This document shows, one piece after another, positions 1 through 64,000 of a stretch of 64,000 bases of DNA. The position numbers and the translations under genes are program-made. This DNA is from Burkholderiaceae bacterium (lineage in GTDB: Bacteria > Pseudomonadota > Gammaproteobacteria > Burkholderiales > Burkholderiaceae_C), in the NCBI GenBank assembly GCA_026125795.1, contig JAHCKM010000001.1, forward strand, positions 806,001 through 870,000. The letters are read 5' to 3'. Within the stretch, counting starts at the first letter, position 1; the number at the start of each line of letters is the position of its first letter. The notes under the pieces were generated by a model. The model worked only from the letters and a program-made list of their open reading frames with translations. It was not told the DNA's origin and searched no databases.

Positions 1-93
1 GAGGTGCTGCGCGAAATCGGCTACGACGACGAGCGCATCCGGGCGCTGGTCGCCGCCGGCGTGACGGCGTGCGCTCCGCACCCTGCAACCTGA
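1..93 (+). CDS. CaiB/BaiF family CoA-transferase, C-terminal end only
   Basis: The reading frame is open from the first base and ends with TGA at 91-93, giving 30 residues. The sequence EVLREIGYDDERIRALVAAG matches the usual tail of CaiB/BaiF CoA-transferases, where a 'GE..REIL.E.GY....I..L...G' helix ends the protein. The intact paralogues at 13130 and 44891 end in the same way. Most of the gene lies left of the window, so substrate and start cannot be judged. Being on the plus strand, it converges on the broken dioxygenase that follows. Confidence 0.75.
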   Translation, partial: EVLREIGYDDERIRALVAAGVTACAPHPAT

Positions 94-155
94 TGCGACG
101 TGGTCGGCTGCGTCGACCCGCCGGCCGGCGGCGCGCCGCAGCCGCGGGACGAGCC

Positions 156-756
156 TCAGGCCGCCGCCTCGTACAGCGCACCGCTCGGCTCGCCCAGAAC
201 CGTCGTGCGGTGCATGTGGCGGTGCGTGCCGGGCACGCGGTCGCGCAGTGCCTGGTGCATCGTGCTGCGGTTGTCCCACATGATCAGGTCGCCGGGCCGC
301 CAATGGTGGCGGTAGGTGAATTCGGGACGCACCGAGTGCGCGAACAGGTACTGCAGGACGCCCCGGCTTTCCTCGCGCGTCATGCCGGCGATGTGCGTCG
401 TCGTGCCCTCGCCGACGTAGAGCGCCAGACGCCCGGTCTCGGGGTGGCGCCGGACCATCGGCTGCGTCACCGGCGGGTTGACGTCGATCAGCGCCTTCAT
501 CGTCGCCGGGTCGCGGCTGCCGGCGGTGTCGTGGATCGCCCAGGCATAGCTGTGGACGGCGTGAAGCGGGCGATCATCTTCTTCATGCCCTCTCACAGCG
601 CCTCGTGCGCCAGGTACATGTTGGTGAAACGCGTGTCGCCGCCGATTTCCGGGATCTCGACGCAATACAGCAGCGAGCCGGTCGTCGGGCGCGTGGTGTA
701 CGACAGGTCTGAGTGCCAGTTGACGCCGGTCTCGCGCGTGCTCGACGGCGTGCTGG
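156..756 (-). pseudogene. TauD/TfdA-family dioxygenase, 5'-truncated and broken
   Basis: This is the C-terminal two thirds of a 2-oxoglutarate/Fe(II)-dependent dioxygenase closely related to the intact gene at 6364. The first part (about 750 to 600) reads ETGVNWHSDLSYTTRP with the HxD iron motif. It then meets an in-frame TGA just before GMKKMIA, and about 25 bases later a one-base shift moves the rest into another frame. That second frame carries the distal histidine motif WDNRSTMHQAL and the arginine motif HRHMHR, and ends at 156. Nothing N-terminal to the HxD region is present; the sequence runs directly into a Bug receptor fragment. It cannot make a working enzyme. An assembly error could explain the join but would not by itself explain the stop codon. 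Confidence 0.85.
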
Positions 757-1100
757 GGGGCGAAGTCGTTGACCGGATCGTAGGGCAGCGTACTGAACAA
801 GCTGGAATTGACGCCGTGGGTGGCGCTGCTGCCGAGCACGATCGTGTATCCGACGGGGGGCGACTTGGCGAGCAGGTCGGCTCCGAGCACGCCGTTCGCC
901 CCGGGACGGTTGTCGACGACAACGGGCTCCCCGGACCTGGCCAGTCGTTCGGCGACGAGCCGTACCACCACATCCGAGCTGCTGCCCACAGCAAACGGGA
1001 CGATGGGGCGAATCGGCCTCGATGGATAGGACTAACCGCTCGCACCCAGTGGGAGTGCGAGCACGAGAGCCGCCAGCAGGCCTTGAAACCAGTTGGTCAT
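757..1100 (-). pseudogene. Bug (TctC-family) receptor, N-terminal fragment with a stop codon
   Basis: From an ATG at 1100 the frame gives a signal-peptide-like start (MTNWFQGLLAALVLALPLGA), a TAG at 1032-1034, and then in the same frame the Bug core: YPSRPIRPIVPF, SSSDVVVRLVAERL, VVVDNRPGANG, LPYDPVNDFAP. Homology to Bug proteins stops abruptly in the C-run near 757, where dioxygenase sequence begins. About 110 of roughly 320 residues remain. The gene is therefore dead twice over, by a nonsense codon in the signal peptide and by loss of two thirds of the protein. It lies just downstream of two intact Bug genes on the same strand. Confidence 0.85.
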
Positions 1101-1143
1101 ACGGTTCCTCCGACGGTCCATCGCCGCCCCGCGCGCCCACGGA

Positions 1144-2157
1144 TCATTCGTCGATGGTGATGCCCGACGACTTGATGACTTCGGCCCAGCGGCGCCGCTC
1201 GGACGCCAGGAATGCAGTGGCAGAGGCGGGCGTGGAGTCGGCGATCAGATCGATGGCCATCTCGGAAGTCCGCCGCGCCAGCGCAGCGTCGGTCAGTGCG
1301 GCGTTCGCCATCCGGTTCAACGCCTCGATCACCGCTGGCGGCGTGCGGGCCGGCGCGAGCACCATGTTCCAGGTGAAGGCAGCGATGCCTTCGACGCCCG
1401 ACTCGGTGAACGTGGGGACCGAGGGCGCCGCGGGATTGCGCTTGTCGCTGGCCACGGCAACGATGCGCAGTTGCCCCGCGCTCACGAAGGGCTTCGAGGC
1501 GGCGATCGTCTCCATCATGAAGGCATGGCGCCCGGCGATCATGTCGATGAACGCCGGTCCCGAGCCCCGGTAGGGAACATGGGTCGCCTGCACGCCGGTC
1601 CTGAGCTTGAACAACTCGGCGGCCAAGTGCGTGCTGGCCCCGTTGCCGCCCGAGGGATACGTGGGCTTCTCGCGGGCCGCCTTCAGCTTGGCGACCAGGC
1701 CGTTCAGCGTGTCGGGCGCCTGGGGCGGCGCCAGCAAGACCAGCGGCGCCGTCGCCAGCAGGGCAACCGGCTGGAAGTCGTTGTCGCCGTCGAACGGCAC
1801 GCTCTTGTAGAGCAGCGGGTTGGTGACGAGTCCTGTCGTGCCCACCACGAGCGTATAGCCGTCGGGCGCGGCCTTTGCCGCCGCGGCGTAGGCGATGTTG
1901 CCTCCTGCGCCGGTGCGGTTCTCCGGGATCACCTGCTGGCCGGACACCGCGGCCAATCGGTCGGCGAAGAGGCGCGCGAAGATGTCGGTTGGCCCTCCGG
2001 GGGCGAAGGGGATGATCAGCCGGATGGGATGCGTCGGGAAGGCCGGTTGAGCGTACGCGGGCGCCGCAAGACCAACGAGCGTTGCCGACAGCAACCAGAG
2101 GACTGCGGTCCTGCTGCGGCGACGGAAAGGGATGTGCGCCTCGGGCGTGGTGTGCAT
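1144..2157 (-). CDS. Bug-type (TctC family) periplasmic solute receptor
   Basis: A 337-residue periplasmic binding protein of the Bug/tripartite tricarboxylate receptor family, which bind small carboxylates. An N-terminal basic stretch and hydrophobic core (residues about 12-36) end in AYA, a likely signal-peptidase site. The mature protein opens with FPTHPIRLIIPFAPGGPTDI, the conserved first beta-strand and ligand loop, followed by ENRTGAGGNIAYAAAAK and VPYRGSGPAFIDMI. I chose the ATG at 2157 because it puts the signal peptide at the very N terminus; the open frame continues further upstream but without family similarity. A weak GAGAT precedes it. No TctA or TctB membrane gene is nearby, so it may act as an orphan receptor. 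Ligand unknown. Confidence 0.88.
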   Translation of the reverse strand: MHTTPEAHIPFRRRSRTAVLWLLSATLVGLAAPAYAQPAFPTHPIRLIIPFAPGGPTDIFARLFADRLAAVSGQQVIPENRTGAGGNIAYAAAAKAAPDGYTLVVGTTGLVTNPLLYKSVPFDGDNDFQPVALLATAPLVLLAPPQAPDTLNGLVAKLKAAREKPTYPSGGNGASTHLAAELFKLRTGVQATHVPYRGSGPAFIDMIAGRHAFMMETIAASKPFVSAGQLRIVAVASDKRNPAAPSVPTFTESGVEGIAAFTWNMVLAPARTPPAVIEALNRMANAALTDAALARRTSEMAIDLIADSTPASATAFLASERRRWAEVIKSSGITIDE

Positions 2158-2266
2158 GGGGTTGATCTCGCATGTTGCGCAGGCTTGCCCGGGATCGTTC
2201 GGGCGATTGCGGTGCATGCCGTGAGCTGCGCGCGACAAGACCGTTCGTTCAATCCGCGGCGCCGGC

Positions 2267-3223
2267 TCATTGCTGGGGAATGTTCGCCTCGCGCGCGATG
2301 CGCCGCCAGGTGGCGGCCTCCGCGCGGATGGCCGCACCGGTCTGCGCCGCCGACCCGCCGAGCGGCTCCAGGCCGAGCGCGGCGAACTTCTCGGCGCTCT
2401 CGCGGCCGCGCGCGATGTCGGTCAACTCGGCGTTGATCCGATCGACCAGCGCCGGCGGCGTTCCCGCTGGGACGGAGAGGCCGAACCAAAGCGTGACATC
2501 GAAACCCGGCACGAGATCGGCGATCGGGGGTGTGTCGGGAAGCAGCGGCGTGCGCGTCGGGGTGGTCACCGCGAGCGCGCGCAGTTTGCCGGCGCGCAGG
2601 TGCGGCAGCGCCGCGGCGACGGTCTCGAACATCACCTGCGCCTCGCCTGAGAGCACGGCGTTGAGCGACGGCGCGTTGCCCTTGTACGAGACGTCGAGTA
2701 CGTCGATGCCGACCTTGGACTTGAACAGCGCCATTGACAGCTGGCCCGCGCCCCCGCCGATGGCGGCGTTGGGCTTGCCGGGTGACGCCTTGGCGAGGTC
2801 GATGAACTCCTTCAGCGAGCGCGCCGGAACGGCCGGGTGGACGACCAGTACGAACGCCGAGCCGACGATCTTGGCGACGTGGACGAAGTCGGCGTTCGGG
2901 TCGTAGGGCAGCTTGGCAATGAGCGCCGGGTTCATCGTCATATTGCCGTTGTAGGCGAACGTCCACGTGTAGCCGTCGGGGTCTGCGCGCGCGCCGGCCT
3001 GCGTGCCGATGGCGGCGTTGGCGCCGGGGCGGTTCTCGACGACCACCGGCTGCCGCCAGCGTTCGGCGAGCCTCTCCGCGACGATGCGGGCGACGATGTC
3101 GGTCGTGCCGCCGGGCTGGAATGGGACGATCCAGCGCACCGGGCGCGCCGGAAACGCCTCGGCCGCTTGAAGCGGCGGCAGGCAGGCCAGGGCGAGGGCC
3201 CAGGCAGCGAGCAGACGAAGCAT
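2267..3223 (-). CDS. Bug-type (TctC family) periplasmic solute receptor
   Basis: A 318-residue Bug receptor. The signal peptide (MLRLLAAWALALACLPPLQA) is followed by FPARPVRWIVPFQPGGTTDI, ENRPGANAAIGTQAGA and a domain II motif VSYKGNAPSLNAVLSG. Start choice: ATG at 3223 lies 11 bases from GAGGAG, while a GTG two codons earlier (3229) has better spacing of five bases; either gives the same mature protein. It is separated by 109 bases from the downstream Bug gene and sits next to the IclR regulator, so the pair may be induced with the neighbouring aldolase/dioxygenase operon. No cognate membrane subunits are visible. Ligand unknown. Confidence 0.88.
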   Translation of the reverse strand: MLRLLAAWALALACLPPLQAAEAFPARPVRWIVPFQPGGTTDIVARIVAERLAERWRQPVVVENRPGANAAIGTQAGARADPDGYTWTFAYNGNMTMNPALIAKLPYDPNADFVHVAKIVGSAFVLVVHPAVPARSLKEFIDLAKASPGKPNAAIGGGAGQLSMALFKSKVGIDVLDVSYKGNAPSLNAVLSGEAQVMFETVAAALPHLRAGKLRALAVTTPTRTPLLPDTPPIADLVPGFDVTLWFGLSVPAGTPPALVDRINAELTDIARGRESAEKFAALGLEPLGGSAAQTGAAIRAEAATWRRIAREANIPQQ

Positions 3224-3287
3224 CGACACGGTGTCTCCTCTTGATCGTGTTTGCGATGGGCTATGAAACCGGAACTCAGTGCCGTGG

Positions 3288-4244
3288 TCAGGGTCGCCTG
3301 CGGGCGGCGCTGCGCACGGGCTTGCGGCCCGCAAGCGCCGCGTCGGGCTCGTGCCCGGAAGCCTCGTCGGGCGCCGCGGCCGGCGGCAGGTGCCCAAGCG
3401 CCAGCGAGACGTCGTCGGCCGCCCGGCACACGAGGGCGGCATACTCGGCCGGGTCGGCGCGCGTGCGGTTTGCCGGCGCCGCCATGGCCAGCGCGGCGAT
3501 GACCCGATCGTGGTGATCGAAGATCGGCGCGGCGAATCCGGCGACGTCGCTGGACACCTCGCCGACCGTCACCGCCAGCCGCTGCGCGCGGATGCGCGGC
3601 AGCATGTCGCGCAGCACGGCGCCTCGCGTCAGCGTCTGCGGCGTCAGTGCCGGAAACGGCGCGCGGCGCAGGAAGGCTTCGATGAATTCGTCGTCGGCAA
3701 AGGCCAACAGCACGCGGCCGGCCGCCGAGCAGTACAGCGGGCGTGCCGTGCCCAGGGCCACGCTGTAGCGGATCGACTGCGGGCTCTCGACCTTCTCGAC
3801 ATAGACCGCGGCGGCCGAGGCGCGGTCGAGCACGGCGATGAGCGCGGTCTCGCCGCTGCGCTCGACGAGCCGGCGCATCTCGGGCACTGCGATGCGCGAC
3901 AGCGACAGGGTGGGCGTGATCGCCACCCCGAGGCGAAACGATGAAGGTCCGAGTTCGTAGCCGACGTCGGTCTGCACGACGTAGCCGTGACGACACAACG
4001 GCCGAAGCAGCCCGAGCAGGCTGCTCTTGGGCAGATTCAGGTCGCTGCTGAGCGCGCTCAGCGGCTGGCCGCCGCCCGGGCGCGCCAGGTGCTCGATCAG
4101 GCGCAGCGTGCGATGCAGCGAGCGCGGGCCGGCCCCCGGGTCGCGCTCGGGCTTGGCACTGCGGGCGTGGCGCGACGCGGTTGCCGCGCCGCCGCGAGGG
4201 TGCGAGGGCGGGGCCGACGCCGCCCGGCCGGCGCGGGTCGTCAT
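3288..4244 (-). CDS. IclR-family transcriptional regulator
   Basis: A 318-residue regulator. A winged helix-turn-helix lies at about residues 40-90 (RTLRLIEHLA ... LSALSSDLNLPKSSLLGLLR) and is followed by the IclR effector-binding domain (residues about 105-285, with SVALGTARPLYCSAAGRVLL and a late APIFDHHDRVIAALAMAAP). IclR proteins bind small organic acids through the C-terminal domain and act on divergent promoters. The start ATG at 4244 overlaps the stop of a short upstream ORF by ATGA, so translation may be coupled. It is transcribed away from the class II aldolase operon at 4472, and an IclR-like palindrome lies between them, so control of that operon is likely. The C-terminal tail (residues after about 290) is rich in Arg and Ala and looks unstructured. 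Confidence 0.88.
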   Translation of the reverse strand: MTTRAGRAASAPPSHPRGGAATASRHARSAKPERDPGAGPRSLHRTLRLIEHLARPGGGQPLSALSSDLNLPKSSLLGLLRPLCRHGYVVQTDVGYELGPSSFRLGVAITPTLSLSRIAVPEMRRLVERSGETALIAVLDRASAAAVYVEKVESPQSIRYSVALGTARPLYCSAAGRVLLAFADDEFIEAFLRRAPFPALTPQTLTRGAVLRDMLPRIRAQRLAVTVGEVSSDVAGFAAPIFDHHDRVIAALAMAAPANRTRADPAEYAALVCRAADDVSLALGHLPPAAAPDEASGHEPDAALAGRKPVRSAARRRP

Positions 4245-4390
4245 GGTCGATCGGGCGTCAACCCGGCTTCCTGGCTGAGCTGGCGATGACGCGCCATTGC
4301 GCCTTCGACGAAACGCCGCGACGCCTCGGGCGCGTCCGGCTCCCGAAGAACCGCGACAAGGGCGGCGGGACAACGCATGCTGGTCGTCAT
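4241..4390 (-). CDS. Short hypothetical ORF coupled to the IclR gene
   Basis: A 49-codon frame (MTTSMRCPAALVAVLREPDA...) ends with TGA overlapping the ATG of the IclR gene (ATGA). It could start at 4390, or 13 codons earlier at an ATG at 4429; neither has a clear ribosome binding site. The predicted peptide is mixed-charge with a helical middle (EASRRFVEGAMARHRQLSQ) and no recognised domain. It fills the space between the operator and the regulator, so it may be a real leader peptide or an in-frame accident. The precise overlap is the only support I can offer. Confidence 0.3.
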   Translation of the reverse strand: MTTSMRCPAALVAVLREPDAPEASRRFVEGAMARHRQLSQEAGLTPDRP

Positions 4391-4445
4391 GGTGCGTGTA
4401 TCGAGTTGGAGGGAGTATATTCGGTTCATCGCAACTTCGAACTGC

Positions 4446-4461
4446 GTTCGTAAATTCGAAC
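4446..4461. promoter_or_regulatory. IclR-type operator candidate
   Basis: The 16-base element GTTCGTAAATTCGAAC has matching arms GTTCG and CGAAC, the arrangement known for operators of PcaR/PobR-like IclR regulators. A second TTCGAAC copy lies at 4436-4442. The element sits between the divergent regulator and aldolase operons and ends 10 bases before the aldolase ATG. It would overlap a promoter or transcription start on that side. Confidence 0.5.
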
Positions 4462-4471
4462 GATCCACACC

Positions 4472-5278
4472 ATGAGCACGACAACGAGCACCCGGCCGAG
4501 CCTGGCCCCCTCCGAAGGCGCGCGCCGGCGTGACATGTCCGACGCCGAGTGGAAGATGCGCTGCGACCTTGCGGCGCTGTACCGCCTCGCCGCGATCCAC
4601 GGCTGGGGCGACCTGCTCGCCACGCATATCTCGGCGCGCGTGCCCGACGCGCGCGACCAGTTCCTCATCAACCCCTACGGCATGCTGTTCGAAGAGATCA
4701 CCGCCTCGAGCCTGGTGAAGGTCGACGAGCACGGCAAGGTGTTGAGCGAGACCGACTACATCATCAACCCGGCCGGCTTCGTGATCCACAGCTGCATCCA
4801 CGTCGCGCGGCCCGACATCGACTGCGTCATGCACCTGCACACGCGCGACGGCACCGCCGTGGCCACGCAGGCCGGCGGCCTGCTGCCGGCGACGCAGCAC
4901 GCCCTCGTCATCTACGACCAGGTCACCTACCACGACTTCGAGGGCCCGGCGCTCGACCCCGACGAGCAGTCGCGGCTCGTGGCCGACCTCGGCGACAAGC
5001 GCATCATGATCCTGCGCAACCACGGCACGCTGGCAGCCGGGCGCACGGTCGGCGAGGCCTTCGTCCTCATGTACCGCATCGAGCGCGCCTGCCGCATGCA
5101 GATTGCCGCCCAGTCGGGCGGGCAGCCGCTGTATCCGCTGCCGCAGTCGGTGATCGACAAGAGCATCGAGTGCGGGCGCACGATCTTTTCCAAGAGCGGC
5201 TTCGCCGGCGAGGGGCACCGCGAGTGGGCCGCGATGCTGCGCAAGCTGCAGCGCGAAGGCTCGGACCACGCGCGGTGA
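4472..5278 (+). CDS. Class II aldolase/adducin family protein
   Basis: A 268-residue zinc-dependent class II aldolase-fold protein (fuculose-phosphate aldolase/adducin family). The metal-binding histidines appear as H121-L-H123 and H184 in LRNHGTLAAG. The closest relatives in catabolic clusters act as decarboxylases or aldolases on hydroxy or keto acids, so the exact reaction is open. The ATG at 4472 has no Shine-Dalgarno and lies 10 bases after the operator. A downstream ATG at 4535 (MSDAEWKMRC) would also keep the whole domain, and the first 21 residues are low complexity. The gene overlaps the next one by GTGA, so the two are translationally coupled and probably act in one pathway. Confidence 0.85.
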   Translation: MSTTTSTRPSLAPSEGARRRDMSDAEWKMRCDLAALYRLAAIHGWGDLLATHISARVPDARDQFLINPYGMLFEEITASSLVKVDEHGKVLSETDYIINPAGFVIHSCIHVARPDIDCVMHLHTRDGTAVATQAGGLLPATQHALVIYDQVTYHDFEGPALDPDEQSRLVADLGDKRIMILRNHGTLAAGRTVGEAFVLMYRIERACRMQIAAQSGGQPLYPLPQSVIDKSIECGRTIFSKSGFAGEGHREWAAMLRKLQREGSDHAR

Positions 5279-6315
5279 GAATCTGCGTCGTCGGCGCCGG
5301 CGCGATCGGCGGTTTTCTCGCCGGGCGGCTGGCGTGCGCCGGGCACGAAGTGTCGGTGGTGGCGCGCGGCGCACACCTCGACGCGATGCGCCGCAACGGC
5401 CTCGTGCTGATCGACCAGCACGGCGAGTCGATGCCCGCGTTGCGCGTGCGCGCCGAGAGTGCCGAGCGCAGCGCCGAGCTCGGCACGCAGGATCTCGTCG
5501 TGCTGGCGCTCAAGTCGCATCAGATCGCCGACGTCGCGCCGCGGCTCGGCGCGCTCTGCGACGCTCGCACGCCGGTCGTGGCGCTGCAGAACGGCATTCC
5601 GTGGTGGTACTTCCACGCGCACCGCGGGCCGCTGGCCGGACGCCGGCTGGAGTCGGTGGACCCGGGCGGGCGCATCGCCGCCTGCATCGCCCCGCAGCGC
5701 GTGATCGGCTCGGTGGCGCACAAGGGGGCGGAACTGGCCGCTGCGGGCGTCGTGCGCCACATCGTCACGCCGGCCGACCGCTTCCCCCTCGGCGAGCCGG
5801 ACGGCAGCCGCAGCGAACGCGTCACCGCGATATCCCGCGTCTTCCAGGACGCCGGGGTGGCCGCGCCGGTGACGGTGGACATCCGCACCGAGAAGTGGTT
5901 CAAGCTCTGGGGCAACGTGGTCTGGAATCCAGTGTGCGCGCTGACACAGGCCACGGTGCTGGACCTCTATCACCTGCCGGTGGCGCGCGAGCTCGGCGTG
6001 ACGCTGATGCTCGAGATGCGCGAGCTCGCGCGGCGGCTGGGCGTCGAGATTCCCGGCACGCCGCAGCAGCGACTCGCGCGCGCGCTCGAGATCGGCGCGG
6101 CGCGGCCGTCCATGCTGCAGGACGTGCAAGCCGGGCGCCCGATCGAGATCGAGGCGCTGCTCGGCGCGCTCGTCGAACTGGCCGACCTCACTTCGACGCC
6201 CGTGCCGTCGATCCGCGCGGTCTATGCCTGTGCCCGACTGCTCGACGCCGTGTTGCGCGAGCGCAAGGCCCGGATCGACGTATGCACCGAGGCGGCGACC
6301 GAAGCGCCGGCCTGA
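5275..6315 (+). CDS. Ketopantoate reductase (PanE/ApbA) family oxidoreductase
   Basis: A 346-residue NAD(P)-dependent 2-keto acid reductase of the PanE/ApbA family. The Rossmann motif GAGAIGG is at residues 8-14. The family lysine region (LALKSHQ, ALQNGIP) and the C-terminal helical domain (EKWFKLWGNVVWNPVCALT) are present. The GTG start at 5275 overlaps the aldolase stop and places the glycine motif at the usual distance. A role in pantothenate synthesis is unlikely given the neighbours. It more likely reduces or oxidises a 2-keto/2-hydroxy acid handled by the aldolase before it and the dioxygenase after it. The substrate is not determinable. Confidence 0.85.
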   Translation: MRICVVGAGAIGGFLAGRLACAGHEVSVVARGAHLDAMRRNGLVLIDQHGESMPALRVRAESAERSAELGTQDLVVLALKSHQIADVAPRLGALCDARTPVVALQNGIPWWYFHAHRGPLAGRRLESVDPGGRIAACIAPQRVIGSVAHKGAELAAAGVVRHIVTPADRFPLGEPDGSRSERVTAISRVFQDAGVAAPVTVDIRTEKWFKLWGNVVWNPVCALTQATVLDLYHLPVARELGVTLMLEMRELARRLGVEIPGTPQQRLARALEIGAARPSMLQDVQAGRPIEIEALLGALVELADLTSTPVPSIRAVYACARLLDAVLRERKARIDVCTEAATEAPA

Positions 6316-6363
6316 CCTTCCAACCCATCCCCCCGACCCATCCCAAAGACGAGGAGCAAGCTC

Positions 6364-7245
6364 ATGCCCATCCAGGTTCGGCCGCTGTCCTATGGCATCG
6401 GCGCAGAGATTTCCGGCGTCGATCTCAGCCGCCCCGTCGAAGACGCCGAGCGTGCGGCGATCCGCAAGGCGTGGCTCGATCATCTGGTCATCGTCTTTCG
6501 CGGCCAGGATCTGCCGCCGCCTCGGCAGATCGCTTTCGGGCGCATGTTCGGCGAGCTCGACGACCACAAGTCGGTTCCTTACTACCGCCACCCCGAACAT
6601 CCCGAGATCTATCTGATCACCAACAAGAAGATCGGCGGCAAGGAGTCCCAGACCAAGGACACCGGCCGGCTGTGGCACTCGGACCATTCGTTCACCACGA
6701 ACCCGACGATGGCGACGATGCTCTACTGCCTAGAGATCCCTCCGGTCGGCGGCACGACGATGGTGTGCAACATGTACCTCGCGTACGAGACGCTGTCACC
6801 GGCGCTGCGCGACGTGCTCGACAAGCTCGAGGCGGTGCACAGCCTCGAGCACTACAGTGCGCGCAACCCGTACTTCGCCAGCCGCGACCCCGAGCAGATT
6901 CGCAAGATGAACGAACTGTCGCCGCCGGTCGCCCAGCCGGTGGTGCGCGTGCATCCGGAAACCGGACGCAAGGCGCTGTATATCAGCGAGGGCCAGACCG
7001 AGCGCTTCGTCGGCATGAGCCAAGCGGAAAGCGCCGGCCTCCTGCAATATTTGTTCGACCACTCGGTGAAGCCGGAGTTCACCTACCGCCACGCGTGGAA
7101 GGTCAACGACATGCTGATGTGGGACAACCGGTGCACCAACCACCTGGCGGTGCCGGACTACAGCCACGAGCACACGCGCCACATGCACCGGCTGACGGTG
7201 CTCGGCACGCCGAGCGGCCGCTTGCTCGAGCCCGAGGCGCGCTGA
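6364..7245 (+). CDS. TauD/TfdA-family 2-oxoglutarate-dependent dioxygenase
   Basis: A 293-residue Fe(II)/2-oxoglutarate dioxygenase of the TauD/TfdA clade. The iron ligands are H105-x-D107 (WHSDHS) and H260 (WDNRCTNHLA), and the 2-oxoglutarate arginine is in HTRHMHR (R272/R276). Length is normal for the family. A good GAGGAGC lies seven bases before the ATG. It follows the keto-acid reductase by 48 bases and should be co-transcribed. TauD relatives hydroxylate sulfonates, phenoxyacids or other small acids, so this enzyme may start degradation of the compound sensed by the IclR regulator. A broken relative lies at 156-756. Confidence 0.9.
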   Translation: MPIQVRPLSYGIGAEISGVDLSRPVEDAERAAIRKAWLDHLVIVFRGQDLPPPRQIAFGRMFGELDDHKSVPYYRHPEHPEIYLITNKKIGGKESQTKDTGRLWHSDHSFTTNPTMATMLYCLEIPPVGGTTMVCNMYLAYETLSPALRDVLDKLEAVHSLEHYSARNPYFASRDPEQIRKMNELSPPVAQPVVRVHPETGRKALYISEGQTERFVGMSQAESAGLLQYLFDHSVKPEFTYRHAWKVNDMLMWDNRCTNHLAVPDYSHEHTRHMHRLTVLGTPSGRLLEPEAR

Positions 7246-7247
7246 GG

Positions 7248-7292
7248 GCGCGAAGCAGGCCGGCCCCGCGGCGGGACCGCCGTCCTTCGCGC
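7248..7292. terminator. Possible bidirectional terminator hairpin
   Basis: Between the convergent dioxygenase and TRAP-receptor genes, GCGCGAAG (7248-7255) pairs perfectly with CTTCGCGC (7285-7292). GC-rich inner bases could extend the stem. There is no T-run, so this is a hairpin candidate only. Confidence 0.35.
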
Positions 7293-7298
7293 GTCGTG

Positions 7299-8342
7299 TC
7301 ACCTGCCGTCGCGCGCCGCCAGCACAGCCTTCAGCACCTCGCTGCCCGGCTTGCCGCGCTTGTCGAGCTCGACCGCCCAGTCGTTCGCCACCTGGCCGAG
7401 CAGCTGCGACAGCGCCGCGAGGTCGGCCTCCGACCAGCGCACGATCGAGACGCCCTTCGCGCGCAGCTTCTCCTGGTCCGCCGCCTCCTCTTTGTCCATG
7501 CCGGCGCACAGGCTCGCCGCGGCCTGGACGCCGGCATCGGTCATCGCCTTGCGGACATGTTCGGGCCACTGCTTCCAGCGGTTCTCGCTGACGATGAACA
7601 CTGCCGCGGCCGAGCCGAAGCCCATTCCCGCGGTGGCGAACTTCGTCGGGATGTTGTAGTTGGCCGTCACACCATACGAGAAGATTGCTCCGTCCAGCGT
7701 GCCGCGGCTGATCGCCTCGAAAGCTTCGGTCGAGGCCATGCGCACCGGCACACCGCCCATGCGGCGCACCGTCAAGTCCATCGCGCCCCCGAGCACGCGC
7801 AGCTTCATGCCGTCCACGTCCTTCAACGTGGCGATGCTGCGCTTGGCGGAAACCATCTGGTAAGGCGGATACACCGCCGCGAACAGCACTCGCACGCCGT
7901 TCGGAGCGTATTCCTGGCGGCCGAGGATGCCCTCCGGCGCAGCGAGCTTGGCGAAAGCCTGCGCGCCCTTGCAGGAACTGTCGAACAGACCGGGCAGTTC
8001 GAGCGCGGCAGTCAGCGGCATCTTGTCTGAGGCGTACGACGGCGCGAACAGCACCGCGTCGGCGACACCGTTCTGCACCACGGAGAGCAGATCCTTGGCC
8101 TTGCCCAGCTGCTCGGCAGGATAGTGCTCGAACTGCACCTCGCCATTGGTGGCCTTCGTCACCGCTTCCATCCAAGGCTTGATGGCGTAGCGCGGCATGA
8201 AATGGGTCAGCGGAAACTGGTCGGCGACGCGCAGCACGATCTTGCCGGTGGCCTGCGCGAAAGACAGCGCTGGCGTCAGCGCCGCCAGCGCGAGGCTGGC
8301 GATGGCGCAGGTGCGGGCGGGAAGGCGGAACGAGCGGATCAC
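7299..8342 (-). CDS. TRAP transporter periplasmic receptor (DctP family)
   Basis: A 347-residue TRAP-type solute receptor. The GTG start at 8342 follows GGAG and opens a signal peptide (VIRSFRLPARTCAIASLALA ... LSFAQA). The mature part begins KIVLRVADQFPLTHF and has the DctP landmarks HYPAEQLGKAKDLL and AFEAISRGTLDGAIF. It is the last gene of an acyl-CoA oxidation operon and has no DctQ/DctM genes beside it. The receptor at 16396 is a close paralogue and does have membrane partners, so this one may share them or be an orphan receptor. Ligand probably an organic acid. Confidence 0.88.
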   Translation of the reverse strand: MIRSFRLPARTCAIASLALAALTPALSFAQATGKIVLRVADQFPLTHFMPRYAIKPWMEAVTKATNGEVQFEHYPAEQLGKAKDLLSVVQNGVADAVLFAPSYASDKMPLTAALELPGLFDSSCKGAQAFAKLAAPEGILGRQEYAPNGVRVLFAAVYPPYQMVSAKRSIATLKDVDGMKLRVLGGAMDLTVRRMGGVPVRMASTEAFEAISRGTLDGAIFSYGVTANYNIPTKFATAGMGFGSAAAVFIVSENRWKQWPEHVRKAMTDAGVQAAASLCAGMDKEEAADQEKLRAKGVSIVRWSEADLAALSQLLGQVANDWAVELDKRGKPGSEVLKAVLAARDGR

Positions 8343-8391
8343 AGGAGTCTCCTTTCCTTGCAAGGATCGCGACGACGATGGCGCACCGATA

Positions 8392-9552
8392 TCAGCGCCG
8401 AAGCCTGCCCAGCAGGCTGTCGCCGATGATGTTGCGCTGGATCTGATTCGTCCCTTCGATGATCTGGAGCACCTTGGCGTCGCGGAAGTAGCGGTTGATC
8501 GGCGTGTCGGCCGAGATGCCGGCAGCGCCGAACAGCTGCACCGCGTCGGTGGCAACCTTCATTGCGGTGTCGGTAGCGAAGCACTTGGCCATCGCCGCCA
8601 CCGGCGCCAGCGCGATGCCGGCGAGCCCGCCGTCGACGGCGGCCGCAGCGTGGTAGACCATCTGGCGCGCCGCCTCGGTCTGGATCGCCATGTCGGCGAG
8701 CATCCAGCGGATGCCCTGGTTCTCGCTCACCGGCCTGCCCCAAGTGACGCGGTTGGTGACGAACTCGATGCTGTGGTCTATGGCGCCCTGCGCCAGGCCG
8801 ACGCCGCGCGCGCCGATCAGCGGGCGGCTCTTGTTGAAGGCTTCCATCACGTCCTTGAAGCCGCGCCCGTCTTCCCCGATGCGGTTGGCCTCGGGCACGA
8901 AGACGTCGTCGAGGAACAGCGGGCACGACGGCACGCCGCGCGCGCCCATCTTGTCTTCCTTGCGGCCGATCGTGAAACCCTTGCTGCCGCGCTCGACGAT
9001 GAACAGGTTGATCGCGCCGGCGCCGTCGCTGTCGCCGGTCTTCGCGGCTACCAGGACGAAGTCTGCGACCGGCGAATTGGTGCACCAGATCTTCGCGCCG
9101 TTGATGCGGTAGCCGCCGTCGCAGCGCCTGGCCCGCGTACGGATGCCCGCCACGTCCGAGCCGCTCTGCGGTTCGGTGGTCGAGAACGCGCCGCGGATCT
9201 GGCCGGCAGCCAGCGGGCCGAGCAGCCGCTGCTTCTGCTCGTCGCTGCCCGCCGCGAGGATGGCGCCGAAGGGCACCCATTGCACGACCAGCAGGTAGGC
9301 GGTGTTGTAGCAGACGCGCCCCAGCTCCTCGATGGCCACCGCCGCCGACAGCATGCTGTCGGTGCCGCCGTACACCTTGGGAAAGGGGATGCAGAACAGG
9401 CCCGCGTCGCGCAGCAACTCGAACATGTCCTGCGGATACTCGGCGCTGCGGTCGATCTCGGAGGCGCGCGGCGCCACACGCTCGCGCGCCAGGCGGCGCA
9501 CCATCTCGCGGATCTGCCGCTGCTCGTCGTCGATTTCGTATGCGTTGGTCAT
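8392..9552 (-). CDS. Acyl-CoA dehydrogenase
   Basis: A 386-residue FAD-dependent acyl-CoA dehydrogenase that introduces an alpha,beta double bond and passes electrons to ETF. The N-terminal helical domain is followed by the FAD/substrate motif FSTTEPQSGSDVAGI and the C-terminal IIEGTNQIQRNIIG. The glutamate in that last motif is the catalytic base in the MCAD/SCAD arrangement, and the alternative position holds serine (NKSRPLIGA). The ATG at 9552 has GAGG nine bases upstream; an in-frame TTG at 9561 is less likely. It lies 16 bases after the MaoC gene, so dehydrogenation and hydration are encoded side by side. Chain type unknown. Confidence 0.92.
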   Translation of the reverse strand: MTNAYEIDDEQRQIREMVRRLARERVAPRASEIDRSAEYPQDMFELLRDAGLFCIPFPKVYGGTDSMLSAAVAIEELGRVCYNTAYLLVVQWVPFGAILAAGSDEQKQRLLGPLAAGQIRGAFSTTEPQSGSDVAGIRTRARRCDGGYRINGAKIWCTNSPVADFVLVAAKTGDSDGAGAINLFIVERGSKGFTIGRKEDKMGARGVPSCPLFLDDVFVPEANRIGEDGRGFKDVMEAFNKSRPLIGARGVGLAQGAIDHSIEFVTNRVTWGRPVSENQGIRWMLADMAIQTEAARQMVYHAAAAVDGGLAGIALAPVAAMAKCFATDTAMKVATDAVQLFGAAGISADTPINRYFRDAKVLQIIEGTNQIQRNIIGDSLLGRLRR

Positions 9553-9568
9553 GGCTCGCAACCTCGGT

Positions 9569-10039
9569 TCACTTGGCCGTCGCGTCGCGGCACTTGATCA
9601 TGCGCAGCGGCGTATACGTGATCGCGAGCGTGCCGTCGTGTTTGACGATGCGGTTGCGCGTGCGAACCAGACCGCGGCCGGGCCGGCTGGCGCTGCGCCG
9701 CGCCTCGAGGACCTCGCACTCGACGTGGATGGTGTCGCCGGCGAACACCGGGTTGTGCACCTTGAAGTCCATCTCGAGGAACGCGTAGCCGGTGTGCTGC
9801 ATGGTCGAGTGCACGAGCAGCCCCTCGGCGAACGTGTAGGCGAGCGCGCCCGGCGCGAGGCGGCCCTTGATGTCGGACTCGGTGCGCAGGAATTCGAGGT
9901 TGGTGAACAGCACCTCGGTCATGCCCGTGGTGTTGCAGAAGGCGACGATGTCTGCCTCGGTCACGGTGCGGCCGACGGTGCGGAACTGCCTGCCGACGGG
10001 GAGGTCTTCGAAGTGCAGGCCGAGGCCAAGCGTTTCCAT
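9569..10039 (-). CDS. MaoC-like enoyl-CoA hydratase
   Basis: A 156-residue single-hotdog protein of the MaoC dehydratase family. It starts METLGLGLHFEDLPVGRQF after GAGAGG and has the hotdog core TVTEADIVAFCNTTGM, followed by VFAGDTIHVECEVLEARRS near the end. MaoC proteins hydrate enoyl-CoA to hydroxyacyl-CoA. The classical hydratase-2 Asp/His pair is not clearly recognisable (DIVAFCN here), so the activity is inferred from family and from position between two acyl-CoA dehydrogenases. Paralogues lie at 38880 and 49585. Confidence 0.82.
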   Translation of the reverse strand: METLGLGLHFEDLPVGRQFRTVGRTVTEADIVAFCNTTGMTEVLFTNLEFLRTESDIKGRLAPGALAYTFAEGLLVHSTMQHTGYAFLEMDFKVHNPVFAGDTIHVECEVLEARRSASRPGRGLVRTRNRIVKHDGTLAITYTPLRMIKCRDATAK

Positions 10040-10082
10040 GGATTGCCTCTCTCGAAATTGCAGCGACCGGCCTTGCGCCCGA

Positions 10083-11225
10083 TCAGACGCGCATTTCCTG
10101 CGCAATGATCGTGCGCTGGATCTGCGACGTGCCGCCGCCGATCGTCGACTGCATGCCCTCGCGGAAATAGCGCTCCATGTCTGACTCCGGCAGCATGCCG
10201 TGTCCGCCCATGATCTGCATGCCCTGCCGCGTCACCGTCTGCAGGTTCTCGGACGCGAACAGCTTGGCCATCGCCACTTCCTTGCGGTAGGGCCGGCCGC
10301 TCGAGGCCACATCGGCGGCGCGGTACATCAGCAGCCGTGCCGCGTCGGTGTTGGTCTGCATGTCGGCCAGCATGTGGCGGATGACCTGAAACTCGTAGAT
10401 CGGCTTGCCGAACTGAATGCGCTGCTTGGCATAGGCGAGCGCGTCGTCGACCGCCCCCTGCGCGTTGCCGACATTGCTGGCAGCCACCGCGATGCGCTCC
10501 AGCGCGAGGTGCTCTCCGGCGATGATGTGAAACCCCTGACCTTCGTTGCCGAGCCGGTTGACCGCCGGTACGCGCACGTTGTCGAGGAAGATCTCGGTCG
10601 TGGTGATCGAGCGGCGGGCGAGCGTGTTCAGCGGCCGGATCGTCATGCCCGGCAGATCGTTGGGCACGATGAAGACCGTAAGGCCGTCGCGCTTGTCGGT
10701 TGTCTGCGCGGTCCGCACCAGCATCAGGATGACGGCGCCGCGGTTGCCGGCGCCGCTGCACCACAGCTTCTGGCCGTTGAGGACGTAGTGGTCGCCGTCG
10801 CGCACGGCGCGCGTCTGCACGTTGGCCACATCGGAGCCGGCGCTGGGCTCGGACATCGAGATCGGGAAGCGGATCTCGCCGCGCATGAACGGCTGCAGGA
10901 ACTGCTTCTTCTGATACTCGGTGCCGTGCAGCGACAGGTTCATCGCCGTGAAGATGCCGCCGCAGATCGCCACGGCGAAATCCACGCCGTAGCAGGCCAT
11001 CGCTTCGCACATCAACGCGTAGGACCAGATGTCGCCGCCGTCGCCGCCGTCGGCTTCGGGTACCAGCAGGCTGTGGAAGCCCAGCTTGGCGGCTTTCTCG
11101 TACGCCTCGAAGGGGAAGGTACGCGTCATGTCGCACTTGCGGACGTACTCGCGGCCGACATCGCGGTCGACCCAGCGGCGCACCGAGTCTTTCCAGGCTT
11201 GCCGTTCCTCGTCGAGAAAGTTCAT
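10083..11225 (-). CDS. Acyl-CoA dehydrogenase (isovaleryl/long-chain type base)
   Basis: A 380-residue acyl-CoA dehydrogenase. The FAD/acyl motif is ISMSEPSAGSDVANVQT. At the usual C-terminal base position the motif reads IGGGTSQIQR, with Gly instead of Glu. A glutamate instead appears in HLALERIAVAA, the position of the base in isovaleryl-CoA and long-chain acyl-CoA dehydrogenases. This differs from the neighbour at 8392, so the two probably act on different substrates or successive steps. AAGGAA precedes the ATG. It lies 31 bases after the SDR gene and 43 before MaoC in one minus-strand operon. Confidence 0.92.
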   Translation of the reverse strand: MNFLDEERQAWKDSVRRWVDRDVGREYVRKCDMTRTFPFEAYEKAAKLGFHSLLVPEADGGDGGDIWSYALMCEAMACYGVDFAVAICGGIFTAMNLSLHGTEYQKKQFLQPFMRGEIRFPISMSEPSAGSDVANVQTRAVRDGDHYVLNGQKLWCSGAGNRGAVILMLVRTAQTTDKRDGLTVFIVPNDLPGMTIRPLNTLARRSITTTEIFLDNVRVPAVNRLGNEGQGFHIIAGEHLALERIAVAASNVGNAQGAVDDALAYAKQRIQFGKPIYEFQVIRHMLADMQTNTDAARLLMYRAADVASSGRPYRKEVAMAKLFASENLQTVTRQGMQIMGGHGMLPESDMERYFREGMQSTIGGGTSQIQRTIIAQEMRV

Positions 11226-11256
11226 TTCCTTGGCTCCTCGCTTCAGAGTCGATCGT

Positions 11257-12027
11257 TCACCAGCCGCCGAACGACAGCCCGCCGTTGACGCTGATCGTCT
11301 GGCCAGTGACCTGCGAAGCGGCCTCCGAAGCCAGGAAGGCTGCGACCTCGGCGACTTCGTCGGCCTTCGGGGCGCGCCCCTGGGGGAAGCGCTCCAGCGC
11401 CTTCGAGAACAGGCGGTTCTCGAAGCCGGGCTTGGAGAAGATGCGGTCCCAGCCCGGCGTCTCGGAGGTCAGCGTCAGTGCGACGGCGTTGACCCGGATA
11501 TCCCAGCGCGAGAACTCGCGCGCCAGCGCCTTGGTCATCAGGACGATTGCCGCGCCGACGGCACCGATGACCGACTCGCCCGGGGTCGGATGGCGCGCGG
11601 CGTCGGTGGTGATCATGATCACCGAACCGCCCCCGCGGTCGCGCAGCGCGGGCAGCGCGGCATGAACCGGGAAGATGCGCGGGTACAGCCGCGCGTGCAC
11701 CGAGTCCCGGATCTGGTCGGCGGACATCTCTGCGAACGGCGTCGGCCCGAGCGGGCCGGCCGCGCCCGCGCTCACCAGGATGTCGATTCCTCCGCAGCGT
11801 TTCACCGTGCGCTCGACGATGGCGCTCATCGACGCGTGGCTGCCGGCTTCGCCGGCCTCGAAGGCCGCGCGCGGATCGATCGCTCGCAGGCTCGTCAGAG
11901 CTTCCTCGCCGTGCGCCGGGTCGCGCCCGGTGACGGTCACCTGCGCTCCTCTATGCGCGAGCGTCTTGGCGATGGCCAAGCCGATGCCGCGCGAACCGCC
12001 GGTCACCAGCGCGATCCTGCCATTCAT
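11257..12027 (-). CDS. SDR-family protein lacking the catalytic Tyr and Lys
   Basis: A 256-residue short-chain dehydrogenase/reductase fold. The cofactor motif TGGSRGIG (residues 9-16) is intact, and the end (VTGQTISVNGGLSFGGW) is typical. The active site is not: where SDRs have YxxxK, the aligned segment reads IGAVG (residues 154-158), so both Tyr and Lys are missing, and the usual NNAG is SAGAAG (86-91). It may bind nucleotide without normal SDR chemistry. GAGGAG precedes the ATG. It is the first gene of the operon running to 7299, with a palindromic operator candidate just upstream. Confidence 0.85.
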   Translation of the reverse strand: MNGRIALVTGGSRGIGLAIAKTLAHRGAQVTVTGRDPAHGEEALTSLRAIDPRAAFEAGEAGSHASMSAIVERTVKRCGGIDILVSAGAAGPLGPTPFAEMSADQIRDSVHARLYPRIFPVHAALPALRDRGGGSVIMITTDAARHPTPGESVIGAVGAAIVLMTKALAREFSRWDIRVNAVALTLTSETPGWDRIFSKPGFENRLFSKALERFPQGRAPKADEVAEVAAFLASEAASQVTGQTISVNGGLSFGGW

Positions 12028-12083
12028 CTGACTGCTCCTCGCGGGTCACGGCGCCCGCGCGTCAATGATCCGGCCAGTCTACT

Positions 12084-12101
12084 ACCAACCGTTAGTTTGG
12101 T
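12084..12101 (-). promoter_or_regulatory. Operator-like palindrome upstream of the SDR/acyl-CoA dehydrogenase operon
   Basis: ACCAACCGTTAGTTTGGT has arms ACCAA and TTGGT. Read on the minus strand it contains CTAACGG followed by TTGGT, the same words found at 40390 and 58871. It lies 57 bases upstream of the SDR start and just downstream of a TTGTCC that could serve as a -35 box. The TetR protein encoded at 50088 is one possible binder; this is inference. Confidence 0.4.
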
Positions 12102-12136
12102 TTGGACAAAGCGTGCGCAATGGAGTCCCGCGCGCC

Positions 12137-12940
12137 CTACAGACCGCGAAACTTCGCCTCGCGCTTTTCCAGAAAGGCGGTCAGGCCCTCGCGATGGTCG
12201 TCGGAGGTGAGGGTGATCGACTCGCTCGCCGCGGCCAGCTCGAGGGACGTCTCCAGGCTCATGTCGACGCCTCTGTGCATGACCATCTTGGCGAGCCGCA
12301 GCGCAATCGGCGGGCCCGCGGCGATGCGCTGCGCCAGCACCATCGTGCGCTCGAGTAGTTCCGCGTGCGGCGCGAGCTGGCTGATCAATCCCCACTGATA
12401 GGCCTCCTGCGCACCGATCGGATCGCCTGTGAACACCATCTCCGCCGCTTTCGACAGCCCGACCATGCGGGGCAGGAACCAGCAGCCGCCGGTGCCGGGG
12501 AACAGGCCTATGCGCGCGAAAGACTCCATGAAGCGCGTGCGCTCCGAGCCAATGCGAATGTCGCAGGCCAGCGCGACGTCGCAGCCGCCGGCAGCGGCGT
12601 CGCCGTTGACCATGGCGATCACCGGAACATCGCAATCGCGCAGCGCGCGGATCAGGGGCTGCACACCATGACGCAGCCCCTGGCGTTTCGACTCGGCGCC
12701 GGCCTCCGGAAGCAGCCCCGCCGGGCTGTTCAGGTCCTTCAGGTCGGCGCCGCCGCAGAAGCCGCGGCCCGCGCCGGTGATGACGATGACACGCGTCCCG
12801 TCGCCGGCGTTCGCGCCGTCGAGCACAGCGAGAATCTCCTCGATCATCTGCCGGCTGAGCGCGTTCATGCGCTCCGGACGGTTGAGGGTGACGGTGGTGA
12901 CGCCGCCGTCGGTGACGATTGTCGTGGCTCGCTGGCTCAT
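12137..12940 (-). CDS. Enoyl-CoA hydratase/isomerase family protein
   Basis: A 267-residue crotonase-fold protein. The first oxyanion-hole segment is FCGGADLKDL and the second is GDAAAGGCDVALACD. The two glutamates of classical enoyl-CoA hydratase are both replaced: Asp stands in the GGC-D position, and the second falls in FMESFARIGLFPG where Phe aligns with the glutamate. It may be an isomerase, hydrolase or lyase rather than a standard hydratase. The gene is transcribed divergently from the CaiB gene at 13130 across a 189-base gap and may share a regulatory region with it. Confidence 0.85.
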   Translation of the reverse strand: MSQRATTIVTDGGVTTVTLNRPERMNALSRQMIEEILAVLDGANAGDGTRVIVITGAGRGFCGGADLKDLNSPAGLLPEAGAESKRQGLRHGVQPLIRALRDCDVPVIAMVNGDAAAGGCDVALACDIRIGSERTRFMESFARIGLFPGTGGCWFLPRMVGLSKAAEMVFTGDPIGAQEAYQWGLISQLAPHAELLERTMVLAQRIAAGPPIALRLAKMVMHRGVDMSLETSLELAAASESITLTSDDHREGLTAFLEKREAKFRGL

Positions 12941-13129
12941 CGGTGTTTTCCGCTGTGAGGGAAGAAGCCGCCGCTGCTCAGTTCGGCGCGGTCTTCCTCG
13001 GCGCGAGGATGCAGTCGCAGCGAGGTGGGCACAAACAGGCTAACTGACGATCGGTAGGCTAGCATACTGGATATTCCCGCGGTAGTTCAGCGAAGAAGCA
13101 ACCACGGTCGCACCACGACGAGGACCGCA
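12941..13129. promoter_or_regulatory. Divergent promoter region between crotonase and CaiB genes
   Basis: This 189-base gap separates divergent start codons. Near 13039-13062 it contains GGCTAACTGACGATCGGTAG, which shares the CTAAC word with other promoters in the window and has a perfect CGATCG centre at 13048-13053. CATACT at 13063-13068 could be a -10 box. I see no gene in it. Confidence 0.35.
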
Positions 13130-14365
13130 TTGAAGCCATCAAGGCAGACCGACGGCCCGCTGGCCGGCATTCGCATCGTGGACCTGACCACGGTGCTGAT
13201 GGGGCCCTATGCCTCGCAAATCCTCGGCGACTACGGCGCCGACGTGATCAAGGTCGAGGCGCCCGGCGGCGACAGCGTGCGCGGCATCGGCCCCGCGCGC
13301 CACCCCGGAATGGGCAGCCCGTTCCTGAACGCCAACCGCAACAAGCGCAGCATCGTGCTCGACCTGAAGCACCCTGCAGGGCGCAAGGTGCTGCTTGAGC
13401 TTGCCGCGGGCGCCGACGTGCTGCTCTACAACGTGCGCCCGCAGGCGATGGCGCGGCTCGGGTTGGCCTACGAGGACGTCGCCGCGGTCAACGCAGGCAT
13501 CGTCTACGCCGGCGTGTTCGGCTACGGGCAGTCGGGTCCCTATGCCGCCAAGCCGGCCTACGACGACCTGATCCAGGGCGCGACCGGCTTTCCGGCGCTG
13601 TCGCTGCGCGCCGGCGGCGAGCGCCCGGCCTACGTCCCGACGCCGATCGCCGACCGCTTCGTCGGCGCGAGCGCGGTGGGGGCGATCGTCGCCGCGTTGT
13701 TCCATCGCCAGCGCACCGGCGAGGGTCAGTCGGTCGAGATCCCGATGTTCGAGACGATGGCGCAGATGGTGCTGTCCGACCACATGTACGGGCACGGCTT
13801 CGTACCGCCGTTGGGCGACACGGGCTACCCGCGCATGCTCAGCGAGGACCGCCGGCCCTATCGGACACGCGACGGCCACGTCTGCGTGCTCGTGTACAAC
13901 GACAAGCAGTGGCGCGCCTTCTTCGAGCTGATCGGCCGGCCCGAGGTGATGGACAGCGATCCGCGCTTCGCCACGCTCAACCAGCGCACCGAGCACATCC
14001 ACATCCTGTACGCGATGGTCGCCGAGGTCATGGCCACGCGCACCACGGCCGAGTGGATCGAGGCGCTCGAGCGCATCGACGTCCCGGTGATGCCGATGCA
14101 CAGCATCGAGTCGCTGATGGCCGATCCGCACCTGCGGGCGGTCGGCCTGCTGCAGGCGGTGGAGCACCCGACCGAAGGCGCGATCATGCAGCTCGGCGTG
14201 CCCTCGACTTGGTCGCGCACGCAGCCCGGCGTGCGCCGGCCCGCGCCGCGCGTCGGCGAGCACGGGCGCGAAATCCTCGCCGAACTGGGCTACGCGCCGG
14301 ACGAGATCGAGGCGCTGGCGGCCGTCGGGACCACGCGGCTGCCTGACGGCGAAGCGGGCTGTTGA
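13130..14365 (+). CDS. CaiB/BaiF family (class III) CoA-transferase
   Basis: A 411-residue class III CoA-transferase, which moves CoA between an acyl-CoA donor and a free carboxylic acid. The start is a TTG at 13130, supported by GAGGA six bases upstream and by the need to include GPLAGIRIVDLTTVLMGPYA. The next in-frame ATG lies inside that conserved block. The catalytic aspartate is D175 (TPIADRFVGA), and NRNKRSIVLDLKHPAGR is the usual signature. It stands alone on the plus strand; the nearest relative in the window is at 44891, which shares the 'SQIL.D.GADV.KVE' pattern and the Asp-Arg after the active site. It probably activates the acid brought in by one of the nearby receptors. Confidence 0.9.
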   Translation: MKPSRQTDGPLAGIRIVDLTTVLMGPYASQILGDYGADVIKVEAPGGDSVRGIGPARHPGMGSPFLNANRNKRSIVLDLKHPAGRKVLLELAAGADVLLYNVRPQAMARLGLAYEDVAAVNAGIVYAGVFGYGQSGPYAAKPAYDDLIQGATGFPALSLRAGGERPAYVPTPIADRFVGASAVGAIVAALFHRQRTGEGQSVEIPMFETMAQMVLSDHMYGHGFVPPLGDTGYPRMLSEDRRPYRTRDGHVCVLVYNDKQWRAFFELIGRPEVMDSDPRFATLNQRTEHIHILYAMVAEVMATRTTAEWIEALERIDVPVMPMHSIESLMADPHLRAVGLLQAVEHPTEGAIMQLGVPSTWSRTQPGVRRPAPRVGEHGREILAELGYAPDEIEALAAVGTTRLPDGEAGC

Positions 14366-14385
14366 CCTCCTGCCGTTGCACGCCC

Positions 14386-14418
14386 GGCGCCGGCGCGTGG
14401 CATGGGCGGACCGGCGCC
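14386..14418. terminator. Possible bidirectional terminator hairpin
   Basis: GGCGCCGG (14386-14393) pairs with CCGGCGCC (14411-14418) across a 17-base loop, between the convergent CaiB gene and the acyl-CoA dehydrogenase remnant. There is no T-run. Confidence 0.35.
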
Positions 14419-14434
14419 GCCGGCGGTGCGCCGT

Positions 14435-15097
14435 TCAGACGCCGTGCCGGTCGATCTTCTTGATGCCCAGCTCGTCCAGGCCGAGCAGGTTCTTCTGCAC
14501 GTTGGCCGAACCTTCGCCGGTGCGCATCACGCGCGCGCAGGTGAAGTAGCGGAACACCGGGAACTCCTTCGCGAAGCCGTAGCCGCCGTGGATCTCGAGG
14601 CACTTCTCGGTGACGTCGGTCACCGCCTCGCCTGCGAAGTACTTGGCGATCGACGCCTCGCGGCCGAAGGGCAGCTTGCGGTCGGCCTTGGCTGCGGCGC
14701 GGTAGATGAGCCAGCGCGCCGCCTCGGTCTTGGCGAGCATGTCGGCGATGGTGTGCTGCACCGCCTGGAAGCCTGTGATCTTGCGTCCGAAGGCGGCGCG
14801 CTCGTTGGCGTAGGCGACCGCCATGTCGAGGCACGCCTGCGCGATGCCCAGGGCGCGCGCCGGCACGCACACGCGTCCGTAGTGCAGCGTCGTCATGGCG
14901 ACCTTGAAGCCCTGGCCCTCTACGCCGCCGAGCAGGCTGTCGGCGGGGATCTCGCAGTCCTGGAACGACAGCTCGGCGCTCGGCATGCAGGCGGTGCCGA
15001 TGTCTGCGGGGATCGGCCGCGCGCCGAAGCCGGCGAGCCCCTTCGTCTCGACCAGGAAGGCCGAGACGCCGGCGTGGCCGGCGTCGGGGTCGGCCGG
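14435..15097 (-). pseudogene. Acyl-CoA dehydrogenase, C-terminal half only
   Basis: About 220 residues of an acyl-CoA dehydrogenase, beginning DPDAGHAGVSAFLVETKGL (middle beta domain) and running to a normal C terminus. The segments FGRKITGFQAVQHTIADM and EIHGGYGFAKEFPVFRYF are typical, and GEGSANVQKNLL holds a glutamate at the MCAD-type base position. The whole N-terminal half, including the 'TEP.AGSD' flavin motif, is missing. Its place is taken by the C-terminal end of a nitronate monooxygenase, joined at a GGCCGGCC palindrome (15092-15099). A free-standing product could start at the ATG at 14986 (183 residues) but would lack the substrate and FAD contacts of the missing half. Confidence 0.85.
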
Positions 15098-16202
15098 CCA
15101 GCACCATGCCGGACAGCCGTTCGGTCGCTTCGATCAGCTCGTTCATCATGTCGTGGACGACCTGGCGGCAACTGGTTTCGGCGTGCATGTCGCCGACGAT
15201 CTGACCGACCGGTAGTACTGCCATTGCTCGTCCTCGCCGCGCTCGACGCGCAGTTGCGGTTCGACCATCAGCATCGTCTGGTACGGCATCGGTGCGAACG
15301 GCGGTGCGTCCGGGCGCTCCCAGGCATCGGACAGCTTGCTGCGCAGCACGCGCGCCGGCTTGCCCGGGCGCAGCCGGCTTTGCACGGTGTGCTCGCTGCC
15401 GGCCGCGAACAAGCGGCGCCGCAGTGCCGGATTCAGTTCGCTCTCGCGCGTGCCCAGCCAGATCGATCCGCACCACACGCCTTCGGCACCGAGCGCCAGC
15501 GCCGCCGCCATCTGCCGCCCGCGGCCCACGCCGCCGGCGGCGAGCACGGGTAGCGGTGCCACCGCGTCGATCATATGCGGCCACAGGATGATCAAGGTGA
15601 CCTTGCCGGTGTGGCCGCCGGCTTCCATGCCTTGCGCGACCACGAAATCCACCCTGGCCGCCTTGTGGCGCAGCGCGTGCTCGGTTTTGCCGGCGAGGGC
15701 GCCGACCTTGATGCCCAGGCCGTGCAGGCGCTCGACGGTCTCCTTCGGCGGCGAGCCCAGCGCGCTGACCACTGTCCTGATCGGATGCCGCAGCGCCACC
15801 TCCAGCAGCGCCTCGGTCTGCTCGCGGGTCACGAGCTGCAGTGGGTCGACGCGCGCGTCGCCGGCAAGCCTTACGGCGTCGACGTGCTGCTCCCCAGCCG
15901 GTGCGAGGAGCCCGGCGAACGCCATGTCACGCCCGACGATCTGCCCGCGGACCATGTCGCGTTCATGCGGCGCGTGCTCGACGAGGCCGGCGTGCCGGCC
16001 TGCCCGAATACCAGGGCCCGGCGATGGTCCAGGACTTCCTGGACCGCATCAACATGACGTCGAGCTGCGCGGCGGTCTTGTAGGCCACGCCCAGCACGCC
16101 CATGCCGCCGGCCTTCGTGACTTCGGCGACCACGTCGCGGCAGTGCGAAAAGGCGAAGATCGGGACGTCGACGCCGAGCATGTCGCAGAGCTTGGATTTC
16201 AT
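15098..16202 (-). pseudogene. Nitronate monooxygenase, rearranged and frameshifted
   Basis: This is a relative of the intact FMN-dependent nitronate monooxygenase at 40459, but scrambled. The N terminus (MKSKLCDMLGVDVPIFAFSH, start at 16202 after AGGAGG) runs to YKTAAQLD near 16065. The next block of the protein lies on the opposite strand (see 15836-16064). The minus frame resumes near 15835 with TREQTEALLEVALRHPIR and continues through the flavin/catalytic-His region GMEAGGHTGK and GGVGRGRQMAAALALGAEGV. A one-base shift near 15218 moves the C-terminal PVGQIVGDMHAETS into another frame. The protein then fuses to half an acyl-CoA dehydrogenase without its own stop. It cannot encode an active enzyme. 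Confidence 0.85.
15836..16064 (+). other. Inverted internal segment of the nitronate monooxygenase gene
   Basis: On the plus strand this stretch encodes LQWVDARVAGKPYGVDVLLP and DDLPADHVAFMRRVLDEAGV, the counterpart of residues about 53-110 of the intact paralogue at 40459 (LRWIDAHIGGRPYGVDVLMP). A one-base shift near 16004 then exposes LPEYQGPAMVQDFLDRINMT in the next frame. The flanking parts of the same gene are on the minus strand, so about 230 bases have been flipped in place. The octamer CGAGCTGC, with its AGCT palindrome, is present at both ends (15832-15839 and 16061-16068). Confidence 0.8.
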
Positions 16203-16395
16203 CGTGCTTTCCTCCTGCAGGATGGCGCGGGCCGCAGCGGCGCGCTGCTCAGCCGTCAGACATCGAAATCAGCGGCGGGTCGCAGCCTCGGGTCCCGCGC
16301 AGCAGCGGCCAGCGGCAGGCGGTACAGGCCCGCCACCGGCCTGCCGCCGAGCTGATCGCCCGCACGTGGGCCGCCCCCGGGGCGCTCAGGCCGGT

Positions 16396-17436
16396 TCATC
16401 GCGCCGGGCGCGCGCTGCGCAGCGCGTCGTTGAACGCCTTCAGGACTTTGCTGCCGGGCTTGCCGCGCCCGTCGAGATCCTTCGCCCAGTCGCCACCGAC
16501 GCTCGAGAAGCGCGTCTGGAGTTCGCCGTGCTCGGCGAGGGGGAGGCGCACGACGTCGGCGCCCGCGGCCCGCATCTTGTCGAGGTCGGTGGCGGTGGCC
16601 TGGTCCATCATCGAGCAGGCGCGCCGCGTCGCCGCGTCGCCGGCTTCGAGCATGGCCTGCTGCACCCTCGGCGGCAGCGACTTCCAGCGCGCCTCGCCAA
16701 TCGAGTAGGTCAGCACTGCACTGGAGAAGTTCTCGCCCGCGGTGACCGCCTTGGTCAGCGTATGCAGGTTGTAGGACACGGCGGCGGCGTACGAAACCAC
16801 CACGCCGTCGAGCGTGCCGCGCGACAAAGACTCGTAGATCTCAGGTGCGGCCATGCGGATCGGCACGGCGTTGAGCTTGCGGATCGCGGCGTCGCTGGCG
16901 GCGCCGGTGGAGCGCAGCTTGCGGCCTTCGAGCTGCTTGATCGACTCGAACTTCTGCTTCATCAGCACTTGGTACGGCACGCTGACCAGCACGAACAGCG
17001 CGCGGACGCCGTTCGGCGCGAACTCCTTCTGCGCGAGCATGCCGTCGCGTGCGAGCTTCCAGTACGCCAACGTGCCTTCGCACGATGTCGCGAAGCCGCC
17101 GGGCAGCTCGGCCACGCCGGACAGAGGCATCTTCTCCGAAACGTAGGAGGGCATTACCGAGCCGATGTCGACCACGCCGGAGGCGGTCAGCGACAGCAGG
17201 TCCTTGGCCTTGCCGAGCTGCTCGGCCGGGTAGTGCTCGAAGCTCACCTGGCCGTTGGTCGCGCGCGTGACCGCGTCCATGAAGTACTTGGCCGCCGGAT
17301 CGGAAAAGTAGTGGCCGGTGGCCGGAAACGAATCCGCCACCCGCAGCACGATCCGCTCCTGCGCGAAGCCGTGCAGCGAAAGCATTGCCGCGGCGACGCA
17401 GGCGAGCCCGAACATGCTGGTGCGAAGGGACTTCAT
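16396..17436 (-). CDS. dctP: TRAP transporter periplasmic receptor (DctP family)
   Basis: A 346-residue TRAP receptor with a signal peptide (MKSLRTSMFGLACVAAAMLS, ending near GFAQ). The DctP landmarks are RIVLRVADSFPATGHYF, HYPAEQLGKAKDLLSL, and IYESLSRGTLDGVVVSY. The ATG at 17436 follows AAGGAG. It lies 40 bases downstream of the DctM gene and completes a DctQ-DctM-DctP operon, the usual secondary, ion-driven uptake system for C4 or aromatic/aliphatic acids. It is strongly similar to the orphan receptor at 7299. About 190 bases downstream (16203-16395) hold no recognisable gene. Confidence 0.92.
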   Translation of the reverse strand: MKSLRTSMFGLACVAAAMLSLHGFAQERIVLRVADSFPATGHYFSDPAAKYFMDAVTRATNGQVSFEHYPAEQLGKAKDLLSLTASGVVDIGSVMPSYVSEKMPLSGVAELPGGFATSCEGTLAYWKLARDGMLAQKEFAPNGVRALFVLVSVPYQVLMKQKFESIKQLEGRKLRSTGAASDAAIRKLNAVPIRMAAPEIYESLSRGTLDGVVVSYAAAVSYNLHTLTKAVTAGENFSSAVLTYSIGEARWKSLPPRVQQAMLEAGDAATRRACSMMDQATATDLDKMRAAGADVVRLPLAEHGELQTRFSSVGGDWAKDLDGRGKPGSKVLKAFNDALRSARPAR

Positions 17437-17476
17437 CGAGGCTCCTTGCGGTGAGAAATCCTTCCGGTCCCGGCGG

Positions 17477-18769
17477 CTAGCCACCTTGCATCGTCTGCGG
17501 CAGCCACAACACCAGTTGCGGGAACAGGCAGAACAGCACGATGAGCAGCAGGTGCGCCACCACATGCGGTGCGACGCCGAGAAAGACCTCGGCCAGCGGC
17601 CGCCCGGTGTAGCGCGCGACCACGAAGACGTTCAGCCCCACCGGCGGGGTGACCATGCCGACCTCGGCGGTGACGACCACCAGCACGCCGAACCACACGG
17701 GATCGAAACCCAGCGCCTTGACGAGCGGCAGCACCACCGGCACGGTCAGGATCAGGATCGCCACCTGGTCCATGAAGCAGCCCAGCACCAGGTAGATCGC
17801 GATGATCGCCGCCATGATCACCCAGCGATCCACCGGCCAGCCGCCGACCGCGGCCACGATCTGCTGCGTGGTCTGTGTCAGGGTGAAGAAGTAGCCGAAG
17901 ACGTGGGCGCCCAGGATGATCATGATGATCATGCAGGTCGTCTGTGCCGCGCGCAGCAGCGCGTGGCGCGTGGCGGTGAAGTTCGCCTTGCCGCGCAGCA
18001 GCGCAATGAGGAACGCCCCGAAGGCGCCTATGCCCGAGGCCTCGGTGGGCGTGGCCACGCCCAAGTAGATGATGCCGGTGACCGCCGCGAACAGCACCAG
18101 CATCGGCCATACGACACGCAGGGACCGAAACTTCTCGCCCCAACTGTAGGCTCGCCCCCTCGGCGCCCGCGCCGGGTCCTGCCAGACCAGGAACAGCACG
18201 GTGCACGCGATCGCCAGCGTCACCAGCAGTCCGGGCACCACGCCGCCGACCAGCAACTGCCCGATGCTGACGTCGGCGATGATGCCGTACAGCACCAGCG
18301 CGATGCTCGGCGGGATCAGCATTGCCAGCGTGCCCGAGATGGCCACCGCGCCGCAGGCGAGCTTGGGCTCGTAGCCGGCCTTCAGCATGGCCGGTATGCT
18401 GGTCGATGCCAGCGTCGCCGCGGATGCTGTAGACGAGCCCGAGATCGCGCCGAAGCCCGCGCCGGCGAGCGCGGTGGCCACGCCGAGCCCGCCGCGCACC
18501 CGCCCGATCCAGGCAGAAGCGGTCTTGAACAGGTCGTCCGCGACGCCGCTGATGATCACGAACTCGGCCATCAGCAGGAACATCGGCACCGTGATCAGCT
18601 CGTAGGAGCTGGCCGCCGACAAGGGTGCCGTGTCCAGGATGCCCAGCACCATGCGCAAGCCGCCCAGCGCATACAGCCCGGTCGCTCCGGCGATGGCCAG
18701 CGCGAAGCCCACCGGCGTGCCGAAGGCCAAGAGCAGGAGCAGCAACACAGTGATCGCGGTCGCGAGCAT
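17477..18769 (-). CDS. dctM: TRAP transporter large membrane subunit (DctM)
   Basis: A 430-residue, highly hydrophobic protein of normal DctM length (about 12 membrane segments). It starts MLATAITVLLLLLLAFGTPV and contains the family blocks GSSTASAATLASTSIPAML and TPPVGLNVFVVARYTGRPL. This is the transport channel subunit of the TRAP system. Its ATG is separated from the DctQ stop codon by a single base, so translation is coupled. Confidence 0.93.
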   Translation of the reverse strand: MLATAITVLLLLLLAFGTPVGFALAIAGATGLYALGGLRMVLGILDTAPLSAASSYELITVPMFLLMAEFVIISGVADDLFKTASAWIGRVRGGLGVATALAGAGFGAISGSSTASAATLASTSIPAMLKAGYEPKLACGAVAISGTLAMLIPPSIALVLYGIIADVSIGQLLVGGVVPGLLVTLAIACTVLFLVWQDPARAPRGRAYSWGEKFRSLRVVWPMLVLFAAVTGIIYLGVATPTEASGIGAFGAFLIALLRGKANFTATRHALLRAAQTTCMIIMIILGAHVFGYFFTLTQTTQQIVAAVGGWPVDRWVIMAAIIAIYLVLGCFMDQVAILILTVPVVLPLVKALGFDPVWFGVLVVVTAEVGMVTPPVGLNVFVVARYTGRPLAEVFLGVAPHVVAHLLLIVLFCLFPQLVLWLPQTMQGG

Positions 18770-18770
18770 G

Positions 18771-19355
18771 TCAGGCCTCGTGCTCCCCGGGTGCGCGGGC
18801 CTCAGCGACGCCGCCGACTGCAGCCTCGGAGCCGTCGGCGACGGCCGCGGCGAGCGACCACAGGGACAACAGCAGCCGCAGCAGCAGCAGGCCCGCGCCG
18901 ATGGGCACGAACACCGCCATCGCCCAGGTGGGCCAGGGGATGGCCCCGGCCACGACGGCGTCGGCTTGCCAACTGTCCCAGGTCTTGAGGCCGCCCTGTA
19001 CCACGATGGCGAACATGACCACCGCGGTGAGAGCGTTGCAGATCAGTTCCATGGCATGCCTGATGCGCGGCCTGCAGCGCGTCCACAGGATGTCGACGCG
19101 GACATGGTGGCCATCGCGCAGGGTGACCGACAGTGCGAGAAAGAAGAGGGCGACCATGAGATACAGCGAGACGAAGTCGTAGGACCAGGTCAGCGGCGCG
19201 TTCAGCAAGTAGCGCATCGCCACGTCGGCGAAGACCGTGACCATGATCGCGAACAAGCAGGCGCTGGCGACCCAGCCGCACACCGTCTCCATCAGCGAGA
19301 CGGCGCGGTGCGCCGCGTGCAGCGACGGCCTGACCCGAGGTGGTTGTGGCGGCAT
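18771..19355 (-). CDS. dctQ: TRAP transporter small membrane subunit (DctQ)
   Basis: A 194-residue integral membrane protein with four predicted helices (around VCGWVASACLFAIMVTVFA, FVSLYLMVALFFLALSVTL, ICNALTAVVMFAIVV and WAMAVFVPIGAGLLLLRLLL), the DctQ topology. I take the ATG at 19355, which has GAGGGG eight bases upstream. An earlier ATG at 19442, also with AAGGA, would add a 29-residue Arg/Ala-rich extension unlike the family. The 75 bases before 19355 are very GC rich with palindromic CCCCT/AGGGG words. First gene of the TRAP operon, 116 bases after the livF-like gene. Confidence 0.88.
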   Translation of the reverse strand: MPPQPPRVRPSLHAAHRAVSLMETVCGWVASACLFAIMVTVFADVAMRYLLNAPLTWSYDFVSLYLMVALFFLALSVTLRDGHHVRVDILWTRCRPRIRHAMELICNALTAVVMFAIVVQGGLKTWDSWQADAVVAGAIPWPTWAMAVFVPIGAGLLLLRLLLSLWSLAAAVADGSEAAVGGVAEARAPGEHEA

Positions 19356-19471
19356 GTCATCGCCCCTCAGGGGCCCGCGCGCGGCCGCCCGCAGGGGGAA
19401 GCGAGCATGTGCCCTGGCGCCGGCACGGGTGAGCGCTCTCATGGGATCCTTGCGGGGTTGTCATGCCGTTC

Positions 19472-20182
19472 CTACAGACCGAGGTAGACCTCGCGCACGT
19501 GCCGGTCTTCCTGCAGTGCGCCGGCCGCGCCTTCCAGCTCGATAGTGCCGTTCTCGAGAACGTACGCTCGATCGGCGAAGCCCAGCGCAACCTGCACGTC
19601 CTGCTCGACGAGCAGAATGGTGAGACCGCCCTGCCGCAGCTTGCCGAGCGCGAGGTAGAGCTCCTCGACGACCACCGGCGCGAGGCCGAGCGAGGGCTCG
19701 TCCAGCATCACGAGCCGGGGCCGCGCCATCAGTGCGCGGCCGATCGCCAGCATCTGCTGCTGGCCCCCGGACAGCGAGCCGGCGGCGGCATGCGCCTTGT
19801 CGCGCAGCATCGGAAACAGTGCCCAGATTTCCTCGAGCGCCGCGCGGCGCTCGGCGCGACCGGGCAGCGGCGTGCCGCCGACCATCAGGTTCTCCTCGAC
19901 GCTGAGCTGCCCGAACACATGGCGCGCTTCGGGAACGTGCAGCAGCCCGAGCAGTGGAATGCCATGGGCCGGCAGCCCGGTCAGCGGGCGCTGCTCGAAG
20001 CGCACACCGCCGCCGCGTGCGGCCACCAGCCCGGAGATGGTGCGCAGCAAGGTCGACTTGCCGGCGCCGTTCGGTCCCAGCACCGCCACCGCCTCGCCGG
20101 CATCGACGTGCAGCGACACGCCGTGCAGCACCTCGACGTTGCCGTACCCGGCACGAAGATCTTCGACGACCAGCATGTTCAT
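19472..20182 (-). CDS. livF: ABC transporter ATP-binding protein, LivF type
   Basis: A 236-residue ATPase of the branched-chain amino acid/amide transporter family. Walker A is GPNGAGKST, the signature is LSGGQQQMLAIGRAL, Walker B is RLVMLDEPSLGLAP, and the switch histidine is replaced by the LivF-typical VEQDVQVAL. Its ATG overlaps the stop of the LivMG fusion (ATGA). Together with 20179-24096 it forms a complete LivK-H-MG-F transporter. In this setting the ligand may be an aromatic or branched acid rather than an amino acid. Confidence 0.93.
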   Translation of the reverse strand: MNMLVVEDLRAGYGNVEVLHGVSLHVDAGEAVAVLGPNGAGKSTLLRTISGLVAARGGGVRFEQRPLTGLPAHGIPLLGLLHVPEARHVFGQLSVEENLMVGGTPLPGRAERRAALEEIWALFPMLRDKAHAAAGSLSGGQQQMLAIGRALMARPRLVMLDEPSLGLAPVVVEELYLALGKLRQGGLTILLVEQDVQVALGFADRAYVLENGTIELEGAAGALQEDRHVREVYLGL

Positions 20183-21963
20183 CGTTCCGGCGCACCCGCG
20201 CCGAGGTAGGCGCGGATCACCTGTGGATCAGAGGCCACCGCCGACGGCGTCCCGCTGGCGAGCAACCGGCCGGCGTCAAGCACCACCAGCCGGTCGCAGA
20301 CGTTCATCACCGCCCGCATCACGTGTTCGATCAGCACGATGGTCAGGCCCTCGTCGCGCAGGCTGCGCAGCAGGTGCAACGCGGCATCGGTCTCGCGCGG
20401 TGTGAGGCCGGCCATCGACTCGTCGAGCAGCAGCAGCGTCGGCTCGGTGGCCAAGGCGCGCGCGACCTCGAGTCGGCGCTGCTCGGCCAGCGTCACGTCC
20501 GCGCAGAGGGCGGCGCGCCTGTCCCAGAGCCCGGTGCGGACCAGCACCGCTTCGGCCTCCCCCGGGGCGGCAGCCATGCGGTGGCGCACCAGCGCAGCGG
20601 TGAGCACCGTGTCGAACACGGTCAGGGTCGGGAACGACTGCGTGATCTGGAAAGTGCGGGCGACGCCGCGCCTGCAGATCTGGTGCGGCGCCAGGCCGTC
20701 GATGCGCTCGCCCCGGTACCGCACCTGCCCGGCGCTCGGCTGCTGGAAGCCGCCGAGGATCGAGAACAGCGTCGTCTTGCCGGCTCCGTTGGGCCCGATC
20801 AGACCCAGAATCTCGCCGCGGCGAACGCTGAACGACACGTCCTGCAGCGCCTGCAGGCCGCCGAAGCGCTTGCCGATGCCGACCACTTCGAGCAGGGCGC
20901 CCCCCTCGGACGAAGTCGGGGCGCGCGGTGCTCCGGCTGCGGCAGGGGCGGGCCCGGATCCGGCGGAGTCGGCCGGCACCCGGGATCGACGCGCCTGCAG
21001 CATCCTGCGGACCCCGCCGACGACGCCGCCAGGCCACAGCAGGATGACCGCGACGAGTGCGGCACCGTAGGCGAAGTGGTGCAGTTCCGCCGCTGCGCCG
21101 CCGCCCAGCGCGAGGCGCAGCGCCTCGCCGAGCGGCACCAGCAGGAGCGGGCCGACCACGGGTCCGAGTTGGGTGCCCGAACCGCCGACCACGGCGAACA
21201 GCAGGATCTGTATTGCCACATCGACGCCAAGCACCGAATGCGGATCGATGAAGCCGATCTGCTGCGCGTAGAAGGTGCCCGCGAGCGCGGTCGCGAAGGC
21301 GCTGACCGCGAGCGCCTCCTGCTTGACGCGGAACAGGCCCACACCGGCGGCGGCCGCGGCATCCTCGTTGTCGCGCACGGCGCGCCAGAAGTAGCCTCGG
21401 CGGCCCTGGAACAGCAGCGCGACGACGAGCAGGGTCGCGCTCGAGAGGACTGCGATGGTGAGCAGATACCCGCCCGGATCGTCGAAGCGCAGGTTGGCCA
21501 GCGAGGACGGCGCATTGATGTACAGACCGCCGGTGCCGCCGAGCGCGCGCATGCCGTTGGCGCTGAACTGCAGCACGAAGCCGGCGGCCATGGTCAGCAG
21601 CGCGAACACCAGATGGCTCAGCCGCCAACGGAAGGGCAGGTAGCCGATGCACCAGCCCGCGGCGGCAGCCAGCGCGCCGCCGGCGAGCATGCCGAGCCAC
21701 GGGTTCACGCCGTACTGTGCCGCGAGGAACGTCGACGTGTAGGCCCCGATGCCGAAAAAAGCCGCGTTGCCGAACGATATCTGGCCGACCATGCCGCCGA
21801 CCGCATTCCAGGCCACGCAAAGGTGCACCCACATCAGCACCGTGGTGGCAACGCTGATCCAGTAGGGATTGCGCGCCAGCAGCGCGACACCGGCCACGCA
21901 CCAGATGAGCAGCAGCGCGAGGGCGGCCTCCTTGCGGCGGCTGCTGCGCCCGGGCGGCTTCAC
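20179..21963 (-). CDS. Fused LivM permease and LivG ATPase
   Basis: A 594-residue protein joining two transporter subunits. Residues about 1-330 are a LivM-type permease (GQISFGNAAFFGIGAYTSTF, AVRDNEDAAAAAGV, and a C-terminal GPVVGPLLLVPLGEAL). A Pro/Ala-rich linker (about 335-360) leads to a LivG-type ATPase with Walker A GLIGPNGAGKTT, a degenerate signature LAEQRRLEVARAL and Walker B LLLLDESMAGL. The GTG start at 21963 overlaps the LivH stop (GTGA). Such fusions are known in proteobacterial Liv systems. Linking permease and ATPase fixes their stoichiometry. Confidence 0.92.
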   Translation of the reverse strand: MKPPGRSSRRKEAALALLLIWCVAGVALLARNPYWISVATTVLMWVHLCVAWNAVGGMVGQISFGNAAFFGIGAYTSTFLAAQYGVNPWLGMLAGGALAAAAGWCIGYLPFRWRLSHLVFALLTMAAGFVLQFSANGMRALGGTGGLYINAPSSLANLRFDDPGGYLLTIAVLSSATLLVVALLFQGRRGYFWRAVRDNEDAAAAAGVGLFRVKQEALAVSAFATALAGTFYAQQIGFIDPHSVLGVDVAIQILLFAVVGGSGTQLGPVVGPLLLVPLGEALRLALGGGAAAELHHFAYGAALVAVILLWPGGVVGGVRRMLQARRSRVPADSAGSGPAPAAAGAPRAPTSSEGGALLEVVGIGKRFGGLQALQDVSFSVRRGEILGLIGPNGAGKTTLFSILGGFQQPSAGQVRYRGERIDGLAPHQICRRGVARTFQITQSFPTLTVFDTVLTAALVRHRMAAAPGEAEAVLVRTGLWDRRAALCADVTLAEQRRLEVARALATEPTLLLLDESMAGLTPRETDAALHLLRSLRDEGLTIVLIEHVMRAVMNVCDRLVVLDAGRLLASGTPSAVASDPQVIRAYLGAGAPER

Positions 21964-22838
21964 GCGATGCTCCCGCGTCCGAACAGACCGCGCGGCCGGA
22001 ACAGCAGCGTCAGTGCGAAGAGGATGTAGATCGCCGCCGGCGCGAGCGCGCTGTCGAACGCCGCGCCGGCCAGTGACTCGGCCAGGCCGATGATCAGCGC
22101 CCCGATGAAGGTGCCCTTGAGGTCGCCAAGGCCGCCGAGCACCACGATCAGCAGCGACAGGATGCTGAATTGCACGCCGGTGGTGGGCGTGACGTGGAAG
22201 AAGGTCATCAGGCTGCCTGCCGCCAGGGCGAGCAGCGCGATGCTGGCCGCGAACACGACCTTCTGCAGCCTCGGCACCGCGACGCCGCACAGTTGCGCCA
22301 TCACCGGATCCTGCGCCGTGGCGCGAATGCGAACGCCCGTCTCGGTGCGCGCCAGGAACCACCCCACCGCGGCGCACGCGAGCACCGACACGGCGAACGC
22401 CGCGAGCAGCGGCACGCCGACGACGATGCCGCGGCCCAACGGCAACGTGCTGCTCTCGAACGAGGTGCGCACGTTCATCAGGTCGGCGCCGAAGATCATC
22501 AGCGCCGCACTTTGGATCATGAACGACACGCCGATGGTGAGCTGTGCCTGCATCAGCGCGCTGGCGCCGAGCAATGGCCGGATGAACGCGGCGAACAGCC
22601 CCCAGCCGACGACACCCATCAGCGGCACCAGGAGCAGCGCCGCCGCATAGGGGTGCAGGCCGAGCGCCCGATTCAGCACGACCGTGCCGTACATCGCGAC
22701 CAGCAGCAGATCGCCGTGCGCGAAGTTGAGCACCCGCATGACGCCGAAGACGAGGGCCAGCGCCAGCGCGATGAGCGCGTAGATGCCCCCCATCAGCAGG
22801 CCCGAGACCGTGGCCTGCAGCGCGAGGTCGAGCGTCAT
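21960..22838 (-). CDS. livH: ABC transporter permease, LivH type
   Basis: A 292-residue inner-membrane permease. It starts MTLDLALQATVSGLLMGGIY and has the LivH blocks FGVMRVLNFAHGDLLLVAMY, RIRATAQDPVMAQLCGV and VLGGLGDLKGTFIGALIIGL. Length and order fit the family. It follows the receptor gene by 25 bases and overlaps the LivMG start. Confidence 0.93.
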   Translation of the reverse strand: MTLDLALQATVSGLLMGGIYALIALALALVFGVMRVLNFAHGDLLLVAMYGTVVLNRALGLHPYAAALLLVPLMGVVGWGLFAAFIRPLLGASALMQAQLTIGVSFMIQSAALMIFGADLMNVRTSFESSTLPLGRGIVVGVPLLAAFAVSVLACAAVGWFLARTETGVRIRATAQDPVMAQLCGVAVPRLQKVVFAASIALLALAAGSLMTFFHVTPTTGVQFSILSLLIVVLGGLGDLKGTFIGALIIGLAESLAGAAFDSALAPAAIYILFALTLLFRPRGLFGRGSIA

Positions 22839-22863
22839 GCGCCGCGGTGCAGCACCGGCTGCT

Positions 22864-24096
22864 TCAGCGCTTCAGGGGCAGTGGAGCGCGCGCGGCGACG
22901 TCCTTCGGCCAGACGGTGACCTTGCGCGTCCCGCCGTCCTGCCATTGCGCGACGAGGGAGCGCGCGCCGATGTTGCGCCCCTGGGCATCGAACTCGATCG
23001 ACGCGAACGGCGTGACGGTGGCATCTCCGGGGATCTTCAAAGAGCGCATTGCGGCGCGAACCGCTTCGCGGTCGAGCCGACCGCCCGTGGCTTCGAGCGC
23101 GCTCGTCAGCGCGGCGCGCACGGTGTAGGCGCCTCGGTAGCACATCGACGCGTAGCTGCTCGGCAGCGCGCCGAACTGCTTCTGGTAGGCCTCGACGAAG
23201 CGCCTGGCGCGCGGGAGATCCGGGTTGAAGTAGTCGATCGTGCTCAGACGCAGCTTCTCGATGAATGCCGGATCGACCAGGGCCGGGATGCGGGGATCGC
23301 CCGGGCCGCCGCCCACGCCGACCACGTACGGCGTGAAGTCGATCTGCTGCATGGCCTTCAGTCCGGCGACCACGTCCTCGGTATAACCCGCCCAGACGAC
23401 CACGTCGGCGCCGCTCTGCTCGACCTTCTTCATCTGGGGCAGCAGGTTGCGCTCGGCGCGGTTGTACGAGACCTCGATGACCGGCGCGATGCCCCTGTCC
23501 TTGAGCAACTTGCGCGAAGCGTCGATCGTGCCGGCGCCGCGCGGGCTGTCCTCGAACAGGAAGGCGAGCTTGAGCGGCTTGCCGGCGCTCTGCGACGACA
23601 AGTGCTCGACGAACGAGGTCACTGCGCGCGCCTCGTCGTCGCCGGTGATCTGGTCGGAGAAGTACCAGCCGTAGCCGCGCTGCAGAATGTCGGCCGAGGC
23701 CGCCGCCGAATTGAGGAAGGGGACCTTGAACTGTTCCGCGAACTGCGCGCCGGCGGCAGTGGCGGCGCTGATCTCGCAGCCGAGGATCAGCGGTGCGTTC
23801 TCCAGCCGCGCCAGGCGCTCGAGCTCGCGGCGCATGACGTCCGGCTTGCCCTGCGTGTCGACCGTCTTCAGTTCGAGCTTGCGACCGAGCACGCCGCCGT
23901 CCTCGGCGATGTGCCGTTGCGCAATTTCGAGCCCCTTGGCGGAGTCCTGGCCGATCACCGACGTGGCGCCGCTGAGCGGCGTGACGACGGGAATCGAGAT
24001 CGGCGTCGCGTCGGCCGCATGGGCGCTTCCGACCACCGGCAACATGGTGGCGGCGAGCAGCAGGCGGACGATCGATAGGGGCGCGCGTCGCGGCAT
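22864..24096 (-). CDS. ABC transporter substrate-binding protein, LivK type
   Basis: A 410-residue periplasmic binding protein of the branched-chain amino acid receptor class. A signal peptide (MPRRAPLSIVRLLLAATMLP ... SAHA) precedes the mature start ISIPVVTPLSGATSVIGQDS. The segments LGCEISAATAAGAQFAEQF and the late SYASMCYRGAYTVRAAL are typical. A strong AGGAGGT lies before the ATG at 24096. It is the first gene of the liv-type operon and is divergent from the SDR at 24348. Ligand unknown. Confidence 0.92.
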   Translation of the reverse strand: MPRRAPLSIVRLLLAATMLPVVGSAHAADATPISIPVVTPLSGATSVIGQDSAKGLEIAQRHIAEDGGVLGRKLELKTVDTQGKPDVMRRELERLARLENAPLILGCEISAATAAGAQFAEQFKVPFLNSAAASADILQRGYGWYFSDQITGDDEARAVTSFVEHLSSQSAGKPLKLAFLFEDSPRGAGTIDASRKLLKDRGIAPVIEVSYNRAERNLLPQMKKVEQSGADVVVWAGYTEDVVAGLKAMQQIDFTPYVVGVGGGPGDPRIPALVDPAFIEKLRLSTIDYFNPDLPRARRFVEAYQKQFGALPSSYASMCYRGAYTVRAALTSALEATGGRLDREAVRAAMRSLKIPGDATVTPFASIEFDAQGRNIGARSLVAQWQDGGTRKVTVWPKDVAARAPLPLKR

Positions 24097-24347
24097 GGAT
24101 ACCTCCTGACTGTGCCGGGGCGCACTTTTGACCTGAGTGGCGCGCGCCAAGACGAACAATTCTGTCGTACATTTGTTAGGTGGAGTACTGAGGATTGCCC
24201 TGATGAGGCGGCAGATGCCGGCGCGGCTCGGCGGTCGGCGCAGGGTTCGGCAGGCTTCGCGGGCGGCCTTCGTCCCCCGTCTGTCGGCACGAAGCCGGGG
24301 GTCGTGCGGCTCTATCGGAGTTTCGGAGTTTCGAAAGAAGGTGGTCC
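24097..24347. promoter_or_regulatory. Divergent promoter region between liv-type operon and SDR
   Basis: This 251-base gap lies between the LivK-type gene and the SDR at 24348. ATTTGTTAGGTGG at 24171-24183 contains the reverse complement of CCTAAC, the word shared with other promoters here. It sits about 75 bases upstream of the LivK-type start. No gene is visible. Confidence 0.3.
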
Positions 24348-25286
24348 ATGGGTGGCAATCTGCAAGGCAAGGCGGTGCTCGTGACGGGGTCGGGCCGTGG
24401 CATCGGCCGCGAGGTCGCGCTGCTGATGGCGAAGGAAGGCGCGAGCGTCGTGGTCAACGATCCGGGCGGCGACCGCAGCGGCGCGGGCTCCGACCGTGCG
24501 GTCGCCGATGGCGTCGTCGCCGAGATCGTTGCGGCCGGCGGTCGCGCCAGCGCCAACTACAACTCGGTGACGGACTACAACCAGGCCGCCGCGATGGTCA
24601 AGCAGTGCGTCGAGCGCTACGGCAGGCTGGACTGCGTCGTTAACGTCGCCGGCTTCCTGCGCGAGCGCATGGTCTGGAACATGAGCGAGGACGACTGGGA
24701 CGCCGTCATCACCGTCCACCTCAAGGGGCACTGGAACATCTGCCACCACGCCTCGCGTGTCATGCGCGGTCAGCGCAGCGGACGCATCGTCAATTTCTCG
24801 TCGGACGCGTTCAAGGGCTCGGTCGGGCAGTGCAACTACTCGGCCGCCAAGGGCGGCATCATCAGCCTGACGCGCTCTCTGGCGCGCGAGTTGGGGCGCT
24901 TCGGCGTCACCGCGAACGCCATCTGCCCGCTGGCGGCAACGCGCATGACGATGAACGACAAAGTCATCGAAGGCATGAAGAAGCGCCTGGAGATGGGCCT
25001 CGTCAGCCAGGCGGCGCACGACAGCCTCATGGCCATGCCTGGTCCCGAGTTCGTCGCGCCGATGGTCGCCTATCTGGCCACCGACGCGGCCGCCGACGTG
25101 AACGGCCAGGTCTTCCACGTCGAGAAGGGCAAGATCCACACGTACGCCGAGCCGGTCGAAGCGCGCGCGCTGTGCAAGTCCGAGGCGGACGGCATGTTCT
25201 CGGTCGACGAACTGATCCGGTCGATCCCGACGACGCTGATGTCCGGCATCCCCAACATCGCGCCGCCGCAGCCGGACAAGGAGTGA
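24348..25286 (+). CDS. SDR-family dehydrogenase, multifunctional-enzyme-2-like
   Basis: A 312-residue short-chain dehydrogenase with the cofactor motif TGSGRGIG (residues 13-20), an active-site Ser in NFSSDAF (about 151-152) and the catalytic Y164-S-A-A-K168. After the Rossmann fold it has a roughly 60-residue C-terminal extension (KIHTYAEPVEARALCKSEAD ...), which resembles hydroxyacyl-CoA dehydrogenase domains of MFE-2 type. Oxidation of a 3-hydroxyacyl-CoA is therefore likely. AAGGTGG lies before the ATG. It is a single plus-strand gene, divergent from the liv-type operon and convergent with the MFS gene. Confidence 0.88.
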   Translation: MGGNLQGKAVLVTGSGRGIGREVALLMAKEGASVVVNDPGGDRSGAGSDRAVADGVVAEIVAAGGRASANYNSVTDYNQAAAMVKQCVERYGRLDCVVNVAGFLRERMVWNMSEDDWDAVITVHLKGHWNICHHASRVMRGQRSGRIVNFSSDAFKGSVGQCNYSAAKGGIISLTRSLARELGRFGVTANAICPLAATRMTMNDKVIEGMKKRLEMGLVSQAAHDSLMAMPGPEFVAPMVAYLATDAAADVNGQVFHVEKGKIHTYAEPVEARALCKSEADGMFSVDELIRSIPTTLMSGIPNIAPPQPDKE

Positions 25287-25349
25287 CGGGAGGCGCGCAG
25301 GGCGCAGCGGCATTCCAGGGTCATCGACGATGAATTGGGGCCCCTTTGG

Positions 25350-26543
25350 TCAACGAAGCGCGTCACGCCGGTTGCGGTGCCCGCCCCGCAGCAGCGCCAA
25401 CCCGCAGGCCAGCGCCGGCACGCCGATCGCGATGAACGCGGTGTCGTAGGCGATGCCCGACTGGATGATCAGGCTGAAGACCGCCGGCCCGGCAAGCACG
25501 CCGGCAAAGGTGACGAACAGCGCCGCCCCGGTCGCGTCGCCGACGGTGCCCGGCGCGGCGCTGCGCGCCACCTCGGCGAGGTAGACGCCGTTCCAGCCGA
25601 TCGCGCTTGCGCCGAACAACGCATACAGCGCCAGCAGCCCGACGGTGGACCACCCGTGCGCGAAGGCGCTCGCCAGCGCGCATGCGCCCATCGTGCAGCC
25701 CATCGCGCCCATCACCGAGCGTGCGCTGCCGCGGTCGGCCAGCGTGCCGGCGAGCAGCCGGCCGGCGACGCCGGCGGCCTGCGTCACCGCAAGCATGAAG
25801 CCCGCCTGCACGAGGTCGTAGCCGAGATCGCCGGTCAGATAGGCGACGAGGTAGGTCCCCAGGCACAGCTGCAGTGCCGCAAAACAGAACGAGGCCGCCG
25901 CCAGCTGCCAGTTGGCGCGCACCAGAGGGGCCGGCGCGGCGAGGTTGCCCAGACCCAAGGGCGTGTCGGGAAGCCGGTCGCCGTCGCAGCGCTCGCGCAG
26001 CGGCTGCAGCAGCGCGGCCAGCGCGATGCAGATGCCCGAGACGCCGAGCAGCGCGCCGGGCCAGCCGACTGCCAGCGCCAGCGACGGCAGCATCGCACCG
26101 GCGAGCACGGCGCCCAGCGGCACGCCGGTCTGCTTGATCGAAAAGATAGTTGCACGCCGGTGCGCCGGCGACACGCGATCGAGCAGGTGCGAACTCGCCG
26201 GGTTGAGCGGGCCGTAGCCCAGGCCGAGCAGCAACGCACCGAAAACGGCGCCCGAGCGCTGGCCGCTGGCCACGAGCGCCAGCCCGGCGCATGCGGCGAG
26301 CAGGCACAGCTGGCTGAGACGCACTGCGCCCCAGCGGCGCACCAGTGCGCCGGCCGCCAGCCCGCAAGCCATGCCGCTGCCGTAGACGAGCGCGACGAAC
26401 AGGCCCACCCACGCGACCGGCATGCCGATGTCGGACGCCGCCGCGGGCGCCAGCACCGGCAGCGCGACGGTGGCGGCCGACATCACCGTCTGCGACGCCA
26501 GCATCGCTGCCACCGGCAGCGCGACACCGGGCGAGCCTCTCAC
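25350..26543 (-). CDS. MFS transporter
   Basis: A 397-residue major facilitator with about 12 hydrophobic segments. The first-half motif is GYGPLNPASSHLLDRVSP with ATIFSIKQTGVPLGAV, and the second-half loop is RLLAGTLADRGSARSV. The same 'FS.KQ.GVPLG' words occur in the MFS carrier at 57575, so the two are related. The GTG start at 26543 follows GGGGA; the first ATG (MLASQTVMS) would cut into the first helix. It is the last gene after the long catabolic operon, 40 bases after the crotonase. Probably an acid importer; direction not certain. Confidence 0.85.
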   Translation of the reverse strand: MRGSPGVALPVAAMLASQTVMSAATVALPVLAPAAASDIGMPVAWVGLFVALVYGSGMACGLAAGALVRRWGAVRLSQLCLLAACAGLALVASGQRSGAVFGALLLGLGYGPLNPASSHLLDRVSPAHRRATIFSIKQTGVPLGAVLAGAMLPSLALAVGWPGALLGVSGICIALAALLQPLRERCDGDRLPDTPLGLGNLAAPAPLVRANWQLAAASFCFAALQLCLGTYLVAYLTGDLGYDLVQAGFMLAVTQAAGVAGRLLAGTLADRGSARSVMGAMGCTMGACALASAFAHGWSTVGLLALYALFGASAIGWNGVYLAEVARSAAPGTVGDATGAALFVTFAGVLAGPAVFSLIIQSGIAYDTAFIAIGVPALACGLALLRGGHRNRRDALR

Positions 26544-26583
26544 GCCGGATTCCCCGGTACGGGCTGGCGCACGCTTGCCTTCC

Positions 26584-27372
26584 TCAGCGCTTGCCCTTGA
26601 AGCCCGGCCTGCGCTTCTCCTTGCGTGCGAGCATGGCCTCCGCGTGGTCGTCCGAGTGGATCAGCATGGCCTGCGCGTAGAGGTTGAACTCCCATTCGGC
26701 GTTGAGGTTCGATTCCATGCCGCGGCGCAGGCCTTCCTTGATCGCGGCCAGCGCGAGCGGCGCTCCGGCGGCCAGCTCGCTCGCCAGCTCCGTGGCGGCC
26801 TCGTCGAGCTGGGCATCTGGCACGCAGCGGTGAACCAGTCCGATGCGTTCGGCCTCCGCGCCGCGCACCGTGGTGCCGCGCATCAACATGTCGGTCGCCC
26901 GGCCGAGGCCGATGAGCCGTGGCAGCAGGAACATGCCGCCCAGCGGCGCCATCAGTCCGATGTTCACCCAGGTTTCGCAGAAGGCCGCGGACTCGCCGGC
27001 AACGCGGAAGTCGCAGGCGATCGCGTACTCGCAGCCGGCGCCGATCGCAGGGCCCGCGACGGCGGCGACCGTCGGCTTGCGGCACAGCTTGATCGCCTTC
27101 GCGGTGCCGGCGAAGTAGGTGTACACGGAGTTGCGGATCTCGAACGGCTTCTGCTGCGTGATGCCGGCCAGGAACTTCAGGTCTCCCCCGGACGTGAACG
27201 ATCCGCCGGCGCCGCTGAACAGCAGCACGCGCACGTCGTCGTCGCGCTCGAATTCCGCGATCGCGCGCATCGTTTCGTCGAGCATCGGCGGCGTGAGCGC
27301 ATTCTTCGCTTCCGGACGGTTGAAGACGATGCGGCCGATGTGGCCGCGCTTCTCGACGATGACTTCCTGCAT
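26584..27372 (-). CDS. Enoyl-CoA hydratase/isomerase family protein
   Basis: A 262-residue crotonase. The oxyanion-hole segments are FTSGGDLKFLAG and GPAIGAGCEYAIACD. The first catalytic glutamate position (GCE) is filled. At the second, the aligned residue in FCETWVNIGLMAPLGG is Trp, so classical syn-hydration is doubtful. AGAGGAG lies five bases before the ATG at 27372. It is 142 bases after the CaiB gene, the largest gap in this block, so a separate promoter is possible. Confidence 0.88.
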   Translation of the reverse strand: MQEVIVEKRGHIGRIVFNRPEAKNALTPPMLDETMRAIAEFERDDDVRVLLFSGAGGSFTSGGDLKFLAGITQQKPFEIRNSVYTYFAGTAKAIKLCRKPTVAAVAGPAIGAGCEYAIACDFRVAGESAAFCETWVNIGLMAPLGGMFLLPRLIGLGRATDMLMRGTTVRGAEAERIGLVHRCVPDAQLDEAATELASELAAGAPLALAAIKEGLRRGMESNLNAEWEFNLYAQAMLIHSDDHAEAMLARKEKRRPGFKGKR

Positions 27373-27514
27373 GAGTGCTCCTCTGGTGGGGTGGAAAGGC
27401 GCGCCGATATGCCGCCGCGCCGCTGCGATGATGGCGAATGCGATGCCGCAAGACGCGCTGACCTGCACGGCGCCGCCCGGTCCCGACAGCGGAACCGCCG
27501 GTGGACATGCTGCG

Positions 27515-28741
27515 CTAACAAGCCGTCTGTCCTTCGCCGAACACCACCCGGCCGGCGACGAGCGCATCGATCTCCCCCTCGGTGAAGCCGGCTTCGCGCA
27601 GCACCGCGCGGCTGTGTTCGCCGAAGCGCGCTGGCCGCTGGTGCAGCGCCGGCGGCGTGCGGCTCATCCGGATCGGCGAGCCGACGGTCTTGAAGCCGAT
27701 CGACGGATCCTCGACCACCAGGCGTCGCGCCGCAACCTGCTCGTGGCGCAAGGCCTCGCCCATGGACAGCACGGCCCCTGCCGGCACGCCGGCACGCAGC
27801 AGCGTCAGCGCGATCTCGTTCTTGCCGCGCGCGGCGCACAGCGCGCTCACCTCGGCGTCGATCGCGTCGTGATGGCAAAAGCGCTCCTGCACGTTCCGAA
27901 AGCGCGGATCGTCGGCGAGCTCCGGGCGCCCGAGCACCTCGCACAGCACGCGGAACTGCTTGTCGTTCGCGCAGGCCAGCAGCACATGGCCGTCTCGGCA
28001 GCGGTACACGTTGTAGGGCGCACCGCTGGGGTGGCGGTTGCCGATGCGCGCCGGTTCGCGGCCCGACATGAACCAGTCGGCGGTGAACGGGTGCGTGAGC
28101 GTGAACGCCGCGTCGAACAGCGCGACCTCGATCTCCTGGCCGCGGCCGGAGGCATGCCGCTCATGCAGTGCCATGAGGATCGCCGACGCGGTGTACAGGC
28201 CGGCCAGCAGGTCCACGATGGACGCGCCCGCGCGCATCGGTGCGCCGTCCGGCTCGCCCTGCCAGCTCATCAGCCCGCACATCGCCTGCGCCGTCGGGTC
28301 CATGCCGATCAGGCCGCCGAGCGGCCCCTCTTCGCCGAAGCCGCTGATGTGCGCGACGATGAGGCGCGGGAAGCGCGGCGCGAGCACCGTCTCGTAGTCG
28401 AGGCCGAAGCCGCGCAGGGTGCCGGGCTTGAAGTTCTCGATCAGCACGTCGGCATCGGCAAGCAGGCGCATCAGCACGTCGACTCCCTCCGGGCGCGACA
28501 GATCGAGCGCGATCGCGCGCTTGTTGCGGTTGACGCTGAAATAGTGCGAGGAGAAGCCGTGTTCGTTCGTCGACGGGCCCATCTTGCGGCTGACCTCGCC
28601 TCCCGGCGGTTCGACCTTCACGACCTCGGCGCCGTGGTCGCCGAACATCTGCGTGGCCATCGGACCGGCCAGCACATGGCTGAGATCGATCACGCGCAGG
28701 CCGGACAGAGCGCCCGGATGGAGAGGATGGGAGGGTGTCAT
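27515..28741 (-). CDS. CaiB/BaiF family CoA-transferase
   Basis: A 408-residue class III CoA-transferase. It begins MTPSHPLHPGALSGLRVIDL, has NRNKRAIALDLSRPEGVDVL and the catalytic aspartate D177 in ASIVDLLAGLYT. The ATG overlaps the stop of the EamA transporter gene (ATGA). A second CaiB gene lies just beyond that transporter. Having two transferases around one exporter suggests two acids, or a substrate and a product, are thioesterified in this pathway. Confidence 0.92.
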   Translation of the reverse strand: MTPSHPLHPGALSGLRVIDLSHVLAGPMATQMFGDHGAEVVKVEPPGGEVSRKMGPSTNEHGFSSHYFSVNRNKRAIALDLSRPEGVDVLMRLLADADVLIENFKPGTLRGFGLDYETVLAPRFPRLIVAHISGFGEEGPLGGLIGMDPTAQAMCGLMSWQGEPDGAPMRAGASIVDLLAGLYTASAILMALHERHASGRGQEIEVALFDAAFTLTHPFTADWFMSGREPARIGNRHPSGAPYNVYRCRDGHVLLACANDKQFRVLCEVLGRPELADDPRFRNVQERFCHHDAIDAEVSALCAARGKNEIALTLLRAGVPAGAVLSMGEALRHEQVAARRLVVEDPSIGFKTVGSPIRMSRTPPALHQRPARFGEHSRAVLREAGFTEGEIDALVAGRVVFGEGQTAC

Positions 28742-29643
28742 GGGGTCTGCCTGCCTTTTGCCGCGCCTGCTCTCGCCTCGTGGAGGGTGATGTAGGCGGC
28801 GCTCATGAAAATGACCGTGCCGCCGATCCAGCTCCAGATGTCCGGCACCTCGCCGAACACGAGGAAGCCCACGAGCGAGGCCCACATCAGGCGCGTGAAG
28901 TCGAGCGGCATCAGCGCAGTGGCCTCCGCGTACTGGAACGCCTTCGTGTAGGCGAACTGCCCCACCGTGGCAATGAGAGCCGTGAACACCAGCACCGGGA
29001 TCATTTGCAAGCTGGGCCACTTCCACACCCACACCGCGAGCAAGAAAGTGAGCGGCGTGACGATGACCGACATGTAGGCGACCTGCGTGGTGCTCGACTC
29101 GGTGGTCGACATCAGCTTGATGACGATGATCGACACCGCCCAGGCCAGCGCGCCGCAGACGGCGAGCACCGGCCCGGCCGACAGCGGGACGAGGCCCGGT
29201 CGCACGATGAGCAGCATGCCGGCGACGCCGGCGGCCACCGCCAGCCAGCGGGTCGGCGTGGAACGCTCGCGCAGCAGCACGATGGCGGCGGCCGAAGCGA
29301 ACACCGGCGAGATGAAGCTCAGCGCCGTCACCGTGGCGATCGGCGTCATCGTGAGCGCCGAGAAGATCCCGAGCATCGAGATCATCAGCATCACGCAGCG
29401 GATCAGGTGCAGGTGCAGCCGCTCGGTCGTCAGCACCGCGCCGCGCGAGCGCAGCAGCGCGGGCAGCATGAAGAACAGCGCGAAGAAGTAGCGGAAGAAG
29501 GTGATCTCGAAGACGTGCAGCTCGCGCGACGCGTAGCGCACCGAGGCATGCAGCAGCGTGAACGAGGCCGCCGCGACGAGGCCGAGCGCCATGCCCTTGG
29601 CGCGGCGCGCCGGAAGCTCGGACAGCGCGCGGAGCGATGCCAT
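28738..29643 (-). CDS. EamA (DMT superfamily) transporter
   Basis: A 301-residue membrane protein with ten hydrophobic segments in two EamA repeats: LVAAASFTLLHASVRYAS to MLLIVRPGLVPLS, then VLAVCGALAWAVSIIVIK to IWSWIGGTVIFMSAAYITL. DMT carriers commonly export metabolites. The start ATG is inside TGATG, overlapping the stop of the upstream CaiB gene, and its own stop overlaps the next CaiB start. It is therefore embedded in the catabolic operon and could export an overflow intermediate. Substrate unknown. Confidence 0.88.
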   Translation of the reverse strand: MASLRALSELPARRAKGMALGLVAAASFTLLHASVRYASRELHVFEITFFRYFFALFFMLPALLRSRGAVLTTERLHLHLIRCVMLMISMLGIFSALTMTPIATVTALSFISPVFASAAAIVLLRERSTPTRWLAVAAGVAGMLLIVRPGLVPLSAGPVLAVCGALAWAVSIIVIKLMSTTESSTTQVAYMSVIVTPLTFLLAVWVWKWPSLQMIPVLVFTALIATVGQFAYTKAFQYAEATALMPLDFTRLMWASLVGFLVFGEVPDIWSWIGGTVIFMSAAYITLHEARAGAAKGRQTP

Positions 29644-30833
29644 CAGCCGATCGCCTTGCTCACCCTGAGCGCGCCGATCTCGGCGTCCGAGTAACCCGCC
29701 CAGTGCAGCACCTCCTCGGTGTGCGCGCCGAGCAGCGGTGGAGCGTGGCGCAGGCTGGCCTTCTCGCCGTCGATGGCCACCGGCACGTCGACGACGCGGA
29801 GGTCGGGCACGTGCGCGGCGGGCAGCGGCCTGATCATGCGCATCGCCGCCACCTGCGCGTCGTCGTGCACCTCGACCACGGTGTTGATCGGCGAGCATGG
29901 CGCGCCGGCGCCGCGCAAGCGGTCGACGCATTCGGCGGTGGCGTACGTCGCGGTGCGCGCCTCGAGCAGCGCGTGCAGCGCCGGGCGGTTGGCGACGCGC
30001 AGCGCATTGCTCGCAAAGCGCTCGTCCGCCGCCAGCCCGGGCACGCCGAGCGCGGCGCAGACCGCCGCGAAGAGCTTGTCGTTGGCGGCGGTGATCAGCA
30101 CCGCGCCGTCGAGCGTGGCGAACGATTCGTACGGCGCGGTCATCGGCGTCACGTCGCCCAGGCGCTGGCCGACGAAGCCTGCGCCCATGTAGTGCGTGAG
30201 GAACAGCGACATCCAGGTGACGCCGGTCTCCATCAGGCTCGTCGACACGCGCCCCCCGCGCCCGGTCTGCTGGCGGCGGTACAGCGCGGCCAGCGTGCCG
30301 ATGAAGGCCCACAGCGCGGTGCCCATGTCGACCACCGACACGCCCACGCGCGCCGGCGGGCGGTCGGCATGGCCGGTGACGCTCATGATGCCGGTGAACG
30401 CCTGGATCAGGGGGTCGTAGCCGGGTTCGCGCGCCAGCGGTCCGCTCTCGCCGAAGGCGCTGATCGCGCAGTACACCAGCCGCGGATTGGTGGCCGCCAG
30501 ATCGTCGTAGCCCAGACCGCGCGCCTCGAGGCTGCCCGGGCGCACGGCGTGCACCAGCACGTCGGCCCGGTCGGCCAGCCGTCGCACGACGTCGCGGCCC
30601 GCGGGCACGCCGATGTCGATGCCGACGCTGCGCTTGTTGCGGTTCACCGCCAGGAAGGCGGTGCCGATGCCGTGGCTTGCCGGCGGCACCCAGCGCCGCG
30701 CGTCGTCGCCGCCGGCCGGACGCTCGACCTTGATCACGTCGGCGCCGAAGTCGCCCAGCAGCTGCGTGCAGTAGGGACCGGCGATGTTCTGCGTCAGGTC
30801 CAGGACGGTGATGCCCTTCAGGATGTCGGCCAT
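29643..30833 (-). CDS. CaiB/BaiF family CoA-transferase
   Basis: A 396-residue class III CoA-transferase. MADILKGITVLDLTQNIAGP opens the protein, NRNKRSVGIDIGVPAGRDVV follows, and the catalytic aspartate is D169 (VSVVDMGTALWAF). GAGGAAC precedes the ATG. It lies 23 bases after a Bug receptor and overlaps the EamA gene, so uptake, activation and export are encoded consecutively. Confidence 0.92.
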   Translation of the reverse strand: MADILKGITVLDLTQNIAGPYCTQLLGDFGADVIKVERPAGGDDARRWVPPASHGIGTAFLAVNRNKRSVGIDIGVPAGRDVVRRLADRADVLVHAVRPGSLEARGLGYDDLAATNPRLVYCAISAFGESGPLAREPGYDPLIQAFTGIMSVTGHADRPPARVGVSVVDMGTALWAFIGTLAALYRRQQTGRGGRVSTSLMETGVTWMSLFLTHYMGAGFVGQRLGDVTPMTAPYESFATLDGAVLITAANDKLFAAVCAALGVPGLAADERFASNALRVANRPALHALLEARTATYATAECVDRLRGAGAPCSPINTVVEVHDDAQVAAMRMIRPLPAAHVPDLRVVDVPVAIDGEKASLRHAPPLLGAHTEEVLHWAGYSDAEIGALRVSKAIG

Positions 30834-30856
30834 GCCTCGAGTTCCTCGTTGATCCT

Positions 30857-31825
30857 TCACTCGGGCTGGATGCCCGCGTCCTTGACGAGGCGGGCCCACT
30901 TCGGAATCTCGGCGCGCACCAGCTCGCCGAGGTCGGCGCGCGAGCCCGCCAGCGGATCGACGCCGAGCTGCTGCAGGCGCTCGCGCATCGCCGGCAGCGC
31001 GAGGATGCGAACGATCTCGGCGTGCAGCCGGTCCAGCACCGGCTCGGGCGTGCCGGCGGGGGCGAACACCGCGAGCCAGCCGGTCAGCTCGTAGCCGGGA
31101 ACGCCGGCCTCGGCGACGGTGGGCACGTCGGGCAGCAGCGCCGAGCGCCGCGCGCTGCCGATGCCGAGCGCGCGCAACTTGCCGGCCCTGACCTGCGGCA
31201 GCGCGGTGACGGTGTCGGCGAACATCAGTTGAACGTGGCCGCCGAGCAGGTCGGTGATGCCTTGCGGGTTGCTCTTGTAGGGCACCGGCACGATGTCGAT
31301 GCCGGCCATCGAGCGCAGCATCTCGCCGTTCATGCGCGACAGGCTGCTGCCGTGGGCGAATTTCAGCTTGCCCGGCTGCGCCTTGGCCAGCGCGATCAGC
31401 TCGCGCACGCTCGCGGGCCCGAACGCCGGGCTGACGACGAGCAGGTTGGCGGCGATGGCCAGCGGCGCCACCGGGGCGAAGTCCTTCACCGGGTCGTAGG
31501 GCAGCTTGACGTACAGGCTGGGGTTGGCGGCCTGCGTCGTGTTGCTCGTGAAGAACAGCGTGTAGCCGTCGGCGGGCGCCTTGGCGGCGGCGGCCGCGGC
31601 GAGCATGCCGCTCGCCCCGGGGCGGTTCTCGACGACCGCCGGCTGCCCCCAAGCCTCGGCGAGCCGCGCGCCGATATCGCGCGCCAGCGTGTCGGTGGCG
31701 CTGCCTGCACTGAACGGCACGATGACCTTGACGGGTCGCGCCGGATAGCTTTCGGCGCGCGCGGCGCGCGGTGCGGCTGCTGCGACCAGCGCGGCGAGGC
31801 AGAGGGTTCGTCGATGTGGGTTCAT
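30857..31825 (-). CDS. Bug-type (TctC family) periplasmic solute receptor
   Basis: A 322-residue Bug receptor. Signal peptide MNPHRRTLCLAALVAAAAPR with a cut near ARA (residue 24). The mature start is YPARPVKVIVPFSAGSATDT, and the domain motif is VPYKSNPQGITDLLGGHVQL. The ATG at 31825 was chosen because it begins the signal peptide; no strong ribosome site is seen. It lies between the CoA-transferase-like pair and a CaiB gene. No membrane subunits are near. Confidence 0.9.
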   Translation of the reverse strand: MNPHRRTLCLAALVAAAAPRAARAESYPARPVKVIVPFSAGSATDTLARDIGARLAEAWGQPAVVENRPGASGMLAAAAAAKAPADGYTLFFTSNTTQAANPSLYVKLPYDPVKDFAPVAPLAIAANLLVVSPAFGPASVRELIALAKAQPGKLKFAHGSSLSRMNGEMLRSMAGIDIVPVPYKSNPQGITDLLGGHVQLMFADTVTALPQVRAGKLRALGIGSARRSALLPDVPTVAEAGVPGYELTGWLAVFAPAGTPEPVLDRLHAEIVRILALPAMRERLQQLGVDPLAGSRADLGELVRAEIPKWARLVKDAGIQPE

Positions 31826-31850
31826 GGCAGCGGGGGTGTCGGGGCAGGTT

Positions 31851-32696
31851 TCAGGGCAGTGGACACGCGGCTTCGAGTGCGTGGAGCCGCAGCAGCGCGT
31901 CACGGCGCGCCGGGCCCGTGACGAATTCGATGTCGCGCACGCGCCGCGGGTCGATGGCGGTGCGCAGGCGGTGCAGCAGCGCCGGGTCGGGCGGCGGCAC
32001 CGTCGGCGGCGCGTCGAGCGCGACGCCGGCGGGCGTGCGTTCGCGCAGCATTGCGGTCGAGACGCCGGGATGGCGGCTCAGTGCCCGCGCGCCGTCGCTC
32101 GTGAATTCGAACACCGCGAGGTCTGTGACGAGGATCACCCGGCCGGCGCCGCGCGCGTGCATCGCCAGCGGGTCGGCGACGACGAAATCCACCGCATCGA
32201 CGAAGCTGCGCCGGTCCTGCTGCGGCAGGTAGGCGAGGAAGGGCTGCGCGATCTCGGCGAGTTCGGCCAGGCCGGCGAGCCCGGCGAAACGCCGGTGCCC
32301 CCCCGAGCGGCCCGCGACGCGCAGCGTGTTGATGCGCCCGCGCGCGTCGATCTGCAGCGGGCGCACGAACTGGCGCACCCGCCCCGTGAGGCGCGGCATC
32401 ATCTGCCCGATCCACTCCGGCGCCTCGTACCGCCGCGTCGCACCGGCGAGCGCGGCGCGTTCGCTGCGGGCGAGAAACGCCTCGCGCACGCTGCGCGTCA
32501 GCGTCAGCGCGGCCGGGTCCTCGAGCGCGGGGCCGCGCGCGCCGGCGCGCGCCTGGGCGAGCAGCGCCGCCACCTGGTTCAGCGCCGAGGCCAGGCCGAG
32601 CTGAACCACCCCGGCATCGAGGAGCCACTCGCTCATCGCGAAGACCATGGACTCGGCGGTGTCCGCCGGCGCGCCGCCGTGCGCGGGGCTCGTCAT
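31851..32696 (-). CDS. CoA-transferase family I protein, beta subunit (GctB/IpdB-like)
   Basis: A 281-residue protein with the class I CoA-transferase beta fold. The strand RQFVRPLQIDARGRINTLRV corresponds to the glutaconate-CoA-transferase B/IpdB region with its 'Q.D..G..N' pattern, and IDPRRVRDIEFVTGPARR ends the protein. I do not find the SENG-type catalytic glutamate of true transferases. In IpdAB, which opens a steroid-derived ring as a hydrolase, this residue is also absent. The start overlaps the alpha-subunit stop (ATGA). Confidence 0.78.
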   Translation of the reverse strand: MTSPAHGGAPADTAESMVFAMSEWLLDAGVVQLGLASALNQVAALLAQARAGARGPALEDPAALTLTRSVREAFLARSERAALAGATRRYEAPEWIGQMMPRLTGRVRQFVRPLQIDARGRINTLRVAGRSGGHRRFAGLAGLAELAEIAQPFLAYLPQQDRRSFVDAVDFVVADPLAMHARGAGRVILVTDLAVFEFTSDGARALSRHPGVSTAMLRERTPAGVALDAPPTVPPPDPALLHRLRTAIDPRRVRDIEFVTGPARRDALLRLHALEAACPLP

Positions 32697-33472
32697 CGGG
32701 CGTCCTCCAGGCGTGCGCGCGCCCAGCCGGCGACGGCTTCGCGTTCCAGCGCGGCGTAGTCGAGCAGCGCGGGCCAGTCCGCCTCGTACAGCGGCAGGCA
32801 GGCACCCGGCGCGGCGCCGCGCGGCGCGTGCACGACGTGGCTGACGATCGGCTCGGTCAGCTCGGCCGCCGCGCCGCCGGCGCTGGCGTCATCGACGAGC
32901 TCCTCGCACAGCACCACGGTGTGCCGTGCGGCCAGAGCGAGCAGCCGGTCGGCGCCCTTTTGGCCTGGGGATACCGCGTTGCCGCGCGCGTCGGCGCGCC
33001 AGGCGTGCACGTAAACCACGTCGATGGGCAGCGGCGGGATCGCCAGCTGCTCGTCGCCGCTGTAGGGGCAGCGCACGCGCGCGAGGTCGGGCCGCAGCCG
33101 GACCAGCGCCTGCGCATGGCGCAGCGCCAGCGGCAGGAAGCTGGCGTGCTCGACCGCGGCATTCAGCCCCAGCATCAGCGAGGTCTCGGTTTCCTCCACC
33201 ACGCTGCACTCGCCCTTCAGGCCGGGGCCGAGGCCGAGCGCTTCCATGCCCAGGTAGAACGAGCGCACGCGCCGCGGCACGCCGGCGGCGAGCAGCAGGT
33301 CAGTCTCGACGCCGCCCGTCAGCACGACCAGTTCGTCGAAGCGCGCGCCGTGCGCGGCCCAGTGCAGCGCCACGGCGAGCGGCCGGCGGCTGAAGCTCCA
33401 GCCCCCGAGCGCGACGCGCGGCACGCCTTCGGCCAGGGCTGCTGCTTGCGCGAGCGAGACGACCTTGCTCAC
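32693..33472 (-). CDS. CoA-transferase family I protein, alpha subunit (GctA/IpdA-like)
   Basis: A 259-residue protein with the alpha-subunit pattern. VPRVALGGWSFSRRPLAVAL stands for the glycine-rich CoA loop, followed by LVVLTGGVETDLLLAAGVPR, CPYSGDEQLAIPPLPIDVVYVHAWRADA (the 'D....H...AD..GN' block continues as RGNAVSPG), and VVLCEELVDD. It pairs with the beta subunit by an ATGA overlap. The pair belongs to the glutaconate-CoA transferase/IpdAB group. Given its place beside a thiolase-like/DUF35 pair, ring-opening hydrolysis is worth considering over simple CoA transfer. Confidence 0.78.
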   Translation of the reverse strand: MSKVVSLAQAAALAEGVPRVALGGWSFSRRPLAVALHWAAHGARFDELVVLTGGVETDLLLAAGVPRRVRSFYLGMEALGLGPGLKGECSVVEETETSLMLGLNAAVEHASFLPLALRHAQALVRLRPDLARVRCPYSGDEQLAIPPLPIDVVYVHAWRADARGNAVSPGQKGADRLLALAARHTVVLCEELVDDASAGGAAAELTEPIVSHVVHAPRGAAPGACLPLYEADWPALLDYAALEREAVAGWARARLEDAR

Positions 33473-33482
33473 GGGACTTGAC

Positions 33483-34640
33483 CTACAGCCCGAGCCCGCG
33501 CGCGATGATGTCGCGCTGCACCTCCATCGCGCCGCCGCCGATCTCGAACAGCTTGGCGTCCTGGAAGTGCATCGGCAGGCCGGAGTCCACCGTGTAGCCG
33601 TAGCCGCCCAGCAGGTGCAGGCCGGTGTAGGCGCAGTGCATGTAGCACTCGGCGCCGGCGACCTTGGCGAACGAGGCCTCGTTGTGGCAGGCGCCAGTCT
33701 TCTCGAGCACGCTGCCGCCGCGGTAGACGAGCAGGCGCGCCGCCTCCACGCGCAACTGCATGTCGACGATCTTGTGCCGCACCGATTGCAGCTTGGACAG
33801 CGGCTTGCCGAACTGCACGCGCTGCTTCACGTAGGCGCTGACCTCGTCGATGATCGCCTGCGAGGCGCCGACGCCGATCGCGCCGTGGTACAGGCGTTCG
33901 TTGTCGAGCCCGCCGAGCACGCACTGCCAGCCCTTGTTCACCTCGCCGATCACCGCGTCGGGCGGCAGCACCAGGTCCTTGAAGTGGGCCGAGAAGGTCG
34001 GCACCGGGCCCAGGCCCATGGTTTCGATGCGCGTCAGCTCGATGGCCGGATGACGGCCCGGGTCGGGAATCAGGAAGGTAGTGATCCCCTCCTGCTTCAC
34101 CGCCTGCGGGTCGGTGCGCGCGGCGAGGATCAGGAAGCCGGCCGACCTGACCTGCGAGCAGTAGAGCTTCTCGCCGTTGATCACCCAGTGGCCGTCGGCG
34201 CGGCGGACCGCCGTGGTGCGCAGGGAAGCTGCGTCGCTGCCCGAGCCGGGTTCGGTCAGGCCGAGCGCCATGAACACCTCGCCGCGCATCACGCGCGGCA
34301 GCACGAGGTCTCGCTGCGCCTGCGTGCCGAAGCGCGCGACCAGCGGTGCGAGGATCACCGCCGCGCGGCCCCACGCCGTCGTGATCGCTGCCGACGCGCG
34401 CGCGAACTGCTCGACGAAAGCGAGCATGCCCATCGGGTCAGGCTTCTCGAGGCCGCTGTAGGCTTCGGGCAGCAGGAAGCCGTAGTAGCCGAGTTCGCCG
34501 AGCTTCATGAACAGCTCCTGCGGCGGCTCGACCTTGTCGCGCACCCATTGCAGCACCTTCTGGCGCGGCATCTCCTTGTCCACGAAGCGCTTCGTCGTCT
34601 CGGCGATCGCGCGTTGTTCGGGGCTCAACTCGAAATCCAT
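33483..34640 (-). CDS. Acyl-CoA dehydrogenase (isovaleryl/long-chain type base)
   Basis: A 385-residue acyl-CoA dehydrogenase. The flavin motif is LGLTEPGSGSDAASLRTTAV. The late motif is IGGGAMEVQRDIIARGLGL, with Gly at the MCAD base position. The glutamate in LDNERLYHGAIGVG occupies the isovaleryl/long-chain base position instead. GAGGA precedes the ATG at 34640. It lies 23 bases after the CoA ligase and 10 before the IpdA-like gene. Confidence 0.92.
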   Translation of the reverse strand: MDFELSPEQRAIAETTKRFVDKEMPRQKVLQWVRDKVEPPQELFMKLGELGYYGFLLPEAYSGLEKPDPMGMLAFVEQFARASAAITTAWGRAAVILAPLVARFGTQAQRDLVLPRVMRGEVFMALGLTEPGSGSDAASLRTTAVRRADGHWVINGEKLYCSQVRSAGFLILAARTDPQAVKQEGITTFLIPDPGRHPAIELTRIETMGLGPVPTFSAHFKDLVLPPDAVIGEVNKGWQCVLGGLDNERLYHGAIGVGASQAIIDEVSAYVKQRVQFGKPLSKLQSVRHKIVDMQLRVEAARLLVYRGGSVLEKTGACHNEASFAKVAGAECYMHCAYTGLHLLGGYGYTVDSGLPMHFQDAKLFEIGGGAMEVQRDIIARGLGL

Positions 34641-34663
34641 GGTGGTCCTCAGGGCAGGGGGTT

Positions 34664-35992
34664 TCAGGCCGGGCGGTGGTCGATCACGCGCACGGTCTTG
34701 TAGCCGACGCGCGGCAGGTCGTCGTGGAACGAGACCTGCGTGGGCACGCCGAGTTCGGTGTCGAGGTGGTGCTGCAGGCGCTGCGCCATGGCGCCGGCTT
34801 CGGCGTCCGGCAGTGCCGGCGGGCGCAGCAGGCGCACGGCCAGCGTCGGCGGCGCCGGCGCGTGGCGCACGAGCGAGAACTCCAGGTTGCGGCCGTCGGC
34901 GCTGCGCGACAGCGCCGTCTCCACCTCGAACGGATAGACCGCCGTGTCGCGCACCGGCACGCGGTTGGCCACGCGGTCGAGCAGCGTGAAGCGGCGCGAC
35001 GTGCGGCCGCAGCGGCACGCGCCCGGATGCACGCGCACCATGTCCTCGGTGCGCCAGCGCAGGTGCGGCGTGGCGCGGCGGTAGAAGTCGGTGATGACCA
35101 TCTCGCCGACGGCGCCGTCGGCCGCAGTGCGGCCGGTGGCCGGGTCGATCACCTCGACCAGCGTCATGTCCTCGCCGTGCCAGTGCTCGCCGTCGTGGGC
35201 CTCGCACTCGCCCGAGAAGAGGTTGAAGTCCGAGCCCTGGCCCGACAGCGTGCAGACCTCGATGCCCTGCTCGGCGCGAAACTGTTCGCGCGCCTCGGGC
35301 CCGAGCGCCGCGCCCATCAGGATCGCCCGCCGGTACGGCAGCGCGGGCGTACCGGCCCGCGCCGCGGGCAGCGTGCGTGCGTGCTGCGCCATCGCGCGCA
35401 GCGTCGAGACGCCGGCCTGCAGGAAGCTCGGCCCGAGCGCACGCGCCGCATCGACGTAGCGCGCGACCTGCGCGGGCTCGTGGTTGTCGCGCACGATCCA
35501 GCGCACGCCGACGCGCTGCGCCGCGAGGCGGAAGATGTCGGCTGCCGGCGTGAACGGCGTCACCAGCAGGTGCAGCACGTCGTCGGGCCGCATGCCGGCG
35601 GCCCAGTACAGGCGGGCCAGCATCTCGGTGTTGCGGTCCAGGTCCTGCGCGTCGAAGGCCTGGTAGGTCTGGCGCCCGCTGGTGCCGGCGGACGGACCGG
35701 CGAGCACCAGCGTCTCGCGCGGCACGCACAGGTGCGGCAGGGCGCTCGCGTGGCGGTCCATCGCCGCGCGCAGGTCGTCCTTGGTGGTCAGCGGCACCGC
35801 GGCGGAGAAGTCTTCGAGCGTGCGCACCGCGCGCGCATCGATGCCCGCGAGCCGTTCGCGGTACATCGGCGAGCGCGCGCCGACCCATGCCAGCAGCGAT
35901 CGCAGGCCACGCAACTGCCGCGCGGCGCGCGCGTCGGGAGCCATCGCCTCGGCGGCGGCGTGCCACATCGGGCGCTTCGCGTCGCCCGTCAC
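34664..35992 (-). CDS. PaaK-type acyl/aryl-CoA ligase
   Basis: A 442-residue adenylate-forming enzyme of the phenylacetate-CoA ligase group, close to the usual PaaK length. The ATP loop is PSAGTSGRQTYQAF (about residues 97-110). The central Asp/Glu blocks are TLSGQGSDFNLFSGECEAHD and EMVITDFYRRATPHLRWRTEDM. A cysteine cluster (CRCG) follows, as in PaaK relatives, and the C-terminal domain ends VGYKTVRVIDHRP with the adenylation lysine. The GTG start at 35992 overlaps the DUF35 stop (GTGA). It probably activates the pathway's free acid to a CoA thioester at the expense of ATP. Confidence 0.85.
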   Translation of the reverse strand: MTGDAKRPMWHAAAEAMAPDARAARQLRGLRSLLAWVGARSPMYRERLAGIDARAVRTLEDFSAAVPLTTKDDLRAAMDRHASALPHLCVPRETLVLAGPSAGTSGRQTYQAFDAQDLDRNTEMLARLYWAAGMRPDDVLHLLVTPFTPAADIFRLAAQRVGVRWIVRDNHEPAQVARYVDAARALGPSFLQAGVSTLRAMAQHARTLPAARAGTPALPYRRAILMGAALGPEAREQFRAEQGIEVCTLSGQGSDFNLFSGECEAHDGEHWHGEDMTLVEVIDPATGRTAADGAVGEMVITDFYRRATPHLRWRTEDMVRVHPGACRCGRTSRRFTLLDRVANRVPVRDTAVYPFEVETALSRSADGRNLEFSLVRHAPAPPTLAVRLLRPPALPDAEAGAMAQRLQHHLDTELGVPTQVSFHDDLPRVGYKTVRVIDHRPA

Positions 35993-36417
35993 GGCACGAG
36001 CCTGAACACCGGCAGCGGCACCTCGCGCACGGGGAAGGCCACCTGCACGCGCCGGTCGATGGCCATGTCCTCGGGCCGGCCTTCGATCTCCGCGAACAGG
36101 AACCAGTCCTCGTCGAGCCGCACCAGGCCGATCGTGTAGGGCGCGCGCGCCTGCCACACCTTCGACGGCGGCCGGTGCACGACCGAGCAGCTGTAGATGC
36201 TGCCGTCGCCCTTCGACTGCTCCCAGTCCGGCGTCGCGCCCGCGTCGCACATCGGGCAGATCGAGCGCGGTGGGAAGATCGCGCCGCGGCAGGCCGGGCA
36301 GCGCTGGAACAGCAGCCGCCCTTCCTTCACCCCGGCCCAGTAGGGCAGGGCGTCCTGCGTGACGCGCGGCGTCGGGAACGTGTCGGTGTAGTCGGCGGCT
36401 TCGCCTTGTTCGAGCAT
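35989..36417 (-). CDS. DUF35 (zinc ribbon/OB-fold) protein
   Basis: A 142-residue protein with an N-terminal zinc ribbon of two CxxC pairs (CPAC and CPMC) and a C-terminal OB fold (IYSCSVVHRPPSKVWQARAP, YTIGLVRLDEDWFLFAEIEG). DUF35 proteins form obligate complexes with thiolase-like partners, for example ChsH2 with the Ltp2 aldolase in steroid side-chain breakdown. GAGGAG lies before the ATG. The thiolase-like gene lies immediately upstream (11 bases), as expected for a complex. Confidence 0.88.
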   Translation of the reverse strand: MLEQGEAADYTDTFPTPRVTQDALPYWAGVKEGRLLFQRCPACRGAIFPPRSICPMCDAGATPDWEQSKGDGSIYSCSVVHRPPSKVWQARAPYTIGLVRLDEDWFLFAEIEGRPEDMAIDRRVQVAFPVREVPLPVFRLVP

Positions 36418-36428
36418 CGTGGCTCTCC

Positions 36429-37676
36429 TCAACCGGCTTCGGTGCCGAGGATCACGGCGCTGTGGCAGGCGAGCATGCCGCCGGCCGAATAGGCCATCGT
36501 GCGCTTCGGAGTGTTGCCGGCGAGCCGCCCGAGCGGATTGCCGCGCAACTGGCGCACCGCCTCGACCAGCGAGTCGGCCGCGACCGAGATGCCGGGCTGG
36601 CCGAAGCCCATCCAGCCGCCGTTGGTGTCGACCGGGAAGTCGCCGCCCGGGCGCATGCGCCCGCTGCGCACCAGGTCCATCGCACGGCCCTTCGGCGCGA
36701 AGCCGAGGTCCTCGAGCTGCACCAGCACCGTGTGCGAGAAGTTGCCGGCCAGCTGCGCCATCTGCATGTCGGCGGGCGTCATGTCGGCCATCGCGTAGGC
36801 CTCGCGCGCGGCATGCGCGGCGCCTGTCGTCGTGATCGCGGGGAGCGGGCCGAGCGGCACGCTGCTGCGGCGCAGGTTGATGCGCTCGCACAGGTACTCG
36901 TGCGTGGTGCAGGTGCCGAAGCCGTGGATGTAGATCGGCCGGATCGCCGGGTTCGCGCGCGCCGCGGCCTTCGCGCGCTCGGCGCTCGTGACGACGAAGG
37001 CGCCCGCCGTGCCGCCCGGCCCCCAGGTGGCGCACATCCAGCGCCGCAGCGGCGACGAGATGTAGGGCGAGCGCATCACCTGCTCGACGGTGATCAGGCC
37101 GTGCCTGCGCTTGGCCGCCTTCGGGTGATGCACCGCCCACTCCTGGCGCTGCACCGCGACTTCGGCGAAGTCCTCCTCGGTCACGCCGAACTCGTGCATG
37201 TAGCGGCTGGCGAGCTGGGCGTAGATGGTCGGGATCGTCGGGCCGTAGGGGAACTCGAACTGCGGGCAGGCGTCGGTGGCGGCGCCGACCGCGGTGGCGT
37301 CGATGAACAGCTCCACCGCGTCGGCCTGCACGCACAGCACGTGGTCGGCCGCGCCGGCGGCGATCGCCAGCGCCGCCTGGCCCAGCATCGCGTTGACGCC
37401 GGCACCGTGGAAGGTTAGCTCGGTGGTCATGCGCACCGGCATCTGCAGGTGCGAGGCGAAGATGTTGTTCCACTGCGGGCGGCGGTCGGCCCACGGCGAG
37501 CGGCCCGTCAGCAGGATGTCGATCTGGTCCTTGCGGATGCCGGCATCGCGGAACGCCGCCCAGCTCGCCTCGGTGGCGAGCTGCAGCGGATCCTTCACGT
37601 TCTGCTTGTCGGCATAGGCGTCGCCCATGCCCAGCACGGCGGCAACCCGGCCGAGCGAGCGGTCCAGCGGCTTCAT
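36429..37676 (-). CDS. Thiolase-like protein (lipid-transfer/SCP-x type) without the thiolase catalytic residues
   Basis: A 415-residue thiolase-fold protein. The nucleophilic cysteine region reads TELTFHGAGVNAMLGQAALA, with no Cys. The normally conserved GHP motif near the C terminus is DTNGGWMGFGQPGIS, with Gln for His. Conventional thiolysis is therefore unlikely. Thiolase-like aldolases of the Ltp2 type lack these residues, use tyrosines and need a DUF35 partner, which is encoded next door. I infer a retro-aldol cleavage of a hydroxyacyl-CoA. The C terminus (MAYSAGGMLACHSAVILGTE) is intact. Confidence 0.87.
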   Translation of the reverse strand: MKPLDRSLGRVAAVLGMGDAYADKQNVKDPLQLATEASWAAFRDAGIRKDQIDILLTGRSPWADRRPQWNNIFASHLQMPVRMTTELTFHGAGVNAMLGQAALAIAAGAADHVLCVQADAVELFIDATAVGAATDACPQFEFPYGPTIPTIYAQLASRYMHEFGVTEEDFAEVAVQRQEWAVHHPKAAKRRHGLITVEQVMRSPYISSPLRRWMCATWGPGGTAGAFVVTSAERAKAAARANPAIRPIYIHGFGTCTTHEYLCERINLRRSSVPLGPLPAITTTGAAHAAREAYAMADMTPADMQMAQLAGNFSHTVLVQLEDLGFAPKGRAMDLVRSGRMRPGGDFPVDTNGGWMGFGQPGISVAADSLVEAVRQLRGNPLGRLAGNTPKRTMAYSAGGMLACHSAVILGTEAG

Positions 37677-37695
37677 GCGGTGTCCTCCGGTGGCG

Positions 37696-38853
37696 TCAGT
37701 CGCAGGGCAGGCCGAGCTGCTTGGCGATCACGCGCAGCTGGATCTCGTAGCTGCCCACGGTCACCGGCGCGACCAGCGCGTCCAGCGCCATGCGCATCGC
37801 CGGCAACTCCTCGGTGATGCCCCAGCCGCCGCCGATGTGCAGCGCGTCCTGCGTCACGCGGTAGACGGCCTGGGTCACGAACAGCTTGGCCGACGACACG
37901 TCGAGGATGATGTCCTTGACCGGCGCGCCGCTGTCCCAGCGCGCCGCGGCGTGGTACGTGAGGTGGCGCGAGGCCTCGACGTCCACGTGGCCCTGGGCGA
38001 GCTTGAAGGCGATACTCTGGTTCGCGCCGATCGGCTTGCCGAACTGCTGGCGCACCTTGGCGTAGTCCATCGCCCAGGCGAGCGCGGTCTGCATGTGGCC
38101 GAGCCAGCGGGCGGCGACCATCACGCGCTCGCGGTTGAAGCCCTCCATGATCGCGCCGAAGCCGGCCTTCAGCCGGCGCGACTCGCCGACGCGGGCGTTG
38201 TTGAGCATCACGCGGTAGGTCGGCACCGGGCGGTTGGCGTAGGTCCTGATCTGCGAGGTCTCGACCCCCGGCGTGTTGCGGTCCACCGCGAAGAAGTGCA
38301 TGCCGTGGCGGCCCTTGCTCGGGTCGGTGCGCGCGAGCACCGCCATCGTGTCGCAGTCGCCGCCCAGCGTGATGAAGGACTTGATGCCGTCGAGCACCCA
38401 GTCGTCGCCGTCGGGCCGCGCGGTGGTCTTCAGGTTCTGCACGTCGCTGCCCGCTTCGGGCTCGGTCACGGCCAGCGCGAGCAGCCGCTCGCCCGCGATG
38501 TTCTCGCGCACCATCGCATGGTGGCCTTCGTTGCCGTGCTCGGCGAGCAGCGAGCCGGCCACGCCCTGGATCAGCGCGACGATGGCGAGGTTCGGGTTCG
38601 CCTTGGCCTGCTCCTCGATCGAGATGGCCTCCTCGGTGACGCCGAGGTCGGCGCCGCCGAGCGACTCGGGGATGTGCAGGCCGACCAGCCCCGCCTTGGC
38701 GAGGGCGACGTAGAACTCGCGCGGGAACTTCGCCTCGCGATCGGCCTGCTGCCAGCGCGGCTTGATCTCGCGCTCGGCGAACTTGCGGCACATGTCGCGG
38801 AAGGCCTCGCGGTCGACGCTGTTGGCGGGAATGCGGCGTTCGGGCTGGTTCAT
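37696..38853 (-). CDS. Acyl-CoA dehydrogenase (isovaleryl/long-chain type base)
   Basis: A 385-residue acyl-CoA dehydrogenase. The flavin motif is LAVTEPEAGSDVQNLKTTA, and IKSFITLGGDCDTMAVLART follows. The glutamate in FNRERVMVAARWLG is in the isovaleryl/long-chain base position; the C-terminal motif VGSYEIQLRVIAKQLGL has Gly at the other. The ATG at 38853 lacks an obvious ribosome site. It lies 26 bases after the MaoC gene and 19 before the thiolase-like gene, giving the order hydratase, dehydrogenase, cleavage enzyme. Confidence 0.92.
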   Translation of the reverse strand: MNQPERRIPANSVDREAFRDMCRKFAEREIKPRWQQADREAKFPREFYVALAKAGLVGLHIPESLGGADLGVTEEAISIEEQAKANPNLAIVALIQGVAGSLLAEHGNEGHHAMVRENIAGERLLALAVTEPEAGSDVQNLKTTARPDGDDWVLDGIKSFITLGGDCDTMAVLARTDPSKGRHGMHFFAVDRNTPGVETSQIRTYANRPVPTYRVMLNNARVGESRRLKAGFGAIMEGFNRERVMVAARWLGHMQTALAWAMDYAKVRQQFGKPIGANQSIAFKLAQGHVDVEASRHLTYHAAARWDSGAPVKDIILDVSSAKLFVTQAVYRVTQDALHIGGGWGITEELPAMRMALDALVAPVTVGSYEIQLRVIAKQLGLPCD

Positions 38854-38879
38854 GGGCGTGGCGATGGGCGATGGGGGGA

Positions 38880-39350
38880 TCACGCGCGGCCGGCGGACGC
38901 GCGGGAGACGAGCACGCTGGCCGTGCCGCGCTGCGCCAGCGACCCGTCGGCGGCGAGGACGCGGAACTCCAGCTCGACCGCGCCCGCGCTGGCGGCCTTG
39001 GACGCGCTCACGTCGAGGACCGTGCACTCGACCACCACGCGGTCGCCGACGAACACCGGGCCGTAGAAGCGCCAACCGCCGATTCCCAGCAGAACCTGCA
39101 GCGCCTCGCCGAACACGCCGCCGAGCTGCGCGAGCACCTTGGCGACGACCAGCGGGCCGTGCGCGATCAGGCGGCCGTAGCGCGTGTTGCGCGCGAACTC
39201 GGCGTCGACGTGGATCGGATGGCGTGCCTCGAGCAGTTCGGCGTAGCCGGCGACGAGCTCGGCGCTGCAGTCGAACGCGGGCATGCCCAGGCGCATGCCC
39301 GGGCGCACGTCGCCGAGCCAGAGGGAGCCGGTGGTGTGCACGGGCGTCAT
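38880..39350 (-). CDS. MaoC-like hydratase
   Basis: A 156-residue hotdog protein of the MaoC family. FDCSAELVAGYAELLEARHP and the hydratase-like block HIDAEFARNTRYG-type sequence (IHVDAEFARNTRYGRLIAHG) are present. The C-terminal half has VFVGDRVVVECTVLDVSAS. The ATG overlaps the Bug receptor stop by ATGA. In steroid and other acyl-CoA pathways such MaoC proteins hydrate the double bond made by acyl-CoA dehydrogenases and sometimes work with DUF35 complexes. Confidence 0.85.
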   Translation of the reverse strand: MTPVHTTGSLWLGDVRPGMRLGMPAFDCSAELVAGYAELLEARHPIHVDAEFARNTRYGRLIAHGPLVVAKVLAQLGGVFGEALQVLLGIGGWRFYGPVFVGDRVVVECTVLDVSASKAASAGAVELEFRVLAADGSLAQRGTASVLVSRASAGRA

Positions 39351-40327
39351 TCCGGCTGGATGCCGAATTCCTTGATCAGACGCACGTAGCTCTGCGACTG
39401 TTCGCGCGCAAAGGCAGCGAGTGCCTGCGGCGTCGAAGGCGTCGCCTCCAGGCCGAGCGCGAGCAGCCGCGCACGCAGGTCGGGCTGGTTGAGGACCTTG
39501 GTGACTTCGCGGTTCAGCCGCTCGACCGCCTCGGCCGGCAGACCCGCCGGGCCGAACAGGCCGAACCAGGCCGGCATGTCGGCGATGCCGCGCAGGCCCG
39601 CCTCGGCGATCGTCGGCACGTCGGGGAAGAGCGCGGTGCGTTGCAGCGCGGTGGCGAGCAGCGCGCGCACCTTGCCGCCCTTGACCTGCGCCGACGCGGT
39701 CACGACATCGGTGAACATCCACTGCACCTGTCCGCCGATGAGGTCGATCAGTGCCGGCGGCGTCGACTTGTAGGGCACGTGCGTCATCTCGACGCCGATT
39801 GACCGCGCCAGCATGCCGCCGTACAGCACGCCGCCCAGGTTGCCGCTGCCGTAGTTCAGCTTGCCGGGGTTGGCGCGGGCGTGGTCGAAGAACTCGCCGA
39901 TCGTCTTCCACGGTTTGTCCGCCGCGACCACCAGCACGTACGACGTGGCCGCCAGCCGCGTGATCGGCGTGAAGTCCCGGAACGGGTCGAACGGCACGTT
40001 GCGCTGCACGCCGGCCGGGTTGGCGACGATCGAGTTCGTGGCGGCGACGAGGGTGTAGCCGTCGGGCGCGGACTTGGCTACATGGTCGAGCGCGAGCGTG
40101 GTGAGAGCGCCCGGGCGGTTGTCGATGACGACGCTCTGGCCGAGCGCGGCCGCGAGCGGCTCGGCCACGAGGCGCATCAGGGTGTCGGTCGCCGAGCCGG
40201 GCCCGAACGGCAGCACCAGGCGCACCGCGCGCTCGGGGTAGGCGGCGAGCGCGGCAATGGGCGTCAGCGCCAGGGCGGCCGGCAGTGCCAGCAGGGCGCG
40301 GCGCCTCGGGTGCTTGCGAAGGTTCAT
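39347..40327 (-). CDS. Bug-type (TctC family) periplasmic solute receptor
   Basis: A 326-residue Bug receptor and the first gene of the long minus-strand operon. The signal peptide MNLRKHPRRRALLALPAALA ends near ALA (residue 28). Mature motifs: YPERAVRLVLPFGPGSATDT, IDNRPGALTTLALDHVAKSA, HVPYKSTPPALIDLIGGQVQ. GGAGA lies six bases before the ATG at 40327. As the leading gene it may bring the pathway substrate, or report it, to the cell. Divergent from the nitronate monooxygenase at 40459. Confidence 0.9.
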   Translation of the reverse strand: MNLRKHPRRRALLALPAALALTPIAALAAYPERAVRLVLPFGPGSATDTLMRLVAEPLAAALGQSVVIDNRPGALTTLALDHVAKSAPDGYTLVAATNSIVANPAGVQRNVPFDPFRDFTPITRLAATSYVLVVAADKPWKTIGEFFDHARANPGKLNYGSGNLGGVLYGGMLARSIGVEMTHVPYKSTPPALIDLIGGQVQWMFTDVVTASAQVKGGKVRALLATALQRTALFPDVPTIAEAGLRGIADMPAWFGLFGPAGLPAEAVERLNREVTKVLNQPDLRARLLALGLEATPSTPQALAAFAREQSQSYVRLIKEFGIQPE

Positions 40328-40389
40328 GCCAGTCTCCGGTATCGCGGGCCCGGGCAGGGCGCCGCTCTGTGTGTTGTGTTGGATCTCGT

Positions 40390-40428
40390 TTAACGGACAA
40401 ACGTTTGGTAGTCCGTCTGCGTGATAAT
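40390..40428 (+). promoter_or_regulatory. Operator-like element and -10 box between Bug operon and nitronate monooxygenase
   Basis: TTAACGG (40390-40396), seven bases and TTTGGT (40404-40409) match the spacing of the element at 58871. Inside lies the perfect palindrome CAAACGTTTG (40398-40407). GATAAT at 40423-40428 is a fair -10 box for the plus-strand operon. The element also sits 63 bases upstream of the minus-strand Bug start, so it could control both sides. Confidence 0.5.
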
Positions 40429-40458
40429 AGCTCGACCGAGACCACACCGGGTGCCCCG

Positions 40459-41577
40459 ATGGACAACCCTCTCTGTCGCATGTTCGGCATCGACGTGCCG
40501 ATCTTTGCCTTCTCCCACTGCCGCGACGTCGTGGTCGAGGTGTCCAAGGCCGGCGGCCTGGGTGTGCTCGGCCTCGCTCGCATGCACCCCGACCGCGTGG
40601 AGGAGGACCTGCGCTGGATCGACGCGCACATCGGCGGGCGGCCCTACGGCGTGGACGTGCTGATGCCCACCACCTTCGACGCCGCCGCCGAGGGCGAGGC
40701 CAAGCACCATGCGGAGGAGTTGTTCCCGCCTGCGCACCTAGCCTTCGTGCGCGAGATGCTCGACCGCGCCGGCGTGCCGCCGCTGCCGGCGGACGAGGCC
40801 GCGCGCATCGAGCGCGAGTTGGTTTCGTCGTTCAACTTCACCCGCGCCGAGAGCTCGGCGATGATCGACAAGGCCTTCGAGCATCCGATCAAGCTGATCG
40901 TCAACGCGCTCGGCTCGCCGCCGCCCGAGCTCGTGCAGCGCGCGCACGCGCGCGGCGTCAAGGTGGCGGCGCTGGCCGGCTCGCCCAAGCACGCGATGCG
41001 GCACCGCGACGCGGGCTGCGACTTCGTCATCGCCGTCGGCACCGAGGCCGGCGGGCATACCGGCCAGACGACGTCTCTGGTGCTGTGGCCGCGCATCGTG
41101 GACGCGGTCGCGCCGCTGCCGGTGCTCGGCGGCGGCGGGGTCGGGCGCGGACGCCAGCTCGCCGCGGCCCTCGCGCTCGGCTGCGAGGGCGTCTGGTGCG
41201 GATCGGTCTGGCTCAAGACCGTGCAGAGCGAGGTGACGCCCGAGATCAAGGCGCGCCTGTTCGCCGCCGGCGCGGACGATGCCGTTCTCACGCGCAGCGT
41301 CACGGGCAAGCCCTGCCGGACGCTGCGCAGCGCCTTCACCGACGCCTGGGATGCCCCCGGCGCGCCGGCGCCGCTGCCCGCGCCGCTGCAGGCCATCCTG
41401 TGGTGGGGGCAGGGCCGCACGCGCGTCGAGCGCGTGCGCGCCAGCGAGTTCCTCACCTACCCTGTCGGGCAGATCGTCGCCGACCTGCGCGAGGAAACGT
41501 CGGTGCGGCAGGTGGTGCAGGACATGCTGAACGAACTGGCCGAGTGCAAGCAGCGTCTCGACCGCCTGCTCGATTGA
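40459..41577 (+). CDS. Nitronate monooxygenase family flavoprotein
   Basis: A 372-residue FMN-dependent TIM-barrel protein of the nitronate monooxygenase family. The N-terminal strand FGIDVPIFAFSHCRDVVVEV leads to GGLGVLGLARMHPDRVEEDL. The region with the catalytic histidine is GTEAGGHTGQTTSLVLWPRI, and the phosphate-binding loop is GGGGVGRGRQLAAALALGCEGVW. Members oxidise alkyl nitronates or act as enoyl-reductase-like enzymes, and their role in acyl-CoA clusters is not settled. The ATG at 40459 lacks a good ribosome site. It is the intact counterpart of the rearranged pseudogene at 15098-16202. Confidence 0.88.
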   Translation: MDNPLCRMFGIDVPIFAFSHCRDVVVEVSKAGGLGVLGLARMHPDRVEEDLRWIDAHIGGRPYGVDVLMPTTFDAAAEGEAKHHAEELFPPAHLAFVREMLDRAGVPPLPADEAARIERELVSSFNFTRAESSAMIDKAFEHPIKLIVNALGSPPPELVQRAHARGVKVAALAGSPKHAMRHRDAGCDFVIAVGTEAGGHTGQTTSLVLWPRIVDAVAPLPVLGGGGVGRGRQLAAALALGCEGVWCGSVWLKTVQSEVTPEIKARLFAAGADDAVLTRSVTGKPCRTLRSAFTDAWDAPGAPAPLPAPLQAILWWGQGRTRVERVRASEFLTYPVGQIVADLREETSVRQVVQDMLNELAECKQRLDRLLD

Positions 41578-41588
41578 AAGGAACGACG

Positions 41589-42761
41589 TTGGCACAGCAA
41601 GGTCAAGGGCCGCTCGCCGGCCTGAGAGTGGTGGAGTTCGCCGGCATCGGCCCCGGGCCGATGTGCGGCATGGTGCTTGCCGACCTGGGCGCGGAGGTGC
41701 TGCGCCTGGACCGCATGACACCCAGCGGGCTGGGCATCGAGAGGCCGCCGCGGTTCGACCTGCTCAACCGCGGCAAGCGCACGCTGTCGGTCGACCTGAA
41801 GTCGGCCGAGGGCGTCGCGTTCGCACAGCGCGTCGTCGCGTGCAGCGATGCGCTCGTGGAGGGCTTTCGGCCCGGCACGATGGAGCGGCTGGGCCTCGGC
41901 CCCGAGCCGTGCCTGGCCCGGCACCCCAAGCTGGTCTACGGGCGCGTCACCGGCTTCGGCCAGAGCGGGCCGCTCGCGCACGCGGCGGGCCACGACCTCA
42001 ACTACATCGCGCTGTCGGGCGCGCTGCATGCGATCGGCCGCGCCGGCGGCCCGCCGACGCCGCCGCTGAACCTGGTGGGCGACTTCGCCGGCGGCGGGCT
42101 GCTGCTCGCCTTCGGCATGCTTGCGGCGCTGTGGAACGTGCAGCGCGGCGGGGCAGGGCAGGTGGTCGACGCGGCGATGGTCGACGGCGCGGCGATGCTG
42201 ATGACCTCGCTGTTCGGCCTCCATGCCAGCGGCACGCACGACGGCCCGCGTGGCACCAACCTGCTCGACTCGGGCGCGCCGCACTACGAGGTGTACCGCT
42301 GCGCCGACGGCGAGTACGTGAGCGTGGCGCCGGTGGAGGCCAAGTTTCGCGCCGTGCTGCTCGAGCGCCTGGGCATGCCCGCCGGTGCGATCGACTTCGA
42401 CGACAGCGCGCGCTGGCCCGAGGCCAAGGCGCGGCTGGCGGCGATCTTCGCCACGCGCACGCGTGCGCAGTGGTGTGAGCGGCTCGAGGGCAGTGACGCC
42501 TGCTTCGCGCCGGTGCTCGGGCCGCTGGAGGCGCACGAACATGCCCACAACCAGGCACGAGCCACCTTCATCGAGCCGGGCGGCGTGCGTCAGCCGGCAC
42601 CGGCGCCGCGCTTCGTGGGCACGCCGACGGGCGAGCCGCGTCAGGCGCACGCCGACGACACGGCGGCTTTCGAGCAACTGCGGCGCTGGGGGGTGGCAGC
42701 GGCAGACATCGACACGCTCGCTGCGAGCGGGCGGCTGCGCCAGGGCGGACCGCGTCTGTGA
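41589..42761 (+). CDS. Alpha-methylacyl-CoA racemase
   Basis: A 390-residue class III CoA-transferase-fold enzyme with the racemase fingerprint: GIGPGPMCGMVLADLGAEVL, then H135-D136 in AGHDLNYIALSGALHAIGR, and D165 in NLVGDFAGGGLLLAFG. In the studied mycobacterial enzyme the corresponding His and Asp exchange the alpha proton of 2-methylacyl-CoA. The TTG start at 41589 is preceded by AAGGA six bases away and lies 11 bases after the nitronate monooxygenase stop. It implies that a branched (2-methyl) acid such as an isoprenoid or sterol side chain is degraded nearby. Confidence 0.9.
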   Translation: MAQQGQGPLAGLRVVEFAGIGPGPMCGMVLADLGAEVLRLDRMTPSGLGIERPPRFDLLNRGKRTLSVDLKSAEGVAFAQRVVACSDALVEGFRPGTMERLGLGPEPCLARHPKLVYGRVTGFGQSGPLAHAAGHDLNYIALSGALHAIGRAGGPPTPPLNLVGDFAGGGLLLAFGMLAALWNVQRGGAGQVVDAAMVDGAAMLMTSLFGLHASGTHDGPRGTNLLDSGAPHYEVYRCADGEYVSVAPVEAKFRAVLLERLGMPAGAIDFDDSARWPEAKARLAAIFATRTRAQWCERLEGSDACFAPVLGPLEAHEHAHNQARATFIEPGGVRQPAPAPRFVGTPTGEPRQAHADDTAAFEQLRRWGVAAADIDTLAASGRLRQGGPRL

Positions 42762-42827
42762 CCGCGGCCCGCCCGTTCGAAGACAACCCGCGCTGCGGTC
42801 GGCGCGGCCTCAGACAAGGAGCCATCC

Positions 42828-43808
42828 ATGACCAGACTTCCCTCGCGACGCATCACCCTGTGTGCGCTGGCCGCATGCGCCGCAGGCGCGCTGCCCTTGC
42901 CCGGCAGAGCCCAGGCCTACCCCAGCAAGCCGATCACCTTCATCGTCGCCTCCACGCCTGGCGGCATCCTCGACACGATCGGGCGCATCGTCGCCCAGGG
43001 CCTCGAGAAGATGGGGCAGTCCGTGGTGGTGCAGAACATCCCCGGCGCCGGCAGTACCCTCGGAACCGCCGCCGTCGCCAAGGCGCCGCCGGACGGCTAC
43101 ACAGTGGGCATGGTGGCGACCAGCCACGCCATCAATCCGAGCGTCTACGCCAAGTTGCCCTACGACACCAGGCGCGACCTTCAGCCGATCTCGCATTCCG
43201 TGAACCTGAGCAACGTGCTCGTCGTGCACCCTGCCGTGCCGGCCAGGAATCTGCAGGAATTCATCGAGCTGGCCAAGAAGAAGCCTGGTGAAATCACCTT
43301 CGGCTCGGCGGGCAACGGCCAGTCCAACCACCTGTCCGGAGAACTGTTCAACGTCGCAGCCGGCATTCGCATGACGCATGTCCCGTACAAGGGGAGCGCG
43401 GCCGCCATGGTCGACGTGCTCGGCGGCACCATCCATGCCATGTTCGTCGACGTCCTTTCTGCCGCGCCGCACATCACGAGCGGCAAGCTGCGCGCACTGG
43501 CCGTGAGCGGCAGCCGCCGCCTGCCGCTGATGCCCGAGGTCCCCACCTTTGCCGAAGGCGGTATGGCGCACTTCGACGCCAATTCCTGGCTCGGGGTGGT
43601 TGTGAGGTCGGGCACGCCTGCAGATGTCGTCGAGTCACTGGGCGCCGCCGCCGCTGCCGTCATGCACGACCCCGCGGTCAGGGCCAAGCTGATGGCGATG
43701 GGTGTGGAGCCGGTCGGCTCCACGCCGAAGGAGTACGCTAAGTTCCTGGACGCCGAGTTCGCCCGCTACGCTGCGGCAGTCAAGGCGGCCGGGATCAAGC
43801 TCGACTGA
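42828..43808 (+). CDS. Bug-type (TctC family) periplasmic solute receptor
   Basis: A 326-residue Bug receptor after AAGGAG. Signal peptide MTRLPSRRITLCALAACAAG, cut likely after AQA (residue 30). Motifs: YPSKPITFIVASTPGGILDT, NIPGAGSTLGTAAVAKAPPD, HVPYKGSAAAMVDVLGGTIH. The ligand loop (TPGGILD) differs from the 'PGG.TD' of its paralogues, which suggests another ligand. It follows the racemase by 66 bases and may belong to the same operon. Confidence 0.9.
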   Translation: MTRLPSRRITLCALAACAAGALPLPGRAQAYPSKPITFIVASTPGGILDTIGRIVAQGLEKMGQSVVVQNIPGAGSTLGTAAVAKAPPDGYTVGMVATSHAINPSVYAKLPYDTRRDLQPISHSVNLSNVLVVHPAVPARNLQEFIELAKKKPGEITFGSAGNGQSNHLSGELFNVAAGIRMTHVPYKGSAAAMVDVLGGTIHAMFVDVLSAAPHITSGKLRALAVSGSRRLPLMPEVPTFAEGGMAHFDANSWLGVVVRSGTPADVVESLGAAAAAVMHDPAVRAKLMAMGVEPVGSTPKEYAKFLDAEFARYAAAVKAAGIKLD

Positions 43809-43957
43809 CGGGTGCCGGGCCGCATCGTGCTCATCGACGACGTTCTGATCGCCGCTCAGCGCGAGCTGTCCGCAAGCGACGGCAGTGTGCTCGAGGGGCT
43901 CTGGCCCGTGCAAGGCCCAGCGCGCCCGGAGCCCCCTGCCGGGTGAGCCCGAAGGGC

Positions 43958-44865
43958 ATGGAGGCCGTCGGCTGGCTGTGGATCCCCGTCGTGCTGCTCG
44001 CCGCGGCGGCGCAGACGGTACGCAACGCGGCGCAGAAGGATCTGGGGCGCACCGCAGGCACGCTCGCCGCGACTTCGGTGCGCTTCGTCTACGGCTGCCC
44101 TTCGCGCTTCTCGGGCTGGCCGTGGTCTTCGCGGGCAGGCCGCTGCCGGCACCGAACCCGGCCTTTCTCGCGCAGGTGGCGGGCAGCGCGTTCGCGCAGC
44201 TGATCGCCACCGCGCTGCTGCTGGCGGCGCTGCAGCGGCACAGCTTCATCGTCGCCGTCGCGTACTCGAAGACCGAGGTGCTGCAGGTCGCCGTGTTCTC
44301 GGCAGTCTTGCTCGGCGAGCACGTGAGCGCGCTGTCGGCCGCCGCGATCGTGCTGGCGTCGATCGGGCTATGGCTGCTCTCGAGGCGGGCGGCGGGGGAG
44401 GCCGGCGCGTCGCGGTGCAGCTGGTGGTCGTCGACCGCATGGATGGGCATCGGTTCGGGCGCGGGCTTCGCACTGTCGGCGGTTGGTTACCGGGCGGCCG
44501 CCCAGGCGCTCGGGCCGCTGCAGCCCTGGGAGTCGGCCGCCTATTCGCTGGTGTGGGCGCAGGGGCTGCAGAGCGTCGCGATCTGCGCCGCGCTCGCGCT
44601 GTGGCGCCCCGACGCGCTGGGCACGACGCTGCGCGCCTGGCGCGTCTCGACCCTGGCCGGTGCCTGCGGCGCGCTGGCCTCGTTCGGCTGGTTCACCGCG
44701 TTCGCGCTGCGCAACGCGGCCGACGTGCGCACGCTGGCGCTGGTGGAGGTGCTGTACGGCTATCTGGTCTCGCGCCGCGTGTTCGCGGAGCAGGTCGTGC
44801 GGCGCGAGAAGCTGGCTCTCGTGCTGCTCACGCTGGGCATTGCCGCCGTCTCGGCGCAGTGGTGA
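43958..44865 (+). pseudogene. EamA (DMT superfamily) transporter with a frameshift
   Basis: The frame from ATG 43958 gives MEAVGWLWIPVVLLAAAAQT and RNAAQKDLGRTAGTLAATSV, then breaks near 44094. The matching continuation LPFALLGLAVVFAGRPLPAP lies one frame over and runs to a normal C terminus at 44865. Restoring one C in TACGGC-TGCCC would join the two into about 303 residues with ten membrane segments. Either a recent inactivating deletion or a sequencing error in a GC-rich run. It shares the family, though not close sequence, with the intact carrier at 28738. Confidence 0.8.
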
Positions 44866-44890
44866 GGTGCCCGCGGGCGCGCCTGCGGCG

Positions 44891-46123
44891 TCAGCGCGCC
44901 GCGGGTTCGCGCGCCGCACCCTTGGCAAGCAGCCGATCGATCGCAGCGGCGTCGTAGCCCGCCTCGGCCAGCACCTCGCGCGTGTTCTCGCCCAGGAGCG
45001 GCGCGTGGCGGCGGATCGACGGCGGCGTGTCCGACCAGGTGCCCGGCACGTTCATCTGCCGGATGCGGCCCTCGGTCGGGTGGTCGATCCACTCGAACAG
45101 GCCCACGTCGGCCAGGTGCGGATCGTCCATCAGGCTGGCCGGCGTGTGCATCGGCGTGACGGGGATGTCGGCTTTCGTCAGTGCGTCGATCCACTCGGCC
45201 GTGGTGCGCGTGAGCATCGTTTCCGAGACGAAGGCGTACAGCGCGTCCACATTGCGCGTGCGGTCGGACATGCGCAGGAAACGCGGGTCCTCGAGCATGT
45301 CCTGGCGGCCGAGCATGGTGCAGAAGTTCTTCCAGTGCTTGTCGATGTAGATCAGCACGCAGACGTAGCCGTCCTTGGTCTTCGCGGGCCGCCGGTCCTT
45401 GGCGAGCAGCCGCACGTAGCCGGCGTCCCCCAGCGGCGGGTCGAAGGTCTGGCCGAACATGTGGTCCGAGAGCACGAACTGCGTCATGGTCTCGAACATC
45501 GGCACCTCGATGGACTGGCCGCGGCCGGTGCGCTCGCGCGCGTAGAGCGCGGCCAGCACGCTGTAGACGGCGGTCAGCCCGGTGGTGCGGTCGCACACGT
45601 TGGTCGGCAGGTAGCGCGGCTCGCCCGTCACGCGGCCGACGAGCGAGGGCAGCGCGACGGCGCCCTGGATCAGGTCGTCCAGCGCCGGCTTGCCGGCATA
45701 GCGCCCGCCTTCGCCGAAGCCGTAGGCGCCGCAGTAGACGATGCGCGGGTTCACCTTCGCCACCTGTTCGTAGCTCAGGCCCAGGCGGCCCATCGAGGCC
45801 GGCCGCAGGTTGAACAGCAGCACGTCGGCGCCCTCGATGAGGCGCTCGAGCGCCGCCAGCCCGTCGGGGTCGCGCAGGTCGAGCACGACGCTGCGCTTGT
45901 TCCGATTGAGCGCCAGGTACATCGGCCCCATGCCGGCGCTCCTGCTCGGGCCGATGTTGCGCACCGTGTCGCCTTCGGGCGACTCGACCTTGACCACGTC
46001 GGCGCCGAAGTCGGCCAGGATCTGCGAGGCGAAGGGCCCCATCACCACGCCCGTCATGTCGATCACGCGCACGCCCTCCAGCGGGCCCCCGCGCGTGCCC
46101 GCCGTGTCCTTGCTTTGCATCAT
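44891..46123 (-). CDS. CaiB/BaiF family CoA-transferase
   Basis: A 410-residue class III CoA-transferase. GPLEGVRVIDMTGVVMGPFA, NRNKRSVVLDLRDPDGLAAL, and the catalytic aspartate D178 (TNVCDRTTGLTAVYSVL) are present. Two adjacent ATG codons (46123 and 46120) are possible starts. The first overlaps the SDR stop as ATGA, and the second has better spacing from GGGAGA. Close relative of 13130. It is the last gene of the TetR-headed operon and converges on the broken EamA gene. Confidence 0.92.
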   Translation of the reverse strand: MMQSKDTAGTRGGPLEGVRVIDMTGVVMGPFASQILADFGADVVKVESPEGDTVRNIGPSRSAGMGPMYLALNRNKRSVVLDLRDPDGLAALERLIEGADVLLFNLRPASMGRLGLSYEQVAKVNPRIVYCGAYGFGEGGRYAGKPALDDLIQGAVALPSLVGRVTGEPRYLPTNVCDRTTGLTAVYSVLAALYARERTGRGQSIEVPMFETMTQFVLSDHMFGQTFDPPLGDAGYVRLLAKDRRPAKTKDGYVCVLIYIDKHWKNFCTMLGRQDMLEDPRFLRMSDRTRNVDALYAFVSETMLTRTTAEWIDALTKADIPVTPMHTPASLMDDPHLADVGLFEWIDHPTEGRIRQMNVPGTWSDTPPSIRRHAPLLGENTREVLAEAGYDAAAIDRLLAKGAAREPAAR

Positions 46124-47004
46124 GTCTCCCGTGCCGGCGGCTTGAAGTAGTCGGGCATGCCGGCGGGCCAGAAGTCGCCCCACAGCACCATGCCGCCGTC
46201 GATGTTGATGGTTTCGCCGGTGATGTACTTGCCGGACGGCGCGGTCAGGTAGACCACCGCCTCGGCCACGTCCTGCACGTCGCCGGCGCGCTTCATCGGG
46301 TTGGTGCGGAACAGCCCGCCGACGTTTTCTTCCTTGTAGTTGTTGAAGCCGTTGCTCTCGATCGCGCCGGCGCCGATGCAGTTGACGCGGATGCCATGCT
46401 CGGCCCACTCCACCGCCAGCGTCTTCGACAGGGCGATCACGCCGGCGCGCGACGCCGCGGTGTGCGCCATGCCCGGCAGGCCGCGGTCGACGGCGGCGGC
46501 GATGGTGACGATGCTGGCGCCGCGCTTGCCCTGCGCCACCCAGCGGCGCGCGGCGTTCTGCATCATGTACCAGGTGCCGTTGAGGTTGGTGTCGATGACG
46601 GCGTTCCAGCCTTTGTCGGTGAAGTCCATCGCATGCGCGGCGAACTGGCCGCCGGCGTTGTTCACCAGCACGTCGATGCCGCCGAAGCGCTCCCACACCG
46701 CGTCGAACAGGCCTTCCACCTGCGCCGGGTCGCGGATCGTCATCGGGTGCACCATCACCTCGCGGCCCGACAGCGTGCGCAGCTTGTCGGCGCAGTCCTC
46801 CAGCGCTTCGAGCTTGCGGCCGCAGACGACCAGCGTCGCGCCCAGGCGCGCCAGCAGGAAGGCGATCGCCTTGCCGATGCCGCTGCCGGCGCCCGACACG
46901 AGCACCACCTTGCCGGCGTAGAGGTCGTCGCGGTAGACGGTGGGCAGTTGGGCCAGCGCGCTGTCGCCGGGCCCGAAGCGTGGTTCGCGTTCGCTGCCAC
47001 TCAT
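46120..47004 (-). CDS. SDR-family trans-2-enoyl-CoA / 2,4-dienoyl-CoA reductase-like protein
   Basis: A 294-residue SDR. The cofactor motif is SGAGSGIGKAIAFLLARLGA, then VNNAGGQFAAHAMDFTDKGW and TNLNGTWYMM. The active-site helix reads HTAASRAGVIALSKTLAVEW. This HxxxxR pattern, without the usual Tyr-Lys pair, and the GGQF motif are those of peroxisomal trans-2-enoyl-CoA reductase and dienoyl-CoA reductase. It therefore probably reduces or isomerises an enoyl-CoA with NADPH. It starts with an ATGA overlap to the preceding paralogue and ends in an ATGA overlap with CaiB. Confidence 0.87.
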   Translation of the reverse strand: MSGSEREPRFGPGDSALAQLPTVYRDDLYAGKVVLVSGAGSGIGKAIAFLLARLGATLVVCGRKLEALEDCADKLRTLSGREVMVHPMTIRDPAQVEGLFDAVWERFGGIDVLVNNAGGQFAAHAMDFTDKGWNAVIDTNLNGTWYMMQNAARRWVAQGKRGASIVTIAAAVDRGLPGMAHTAASRAGVIALSKTLAVEWAEHGIRVNCIGAGAIESNGFNNYKEENVGGLFRTNPMKRAGDVQDVAEAVVYLTAPSGKYITGETINIDGGMVLWGDFWPAGMPDYFKPPARET

Positions 47005-47867
47005 TGCTGGCGCCCCTCGGTGAAGTACGCCGGCTGCGGGATCGTCCACAGGTCGCCCCAGAGGATGCCGCCGCCGTCCACGTTGAGCAGCTCGCCGTTG
47101 ACGAACTTGCCGGCCGGCCCGGTGAGGTAGACCACCGCGTGCGCGATGTCCTGCACGTCGCCGTGGCGCAGCATCGGGTTGCCGCGCGAGAAGTTGCGGC
47201 GCGCCTCGTCGGAATAGTGCTGGAAGCCGCTGCTCTCGATCACGCCCGGGGCCACGCAGTTGACGCGGATGCCGTGCTGCGCCCACTCGACCGCGACCGT
47301 CTTCGACAGGTAGGTCACCGCCGCGCGCGCCGCGCAGCTGTGCGCCACGCCGGGGAAGCCGCGCTGGAAGGTCAGCACGATGTTGACGATGCTGCCGGGC
47401 CGGCCCGTGTCCCGCCAGCGCTGCGCGGCGGCGTGCATCATGTACCAGGTGCCGTTGAGGTTGTTGTCGATCACCGCCTTCCAGCCGTTCGGGCTGATGT
47501 CCAGCGCCGCTTTCGGGAACTGGCCGCCGGCGTTGTTCACCTGCACGTCCAGACGCCCGAAGCGCTCCCAGGTGGCGTCGACGAGGGCGCCGACGGCGGC
47601 GCTGTCGCGGATGTTGACGCTCTGCACCAGGACGTCGGGGCTGCCGAGCTTGCGCAGCCAGGGCTCGCAGGCGTCGAGCTTGGCGCGATCGCGCCCGCAG
47701 ATCACGAGGCGCGCGCCGAGCCGCGCGTAGAGGAAGGCGATGGCCTTGCCGATGCCGCTGCCGGCACCCGAGACCATCACCACCTGCCCGTCGAACAGGC
47801 CCGTCTCGAACACGCGCGGCTGCGCGGCGAGGGTGGCCTCGTCGAGGCCGAAGGAAGTGTCGCTCAT
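47001..47867 (-). CDS. SDR-family trans-2-enoyl-CoA / 2,4-dienoyl-CoA reductase-like protein
   Basis: A 288-residue paralogue of the next gene. SGAGSGIGKAIAFLYARLGA, VNNAGGQFPKAALDISPNGW and HSCAARAAVTYLSKTVAVEW place it in the same enoyl-CoA reductase group, with Arg in place of the SDR lysine. The ATG at 47867 is used here. A GTG at 47882 would overlap the ETF-QO stop as GTGA and add five residues; no strong ribosome site decides. The similarity and adjacency of the two SDRs suggest a tandem duplication, or a two-subunit enzyme. Confidence 0.87.
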   Translation of the reverse strand: MSDTSFGLDEATLAAQPRVFETGLFDGQVVMVSGAGSGIGKAIAFLYARLGARLVICGRDRAKLDACEPWLRKLGSPDVLVQSVNIRDSAAVGALVDATWERFGRLDVQVNNAGGQFPKAALDISPNGWKAVIDNNLNGTWYMMHAAAQRWRDTGRPGSIVNIVLTFQRGFPGVAHSCAARAAVTYLSKTVAVEWAQHGIRVNCVAPGVIESSGFQHYSDEARRNFSRGNPMLRHGDVQDIAHAVVYLTGPAGKFVNGELLNVDGGGILWGDLWTIPQPAYFTEGRQQ

Positions 47868-47878
47868 GGAGGTTTCGG

Positions 47879-49552
47879 TCACATGCCGGCGTAGTTGGGC
47901 CCGCCGCCGCCTTCGGGGGTGACCCACACGATGTTCTGCGTCGGATCCTTGATGTCGCAGGTCTTGCAGTGCACGCAGTTCTGGGCGTTGATGACGAGGC
48001 GCCGGGCGCCGTCGTCGGACTGGACGAACTCGTACACGCCGGCCGGGCAGTAGCGGCTCTCGGGGCCGGCGAACCGCGCGAGGTTGGTGGCGACCGGCAC
48101 GGCCGCGTCCTTCAGCGTCAGGTGCGCGGGCTGGTTCTCCTCGTGGTTGGTGTTGCTGATGAACACCGACGAGAGGCGGTCGAAGCTCAGCACGCCGTCG
48201 GGCTTGGGGTAGGCGATCGGCGTCGCCTGGTCGGCGGGCTGCAGGAACTCGTGGTCGCGCCGGGTGGCGTGCAGCGTCCACGGCGGGGTGGCGACGCCGA
48301 GCCTGGGAAGCAGCCACTGCTCGATGCCCGTCATCAGGTTGCCGAGCCACTTGCCCTTCTTGAACCAGAGCTTGAAGTTGCGCGTCTGCTGCAGTTCGTC
48401 GTTCAGCCAGCTCTTCGCGAAGGCCTCGGGGTAGGTGGCAAGCTCGTCGCGCTGGCGGCCCGCGGCGAGCGCCGGGGCGAGGGCCTCGGCGCACAGCATG
48501 CCGCTCTTGATCGCCGCATGGCTGCCCTTGATGCGCGCGGCGTTCAGGTAGCCCGCGTCGCAGCCGACCAGCGCGCCGCCCGCGAACACGGTCTTGGGCA
48601 AGGCCTGCGGCGTGCCGTTGTTGATGGCGCGCGCGCCGTAGCCGACGCGCTTGCCGCCTTCGAGGTGGGCGCGGATGGCGGGGTGCGTCTTCCAGCGCTG
48701 CAGTTCCTCGAACGGGCTGAGATAGGGGTTGCGGTAGTCGAGCCCGACCACGAAGCCCAGCGTGACCTTGTTGCCGCCCAGGTGATAGAGGAAGCCGCCG
48801 CCGAAGGTCGAGTCGGTCATCGGCCAGCCGGCGGTGTGCACCACGAGGCCGGGCCGGGCGCGCTGGGGGGCGATCTCCCACAGCTCCTTGATGCCGATCG
48901 CGAAGCTCTGCGGGTCGCGGCCTTCGTCGAGCCGGTAACGCGCGATCAGCTGCTTGCCGAGGTGGCCGCGCGCACCCTCGGCGAACACGGTGTACCTGCC
49001 GACCAGCTCCATCCCGAGCTGGAAAGACGCGGTCGGCTCGCCGTCCTTGCCCACGCCGACGTTGCCGGTGGCCACGCCGCGCACCGCACCCTGTTCGTCG
49101 TACAGCACCTCGGCGGCGGCGAAGCCGGGGAAGATCTCCACCCCCAGCGCCTCGGCCTGCTGCGCCAGCCAGCGCACCACGTCGCCCAGCGAGATGACGT
49201 AGCAGCCGTCGTTGTGCAGGTTGCGCGGCACCAGCCAGTCGGGCGTGCGCGTCGTGCCGGTTTCGGAAAGGAACAGCACGTCGTCACCGGTGACCGGCTG
49301 CGTGAGCGGCGCGCCCAGCGCCTTCCAGTCGGGGATCAGCTCGGTGATCGCGCGCGGGTCCATCACCGCGCCCGACAGGATGTGCGCACCGGGCTCCGAG
49401 CCCTTCTCGATCACGACCACCGAAGCGTCGGCGTTCAGCTGCTTGAGCCGGATCGCGGTGGCCAGCCCGGCGGGGCCGGCGCCGACGACCACGACGTCGT
49501 ACTCCATGGCTTCGCGCGGACCGAACTGTTCGATGAGTTGCTGGGAGTTCAC
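47879..49552 (-). CDS. Electron transfer flavoprotein-ubiquinone oxidoreductase
   Basis: A 557-residue membrane-associated flavoprotein that takes electrons from reduced ETF and gives them to quinone. The FAD motif GAGPAGLATAIRLKQL follows REAMEYDVVVV. The [4Fe-4S] cysteines are in RYCPAGVYEF and NCVHCKTCDIKDPTQNI near the C terminus. The GTG start at 49552 is chosen because family members have about 15 residues before MEYDVV; the ATG at 49507 would cut these. Its presence in an acyl-CoA operon gives the many dehydrogenases here their electron outlet, although no ETF alpha/beta genes are in the window. Confidence 0.92.
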   Translation of the reverse strand: MNSQQLIEQFGPREAMEYDVVVVGAGPAGLATAIRLKQLNADASVVVIEKGSEPGAHILSGAVMDPRAITELIPDWKALGAPLTQPVTGDDVLFLSETGTTRTPDWLVPRNLHNDGCYVISLGDVVRWLAQQAEALGVEIFPGFAAAEVLYDEQGAVRGVATGNVGVGKDGEPTASFQLGMELVGRYTVFAEGARGHLGKQLIARYRLDEGRDPQSFAIGIKELWEIAPQRARPGLVVHTAGWPMTDSTFGGGFLYHLGGNKVTLGFVVGLDYRNPYLSPFEELQRWKTHPAIRAHLEGGKRVGYGARAINNGTPQALPKTVFAGGALVGCDAGYLNAARIKGSHAAIKSGMLCAEALAPALAAGRQRDELATYPEAFAKSWLNDELQQTRNFKLWFKKGKWLGNLMTGIEQWLLPRLGVATPPWTLHATRRDHEFLQPADQATPIAYPKPDGVLSFDRLSSVFISNTNHEENQPAHLTLKDAAVPVATNLARFAGPESRYCPAGVYEFVQSDDGARRLVINAQNCVHCKTCDIKDPTQNIVWVTPEGGGGPNYAGM

Positions 49553-49584
49553 TGCGGCTGTCGCGGCGCGTGCGCGCCCGTGGT

Positions 49585-50091
49585 TCAAGTCTTCGCCCCG
49601 GGGACGGGCGGCGAGCGATCGGGACCCTGTCCGCGCTTGTAGGCCATCAGCGTGCGCTTGAACGTGCACACCACCACGCCGTCCTGGTTGAAGCCCTCGG
49701 TGGCGACCGTCACCACGCCGACGTTCGGGCGGGATTTCGACTCGCGCTTGTCGAGCACCGTGGAGCGTGAGTACACCGTGTCGCCTTCGAACACCGGGTG
49801 GGGCAGGCGAACCTCGTCCCAGCCGAGGTTGGCGAACACGTTGTACGAGACGTCGATCACGGTCTGGCCGGTCACCAGCGCGAGCGTCAGGCAGGAATTG
49901 ACCAGCGGCCGGCCGAACTCGGTCTTGGCCGCGTAGTGCGCGTCGAAGTGGACGTTGGCGACGTTCTGCGTGAGCAGCGTGAACCAGATGTTGTCCTGCT
50001 GCGTGACCGTGCGCCCGAGCGGATGCCGGTACTCGTCGCCCACTTCGAAGTCTTCGAAGAAGCGCCCCTGCCAGCCGGGTTTGACCGTCAC
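49585..50091 (-). CDS. MaoC-like hydratase
   Basis: A 168-residue hotdog protein. FEDFEVGDEYRHPLGRTVTQ, the core DNIWFTLLTQNVANVHFDAH, VFEGDTVYSRSTVLDKRESK and a C-terminal VVVCTFKRTLMAYKRG are typical of MaoC-family mesaconyl/methylfumaryl or beta-hydroxyacyl-CoA hydratases. The GTG start at 50091 overlaps the TetR stop as GTGA. It is the second gene of the operon. Confidence 0.87.
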   Translation of the reverse strand: MTVKPGWQGRFFEDFEVGDEYRHPLGRTVTQQDNIWFTLLTQNVANVHFDAHYAAKTEFGRPLVNSCLTLALVTGQTVIDVSYNVFANLGWDEVRLPHPVFEGDTVYSRSTVLDKRESKSRPNVGVVTVATEGFNQDGVVVCTFKRTLMAYKRGQGPDRSPPVPGAKT

Positions 50092-50729
50092 GCCGGCCCG
50101 TCCTTCACGAACGTGCCGTCGAAGACGATCGTCGTGATCTGCTTGACGAAGTCTTCGAAAGAGCCCTTCTGGGGGTTGTACCACTCGACGGTCCAGTTCA
50201 GCGCGCCGATGACGAACAGGCGTACGATGGTGGCGCTGACGTCGGGGCGTAACTCGTCATGCCGCAGCGCATCGTCGATCAGGGTGTCCCAGAGGTCGGT
50301 GTATTCGCGACGAATCCTGCGGTGGCGGTTCTTCGCTGCGGCCGGGATCTGACCGTAGATCCGGATGTTGGCCGACGTGAAGTCGCCATGGTGAAGCAAG
50401 CCCCACAGATGCCCTTCGATGGCTGCGGCCAGTTTCAGTCGCGAACTCGCGTCCGCGGGCAACGCTGCCAGGCGCTGGCGAACGGCTTCGGCGACGCCGA
50501 CAATGCCCTTGTCCAGCACTTCGCCGAGGATCTGATCCTTCGATTCGAAGTGGTAGTAGATGCTGCCGGCCTTGATGCCCGCGGCGTCGGCGACCTCGCG
50601 CAGGGTCGTCGCCGCGTACCCGTGATGGCGGAACAAGCGGGCCGCCTCGAGCAGGATGCGTTCGCGCGTCGCGCTGTCGGGTTCGGTCGCGGCTGGCTTG
50701 TCGCGGCTGTCGCGGAGCTTGGTGGACAT
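50088..50729 (-). CDS. TetR-family transcriptional regulator
   Basis: A 213-residue TetR protein. The helix-turn-helix lies at about residues 22-67 (ILLEAARLFRHHGYAATTLR, ADAAGIKAGSIYYHFESKDQ), and an acyl-CoA-type effector domain follows (GHLWGLLHHGDFTSANIRIY ... GALNWTVEWYNPQKGSFEDF), like regulators of fatty-acid catabolism. It is the first gene of a catabolic operon and divergent from the acyl-CoA dehydrogenase operon at 50952. Repression of both sides and release by an acyl-CoA is the likely mode. Similar operator words occur elsewhere in the window. Confidence 0.9.
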   Translation of the reverse strand: MSTKLRDSRDKPAATEPDSATRERILLEAARLFRHHGYAATTLREVADAAGIKAGSIYYHFESKDQILGEVLDKGIVGVAEAVRQRLAALPADASSRLKLAAAIEGHLWGLLHHGDFTSANIRIYGQIPAAAKNRHRRIRREYTDLWDTLIDDALRHDELRPDVSATIVRLFVIGALNWTVEWYNPQKGSFEDFVKQITTIVFDGTFVKDGPA

Positions 50730-50740
50730 GTTGACGATGA

Positions 50741-50839
50741 GTTAGTTAGGTTGGACCAGCGTCAATCGTAAACCGACGCCCCGGCTCTCAAGTCGTGGGT
50801 TGGCAGATCCCCATCGCCCTGCGATCGAAGCTAACTAAC
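50741..50839. promoter_or_regulatory. Divergent promoter with inverted CTAACTAAC boxes
   Basis: GTTAGTTAG at 50741-50749, 12 bases upstream of the TetR start, is the exact reverse complement of CTAACTAAC at 50831-50839, which lies 113 bases upstream of the acyl-CoA dehydrogenase start. The first is followed by GTTGG and the second by GTATGTT. The pair brackets the gap between the divergent operons, and autoregulation by the TetR protein is the simplest reading. Confidence 0.5.
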
Positions 50840-50951
50840 GTATGTTCGAGTTCATGATAAGCTTCGGCGGCGCCGTTGGCAAGCGGCCCGCCCTGTGGGG
50901 CCGCCGGCCTTGGCCTCATTCCGTTACCGACCGCTTGAAGGAGCCCGGAAG

Positions 50952-52118
50952 ATGCTGCTCAACGAAGACCAGATCGCCTTGCGAGACGTCGCCCGCCGAT
51001 TCGCTCGCGAGAAGCTCAAGCCGCGCTACCAGGCTCGCGAAGCGGAGTCCGGCTTCGACCGCGCGCTGCTGAAGGAGATCGGCGCGCTGGGCCTGATCGG
51101 CGTCGACCTGCCCGAGGAGTACGGTGGCCTCGGCCAGTCGGGCGTGACCTCCGGGATCATCACCGAGGAGATGGCCTACGGCGACTTCAACGTCAGCTAC
51201 TCGCAGCTGCTGGGCTCGCTGATGGGCACCATCGTCCATCGCAATGCCAACCCCGAGCTGGCACGCCACTGGAACACCCGGCTGGTGGCCGGCGAGGCGA
51301 TCCTCGGCCTCGGCCTGACGGAGCCGCGCGGCGGCTCCGACGCCGCCAACCTGACGCTGAAGGCGCGGCGTGACGGCAAGGACTTCATCCTGTCGGGCGA
51401 GAAGACCTCGATCAGCTTCGCCGAGCAGTGCGACGCGATCATCCTCTTCACCCGCACCGGCAAGCCCGAAGACGGCGCGCGCGGCATCAGCGCGTTCCTC
51501 GTGCCGATGGACCTGCCGGGTATCCAGCGCACCCACTTCAACGACGTGGGCAGCAAGATCATCGGCCGCGGCTCGGTGTTCTTCGACGACGTGCGCGTGC
51601 CGGCGGAGAACATGCTGGGCCAGGAGGGCAAGGGCTTCACGCAGGTGATGCAGGGCTTCGACTTCAGCCGCATCCTCATTGCGCTGCAGTGCATCGGCGC
51701 TGCGCAGGCCTCGATCGACGAGACCTGGGAGTACATGAAGGAGCGCCAGGCGATGGGCGCGCCGATCGTGCAGTACCAGGGCGTGTCGTTCCCGATCGTG
51801 GAGTTCGAGACCCAGATCGCGGCCTGCCGCCAGCTCTGCTACCACGGTCTGGCGCTGCGCGACGCGGGCCAGCCGCACACCGCCGAGTCGGCGATGGTCA
51901 AGTGGATGGGCCCGAAGACCTGCTTCGACGCCATCCACCAGTGCATCCTGACCTTCGGCCACTACGGCTGGAGCAAGGATCTGCCGCACCAGCAGCGCCT
52001 GCGCGACGTGATGGGCCTGGAGATCGGCGACGGCACCGCACAGGTGATGAAGCTCATCGTCGCCCGCGAGCGCGCCGGCCGCGTGGCCGTGCAGTACGCG
52101 GCGGAGAACCGCAAGTGA
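50952..52118 (+). CDS. Acyl-CoA dehydrogenase with Asp at the usual base position
   Basis: A 388-residue acyl-CoA dehydrogenase. LGLTEPRGGSDAANLTLKAR is the flavin motif. At the C terminus the motif is EIGDGTAQVMKLIVARER, where Asp stands for the usual catalytic Glu. The alternative base position holds Ser (DFSRILIALQCIG). The start ATG at 50952 has AAGGAG nine bases upstream; an upstream in-frame start would add a non-homologous stretch. It overlaps the crotonase gene by GTGA and opens the first carboxylase module. Length and domains are otherwise normal. Confidence 0.92.
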   Translation: MLLNEDQIALRDVARRFAREKLKPRYQAREAESGFDRALLKEIGALGLIGVDLPEEYGGLGQSGVTSGIITEEMAYGDFNVSYSQLLGSLMGTIVHRNANPELARHWNTRLVAGEAILGLGLTEPRGGSDAANLTLKARRDGKDFILSGEKTSISFAEQCDAIILFTRTGKPEDGARGISAFLVPMDLPGIQRTHFNDVGSKIIGRGSVFFDDVRVPAENMLGQEGKGFTQVMQGFDFSRILIALQCIGAAQASIDETWEYMKERQAMGAPIVQYQGVSFPIVEFETQIAACRQLCYHGLALRDAGQPHTAESAMVKWMGPKTCFDAIHQCILTFGHYGWSKDLPHQQRLRDVMGLEIGDGTAQVMKLIVARERAGRVAVQYAAENRK

Positions 52119-52903
52119 GCGGCGCAGGCCCGGTGGTCGTCGGTCGCGAAGGCGCGGTCGGCGTGATCGAGCTGGCCCGGCCCGACAAGTTCAACTGCCT
52201 GTCGATGGCCGTGCACGGCGCGTTCGAGGCCGCGCTCGACGACTTCGAGCGCTCCGGCTCGGGCGTGCGCGCGGTCCTCGTGCGTGCCCAGGGCAAGCAC
52301 TTCTGCACCGGCGCCGATCTCGACGAGGTCAAGTCGCTGCGCACCGATCCCGCCAAGATCGACCGTTTCATCCGCTACGGTCACGGCGTGCTGCAGCGTT
52401 TCGAGGTCAGTCCGCTGCCGGTGGTGGCGGCCTGTCAGGGACTTGCGCTGGCCGGCGGCAGCGAGCTGATGATGGCCTGCGATGTGATCTTCGCGTCGAG
52501 CGACTTCAAGATCGGCGATCAGCACGCGCAGTACGGCCTGGTGCCGGGCTGGGGCGGCTCGCAGCGCCTGCCGCGCATCGTCGGCCTGCGGCGCGCGCTG
52601 GACCTGTTCTACAGCGCGCGCTGGATCGACGCGCCCACGGCGCTGGCCTGGGGGCTGGTGAACTACGTGGTCGAGCCCGACAAGCTCGCCGAGGAGTCCA
52701 TGGCCTACTGTCAGAAGCTCGCCACGCGCAGCCGCATCGGCCTGGCGACGATGAAGCGCCTGGCGCGCGAGGGCGTCGAGCAGCCGCTGGCCGACGGGCT
52801 GAAGCTCGAGCAGGACGTGCTGGTGCGCGAGCTGATGAACGACGACGTGAGCGAAGGCCTGGCCGCGTTCGAGGCGCGCCGCGCGCCGGTGTTCAAGTCC
52901 TGA
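52115..52903 (+). CDS. Enoyl-CoA hydratase/isomerase family protein
   Basis: A 262-residue crotonase with a GTG start overlapping the dehydrogenase stop. Oxyanion-hole segments: FCTGADLDEVKSL and GLALAGGSELMMACD. The first glutamate is present (GGSEL). In place of the second, the motif is IGDQHAQYGLVPGWGGSQRL, with a Asp/His-containing loop seen in a crotonase subgroup. It probably hydrates the enoyl-CoA formed by the preceding enzyme or by the carboxylase that follows. Confidence 0.9.
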   Translation: MSGAGPVVVGREGAVGVIELARPDKFNCLSMAVHGAFEAALDDFERSGSGVRAVLVRAQGKHFCTGADLDEVKSLRTDPAKIDRFIRYGHGVLQRFEVSPLPVVAACQGLALAGGSELMMACDVIFASSDFKIGDQHAQYGLVPGWGGSQRLPRIVGLRRALDLFYSARWIDAPTALAWGLVNYVVEPDKLAEESMAYCQKLATRSRIGLATMKRLAREGVEQPLADGLKLEQDVLVRELMNDDVSEGLAAFEARRAPVFKS

Positions 52904-52957
52904 CCCACCGCGGCCGCGGCAGGGGCCGACGGCCGTGTCGCTTTCAGGCCTTTCCAG

Positions 52958-54565
52958 ATGACCATCCTCGTCCCCCGCGCCTCGACCGCCGACGCCGATT
53001 TCCACGCCAACCGCAGCGCCTACGACGCGCTGGTGGCGACGCTGCACCGACGCCGCCGCGAGGCGATGGCCGGCGGGCCGCCGAAGGCGCGCGAGAAACA
53101 CCTCGCGCGCAACAAGATCCTGCCGCGCGACCGCGTCGAGGTGCTGCTCGACGCGGGCTCGCCCTTCCTCGAGCTCGGCATGCTGGCCGGAGAGGGCCTC
53201 TACGACGGCGTGCCGCCGGGCGCGAGCATCATCACCGGCATCGGCCTGATCAATGGCCGCCCTTGCATGGTGATCGCCAACGACGCCACCGTGAAGGGCG
53301 GCACCTACTACGGCATGACGTGCAAGAAGCATGTGCGCGCGCAGCAGATCGCCTGGGCGCACCGCCTGCCGTGCGTGACGCTGGTGGACAGCGGCGGCGC
53401 CTTCCTGCCCGACATGGCCAACATCTTCCCGGATGCCGGCCAGTTCGGCAGCATCTTCAACAACCAGGTGCGCATGTCGGCCGAAGGCATCCACCAGATC
53501 GCGGTCGTGCTCGGGCCGTGCACCGCCGGCGGCGCGTACATCCCGGCGCTGTGCGACGAGATCGTGATCGTCAAGGAGCAGGGCTACATGTACCTCGGCG
53601 GCCCCGAGCTCACCTTCGCGGCCACCGGCGAGACGGTCGACGGCGAATCGCTCGGCGGCGCGCAGATGCACTGCAGCGTGAGCGGCGTCACCGACCACAT
53701 CGCCAGCGACGACCGCCACGCGCTCGCGCTCACGCGCGAGTTGCTGCGCGAACTGGGCGAGCCGCCCAAGCCCCGCTGGACCCGGCGGCCGAGCCTGCCG
53801 CCGCGGCACGACCCGCGCGAGATCCACGGCCTCGTCAGCCGCGACCCGAAGATCCCGACCGACACGCGCGAGATCCTCGCCCGCCTCGTCGACGACAGCC
53901 GCTTCCAGGAGTTCAAGCCGCTGTACGGCGACACGCTGCTCACCGGCTTCGCGCGCATCCACGGGCACGAGATCGGCATCCTCGCCAACCAGGGCGTGCT
54001 GTTCCCCGAGAGCGCGATGAAGGCGGCGCACTTCATCGACCTGTGCTGCCAGCGCGACATCCCGCTGCTGTTCCTCGCCGACGTGACCGGCTTCATGGTC
54101 GGCCGCGCGGCCGAGCAGGCCGGCATCGCCAAGGCCGGCGCGAAGATGATCACCGCGATGGCCTCGGCCAACGTGCCCAAGTACACCATCCTCATCGGCG
54201 CATCCTACGGCGCCGGCTACCTGGCGATGTGCGGCCGGCCCTTCAACCCGACGGCGATGTTCGCGTGGCCGAACGCGCGCGCCGCGATCATGGGCCCCGA
54301 GCAGGCCGCCACCGTGATGGCGCTGGTGCGCCGGCAGATTAACAAGGCCGAGGGTCACGAATGGACGGCCGCCGAGGAGGAGGCCTTCAAGAAGCCGGTG
54401 CGCAAGATCTACGAGGACTTCCAGCCCGCCGACAACTTCTCCTCGAACCTGTGGGTGGACGGCATCATCGACCCGACCGAGACGCGCGATGTGATGGGCC
54501 TGATGCTCGACCTCGCGTCGCGCACCGTCGCCAGGCCCACGCCGTTCGGCGTGTTCCGTTTCTGA
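52958..54565 (+). CDS. Acyl-CoA carboxylase, carboxyltransferase (beta) subunit
   Basis: A 535-residue carboxyltransferase of the methylcrotonyl/geranyl-CoA carboxylase group, two crotonase-like domains in one chain. N-domain blocks: IANDATVKGGTYYGMTCKKH, DSGGAFLPDMANIFPDAGQF, GPCTAGGAYIPALCDEIVIV. C-domain blocks: GILANQGVLFPESAMKAAHF and IGASYGAGYLAMCGRPFNP. It transfers CO2 from carboxybiotin to the gamma carbon of an enoyl-CoA. The partner alpha subunit is 10 bases downstream. It differs from the second beta subunit at 59035 throughout, so the two act on different enoyl-CoAs. Confidence 0.92.
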   Translation: MTILVPRASTADADFHANRSAYDALVATLHRRRREAMAGGPPKAREKHLARNKILPRDRVEVLLDAGSPFLELGMLAGEGLYDGVPPGASIITGIGLINGRPCMVIANDATVKGGTYYGMTCKKHVRAQQIAWAHRLPCVTLVDSGGAFLPDMANIFPDAGQFGSIFNNQVRMSAEGIHQIAVVLGPCTAGGAYIPALCDEIVIVKEQGYMYLGGPELTFAATGETVDGESLGGAQMHCSVSGVTDHIASDDRHALALTRELLRELGEPPKPRWTRRPSLPPRHDPREIHGLVSRDPKIPTDTREILARLVDDSRFQEFKPLYGDTLLTGFARIHGHEIGILANQGVLFPESAMKAAHFIDLCCQRDIPLLFLADVTGFMVGRAAEQAGIAKAGAKMITAMASANVPKYTILIGASYGAGYLAMCGRPFNPTAMFAWPNARAAIMGPEQAATVMALVRRQINKAEGHEWTAAEEEAFKKPVRKIYEDFQPADNFSSNLWVDGIIDPTETRDVMGLMLDLASRTVARPTPFGVFRF

Positions 54566-54575
54566 GGGCCGGGCC

Positions 54576-56603
54576 ATGCAGCGCATCAGCAAGGTCCTGA
54601 TCGCCAACCGCGGCGAGATCGCCTGCCGCATCGCCCGCACCTGCCGGCGCCTCGGCCTGAAGGTCGCCACCGTGCATTCGGCCGCCGACCGCCACGCGCG
54701 CCACGTGCGCGAGATCGGCGAGTCGGTCGAGCTCGGTGGCGCGGCGCCGGGCGAAAGCTACCTGCGCATCGACGCCATCGTCGCGGCGGCCCGGCGGGTC
54801 GGCGCCGACGCGGTGCATCCGGGTTTCGGCTTCGTCTCCGAGAACCCGGCCTTCGTGCGCGCGCTCGACGCGGCCGGCATCGCCTTCATCGGCCCCACCG
54901 CCGAAACCATGGAGCGCCTGGGCGGCAAGGCCCAGGCCAAGCGCGAGGCGGCGGCCGTCGGCGTGCCGGTGGTGCCCGGCAGCGAAGGCGGCCTGGCCGA
55001 CGCCGCCGCGGTGGCGCGTACCGTGCGCGGCATGCCGCTGCCGGTGCTGCTCAAGGCCGGGGCGGGCGGCGGTGGGCGCGGCATGGCGGTGGTCGAGTCG
55101 CTCGACGGCATCGACGCGCGCATCGAGAGCGCGATGCGAGAGGCCGAGAAGGCCTTCGGCAGCGGCGAGATGATCGTCGAGCGCTATCTGCCGCGCGTGC
55201 GTCACGTCGAGGTGCAGATCGCCGGCGACGGCCACGGCCGCGCGATCCACCTCTACGAGCGCGAGTGCACGCTGCAGCGCCGCCACCAGAAGGTGATCGA
55301 GGAGGCGCCCAGCGCCGGCCTGCCCGCGCCGCTGCGCGAGCGGCTGCTGGCCGACGCGGTGAAGCTGGCCGCCGCGGTGAACTACCGCGGCCTGGGCACG
55401 GTGGAATTCGTCGTCGCCGGCGACGAATACTTCTTCCTCGAGGTCAACCCGCGCCTGCAGGTCGAGCACACGGTCACCGAGGCGATCACCGATCTCGATC
55501 TGGTCGAGCTGCAGCTGCGCATCGCCGACGGCGGCGAGCTGCCGCTGGCGCAGGTCGACGTGCGCTGCGCCGGCCATGCCTTCGAGGCGCGCCTGTGCGC
55601 CGAGGACGCCGAGGCCGGCTTCCTGCCCACCACCGGCCGCCTGGAGCGCGTGGACTTCTCGCGCGCCGCGGTGCGGGTGGAAACCGGCGTGGACAGCGGC
55701 GACGAGATCTCGCCCTACTATGACTCGATGATTGCCAAGCTGATCGCGCACGGCAGCGACCGCGACGCCGCGCGCCGCGCGCTGGCCGCCGGCCTGCGCG
55801 AGACCACCGTGATCGGCCTGACGACCAACCTGCAGTTCCTGCACGACTTGCTGCACTGGCCGCAGACGCTGGACGCGAGCTTCCACACGCGCCTGATCGA
55901 CGAGCGCGTGGCGGCGGCATCGTCTGCGCGCACCAAGCCCGCCGTGGCGCCAGCCGAGCATGTCGCCGCCGCGGCGCTGCGCTGGCTCGAGCGGGAGCGC
56001 GCCGCCGCCCCCGCGCTCGGCTGCTGGAGCGAAGCGGCGGGCTTCACCGGTTGGCGCCTGGGCGTCGGCGCGGTGGCGCCGGCGCCGCTGCCCAGCGTGG
56101 TGCTGGCCGCCGGCGACACCGAGTGGCCGGTGCGCTACGCCGCGCCTGCGCCGGACGGTGCCGTCGAGCTGCGCCTGGGCGACGAGACCACGCGCGCCGC
56201 GCTGCATGCGCCGCCGACGCTCGGGGCCGGCCGCCGGCTGCTGCATCTGGACGGCCGCGTGCTCGAGGTCGCGCTGGCCGAGGTGCCGGGCGGCATCGAG
56301 GTCGTCAGTGCGCTCGGGCGCAGCGTGTTCGCCTGCACGCCCTACCTGGGCGGCGCGCTCGGCGTGCAGGGCGCGGGCGGCCAGCTGCTCGCGCCGATGA
56401 TGGGCAAGGTCGTGGCCGTCAAGGCCGCCACGGGTGCCGCCGTCGCCGCCGGGCAGACGGTGATCGTGCTCGAGTCCATGAAGATGGAACTGCACGTCAG
56501 TGCGCCCTTCGACGGCAGCGTGGCATCGCTCCGCTGCGCCGTGGGCGACATGGTCGAGCGGCACCAGGCGCTCGCCGAAGTGATCCCCGCCGCAGCAAGC
56601 TGA
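54576..56603 (+). CDS. Acyl-CoA carboxylase, biotin carboxylase/BCCP (alpha) subunit
   Basis: A 675-residue biotin-dependent carboxylase alpha subunit. The ATP-grasp biotin carboxylase (residues about 1-450) begins KVLIANRGEIACRIARTCRR, with the ATP loop GAGGGGRGMAVVES and the catalytic block EVNPRLQVEHTVTEAITDLD. A middle BT-like domain (about 470-600) links to the biotinyl domain with ESMKMEL, biotin-accepting K636. It fixes bicarbonate onto biotin for the beta subunit at 52958. Full length for a methylcrotonyl/geranyl-CoA-type enzyme. Confidence 0.94.
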   Translation: MQRISKVLIANRGEIACRIARTCRRLGLKVATVHSAADRHARHVREIGESVELGGAAPGESYLRIDAIVAAARRVGADAVHPGFGFVSENPAFVRALDAAGIAFIGPTAETMERLGGKAQAKREAAAVGVPVVPGSEGGLADAAAVARTVRGMPLPVLLKAGAGGGGRGMAVVESLDGIDARIESAMREAEKAFGSGEMIVERYLPRVRHVEVQIAGDGHGRAIHLYERECTLQRRHQKVIEEAPSAGLPAPLRERLLADAVKLAAAVNYRGLGTVEFVVAGDEYFFLEVNPRLQVEHTVTEAITDLDLVELQLRIADGGELPLAQVDVRCAGHAFEARLCAEDAEAGFLPTTGRLERVDFSRAAVRVETGVDSGDEISPYYDSMIAKLIAHGSDRDAARRALAAGLRETTVIGLTTNLQFLHDLLHWPQTLDASFHTRLIDERVAAASSARTKPAVAPAEHVAAAALRWLERERAAAPALGCWSEAAGFTGWRLGVGAVAPAPLPSVVLAAGDTEWPVRYAAPAPDGAVELRLGDETTRAALHAPPTLGAGRRLLHLDGRVLEVALAEVPGGIEVVSALGRSVFACTPYLGGALGVQGAGGQLLAPMMGKVVAVKAATGAAVAAGQTVIVLESMKMELHVSAPFDGSVASLRCAVGDMVERHQALAEVIPAAAS

Positions 56604-56616
56604 AAGGAGTCGTGCC

Positions 56617-57570
56617 ATGAGTTCGCTACCGCGCCGCGTCGAGTTCCACGAGGAAGGTCCGCGCGAGGGCTTCCAGATGGAGAAGGGCAGCTTCCCGCTC
56701 GCCGACCGCCTCGCGCTGATCGACGCGCTCGCCGCATCGGGCCTGAAGCAGGTGCAGTGCGCCTCGTTCGTGAGCCCGCGCGCGGTGCCGCAGATGGCAG
56801 ACTCGCCCGAGTTGTACGCGCGCCTCGTCAAGCGCCCCGGCACGCGCTACACCGCGCTGTGGCTCAACGAGAACGGCTTCGACCGCGCGCGCGCCTGCGA
56901 CAATGTGGACATCGACGGCAAGATCATCTTCTACGTCACCGAGCCGTTCTCGCAGCGCAACAACAACTGCAGCGTGGCGGAGAACCGCGACCGCCAGCTG
57001 GCGTGGATCGACCGCTACATCGCGCAGGGCATTGCGCTCGAGCAGGCCTATGTCGTCACGGCGTTCGGCTGCAACCTCGGCGGCGCGGTGCCGGTGTCGG
57101 CGGCGACCGACGTCGTGCGCTGGCTGGCCGATGTCTGCGCCGACCGGCGCATTCCGTTCCCGGCCTTCTACCTCGCCGACACCATGGGCTGGGCCAACCC
57201 GGAAGAGATCAGGCGCCGCGTCGGCGCGGTGCGCGAGATCGTGCCCCAGGCGCGCATCGGTCTGCATCTGCACGACACCCGCGGCGTCGGCGCCGCGAAC
57301 GTGTATGCGGCGCTGCAGATGGGCGTGGACCTGTTCGACAGTTCCGTGGCCGGACTCGGCGGTTGCCCCTTCGCCGGCCACAAGCACGGCGGCGCCGCCG
57401 GCAACGTCTGCACCGAGGACATGGCCTTCATGTGCGAGGAAATGGGCATCGAGACCGGGCTCGACCTGGAGCGGCTCGTCGAGGCCGCGCGTCTGGCCGA
57501 GCGCATCATCGGCCGCCCGCTCAACGGCCGGCTGATGCGCAGCGGCACGCTCGCGGCGATGCGCCGCTGA
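56617..57570 (+). CDS. HMG-CoA lyase-like enzyme
   Basis: A 317-residue TIM-barrel lyase of the HMG-CoA lyase/pyruvate carboxyltransferase family. The conserved opening 'GPRDG.Q' appears as GPREGFQ (R16, E17), so the metal-ligand Asp is replaced by Glu. Metal histidines H217 and H219 (HLHDTRG) and the loop cysteine in GLGGCPFAGHKHGGAAGN are present. It probably splits a 3-hydroxy-3-methyl (or longer) glutaryl-type CoA made by the carboxylase/hydratase pair before it, as LiuE does in leucine breakdown. It lies 13 bases after the alpha subunit, with AAAGGAG before the ATG. Confidence 0.88.
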   Translation: MSSLPRRVEFHEEGPREGFQMEKGSFPLADRLALIDALAASGLKQVQCASFVSPRAVPQMADSPELYARLVKRPGTRYTALWLNENGFDRARACDNVDIDGKIIFYVTEPFSQRNNNCSVAENRDRQLAWIDRYIAQGIALEQAYVVTAFGCNLGGAVPVSAATDVVRWLADVCADRRIPFPAFYLADTMGWANPEEIRRRVGAVREIVPQARIGLHLHDTRGVGAANVYAALQMGVDLFDSSVAGLGGCPFAGHKHGGAAGNVCTEDMAFMCEEMGIETGLDLERLVEAARLAERIIGRPLNGRLMRSGTLAAMRR

Positions 57571-57574
57571 AGAC

Positions 57575-58819
57575 ATGCCGCCGGCCGGTGAGCCGCTGCG
57601 GCATGACGACGAGGCGGACGCCGCCTGGGTCGGCCCCCTCGTCGCGATGCTCGCGGTTCAGACGGCGGTGTCCTTCCTGTCCCGCATCGCGCCGACGCTG
57701 GCGCCGACGCTAGCCCCGCGTGTGGGTTGGCCGGCGGAGAGCGTCGGTTACCTGTCGTCGCTGATCACCGGCGGCTCGATGTTTGTGCTGATCCTCGGCG
57801 CGCCGCTGCAGCGGCGCGTCGGTTCGATGCGCATGCTGCAGATCGGACTGGCGCTGGGCGTGTGCGGTGCGCTGCTCAGCGCGCTGCCTTCGGCCCTGGC
57901 GCTGGCGGCCGGATCGCTGCTGATCGGCCTTTCCATCGGGCCGCCCTCGGCGGCCGGCACCGACGTGCTGCAGCGCTACGCGCCGGCTGGCCACCGCAAC
58001 CTGTTGTTCTCGGTCAAGCAGGCGGGCGTGCCGCTCGGCGGCGTGGCGGCCGGGCTGCTGCTGCCGGTGGCGGTCGCCCGGTTCGGGCTCGGCGCGGCCT
58101 TTGCGCTGTCGGCGGCCGTGGGGGCGGCCACGCTGCTCGCGGTGCAGCCGCTGCGGCGCCGCGTCGACGCGGCGCGCGAACGCGCGCTGCAGCTGCACTG
58201 GCGCGTGTTCAGCTCGTTCGACAACCTGCGCCGTCCACTGGGCACGCTGGTCATGATGCCCGGCATGCGCCGCATGGGCATTGCTGGCGGCTGCCTCGGT
58301 GCCGGGCAGAGCGCCTGGTTCGCATTTCTGGTCACCTACCTCGTGTCGCAGCTGGGCTGGTCGCTCGAGGCGGCGGGGGCATTGTTCGCACTGATGCAGC
58401 TGACGAGCACGCTCGGACGCCCTCTTGCCGGCTTCGCGTCGGATCGCCTGCGCGATGGCGTGCGCGTGCTGCGCTGGATCGCCGGGGGCTCGGCGCTGAC
58501 CACGCTGGCGTTCGCGTTCTGCACGCCGGCCTGGCCGGACTGGGTGGTGGTGGCGCTGGCGGTGCTTGCCGGCCTGACCGTGGCCAGCTGGAACGGCGTT
58601 CAGTTCGCCGAGGTGGCCCGCATGGCGCCGCACGGCACGCTCAACGAAGCCATGGCCGGGGCGACGCTGGTGCTGCTGAGCGCGTACGTGGTCGCGCCGG
58701 TGATGTTCAGCCTGGTGCTCGCGGCCGATGGTGGTTTCCGCCTGGCCTTTGTCATGACGGCCGCGCTGACCGCACTGGCGATATGGCCGCTGGCGGGCTG
58801 CGGCCGCACCGCACCGTAG
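57575..58819 (+). CDS. MFS transporter
   Basis: A 414-residue major facilitator with about 12 hydrophobic helices. Key loops: RRVGSMRMLQIGLALGVCGA, LFSVKQAGVPLGGVAAGLLL and RPLAGFASDRLRDGVRVL. It starts four bases after the HMG-CoA-lyase-like gene and closes the first carboxylase operon. It shares its central motif with the carrier at 25350. Likely takes up the acid degraded by the operon; ligand unknown. Confidence 0.88.
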   Translation: MPPAGEPLRHDDEADAAWVGPLVAMLAVQTAVSFLSRIAPTLAPTLAPRVGWPAESVGYLSSLITGGSMFVLILGAPLQRRVGSMRMLQIGLALGVCGALLSALPSALALAAGSLLIGLSIGPPSAAGTDVLQRYAPAGHRNLLFSVKQAGVPLGGVAAGLLLPVAVARFGLGAAFALSAAVGAATLLAVQPLRRRVDAARERALQLHWRVFSSFDNLRRPLGTLVMMPGMRRMGIAGGCLGAGQSAWFAFLVTYLVSQLGWSLEAAGALFALMQLTSTLGRPLAGFASDRLRDGVRVLRWIAGGSALTTLAFAFCTPAWPDWVVVALAVLAGLTVASWNGVQFAEVARMAPHGTLNEAMAGATLVLLSAYVVAPVMFSLVLAADGGFRLAFVMTAALTALAIWPLAGCGRTAP

Positions 58820-59034
58820 CCGGTGGCATCGGCCGGCACGCTGTGGACGGGGGTCTGCTGGACCGACAGGCTAACGGCTGTTTGTTTGGTGGCATAATCG
58901 ACCGCAGCCGACCGGCGTTGCGCGCCCGCTCGGATGCGCGGACGAACAGCGAGCGGAGGCGAGTTGAACCCCCACACCCGGCCTGAGCGACACGACTGCG
59001 GCCACTGCGACGGCGGCGGTGCGGAGCCGCGCGC
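58820..59034 (+). promoter_or_regulatory. Promoter and operator region of the second carboxylase operon
   Basis: In this 215-base gap CTAACGG (58871-58877), seven bases and TTTGGT (58885-58890) form the same 20-base pattern as at 40390-40409. CATAAT at 58893-58898 is a good -10 box just downstream, so a bound regulator would cover the promoter. The rest is GC-rich leader with no gene seen. A GGAG lies nine bases before the ATG at 59035. Confidence 0.5.
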
Positions 59035-60621
59035 ATGGCGCTGATCACGAGCCGCTTCGCAGGCAGCGACGCGGCGACGGCGGCGCACTGGCAACGGCAG
59101 CTCGGCCAATTGGGCGAGCGCCTGGCGCACGTCGCCACCGGCGGACGCGACGCCCACATCCGGCGCCACCGCGAGCGCGGCAAGCTGCTCGCGCGCGAGC
59201 GCATCGACTTTGCGGTCGACGACGACACCGCCTTTCTCGAGCTGTCGCCGCTGGCGGCCTGGGGCCAGTACGGCAACGAGGTGCCGGCGGCGGGGGTCGT
59301 CACCGGCATCGGCATCGTCGCCGGCCAGCCCTGCATGTTCATTGCCAACGACGCCACGGTGAAGGGCGGTTCGTTCTTCCACGAGACGGTCAAGAAGCAC
59401 CGCCGCGCCCAGGAGATCGCCTGGCGGCTGCGCCTTCCCGTGCTCTACCTGGTGGACTGCGGCGGCGCCTTCCTGCCCGAGCAGGACCGCGTCTTCCCCG
59501 ACCGCGACCATTTCGGCAACAACTTCTTCCAGCAGTGCCGCATGTCGCAGGACGGCATCCCGCAGATCTCGGCGGTGTTCGGCGGCTGCACCGCGGGCGG
59601 CGCCTACATCCCCGCGTTGTCCGACGAGGTGATCATGGTGCGCGGCAATGCGCGCATCCACCTCGGCGGGCCGTCGATCGTGAAGATCGCGATCAACGAG
59701 ACGGTCGACGGCGAGACGCTCGGCGGCGCCGAGATGCACACCCGCGTCTCGGGCGTCAACGACCACCTGGCCGAGGACGAGCCGCAGGCGCTGGCGCGCC
59801 TGCGCGAGGTCGTGGCGAGCCTTCCACCCGCCCCGCTGCCGGCGCCGCCGCTCGTGCCGCGCCCGCCGCGCTACGACCCCGCGGAGCTCGACGCGCTCGT
59901 GCCCGCCGACCCGAAGCAGCCCTACGACGTGCGCGAGATCGTCGCCCGACTCGTCGACGGCAGCGATTTCCACGAATTCAAGCCCGATTGGGGCGCACAG
60001 CTCGTCACGGGCTTCGGCGCGATCCACGGCCAGCCGGTCGGCATCCTCGGCAACAACGGGGCGTTGGTCGCCGAGGCGGCGCTCAAGGGCACGCATTTCA
60101 TCGAACTGGCCAACCAGCGCGGCGTGCCGCTGCTGTTCCTGCAGAACATCGCCGGCTTCATGGTGGGCAGCGAGGCCGAGCGCGCGGGCATCTCCAAGCA
60201 CAGCGCCAACATGGTCTACGCGGTGTCGTGCGCGCGCGTGCCCAAGCTCACGCTGATCGTCGGCGGCTCCTACGGTGCCGGCAACTACGGCATGTGCGGG
60301 CGCGGCTTCGAGCCCGAGTTCCTCTTCACTTGGCCGAGCGCGCAGGTGGCGACGATGAGCGCCGACATCGCCAGCAACGTGATGCTCGAGCTCGCGCGCT
60401 CCAACCTGCGCGGCCCGGCCGACGAGGCGCGCATGGCCGAGACCGAGCGTGCAGTGCGCGAGCAGTACCAGCGCCAGACCGATCCCTACTACGCCACCTC
60501 GCGGCTTTGGGACGACGGGCTGATCGCGCCCTCGGCCTCGCGCGACGTGCTCGGCCTGGCGCTCGCGCTGTGCACCCGCCGCGTGCCGCCGCGCACCGCC
60601 ACACCCGTCTATCGCATGTGA
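59035..60621 (+). CDS. Acyl-CoA carboxylase, carboxyltransferase (beta) subunit
   Basis: A 528-residue carboxyltransferase of the methylcrotonyl-CoA carboxylase group. N-domain: IANDATVKGGSFFHETVKKH, VDCGGAFLPEQDRVFPDRDH, GGCTAGGAYIPALSDEVIMV. C-domain: GILGNNGALVAEAALKGTHF, VGGSYGAGNYGMCGRGFEPE. The segment where typical MCC beta has 'GPPLVKAATGE' is GPSIVKIAINETVDGE here, so the substrate may not be plain methylcrotonyl-CoA. It is followed by a LiuC-like hydratase and an alpha subunit, the gene order of liu clusters. Confidence 0.92.
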   Translation: MALITSRFAGSDAATAAHWQRQLGQLGERLAHVATGGRDAHIRRHRERGKLLARERIDFAVDDDTAFLELSPLAAWGQYGNEVPAAGVVTGIGIVAGQPCMFIANDATVKGGSFFHETVKKHRRAQEIAWRLRLPVLYLVDCGGAFLPEQDRVFPDRDHFGNNFFQQCRMSQDGIPQISAVFGGCTAGGAYIPALSDEVIMVRGNARIHLGGPSIVKIAINETVDGETLGGAEMHTRVSGVNDHLAEDEPQALARLREVVASLPPAPLPAPPLVPRPPRYDPAELDALVPADPKQPYDVREIVARLVDGSDFHEFKPDWGAQLVTGFGAIHGQPVGILGNNGALVAEAALKGTHFIELANQRGVPLLFLQNIAGFMVGSEAERAGISKHSANMVYAVSCARVPKLTLIVGGSYGAGNYGMCGRGFEPEFLFTWPSAQVATMSADIASNVMLELARSNLRGPADEARMAETERAVREQYQRQTDPYYATSRLWDDGLIAPSASRDVLGLALALCTRRVPPRTATPVYRM

Positions 60622-60631
60622 GGCCGACCGG

Positions 60632-61429
60632 ATGGACCTGCCCGTTTTCGAAACACTCCTGCTCGGCGTCGATGCGCGCGGCGTCGCGACGCTGACGCTG
60701 AACCGCCCCGACACCCACAACGCGCTGAACGCCGCGCTGATCGCCGACCTGAAGCGCGCCGCCGCGTGGCTCGCCGAGGCGAAGCATCTGCGCGCGGTGG
60801 TGCTGACCGGCGCCGGCCAGACCTTCTGCGCCGGCGGCGACCTCGGCTGGATGCAGCAGAACATGAAGAAGACGCGCGCCGAGCGCGTGAGCGAAAGCTT
60901 CGAGCTGGCGCTGATGCTGCGCGCCCTCAACGAGCTGCCGGTGCCGCTGATCGGCCGCGTCAACGGGCCCGCCTACGGCGGCGGCGTGGGCATGATCTCG
61001 GTGTGCGACGTGTCGGTCGCGGTCGACACCGGCACGTACTGCCTGACCGAGGTCCGGCTCGGCCTGATTCCGGCCAACATATCGCCCTACGTCGTGGCAC
61101 GCATGGGCGAGGCCAACGCGCGGCGCACCTCCCTCACCGCCAGGCGGATGAACGCGGCCGAGGCGCGGCGGCTCGGACTGGTCTCCGAGGTGGTGCCGGC
61201 CGATCAACTGGACGCTGCCGTCGAGGGCGAACTTGCCGACCTGCTGCAATGCGCGCCGGGCGCGGTGGCGGCGACCAAGAAGCTGGTGTCCTACGTCGAC
61301 GGCCACGACCTGGCCACGAGCATGGTCTATGCCGCCGACAAGCTGGCCGACGCGTGGGAAACCGAGGAGGGCCGCGCCGGCATCGAGGCCTTCTTCGCCA
61401 AGCGGCCGCCGCCGTGGCGGCAGGGATGA
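60632..61429 (+). CDS. Methylglutaconyl-CoA hydratase-like crotonase (LiuC type)
   Basis: A 265-residue crotonase. Oxyanion-hole segments: FCAGGDLGWMQQNMKKTRAE and GPAYGGGVGMISVCD. The second glutamate is in CLTEVRLGLIPANISPYVV, a pattern characteristic of LiuC-type methylglutaconyl-CoA hydratases, while the first is Gly. It would hydrate the carboxylated enoyl-CoA made by the flanking carboxylase. It lies 10 bases after the beta subunit; its stop overlaps the ATG of a remnant ORF. Confidence 0.88.
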   Translation: MDLPVFETLLLGVDARGVATLTLNRPDTHNALNAALIADLKRAAAWLAEAKHLRAVVLTGAGQTFCAGGDLGWMQQNMKKTRAERVSESFELALMLRALNELPVPLIGRVNGPAYGGGVGMISVCDVSVAVDTGTYCLTEVRLGLIPANISPYVVARMGEANARRTSLTARRMNAAEARRLGLVSEVVPADQLDAAVEGELADLLQCAPGAVAATKKLVSYVDGHDLATSMVYAADKLADAWETEEGRAGIEAFFAKRPPPWRQG

Positions 61430-61564
61430 GAGCGGGCGACGGCATGTTCGACACCCTGCCGATCGCCAATCGCGGCGACCAGCCGACGTCAGTCGGCGCA
61501 GCGGCGCAGCCAGATCACTTGGCACGCGCAGCGTGCTCGGGCGAGCTCGCCGCGGGAGCCCGCG

Positions 61565-61572
<8 letters not shown>
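61426..61572 (+). pseudogene. Remnant duplicate of the biotin carboxylase start
   Basis: A 48-codon frame starting in an ATGA overlap with the crotonase reads MRAGDGMFDTLPIANRGDQP and then loses similarity. The intact alpha subunit at 61565 begins MFDTLLIANRGEI. The DNA is also similar over about 35 bases (61444-61480 against 61565-61601). This looks like a partial tandem duplication that left a dead copy of the gene start between the crotonase and the real gene. It may still matter as a translated leader that keeps ribosomes moving into the alpha subunit. Confidence 0.65.
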
Positions 61573-63567
<1,995 letters not shown>

Positions 63568-63571
<4 letters not shown>

Positions 63572-64000
63572 ACGAACCGATCTACTTCAGTGACGAACAC
63601 CGCCAGTTCCGCGGCAACCTGCGCCGCTTCCTCGAGCAGGAGGTGGTGCCGAAGGCCAATGCCTGGGAGGAGGCCGGCCTGGTGCCGCGCGAGGTGCTGC
63701 GCCAGCTGGGCGGCCTCGGCTACCTCGGCATCCGCTATCCCGAGAAGTACGGCGGCGCCGAACTCGACACGGTGTACAGCGCGATCCTCGCCGAGGAACT
63801 CGGCCGCACCACCTTCGGCGGGTTCGCGGTCACGGTCACGGTGCACACCGACATGGCCTCGCCGCACCTGGCCAACTTCGGCAACCCGGAGCAGCTGCAG
63901 CGCTGGCTCCCACCGATCAACCGCGGCGAACAGGTCTGCGCGGTGGCGGTGACCGAGCCCGACGCTGGCTCCGACGTGGCTGGCATTCGCACCCGTGCGG
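63568..64000 (+). CDS. Acyl-CoA dehydrogenase, N-terminal part (cut by window end)
   Basis: The first 144 residues of an acyl-CoA dehydrogenase, running off the right edge. MNEPIYFSDEHRQFRGNLRR opens the helical domain, LGGLGYLGIRYPEKYGGAEL follows, and the flavin motif VAVTEPDAGSDVAGIRTRA is just reached. The start overlaps the carboxylase alpha stop (ATGA). In a liu cluster the matching gene would be isovaleryl-CoA dehydrogenase, but the N-terminal sequence here looks more like medium/long-chain or citronellyl-type enzymes. The catalytic base lies outside the window. Confidence 0.88.

Follow-up and report, generated by a model that had tools for sequence, protein, structure and literature searches.

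A recurrent operon with a non-canonical thiolase-fold/DUF35 pair and an alpha/beta pair of the GCT/IpdAB/AibAB superfamily in a Burkholderiaceae bacterium

Gene content and recurrence of the operon

The window, i.e. the whole stretch of 64,000 nucleotides that was analysed, carries nine consecutive genes on the minus strand between positions 31851 and 40327. Open reading frames were read with their start codons and named by Pfam, NCBIfam and PDB matches; a gene caller based on GC periodicity, which gave wrong frames in places, was applied to neighbour clusters only and is not the source of the operon coordinates. According to these coordinates, three junctions between neighbouring genes are overlaps of 4 bases and the remaining five are gaps of 10-26 bases, which confirms the nearly gapless run described in a first-pass annotation of this DNA. 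The gene set listed there (CoA ligase, acyl-CoA dehydrogenases (ACADs), MaoC, thiolase-like protein plus DUF35, alpha/beta pair) is also real, as judged from the Pfam, NCBIfam and PDB matches and from its recurrence in 14 genomes. The packed run extends below position 31851 with a second Bug receptor, a CaiB, an EamA permease, another CaiB, an enoyl-CoA hydratase and an MFS permease, all on the minus strand. The features discussed here are the following:

39347..40327, minus strand: TctC/Bug solute receptor (Bug1), with which the run opens (PF03401, 7.9e-67)
38880..39350, minus strand: MaoC-type hydratase (PF01575, 1.3e-12)
37696..38853, minus strand: acyl-CoA dehydrogenase ACAD1 (Pfam)
36429..37676, minus strand: thiolase-fold protein with non-canonical conserved His90, Asn312, His315 and Gln360
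35989..36417, minus strand: DUF35 protein (zinc ribbon plus OB fold), predicted partner of the thiolase-like protein (PF01796/PF12172)
34664..35992, minus strand: PaaK-type AMP-forming CoA ligase (TIGR02155, 1.6e-32, below cut-off)
33483..34640, minus strand: acyl-CoA dehydrogenase ACAD2 (Pfam)
32693..33472, minus strand: alpha subunit, GCT/IpdAB/AibAB superfamily (PDB-chain matches)
31851..32696, minus strand: beta subunit, GCT/IpdAB/AibAB superfamily, best PDB match AibB (PDB-chain matches)
30857..31825, minus strand: second TctC/Bug receptor (Bug2; PF03401, 1.3e-69; 90% orthologue in L074)
29643..30833, minus strand: CaiB/BaiF CoA-transferase (PF02515, 2.1e-124; 92% orthologue in L074)
40459..41577, plus strand: NMO/FabK-type flavin reductase, IpdC-like in kind (PF03060, 9e-42; FabK PDB matches)
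41589..42761, plus strand: CaiB/BaiF CoA-transferase, start codon uncertain (PF02515, 9e-81; 79% to the L070 copy)

The eight genes following Bug1, in the order MaoC / ACAD1 / thiolase-like / DUF35 / PaaK-type ligase / ACAD2 / alpha / beta, form a core that was found again, in the same order, in 14 other genomes including those of distant bacteria. Since the core recurs in these genomes, the grouping is more than chance. It is complete in 10 of the 14, and three of the four incomplete genomes (L047, L068 and L077) have it truncated by a contig end. The thiolase-like and DUF35 genes are each present in all 14 genomes, ACAD1 and ACAD2 each in 13, MaoC, alpha and beta each in 12, and the ligase in 11. 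The ligase is not strictly part of the conserved unit, as L077 carries only a fragment of it, followed by a DctP gene, and L078 lacks it between DUF35 and ACAD2, its contig stopping after ACAD2. Extra genes are inserted into the core of L047, L049, L069, L070, L075 and L077; in L049 and L075 the insertions include a second ACAD1-like gene. Two named isolates, Caenimonas sedimenti HX-9-20 and Roseovarius amoyensis GCL-8, carry the unit. A search of open-licence PMC text by component and by gene set retrieved no recognisable description of this operon.

The NMO/FabK-type gene lies divergently upstream, 131 bases from Bug1, and is linked to the operon in four of the 14 other genomes; the first-pass annotation had made no use of it. 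Orthologues of the CaiB gene at 41589..42761 are likewise linked to the operon. A gene of the MmgE/PrpD family occurs on the same stretch as the operon in eight of the 14 other genomes, from both proteobacterial classes, and an 85% orthologue is found in the own genome about 50 kb away, together with CaiB, Bug, NMO and ACAD genes. This family assignment is that of Pfam; the NCBIfam prpD model matches at 1e-5, far below its cut-off.

The thiolase-fold protein and its DUF35 neighbour

In a tree of thiolase-fold proteins, the thiolase-like protein of the operon belongs to a clade of its own (support 100/100). In the comparison with active thiolases that the first-pass annotation had proposed, it grouped with neither thiolase 7yvy nor BbsB, both of which lie outside this clade; beyond its own node the clade sits at an open fork, with L108 as the nearest protein at 96/63. 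The tree left out the rows of L068, L069, L071, L072, L073, L010 and L011, merged rows with an identical central stretch, and counted L008, a protein of the own genome from the operon clade, as ungrouped.

Residues were counted in 72 of 92 aligned rows (17 from the clade and 55 others), after removal of exact duplicates and of rows with fewer than 250 aligned residues. His90, Asn312, Phe313, His315 and Gln360 are present in all 17 clade rows. Among the 55 other rows, His90 was seen once, in a gapped stretch, Asn312 once (L107, YDNF), and His315 and Gln360 never. Position 310 is Tyr or His in 55/55 of these rows but Ala, Ser or Pro in the clade, whose motif at 310-313 reads AGNF, SGNF, SVNF or PSNF. 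The residue set is also kept in three of three further homologues from plasmids of Cupriavidus, Burkholderia and Paracoccus, all of which adjoin ACAD and DUF35 genes and, in the annotated case, also MaoC.

The nucleophilic Cys of thiolases is replaced by His90 in 17/17 clade rows, and the HDAF-type His and the GHP His of active thiolases of the SCP2/BbsAB type are absent, with Ala/Ser/Pro310 and Gln360 in their place. A plain thiolase was rejected on account of these three losses. The Ltp2-ChsH2 and Sal-Shy retro-aldolases of steroid side chains (6ok1, 9myr) resemble the operon in combining a thiolase fold without the thiolase Cys with DUF35, and in having ACAD and MaoC in the set; in addition, Gln360 matches Gln352 of CtSal. 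They differ in that their Tyr base (YDHF/YDCY) is Ala, Ser or Pro in the operon clade, with His90 at the Cys/Gly position, and in that the operon has its own thiolase-like clade and a separate MaoC. The catalytic Tyr294 and Tyr344 of Ltp2 correspond to Ala310 and Gln360. Both Tyr positions being lost, the thiolase-like aldolase of the first-pass annotation is unsupported if an enzyme like Ltp2-ChsH2 is meant. Tyr302 and Cys304 (YDCY), given as the catalytic residues of Sal in PMC12329534, are absent from the operon clade as well. Membership in the Ltp2 or Sal aldolases was rejected because their catalytic residues are lost and the clade is separate. Judged by its sequence, the protein belongs to none of the three groups, thiolases, Ltp2 aldolases and Sal aldolases.

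Structure prediction returned a thiolase fold that matches thiolases, Ltp2 and Sal. The mean pLDDT of this model is 72.8, with values below 50 at 205-220 and 353-364, near loops that matter. The best NCBIfam match of the protein is acetyl-CoA acetyltransferase, below cut-off. The adjoining DUF35 protein has a zinc ribbon, and the partnership of the two is predicted from fold and adjacency. Its C4 zinc site is kept, Cys40, 43, 54 and 57 being invariant among the orthologues above the identity limit of the alignment; Shy has a C3H1 site instead. The igr-type steroid side-chain operon (Comamonas ORF40-44; PMC12502768) likewise has an ACAD pair, MaoC, a thiolase-fold protein and DUF35, but the operon described here has no fused MaoC-DUF35, and it includes the ligase and the alpha/beta pair.

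The acyl-CoA enzymes and the alpha/beta pair

The alignments of MaoC, the ACADs and the ligase, too, were restricted to rows above identity limits. MaoC has a weak match to the itaconyl-CoA hydratase RipB/Ich (3.7e-4), and its Ala42, found in 13/13 rows, stands at what we take to be the position of the Asp of the R-hydratase motif, which is thus absent. In the ligase, the SAGTSG motif and the C-terminal Lys432 are invariant (12 rows). ACAD1 has Val and ACAD2 Gly at the position of the MCAD-type Glu, and each has a Glu elsewhere in 14/14 rows: Glu242 in ACAD1, presumably at the catalytic position of isovaleryl-CoA dehydrogenase, and Glu248 in ACAD2. ACAD1 of L073 seems frameshifted near its end, and its row was kept with the last columns misread. 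Among the ACAD model matches are cyclohexane-carbonyl-CoA dehydrogenases, none of which comes near its cut-off.

The alpha subunit scores 21.5 bits against the Pfam CoA_trans model (cut-off 23), and Pfam finds nothing in beta; in the PDB, alpha matches chains of this superfamily at 2e-12 and beta at 2e-14. For alpha, GctA is the best single-sequence PDB match (2e-12) and AibA, of the 3-methylglutaconyl-CoA decarboxylase AibA/AibB (5mzw), the best profile match; the closest PDB relative of beta is AibB. Glu96 of alpha aligns with Glu105 of IpdA, which we take to be catalytic and at which the IpdA structures 6coj and 6co6 differ. It is kept in 13/13 orthologues and absent from AibA, which has Gly in this column, and from GctA. 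Alpha and IpdA share the Trp of the [GA]GW motif, where AibA and GctA have Phe. In the alpha tree, which left out the partial sequences L038 and L041, the operon clade stands apart (100/100) and IpdA of RHA1 groups with L032/L033 (100/99); the forks that place alpha relative to IpdA, AibA and GctA are weak and open. Matches of alpha on plasmids reach at most 37% identity among the 15 of 221 listed.

In beta, Glu59-Asp60-Pro61 is invariant (13/13 for Glu59 and Asp60), with a predicted strand at 57-60. Transferase chemistry is possible, as this strand, which bears Glu59-Asp60, is where the CoA-transferase glutamate of relatives is found. Class I CoA-transferases have their catalytic Glu in an ESG or ENG motif, against which EDP at 59-61 of beta aligns in an unsure register. 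GctB, AibB, IpdB and the ESG-bearing paralogue L035 all have their catalytic position seven residues after a conserved Pro, and the same spacing leads to Ala63 in beta. When the beta profile was aligned with those of IpdB, GctB and AibB, the register at 55-65 was not trustworthy. IpdB of RHA1 has Gly57 in place of the CoA-transferase Glu, according to PMC5380842. None of the 13 aligned betas has a Cys between 57 and 67, so a counterpart of AibB Cys56 is missing; this is a weak criterion against membership in AibAB, as AibB stays active without Cys56.

Thus, of the IpdAB-like pair proposed at first pass, the IpdA-type Glu stands, and the operon alpha is the first match (37%), ahead of three weaker ones, when the own genome (98.9% complete) is searched with an IpdA-clade protein. 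Membership in IpdAB is unsupported because alpha forms a separate clade and the active-site register of beta is ambiguous. The same search found no true IpdA, a mark of steroid C/D-ring (HIP) degradation, in this genome, and a steroid pathway as such was rejected on this ground.

Candidate pathways

We give even weight for and against to the reading that the operon codes for the CoA-thioester stage in the breakdown of a carboxylic acid, be it branched, substituted or alicyclic, via a retro-aldolase and an alpha/beta hydrolase. In the order of reactions that we infer, the acid would be taken up through Bug-type receptors, and either the PaaK-type ligase or a CaiB transferase would activate it; ACAD1 and ACAD2, both of the branched-substrate type, would introduce the alpha,beta double bond, and MaoC would hydrate it to a beta-hydroxyacyl-CoA. 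The thiolase-fold/DUF35 pair may then cleave a C-C bond as a retro-aldolase, with His90 at the old nucleophile position taking over the acid/base duty of the lost Tyr or His and Asn312 replacing the oxyanion-hole His of Ltp2. A resulting beta-dicarbonyl or ring thioester could be hydrolysed at a C-C bond by the alpha/beta pair using Glu96. Alternatively, the thiolase-like clade, which has none of the known catalytic residues, could serve as a scaffold without catalytic activity.

A chance somewhat short of even goes to a pathway for branched or 2-substituted dicarboxylates in which an MmgE/PrpD epimerase, a CoA-transferase or ligase, a dehydrogenase and MaoC act as in the itaconate/methylsuccinate cluster, thiolase-fold/DUF35 replaces citramalyl-CoA lyase and no ring is opened. 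The linkage of the MmgE/PrpD gene, which shares a stretch with the operon in eight genomes and has its 85% orthologue in the own genome, points this way, as do the weak RipB/Ich match of MaoC, the TctC and DctP receptors and the nearness of beta to AibB; the methylsuccinate set in PMC12290011 comprises an MmgE/PrpD isomerase, an ACAD, a CoA transferase and itaconyl-CoA hydratase. That cluster shares MmgE/PrpD, ACAD, CoA activation, hydratase and C-C lyase logic with the operon, but it has (S)-citramalyl-CoA lyase where the operon has thiolase-fold/DUF35 and alpha/beta, and the operon has two ACADs. Against this reading, AibA lacks the IpdA-type Glu96, the MmgE/PrpD family call is not shared by the NCBIfam prpD model at its cut-off, and alpha/beta would add a second activating enzyme to the ligase and CaiB. 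The cyclic or terpenoid acid named as substrate at first pass is possible but a guess: TctC/DctP, CaiB and MmgE/PrpD would be as well or better suited to a small polar carboxylate, and the TctC/TRAP receptors, CaiB and the linked MmgE/PrpD probably fit no less well with a dicarboxylate that is branched or substituted.

Rather unlikely, in our judgement, is a cyclic-acid pathway in which alpha/beta would be an IpdAB-type hydrolase of a ring resembling 6-oxocyclohex-1-ene-carboxyl-CoA and the FabK-type gene the counterpart of IpdC. IpdAB (6con, 6co6) hydrolyses COCHEA-CoA, and the FabK-like ipdC adjoins ipdAB (PMC5380842); the operon pair belongs to the same superfamily, alpha shares the Glu105 position and the GW motif, a divergent NMO/FabK-type gene adjoins the operon, and cyclohexane-carbonyl-CoA dehydrogenases are among the sub-threshold ACAD matches. 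Yet the alpha clade is separate from IpdA, the NMO gene is linked in only four of 14 genomes, the core lacks an EchA20-type gene and AibB is the best match of beta. That alpha/beta is an ordinary class I CoA-transferase within a routine acid-activation and beta-oxidation set seems improbable: the invariant Glu59 and Asp60 on the predicted strand and the GctA match of alpha (2e-12) favour it, but the Pro spacing puts Ala63 at the catalytic position of beta, and alpha carries the IpdA Glu rather than the GctA residue.

Returning to a retro-aldolase, it is possible, though we would not bet on it, that the operon holds a third catalytic way for the thiolase/DUF35 scaffold to cleave C-C bonds, after the Tyr/Tyr of Ltp2 and the Tyr/Cys of Sal, namely a His at the nucleophile position plus an Asn for the oxyanion-hole His, in an undescribed pathway with a further GCT/IpdAB/AibAB clade and an MmgE/PrpD epimerase. 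Relatives of DUF35-paired thiolase-fold proteins are often labelled acetyl-CoA acetyltransferase, and such proteins are abundant; the own genome alone gave 14 thiolase-like and nine DUF35 matches. A clade that is without the known catalytic residues and yet strictly conserved, in an operon that spans phyla, is a defined test of the reach of thiolase-fold chemistry, and the presence of the eight-gene unit in two named isolates could make its substrate findable by genetics and growth.

Layout and conservation of the operon

The window, G000:C1:806001-870000, belongs to a genome that comprises 6.57 Mb in 6 contigs. The nine consecutive, nearly gapless minus-strand genes reported in the first-pass annotation are indeed present, with 4-base overlaps in three neighbouring pairs and 10-26 bases between the remaining genes:

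40327 down to 31851, minus strand: TctC/Bug receptor (Bug1), MaoC, acyl-CoA dehydrogenase ACAD1, thiolase-like protein, DUF35 protein, PaaK-type ligase, acyl-CoA dehydrogenase ACAD2, alpha subunit, beta subunit
Beyond beta, the run continuing: second Bug, CaiB, EamA permease, CaiB, enoyl-CoA hydratase, MFS permease
Divergent upstream side, starting 131 bases from Bug1: FabK-type NMO gene, CaiB gene, third Bug

Elsewhere in the window, 47879-49669 (minus strand) encodes an ETF-quinone oxidoreductase, the route by which acyl-CoA dehydrogenases pass on their electrons, and 52958-56603 (plus strand) a biotin-dependent acyl-CoA carboxylase pair. The surrounding G000:C1:735-1060 kb (L058-L065) is an extensive catabolic region in which several CaiB, Bug, TRAP and ACAD genes occur and where many of the 14 thiolase-like and 9 DUF35 matches in the genome fall.

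Genes, order, conservation, clades and residues of the operon were established by the sequence analysis. In order to sample its conservation, genome contigs were scanned with the thiolase-like protein as query, which yielded 42 loci; the same gene set surrounds the match in 14 of them, at 66-95% identity. Ten of these carriers are labelled Rubrivivax, Burkholderiales, Caenimonas, Rhodocyclaceae or Betaproteobacteria; the remaining four are a Bradyrhizobium-labelled MAG (L069), two Rhodobacteraceae-type genomes (L079 and Roseovarius amoyensis, L080) and a Gemmatimonadales MAG (L078). The core of eight genes, from MaoC to beta, is complete in 10/14 genomes. Individually, the thiolase-like and DUF35 genes were found in 14/14, ACAD1 and ACAD2 in 13/14, MaoC, alpha and beta in 12/14 and the ligase in 11/14. 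Contig ends truncate the operon in L047, L068 and L077. The ligase of L077 is a fragment only, and in L078 DUF35 is followed by ACAD2 with no ligase between, the contig stopping after ACAD2. Ligase, alpha and beta diverge down to 50% identity between the two proteobacterial classes with gene order unchanged. The distribution is patchy, since among 60 genomes (own and relatives) an alpha of at least 69% identity occurs only in G000, the own genome, G002 and G046. The L069 copy, 91% identical to the betaproteobacterial type and adjoining an IS66 transposase, may reflect mis-binning or transfer. In another MAG (L073, 7675-8829), ACAD1 seems frameshifted or split close to its end.

The components of the operon belong to known kinds; no description of the active-site residue set, the alpha clade or the operon was found in the open-licence PMC literature searched.

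The thiolase-like protein and its clade

Searches against PDB sequences matched the thiolase-like protein to 4u4e (4e-39), Ltp2 (3e-33) and CtSal (6e-31), and Foldseek with its predicted model (mean pLDDT 72.8, pTM 0.81) matched thiolases, Ltp2 and Sal at E 1e-24 or better. Sequence and model thus both indicate a thiolase fold. In the tree, the operon proteins form their own clade (support 100/100) within a 58-row group (100/100) that includes Ltp2, CtSal and 4u4e and excludes the thiolases 7yvy and BbsB; the grouping with active thiolases that would have spoken against the earlier proposal was not seen.

The comparison with Ltp2 upheld the shared fold and group, but the Ltp2 Tyr pair is missing and its His296 is replaced. 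His90 stands at the thiolase Cys position; position 310 is Ala, Ser or Pro, being Tyr in Ltp2/Sal (YDHF/YDCY) and His in thiolases; Asn312 occupies the Ltp2 His296 position; and Gln360 stands at the position of the second Ltp2 Tyr or GHP His, where CtSal likewise has Gln. The catalytic roles of the Ltp2 and Sal residues are those given in PMC12329534. All 17 clade rows carry His90, Asn312, Phe313, His315 and Gln360. Among 55 non-clade rows, position 310 is Tyr in 48 and His in 7, His90 and Asn312 each occur once (L091, in a gapped stretch, and L107, YDNF, respectively), and His315 and Gln360 in none.

The clade extends beyond the operon. The complete set of residues recurs in L082, at 48% identity, and in plasmid homologues of 58-60% identity from Cupriavidus pinatubonensis, Burkholderia arboris and Paracoccus versutus. 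In the annotated plasmid homologue L109, the gene order is ACAD, MaoC, thiolase, OB-fold, TTT receptor, CoA transferase, CaiB, with an annotated AMP-binding gene at the edge; no match to the window's ligase, alpha or beta was found at 1e-6 in 25 kb around each of the three plasmid homologues. Two of three haloarchaeal copies retain His90 and Gln360, without Asn312 or His315. The L082 protein is the most distant bacterial clade member among those compared, and its gene is followed, at 2575-4611, by genes for an alpha/beta hydrolase and for a flavin monooxygenase of the LLM class. L112 (10001-11173, 992-2242, 5229-6404), a haloarchaeal plasmid cluster, holds three thiolase-like/DUF35 pairs, two copies with His90 and Gln360. 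This cluster also encodes LLM flavin oxidoreductases, a cyclase and a member of the carboxymuconolactone decarboxylase family.

The accompanying enzymes

Every reaction assigned to the operon is one that we infer. Where the compared PDB relatives have the Glu of the Y-E-G-T motif, ACAD1 has Val and ACAD2 Gly; both carry an invariant Glu (14/14 rows each) at a position that is Gly or Thr in the same relatives. We take this position to be the catalytic site of isovaleryl- and long-chain acyl-CoA dehydrogenases, which suggests branched or hindered substrates. In MaoC, position 42, presumably the R-hydratase Asp site, is Ala in 13/13 rows, and a plain R-hydratase is therefore disfavoured. The ligase retains its SAGTSG motif and Lys432 (12 rows), and DUF35 its four Cys (17 rows).

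A profile of 13 alphas matched AibA (5e-25), GctA (4e-24) and IpdA (1e-23), a ranking that does not decide among them, and in the tree the operon alphas form their own clade, separate from IpdA. Glu96 is present in 13/13 operon alphas, and the RHA1 IpdA and four further paralogues share this Glu, unlike AibA (Gly) and GctA (Gln). We assume that the matching IpdA residue, at which entries 6co6 and 6coj differ, is the catalytic Glu105. For the beta subunit, PMC5380842 gives the CoA-transferase glutamate as Glu54 in Gct, with Gly57 at that site in IpdB of RHA1. This site lies seven residues past a conserved Pro, a spacing that points to Ala63 in the operon beta, with the register at the site unsure: the invariant Glu59, Asp60 and Pro61 count against this alignment, as does the predicted model (mean pLDDT 67.5), which assigns 57-60 to a strand. 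L053 (G046:C3) and L054 (G002:C208) have another type of alpha, in which the column of IpdA Glu105 is Glu but GGI replaces GGW, and which adjoins a FabK-type NMO; L053 additionally has MmgE/PrpD and an acyl-CoA synthetase exceeding the PRK06145 cut-off.

Linked genes and the likely substrate

An MmgE/PrpD gene shares a stretch with the operon in 8/14 genomes from both proteobacterial classes, the linked genes being about 62-95% identical to one another. The own genome has an 85% orthologue about 50 kb off (C1 787 kb). Next to it lie a second NMO, Bug, ACAD and a CaiB with 46% identity to its Roseovarius counterpart. Relatives of the divergent CaiB are linked to the operon in 7/14 genomes. In itaconate clusters, as described in PMC12290011, an MmgE/PrpD protein is a methylsuccinate isomerase, beside an ACAD, a CoA transferase and itaconyl-CoA hydratase. 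A cyclic or terpenoid acid had been proposed as substrate. By analogy with the itaconate clusters, and given the MmgE/PrpD linkage and the TctC and DctP receptors, the substrate would more likely be a small (di)carboxylate that is branched or substituted, or an alicyclic acid of small size, than a terpenoid or steroid.
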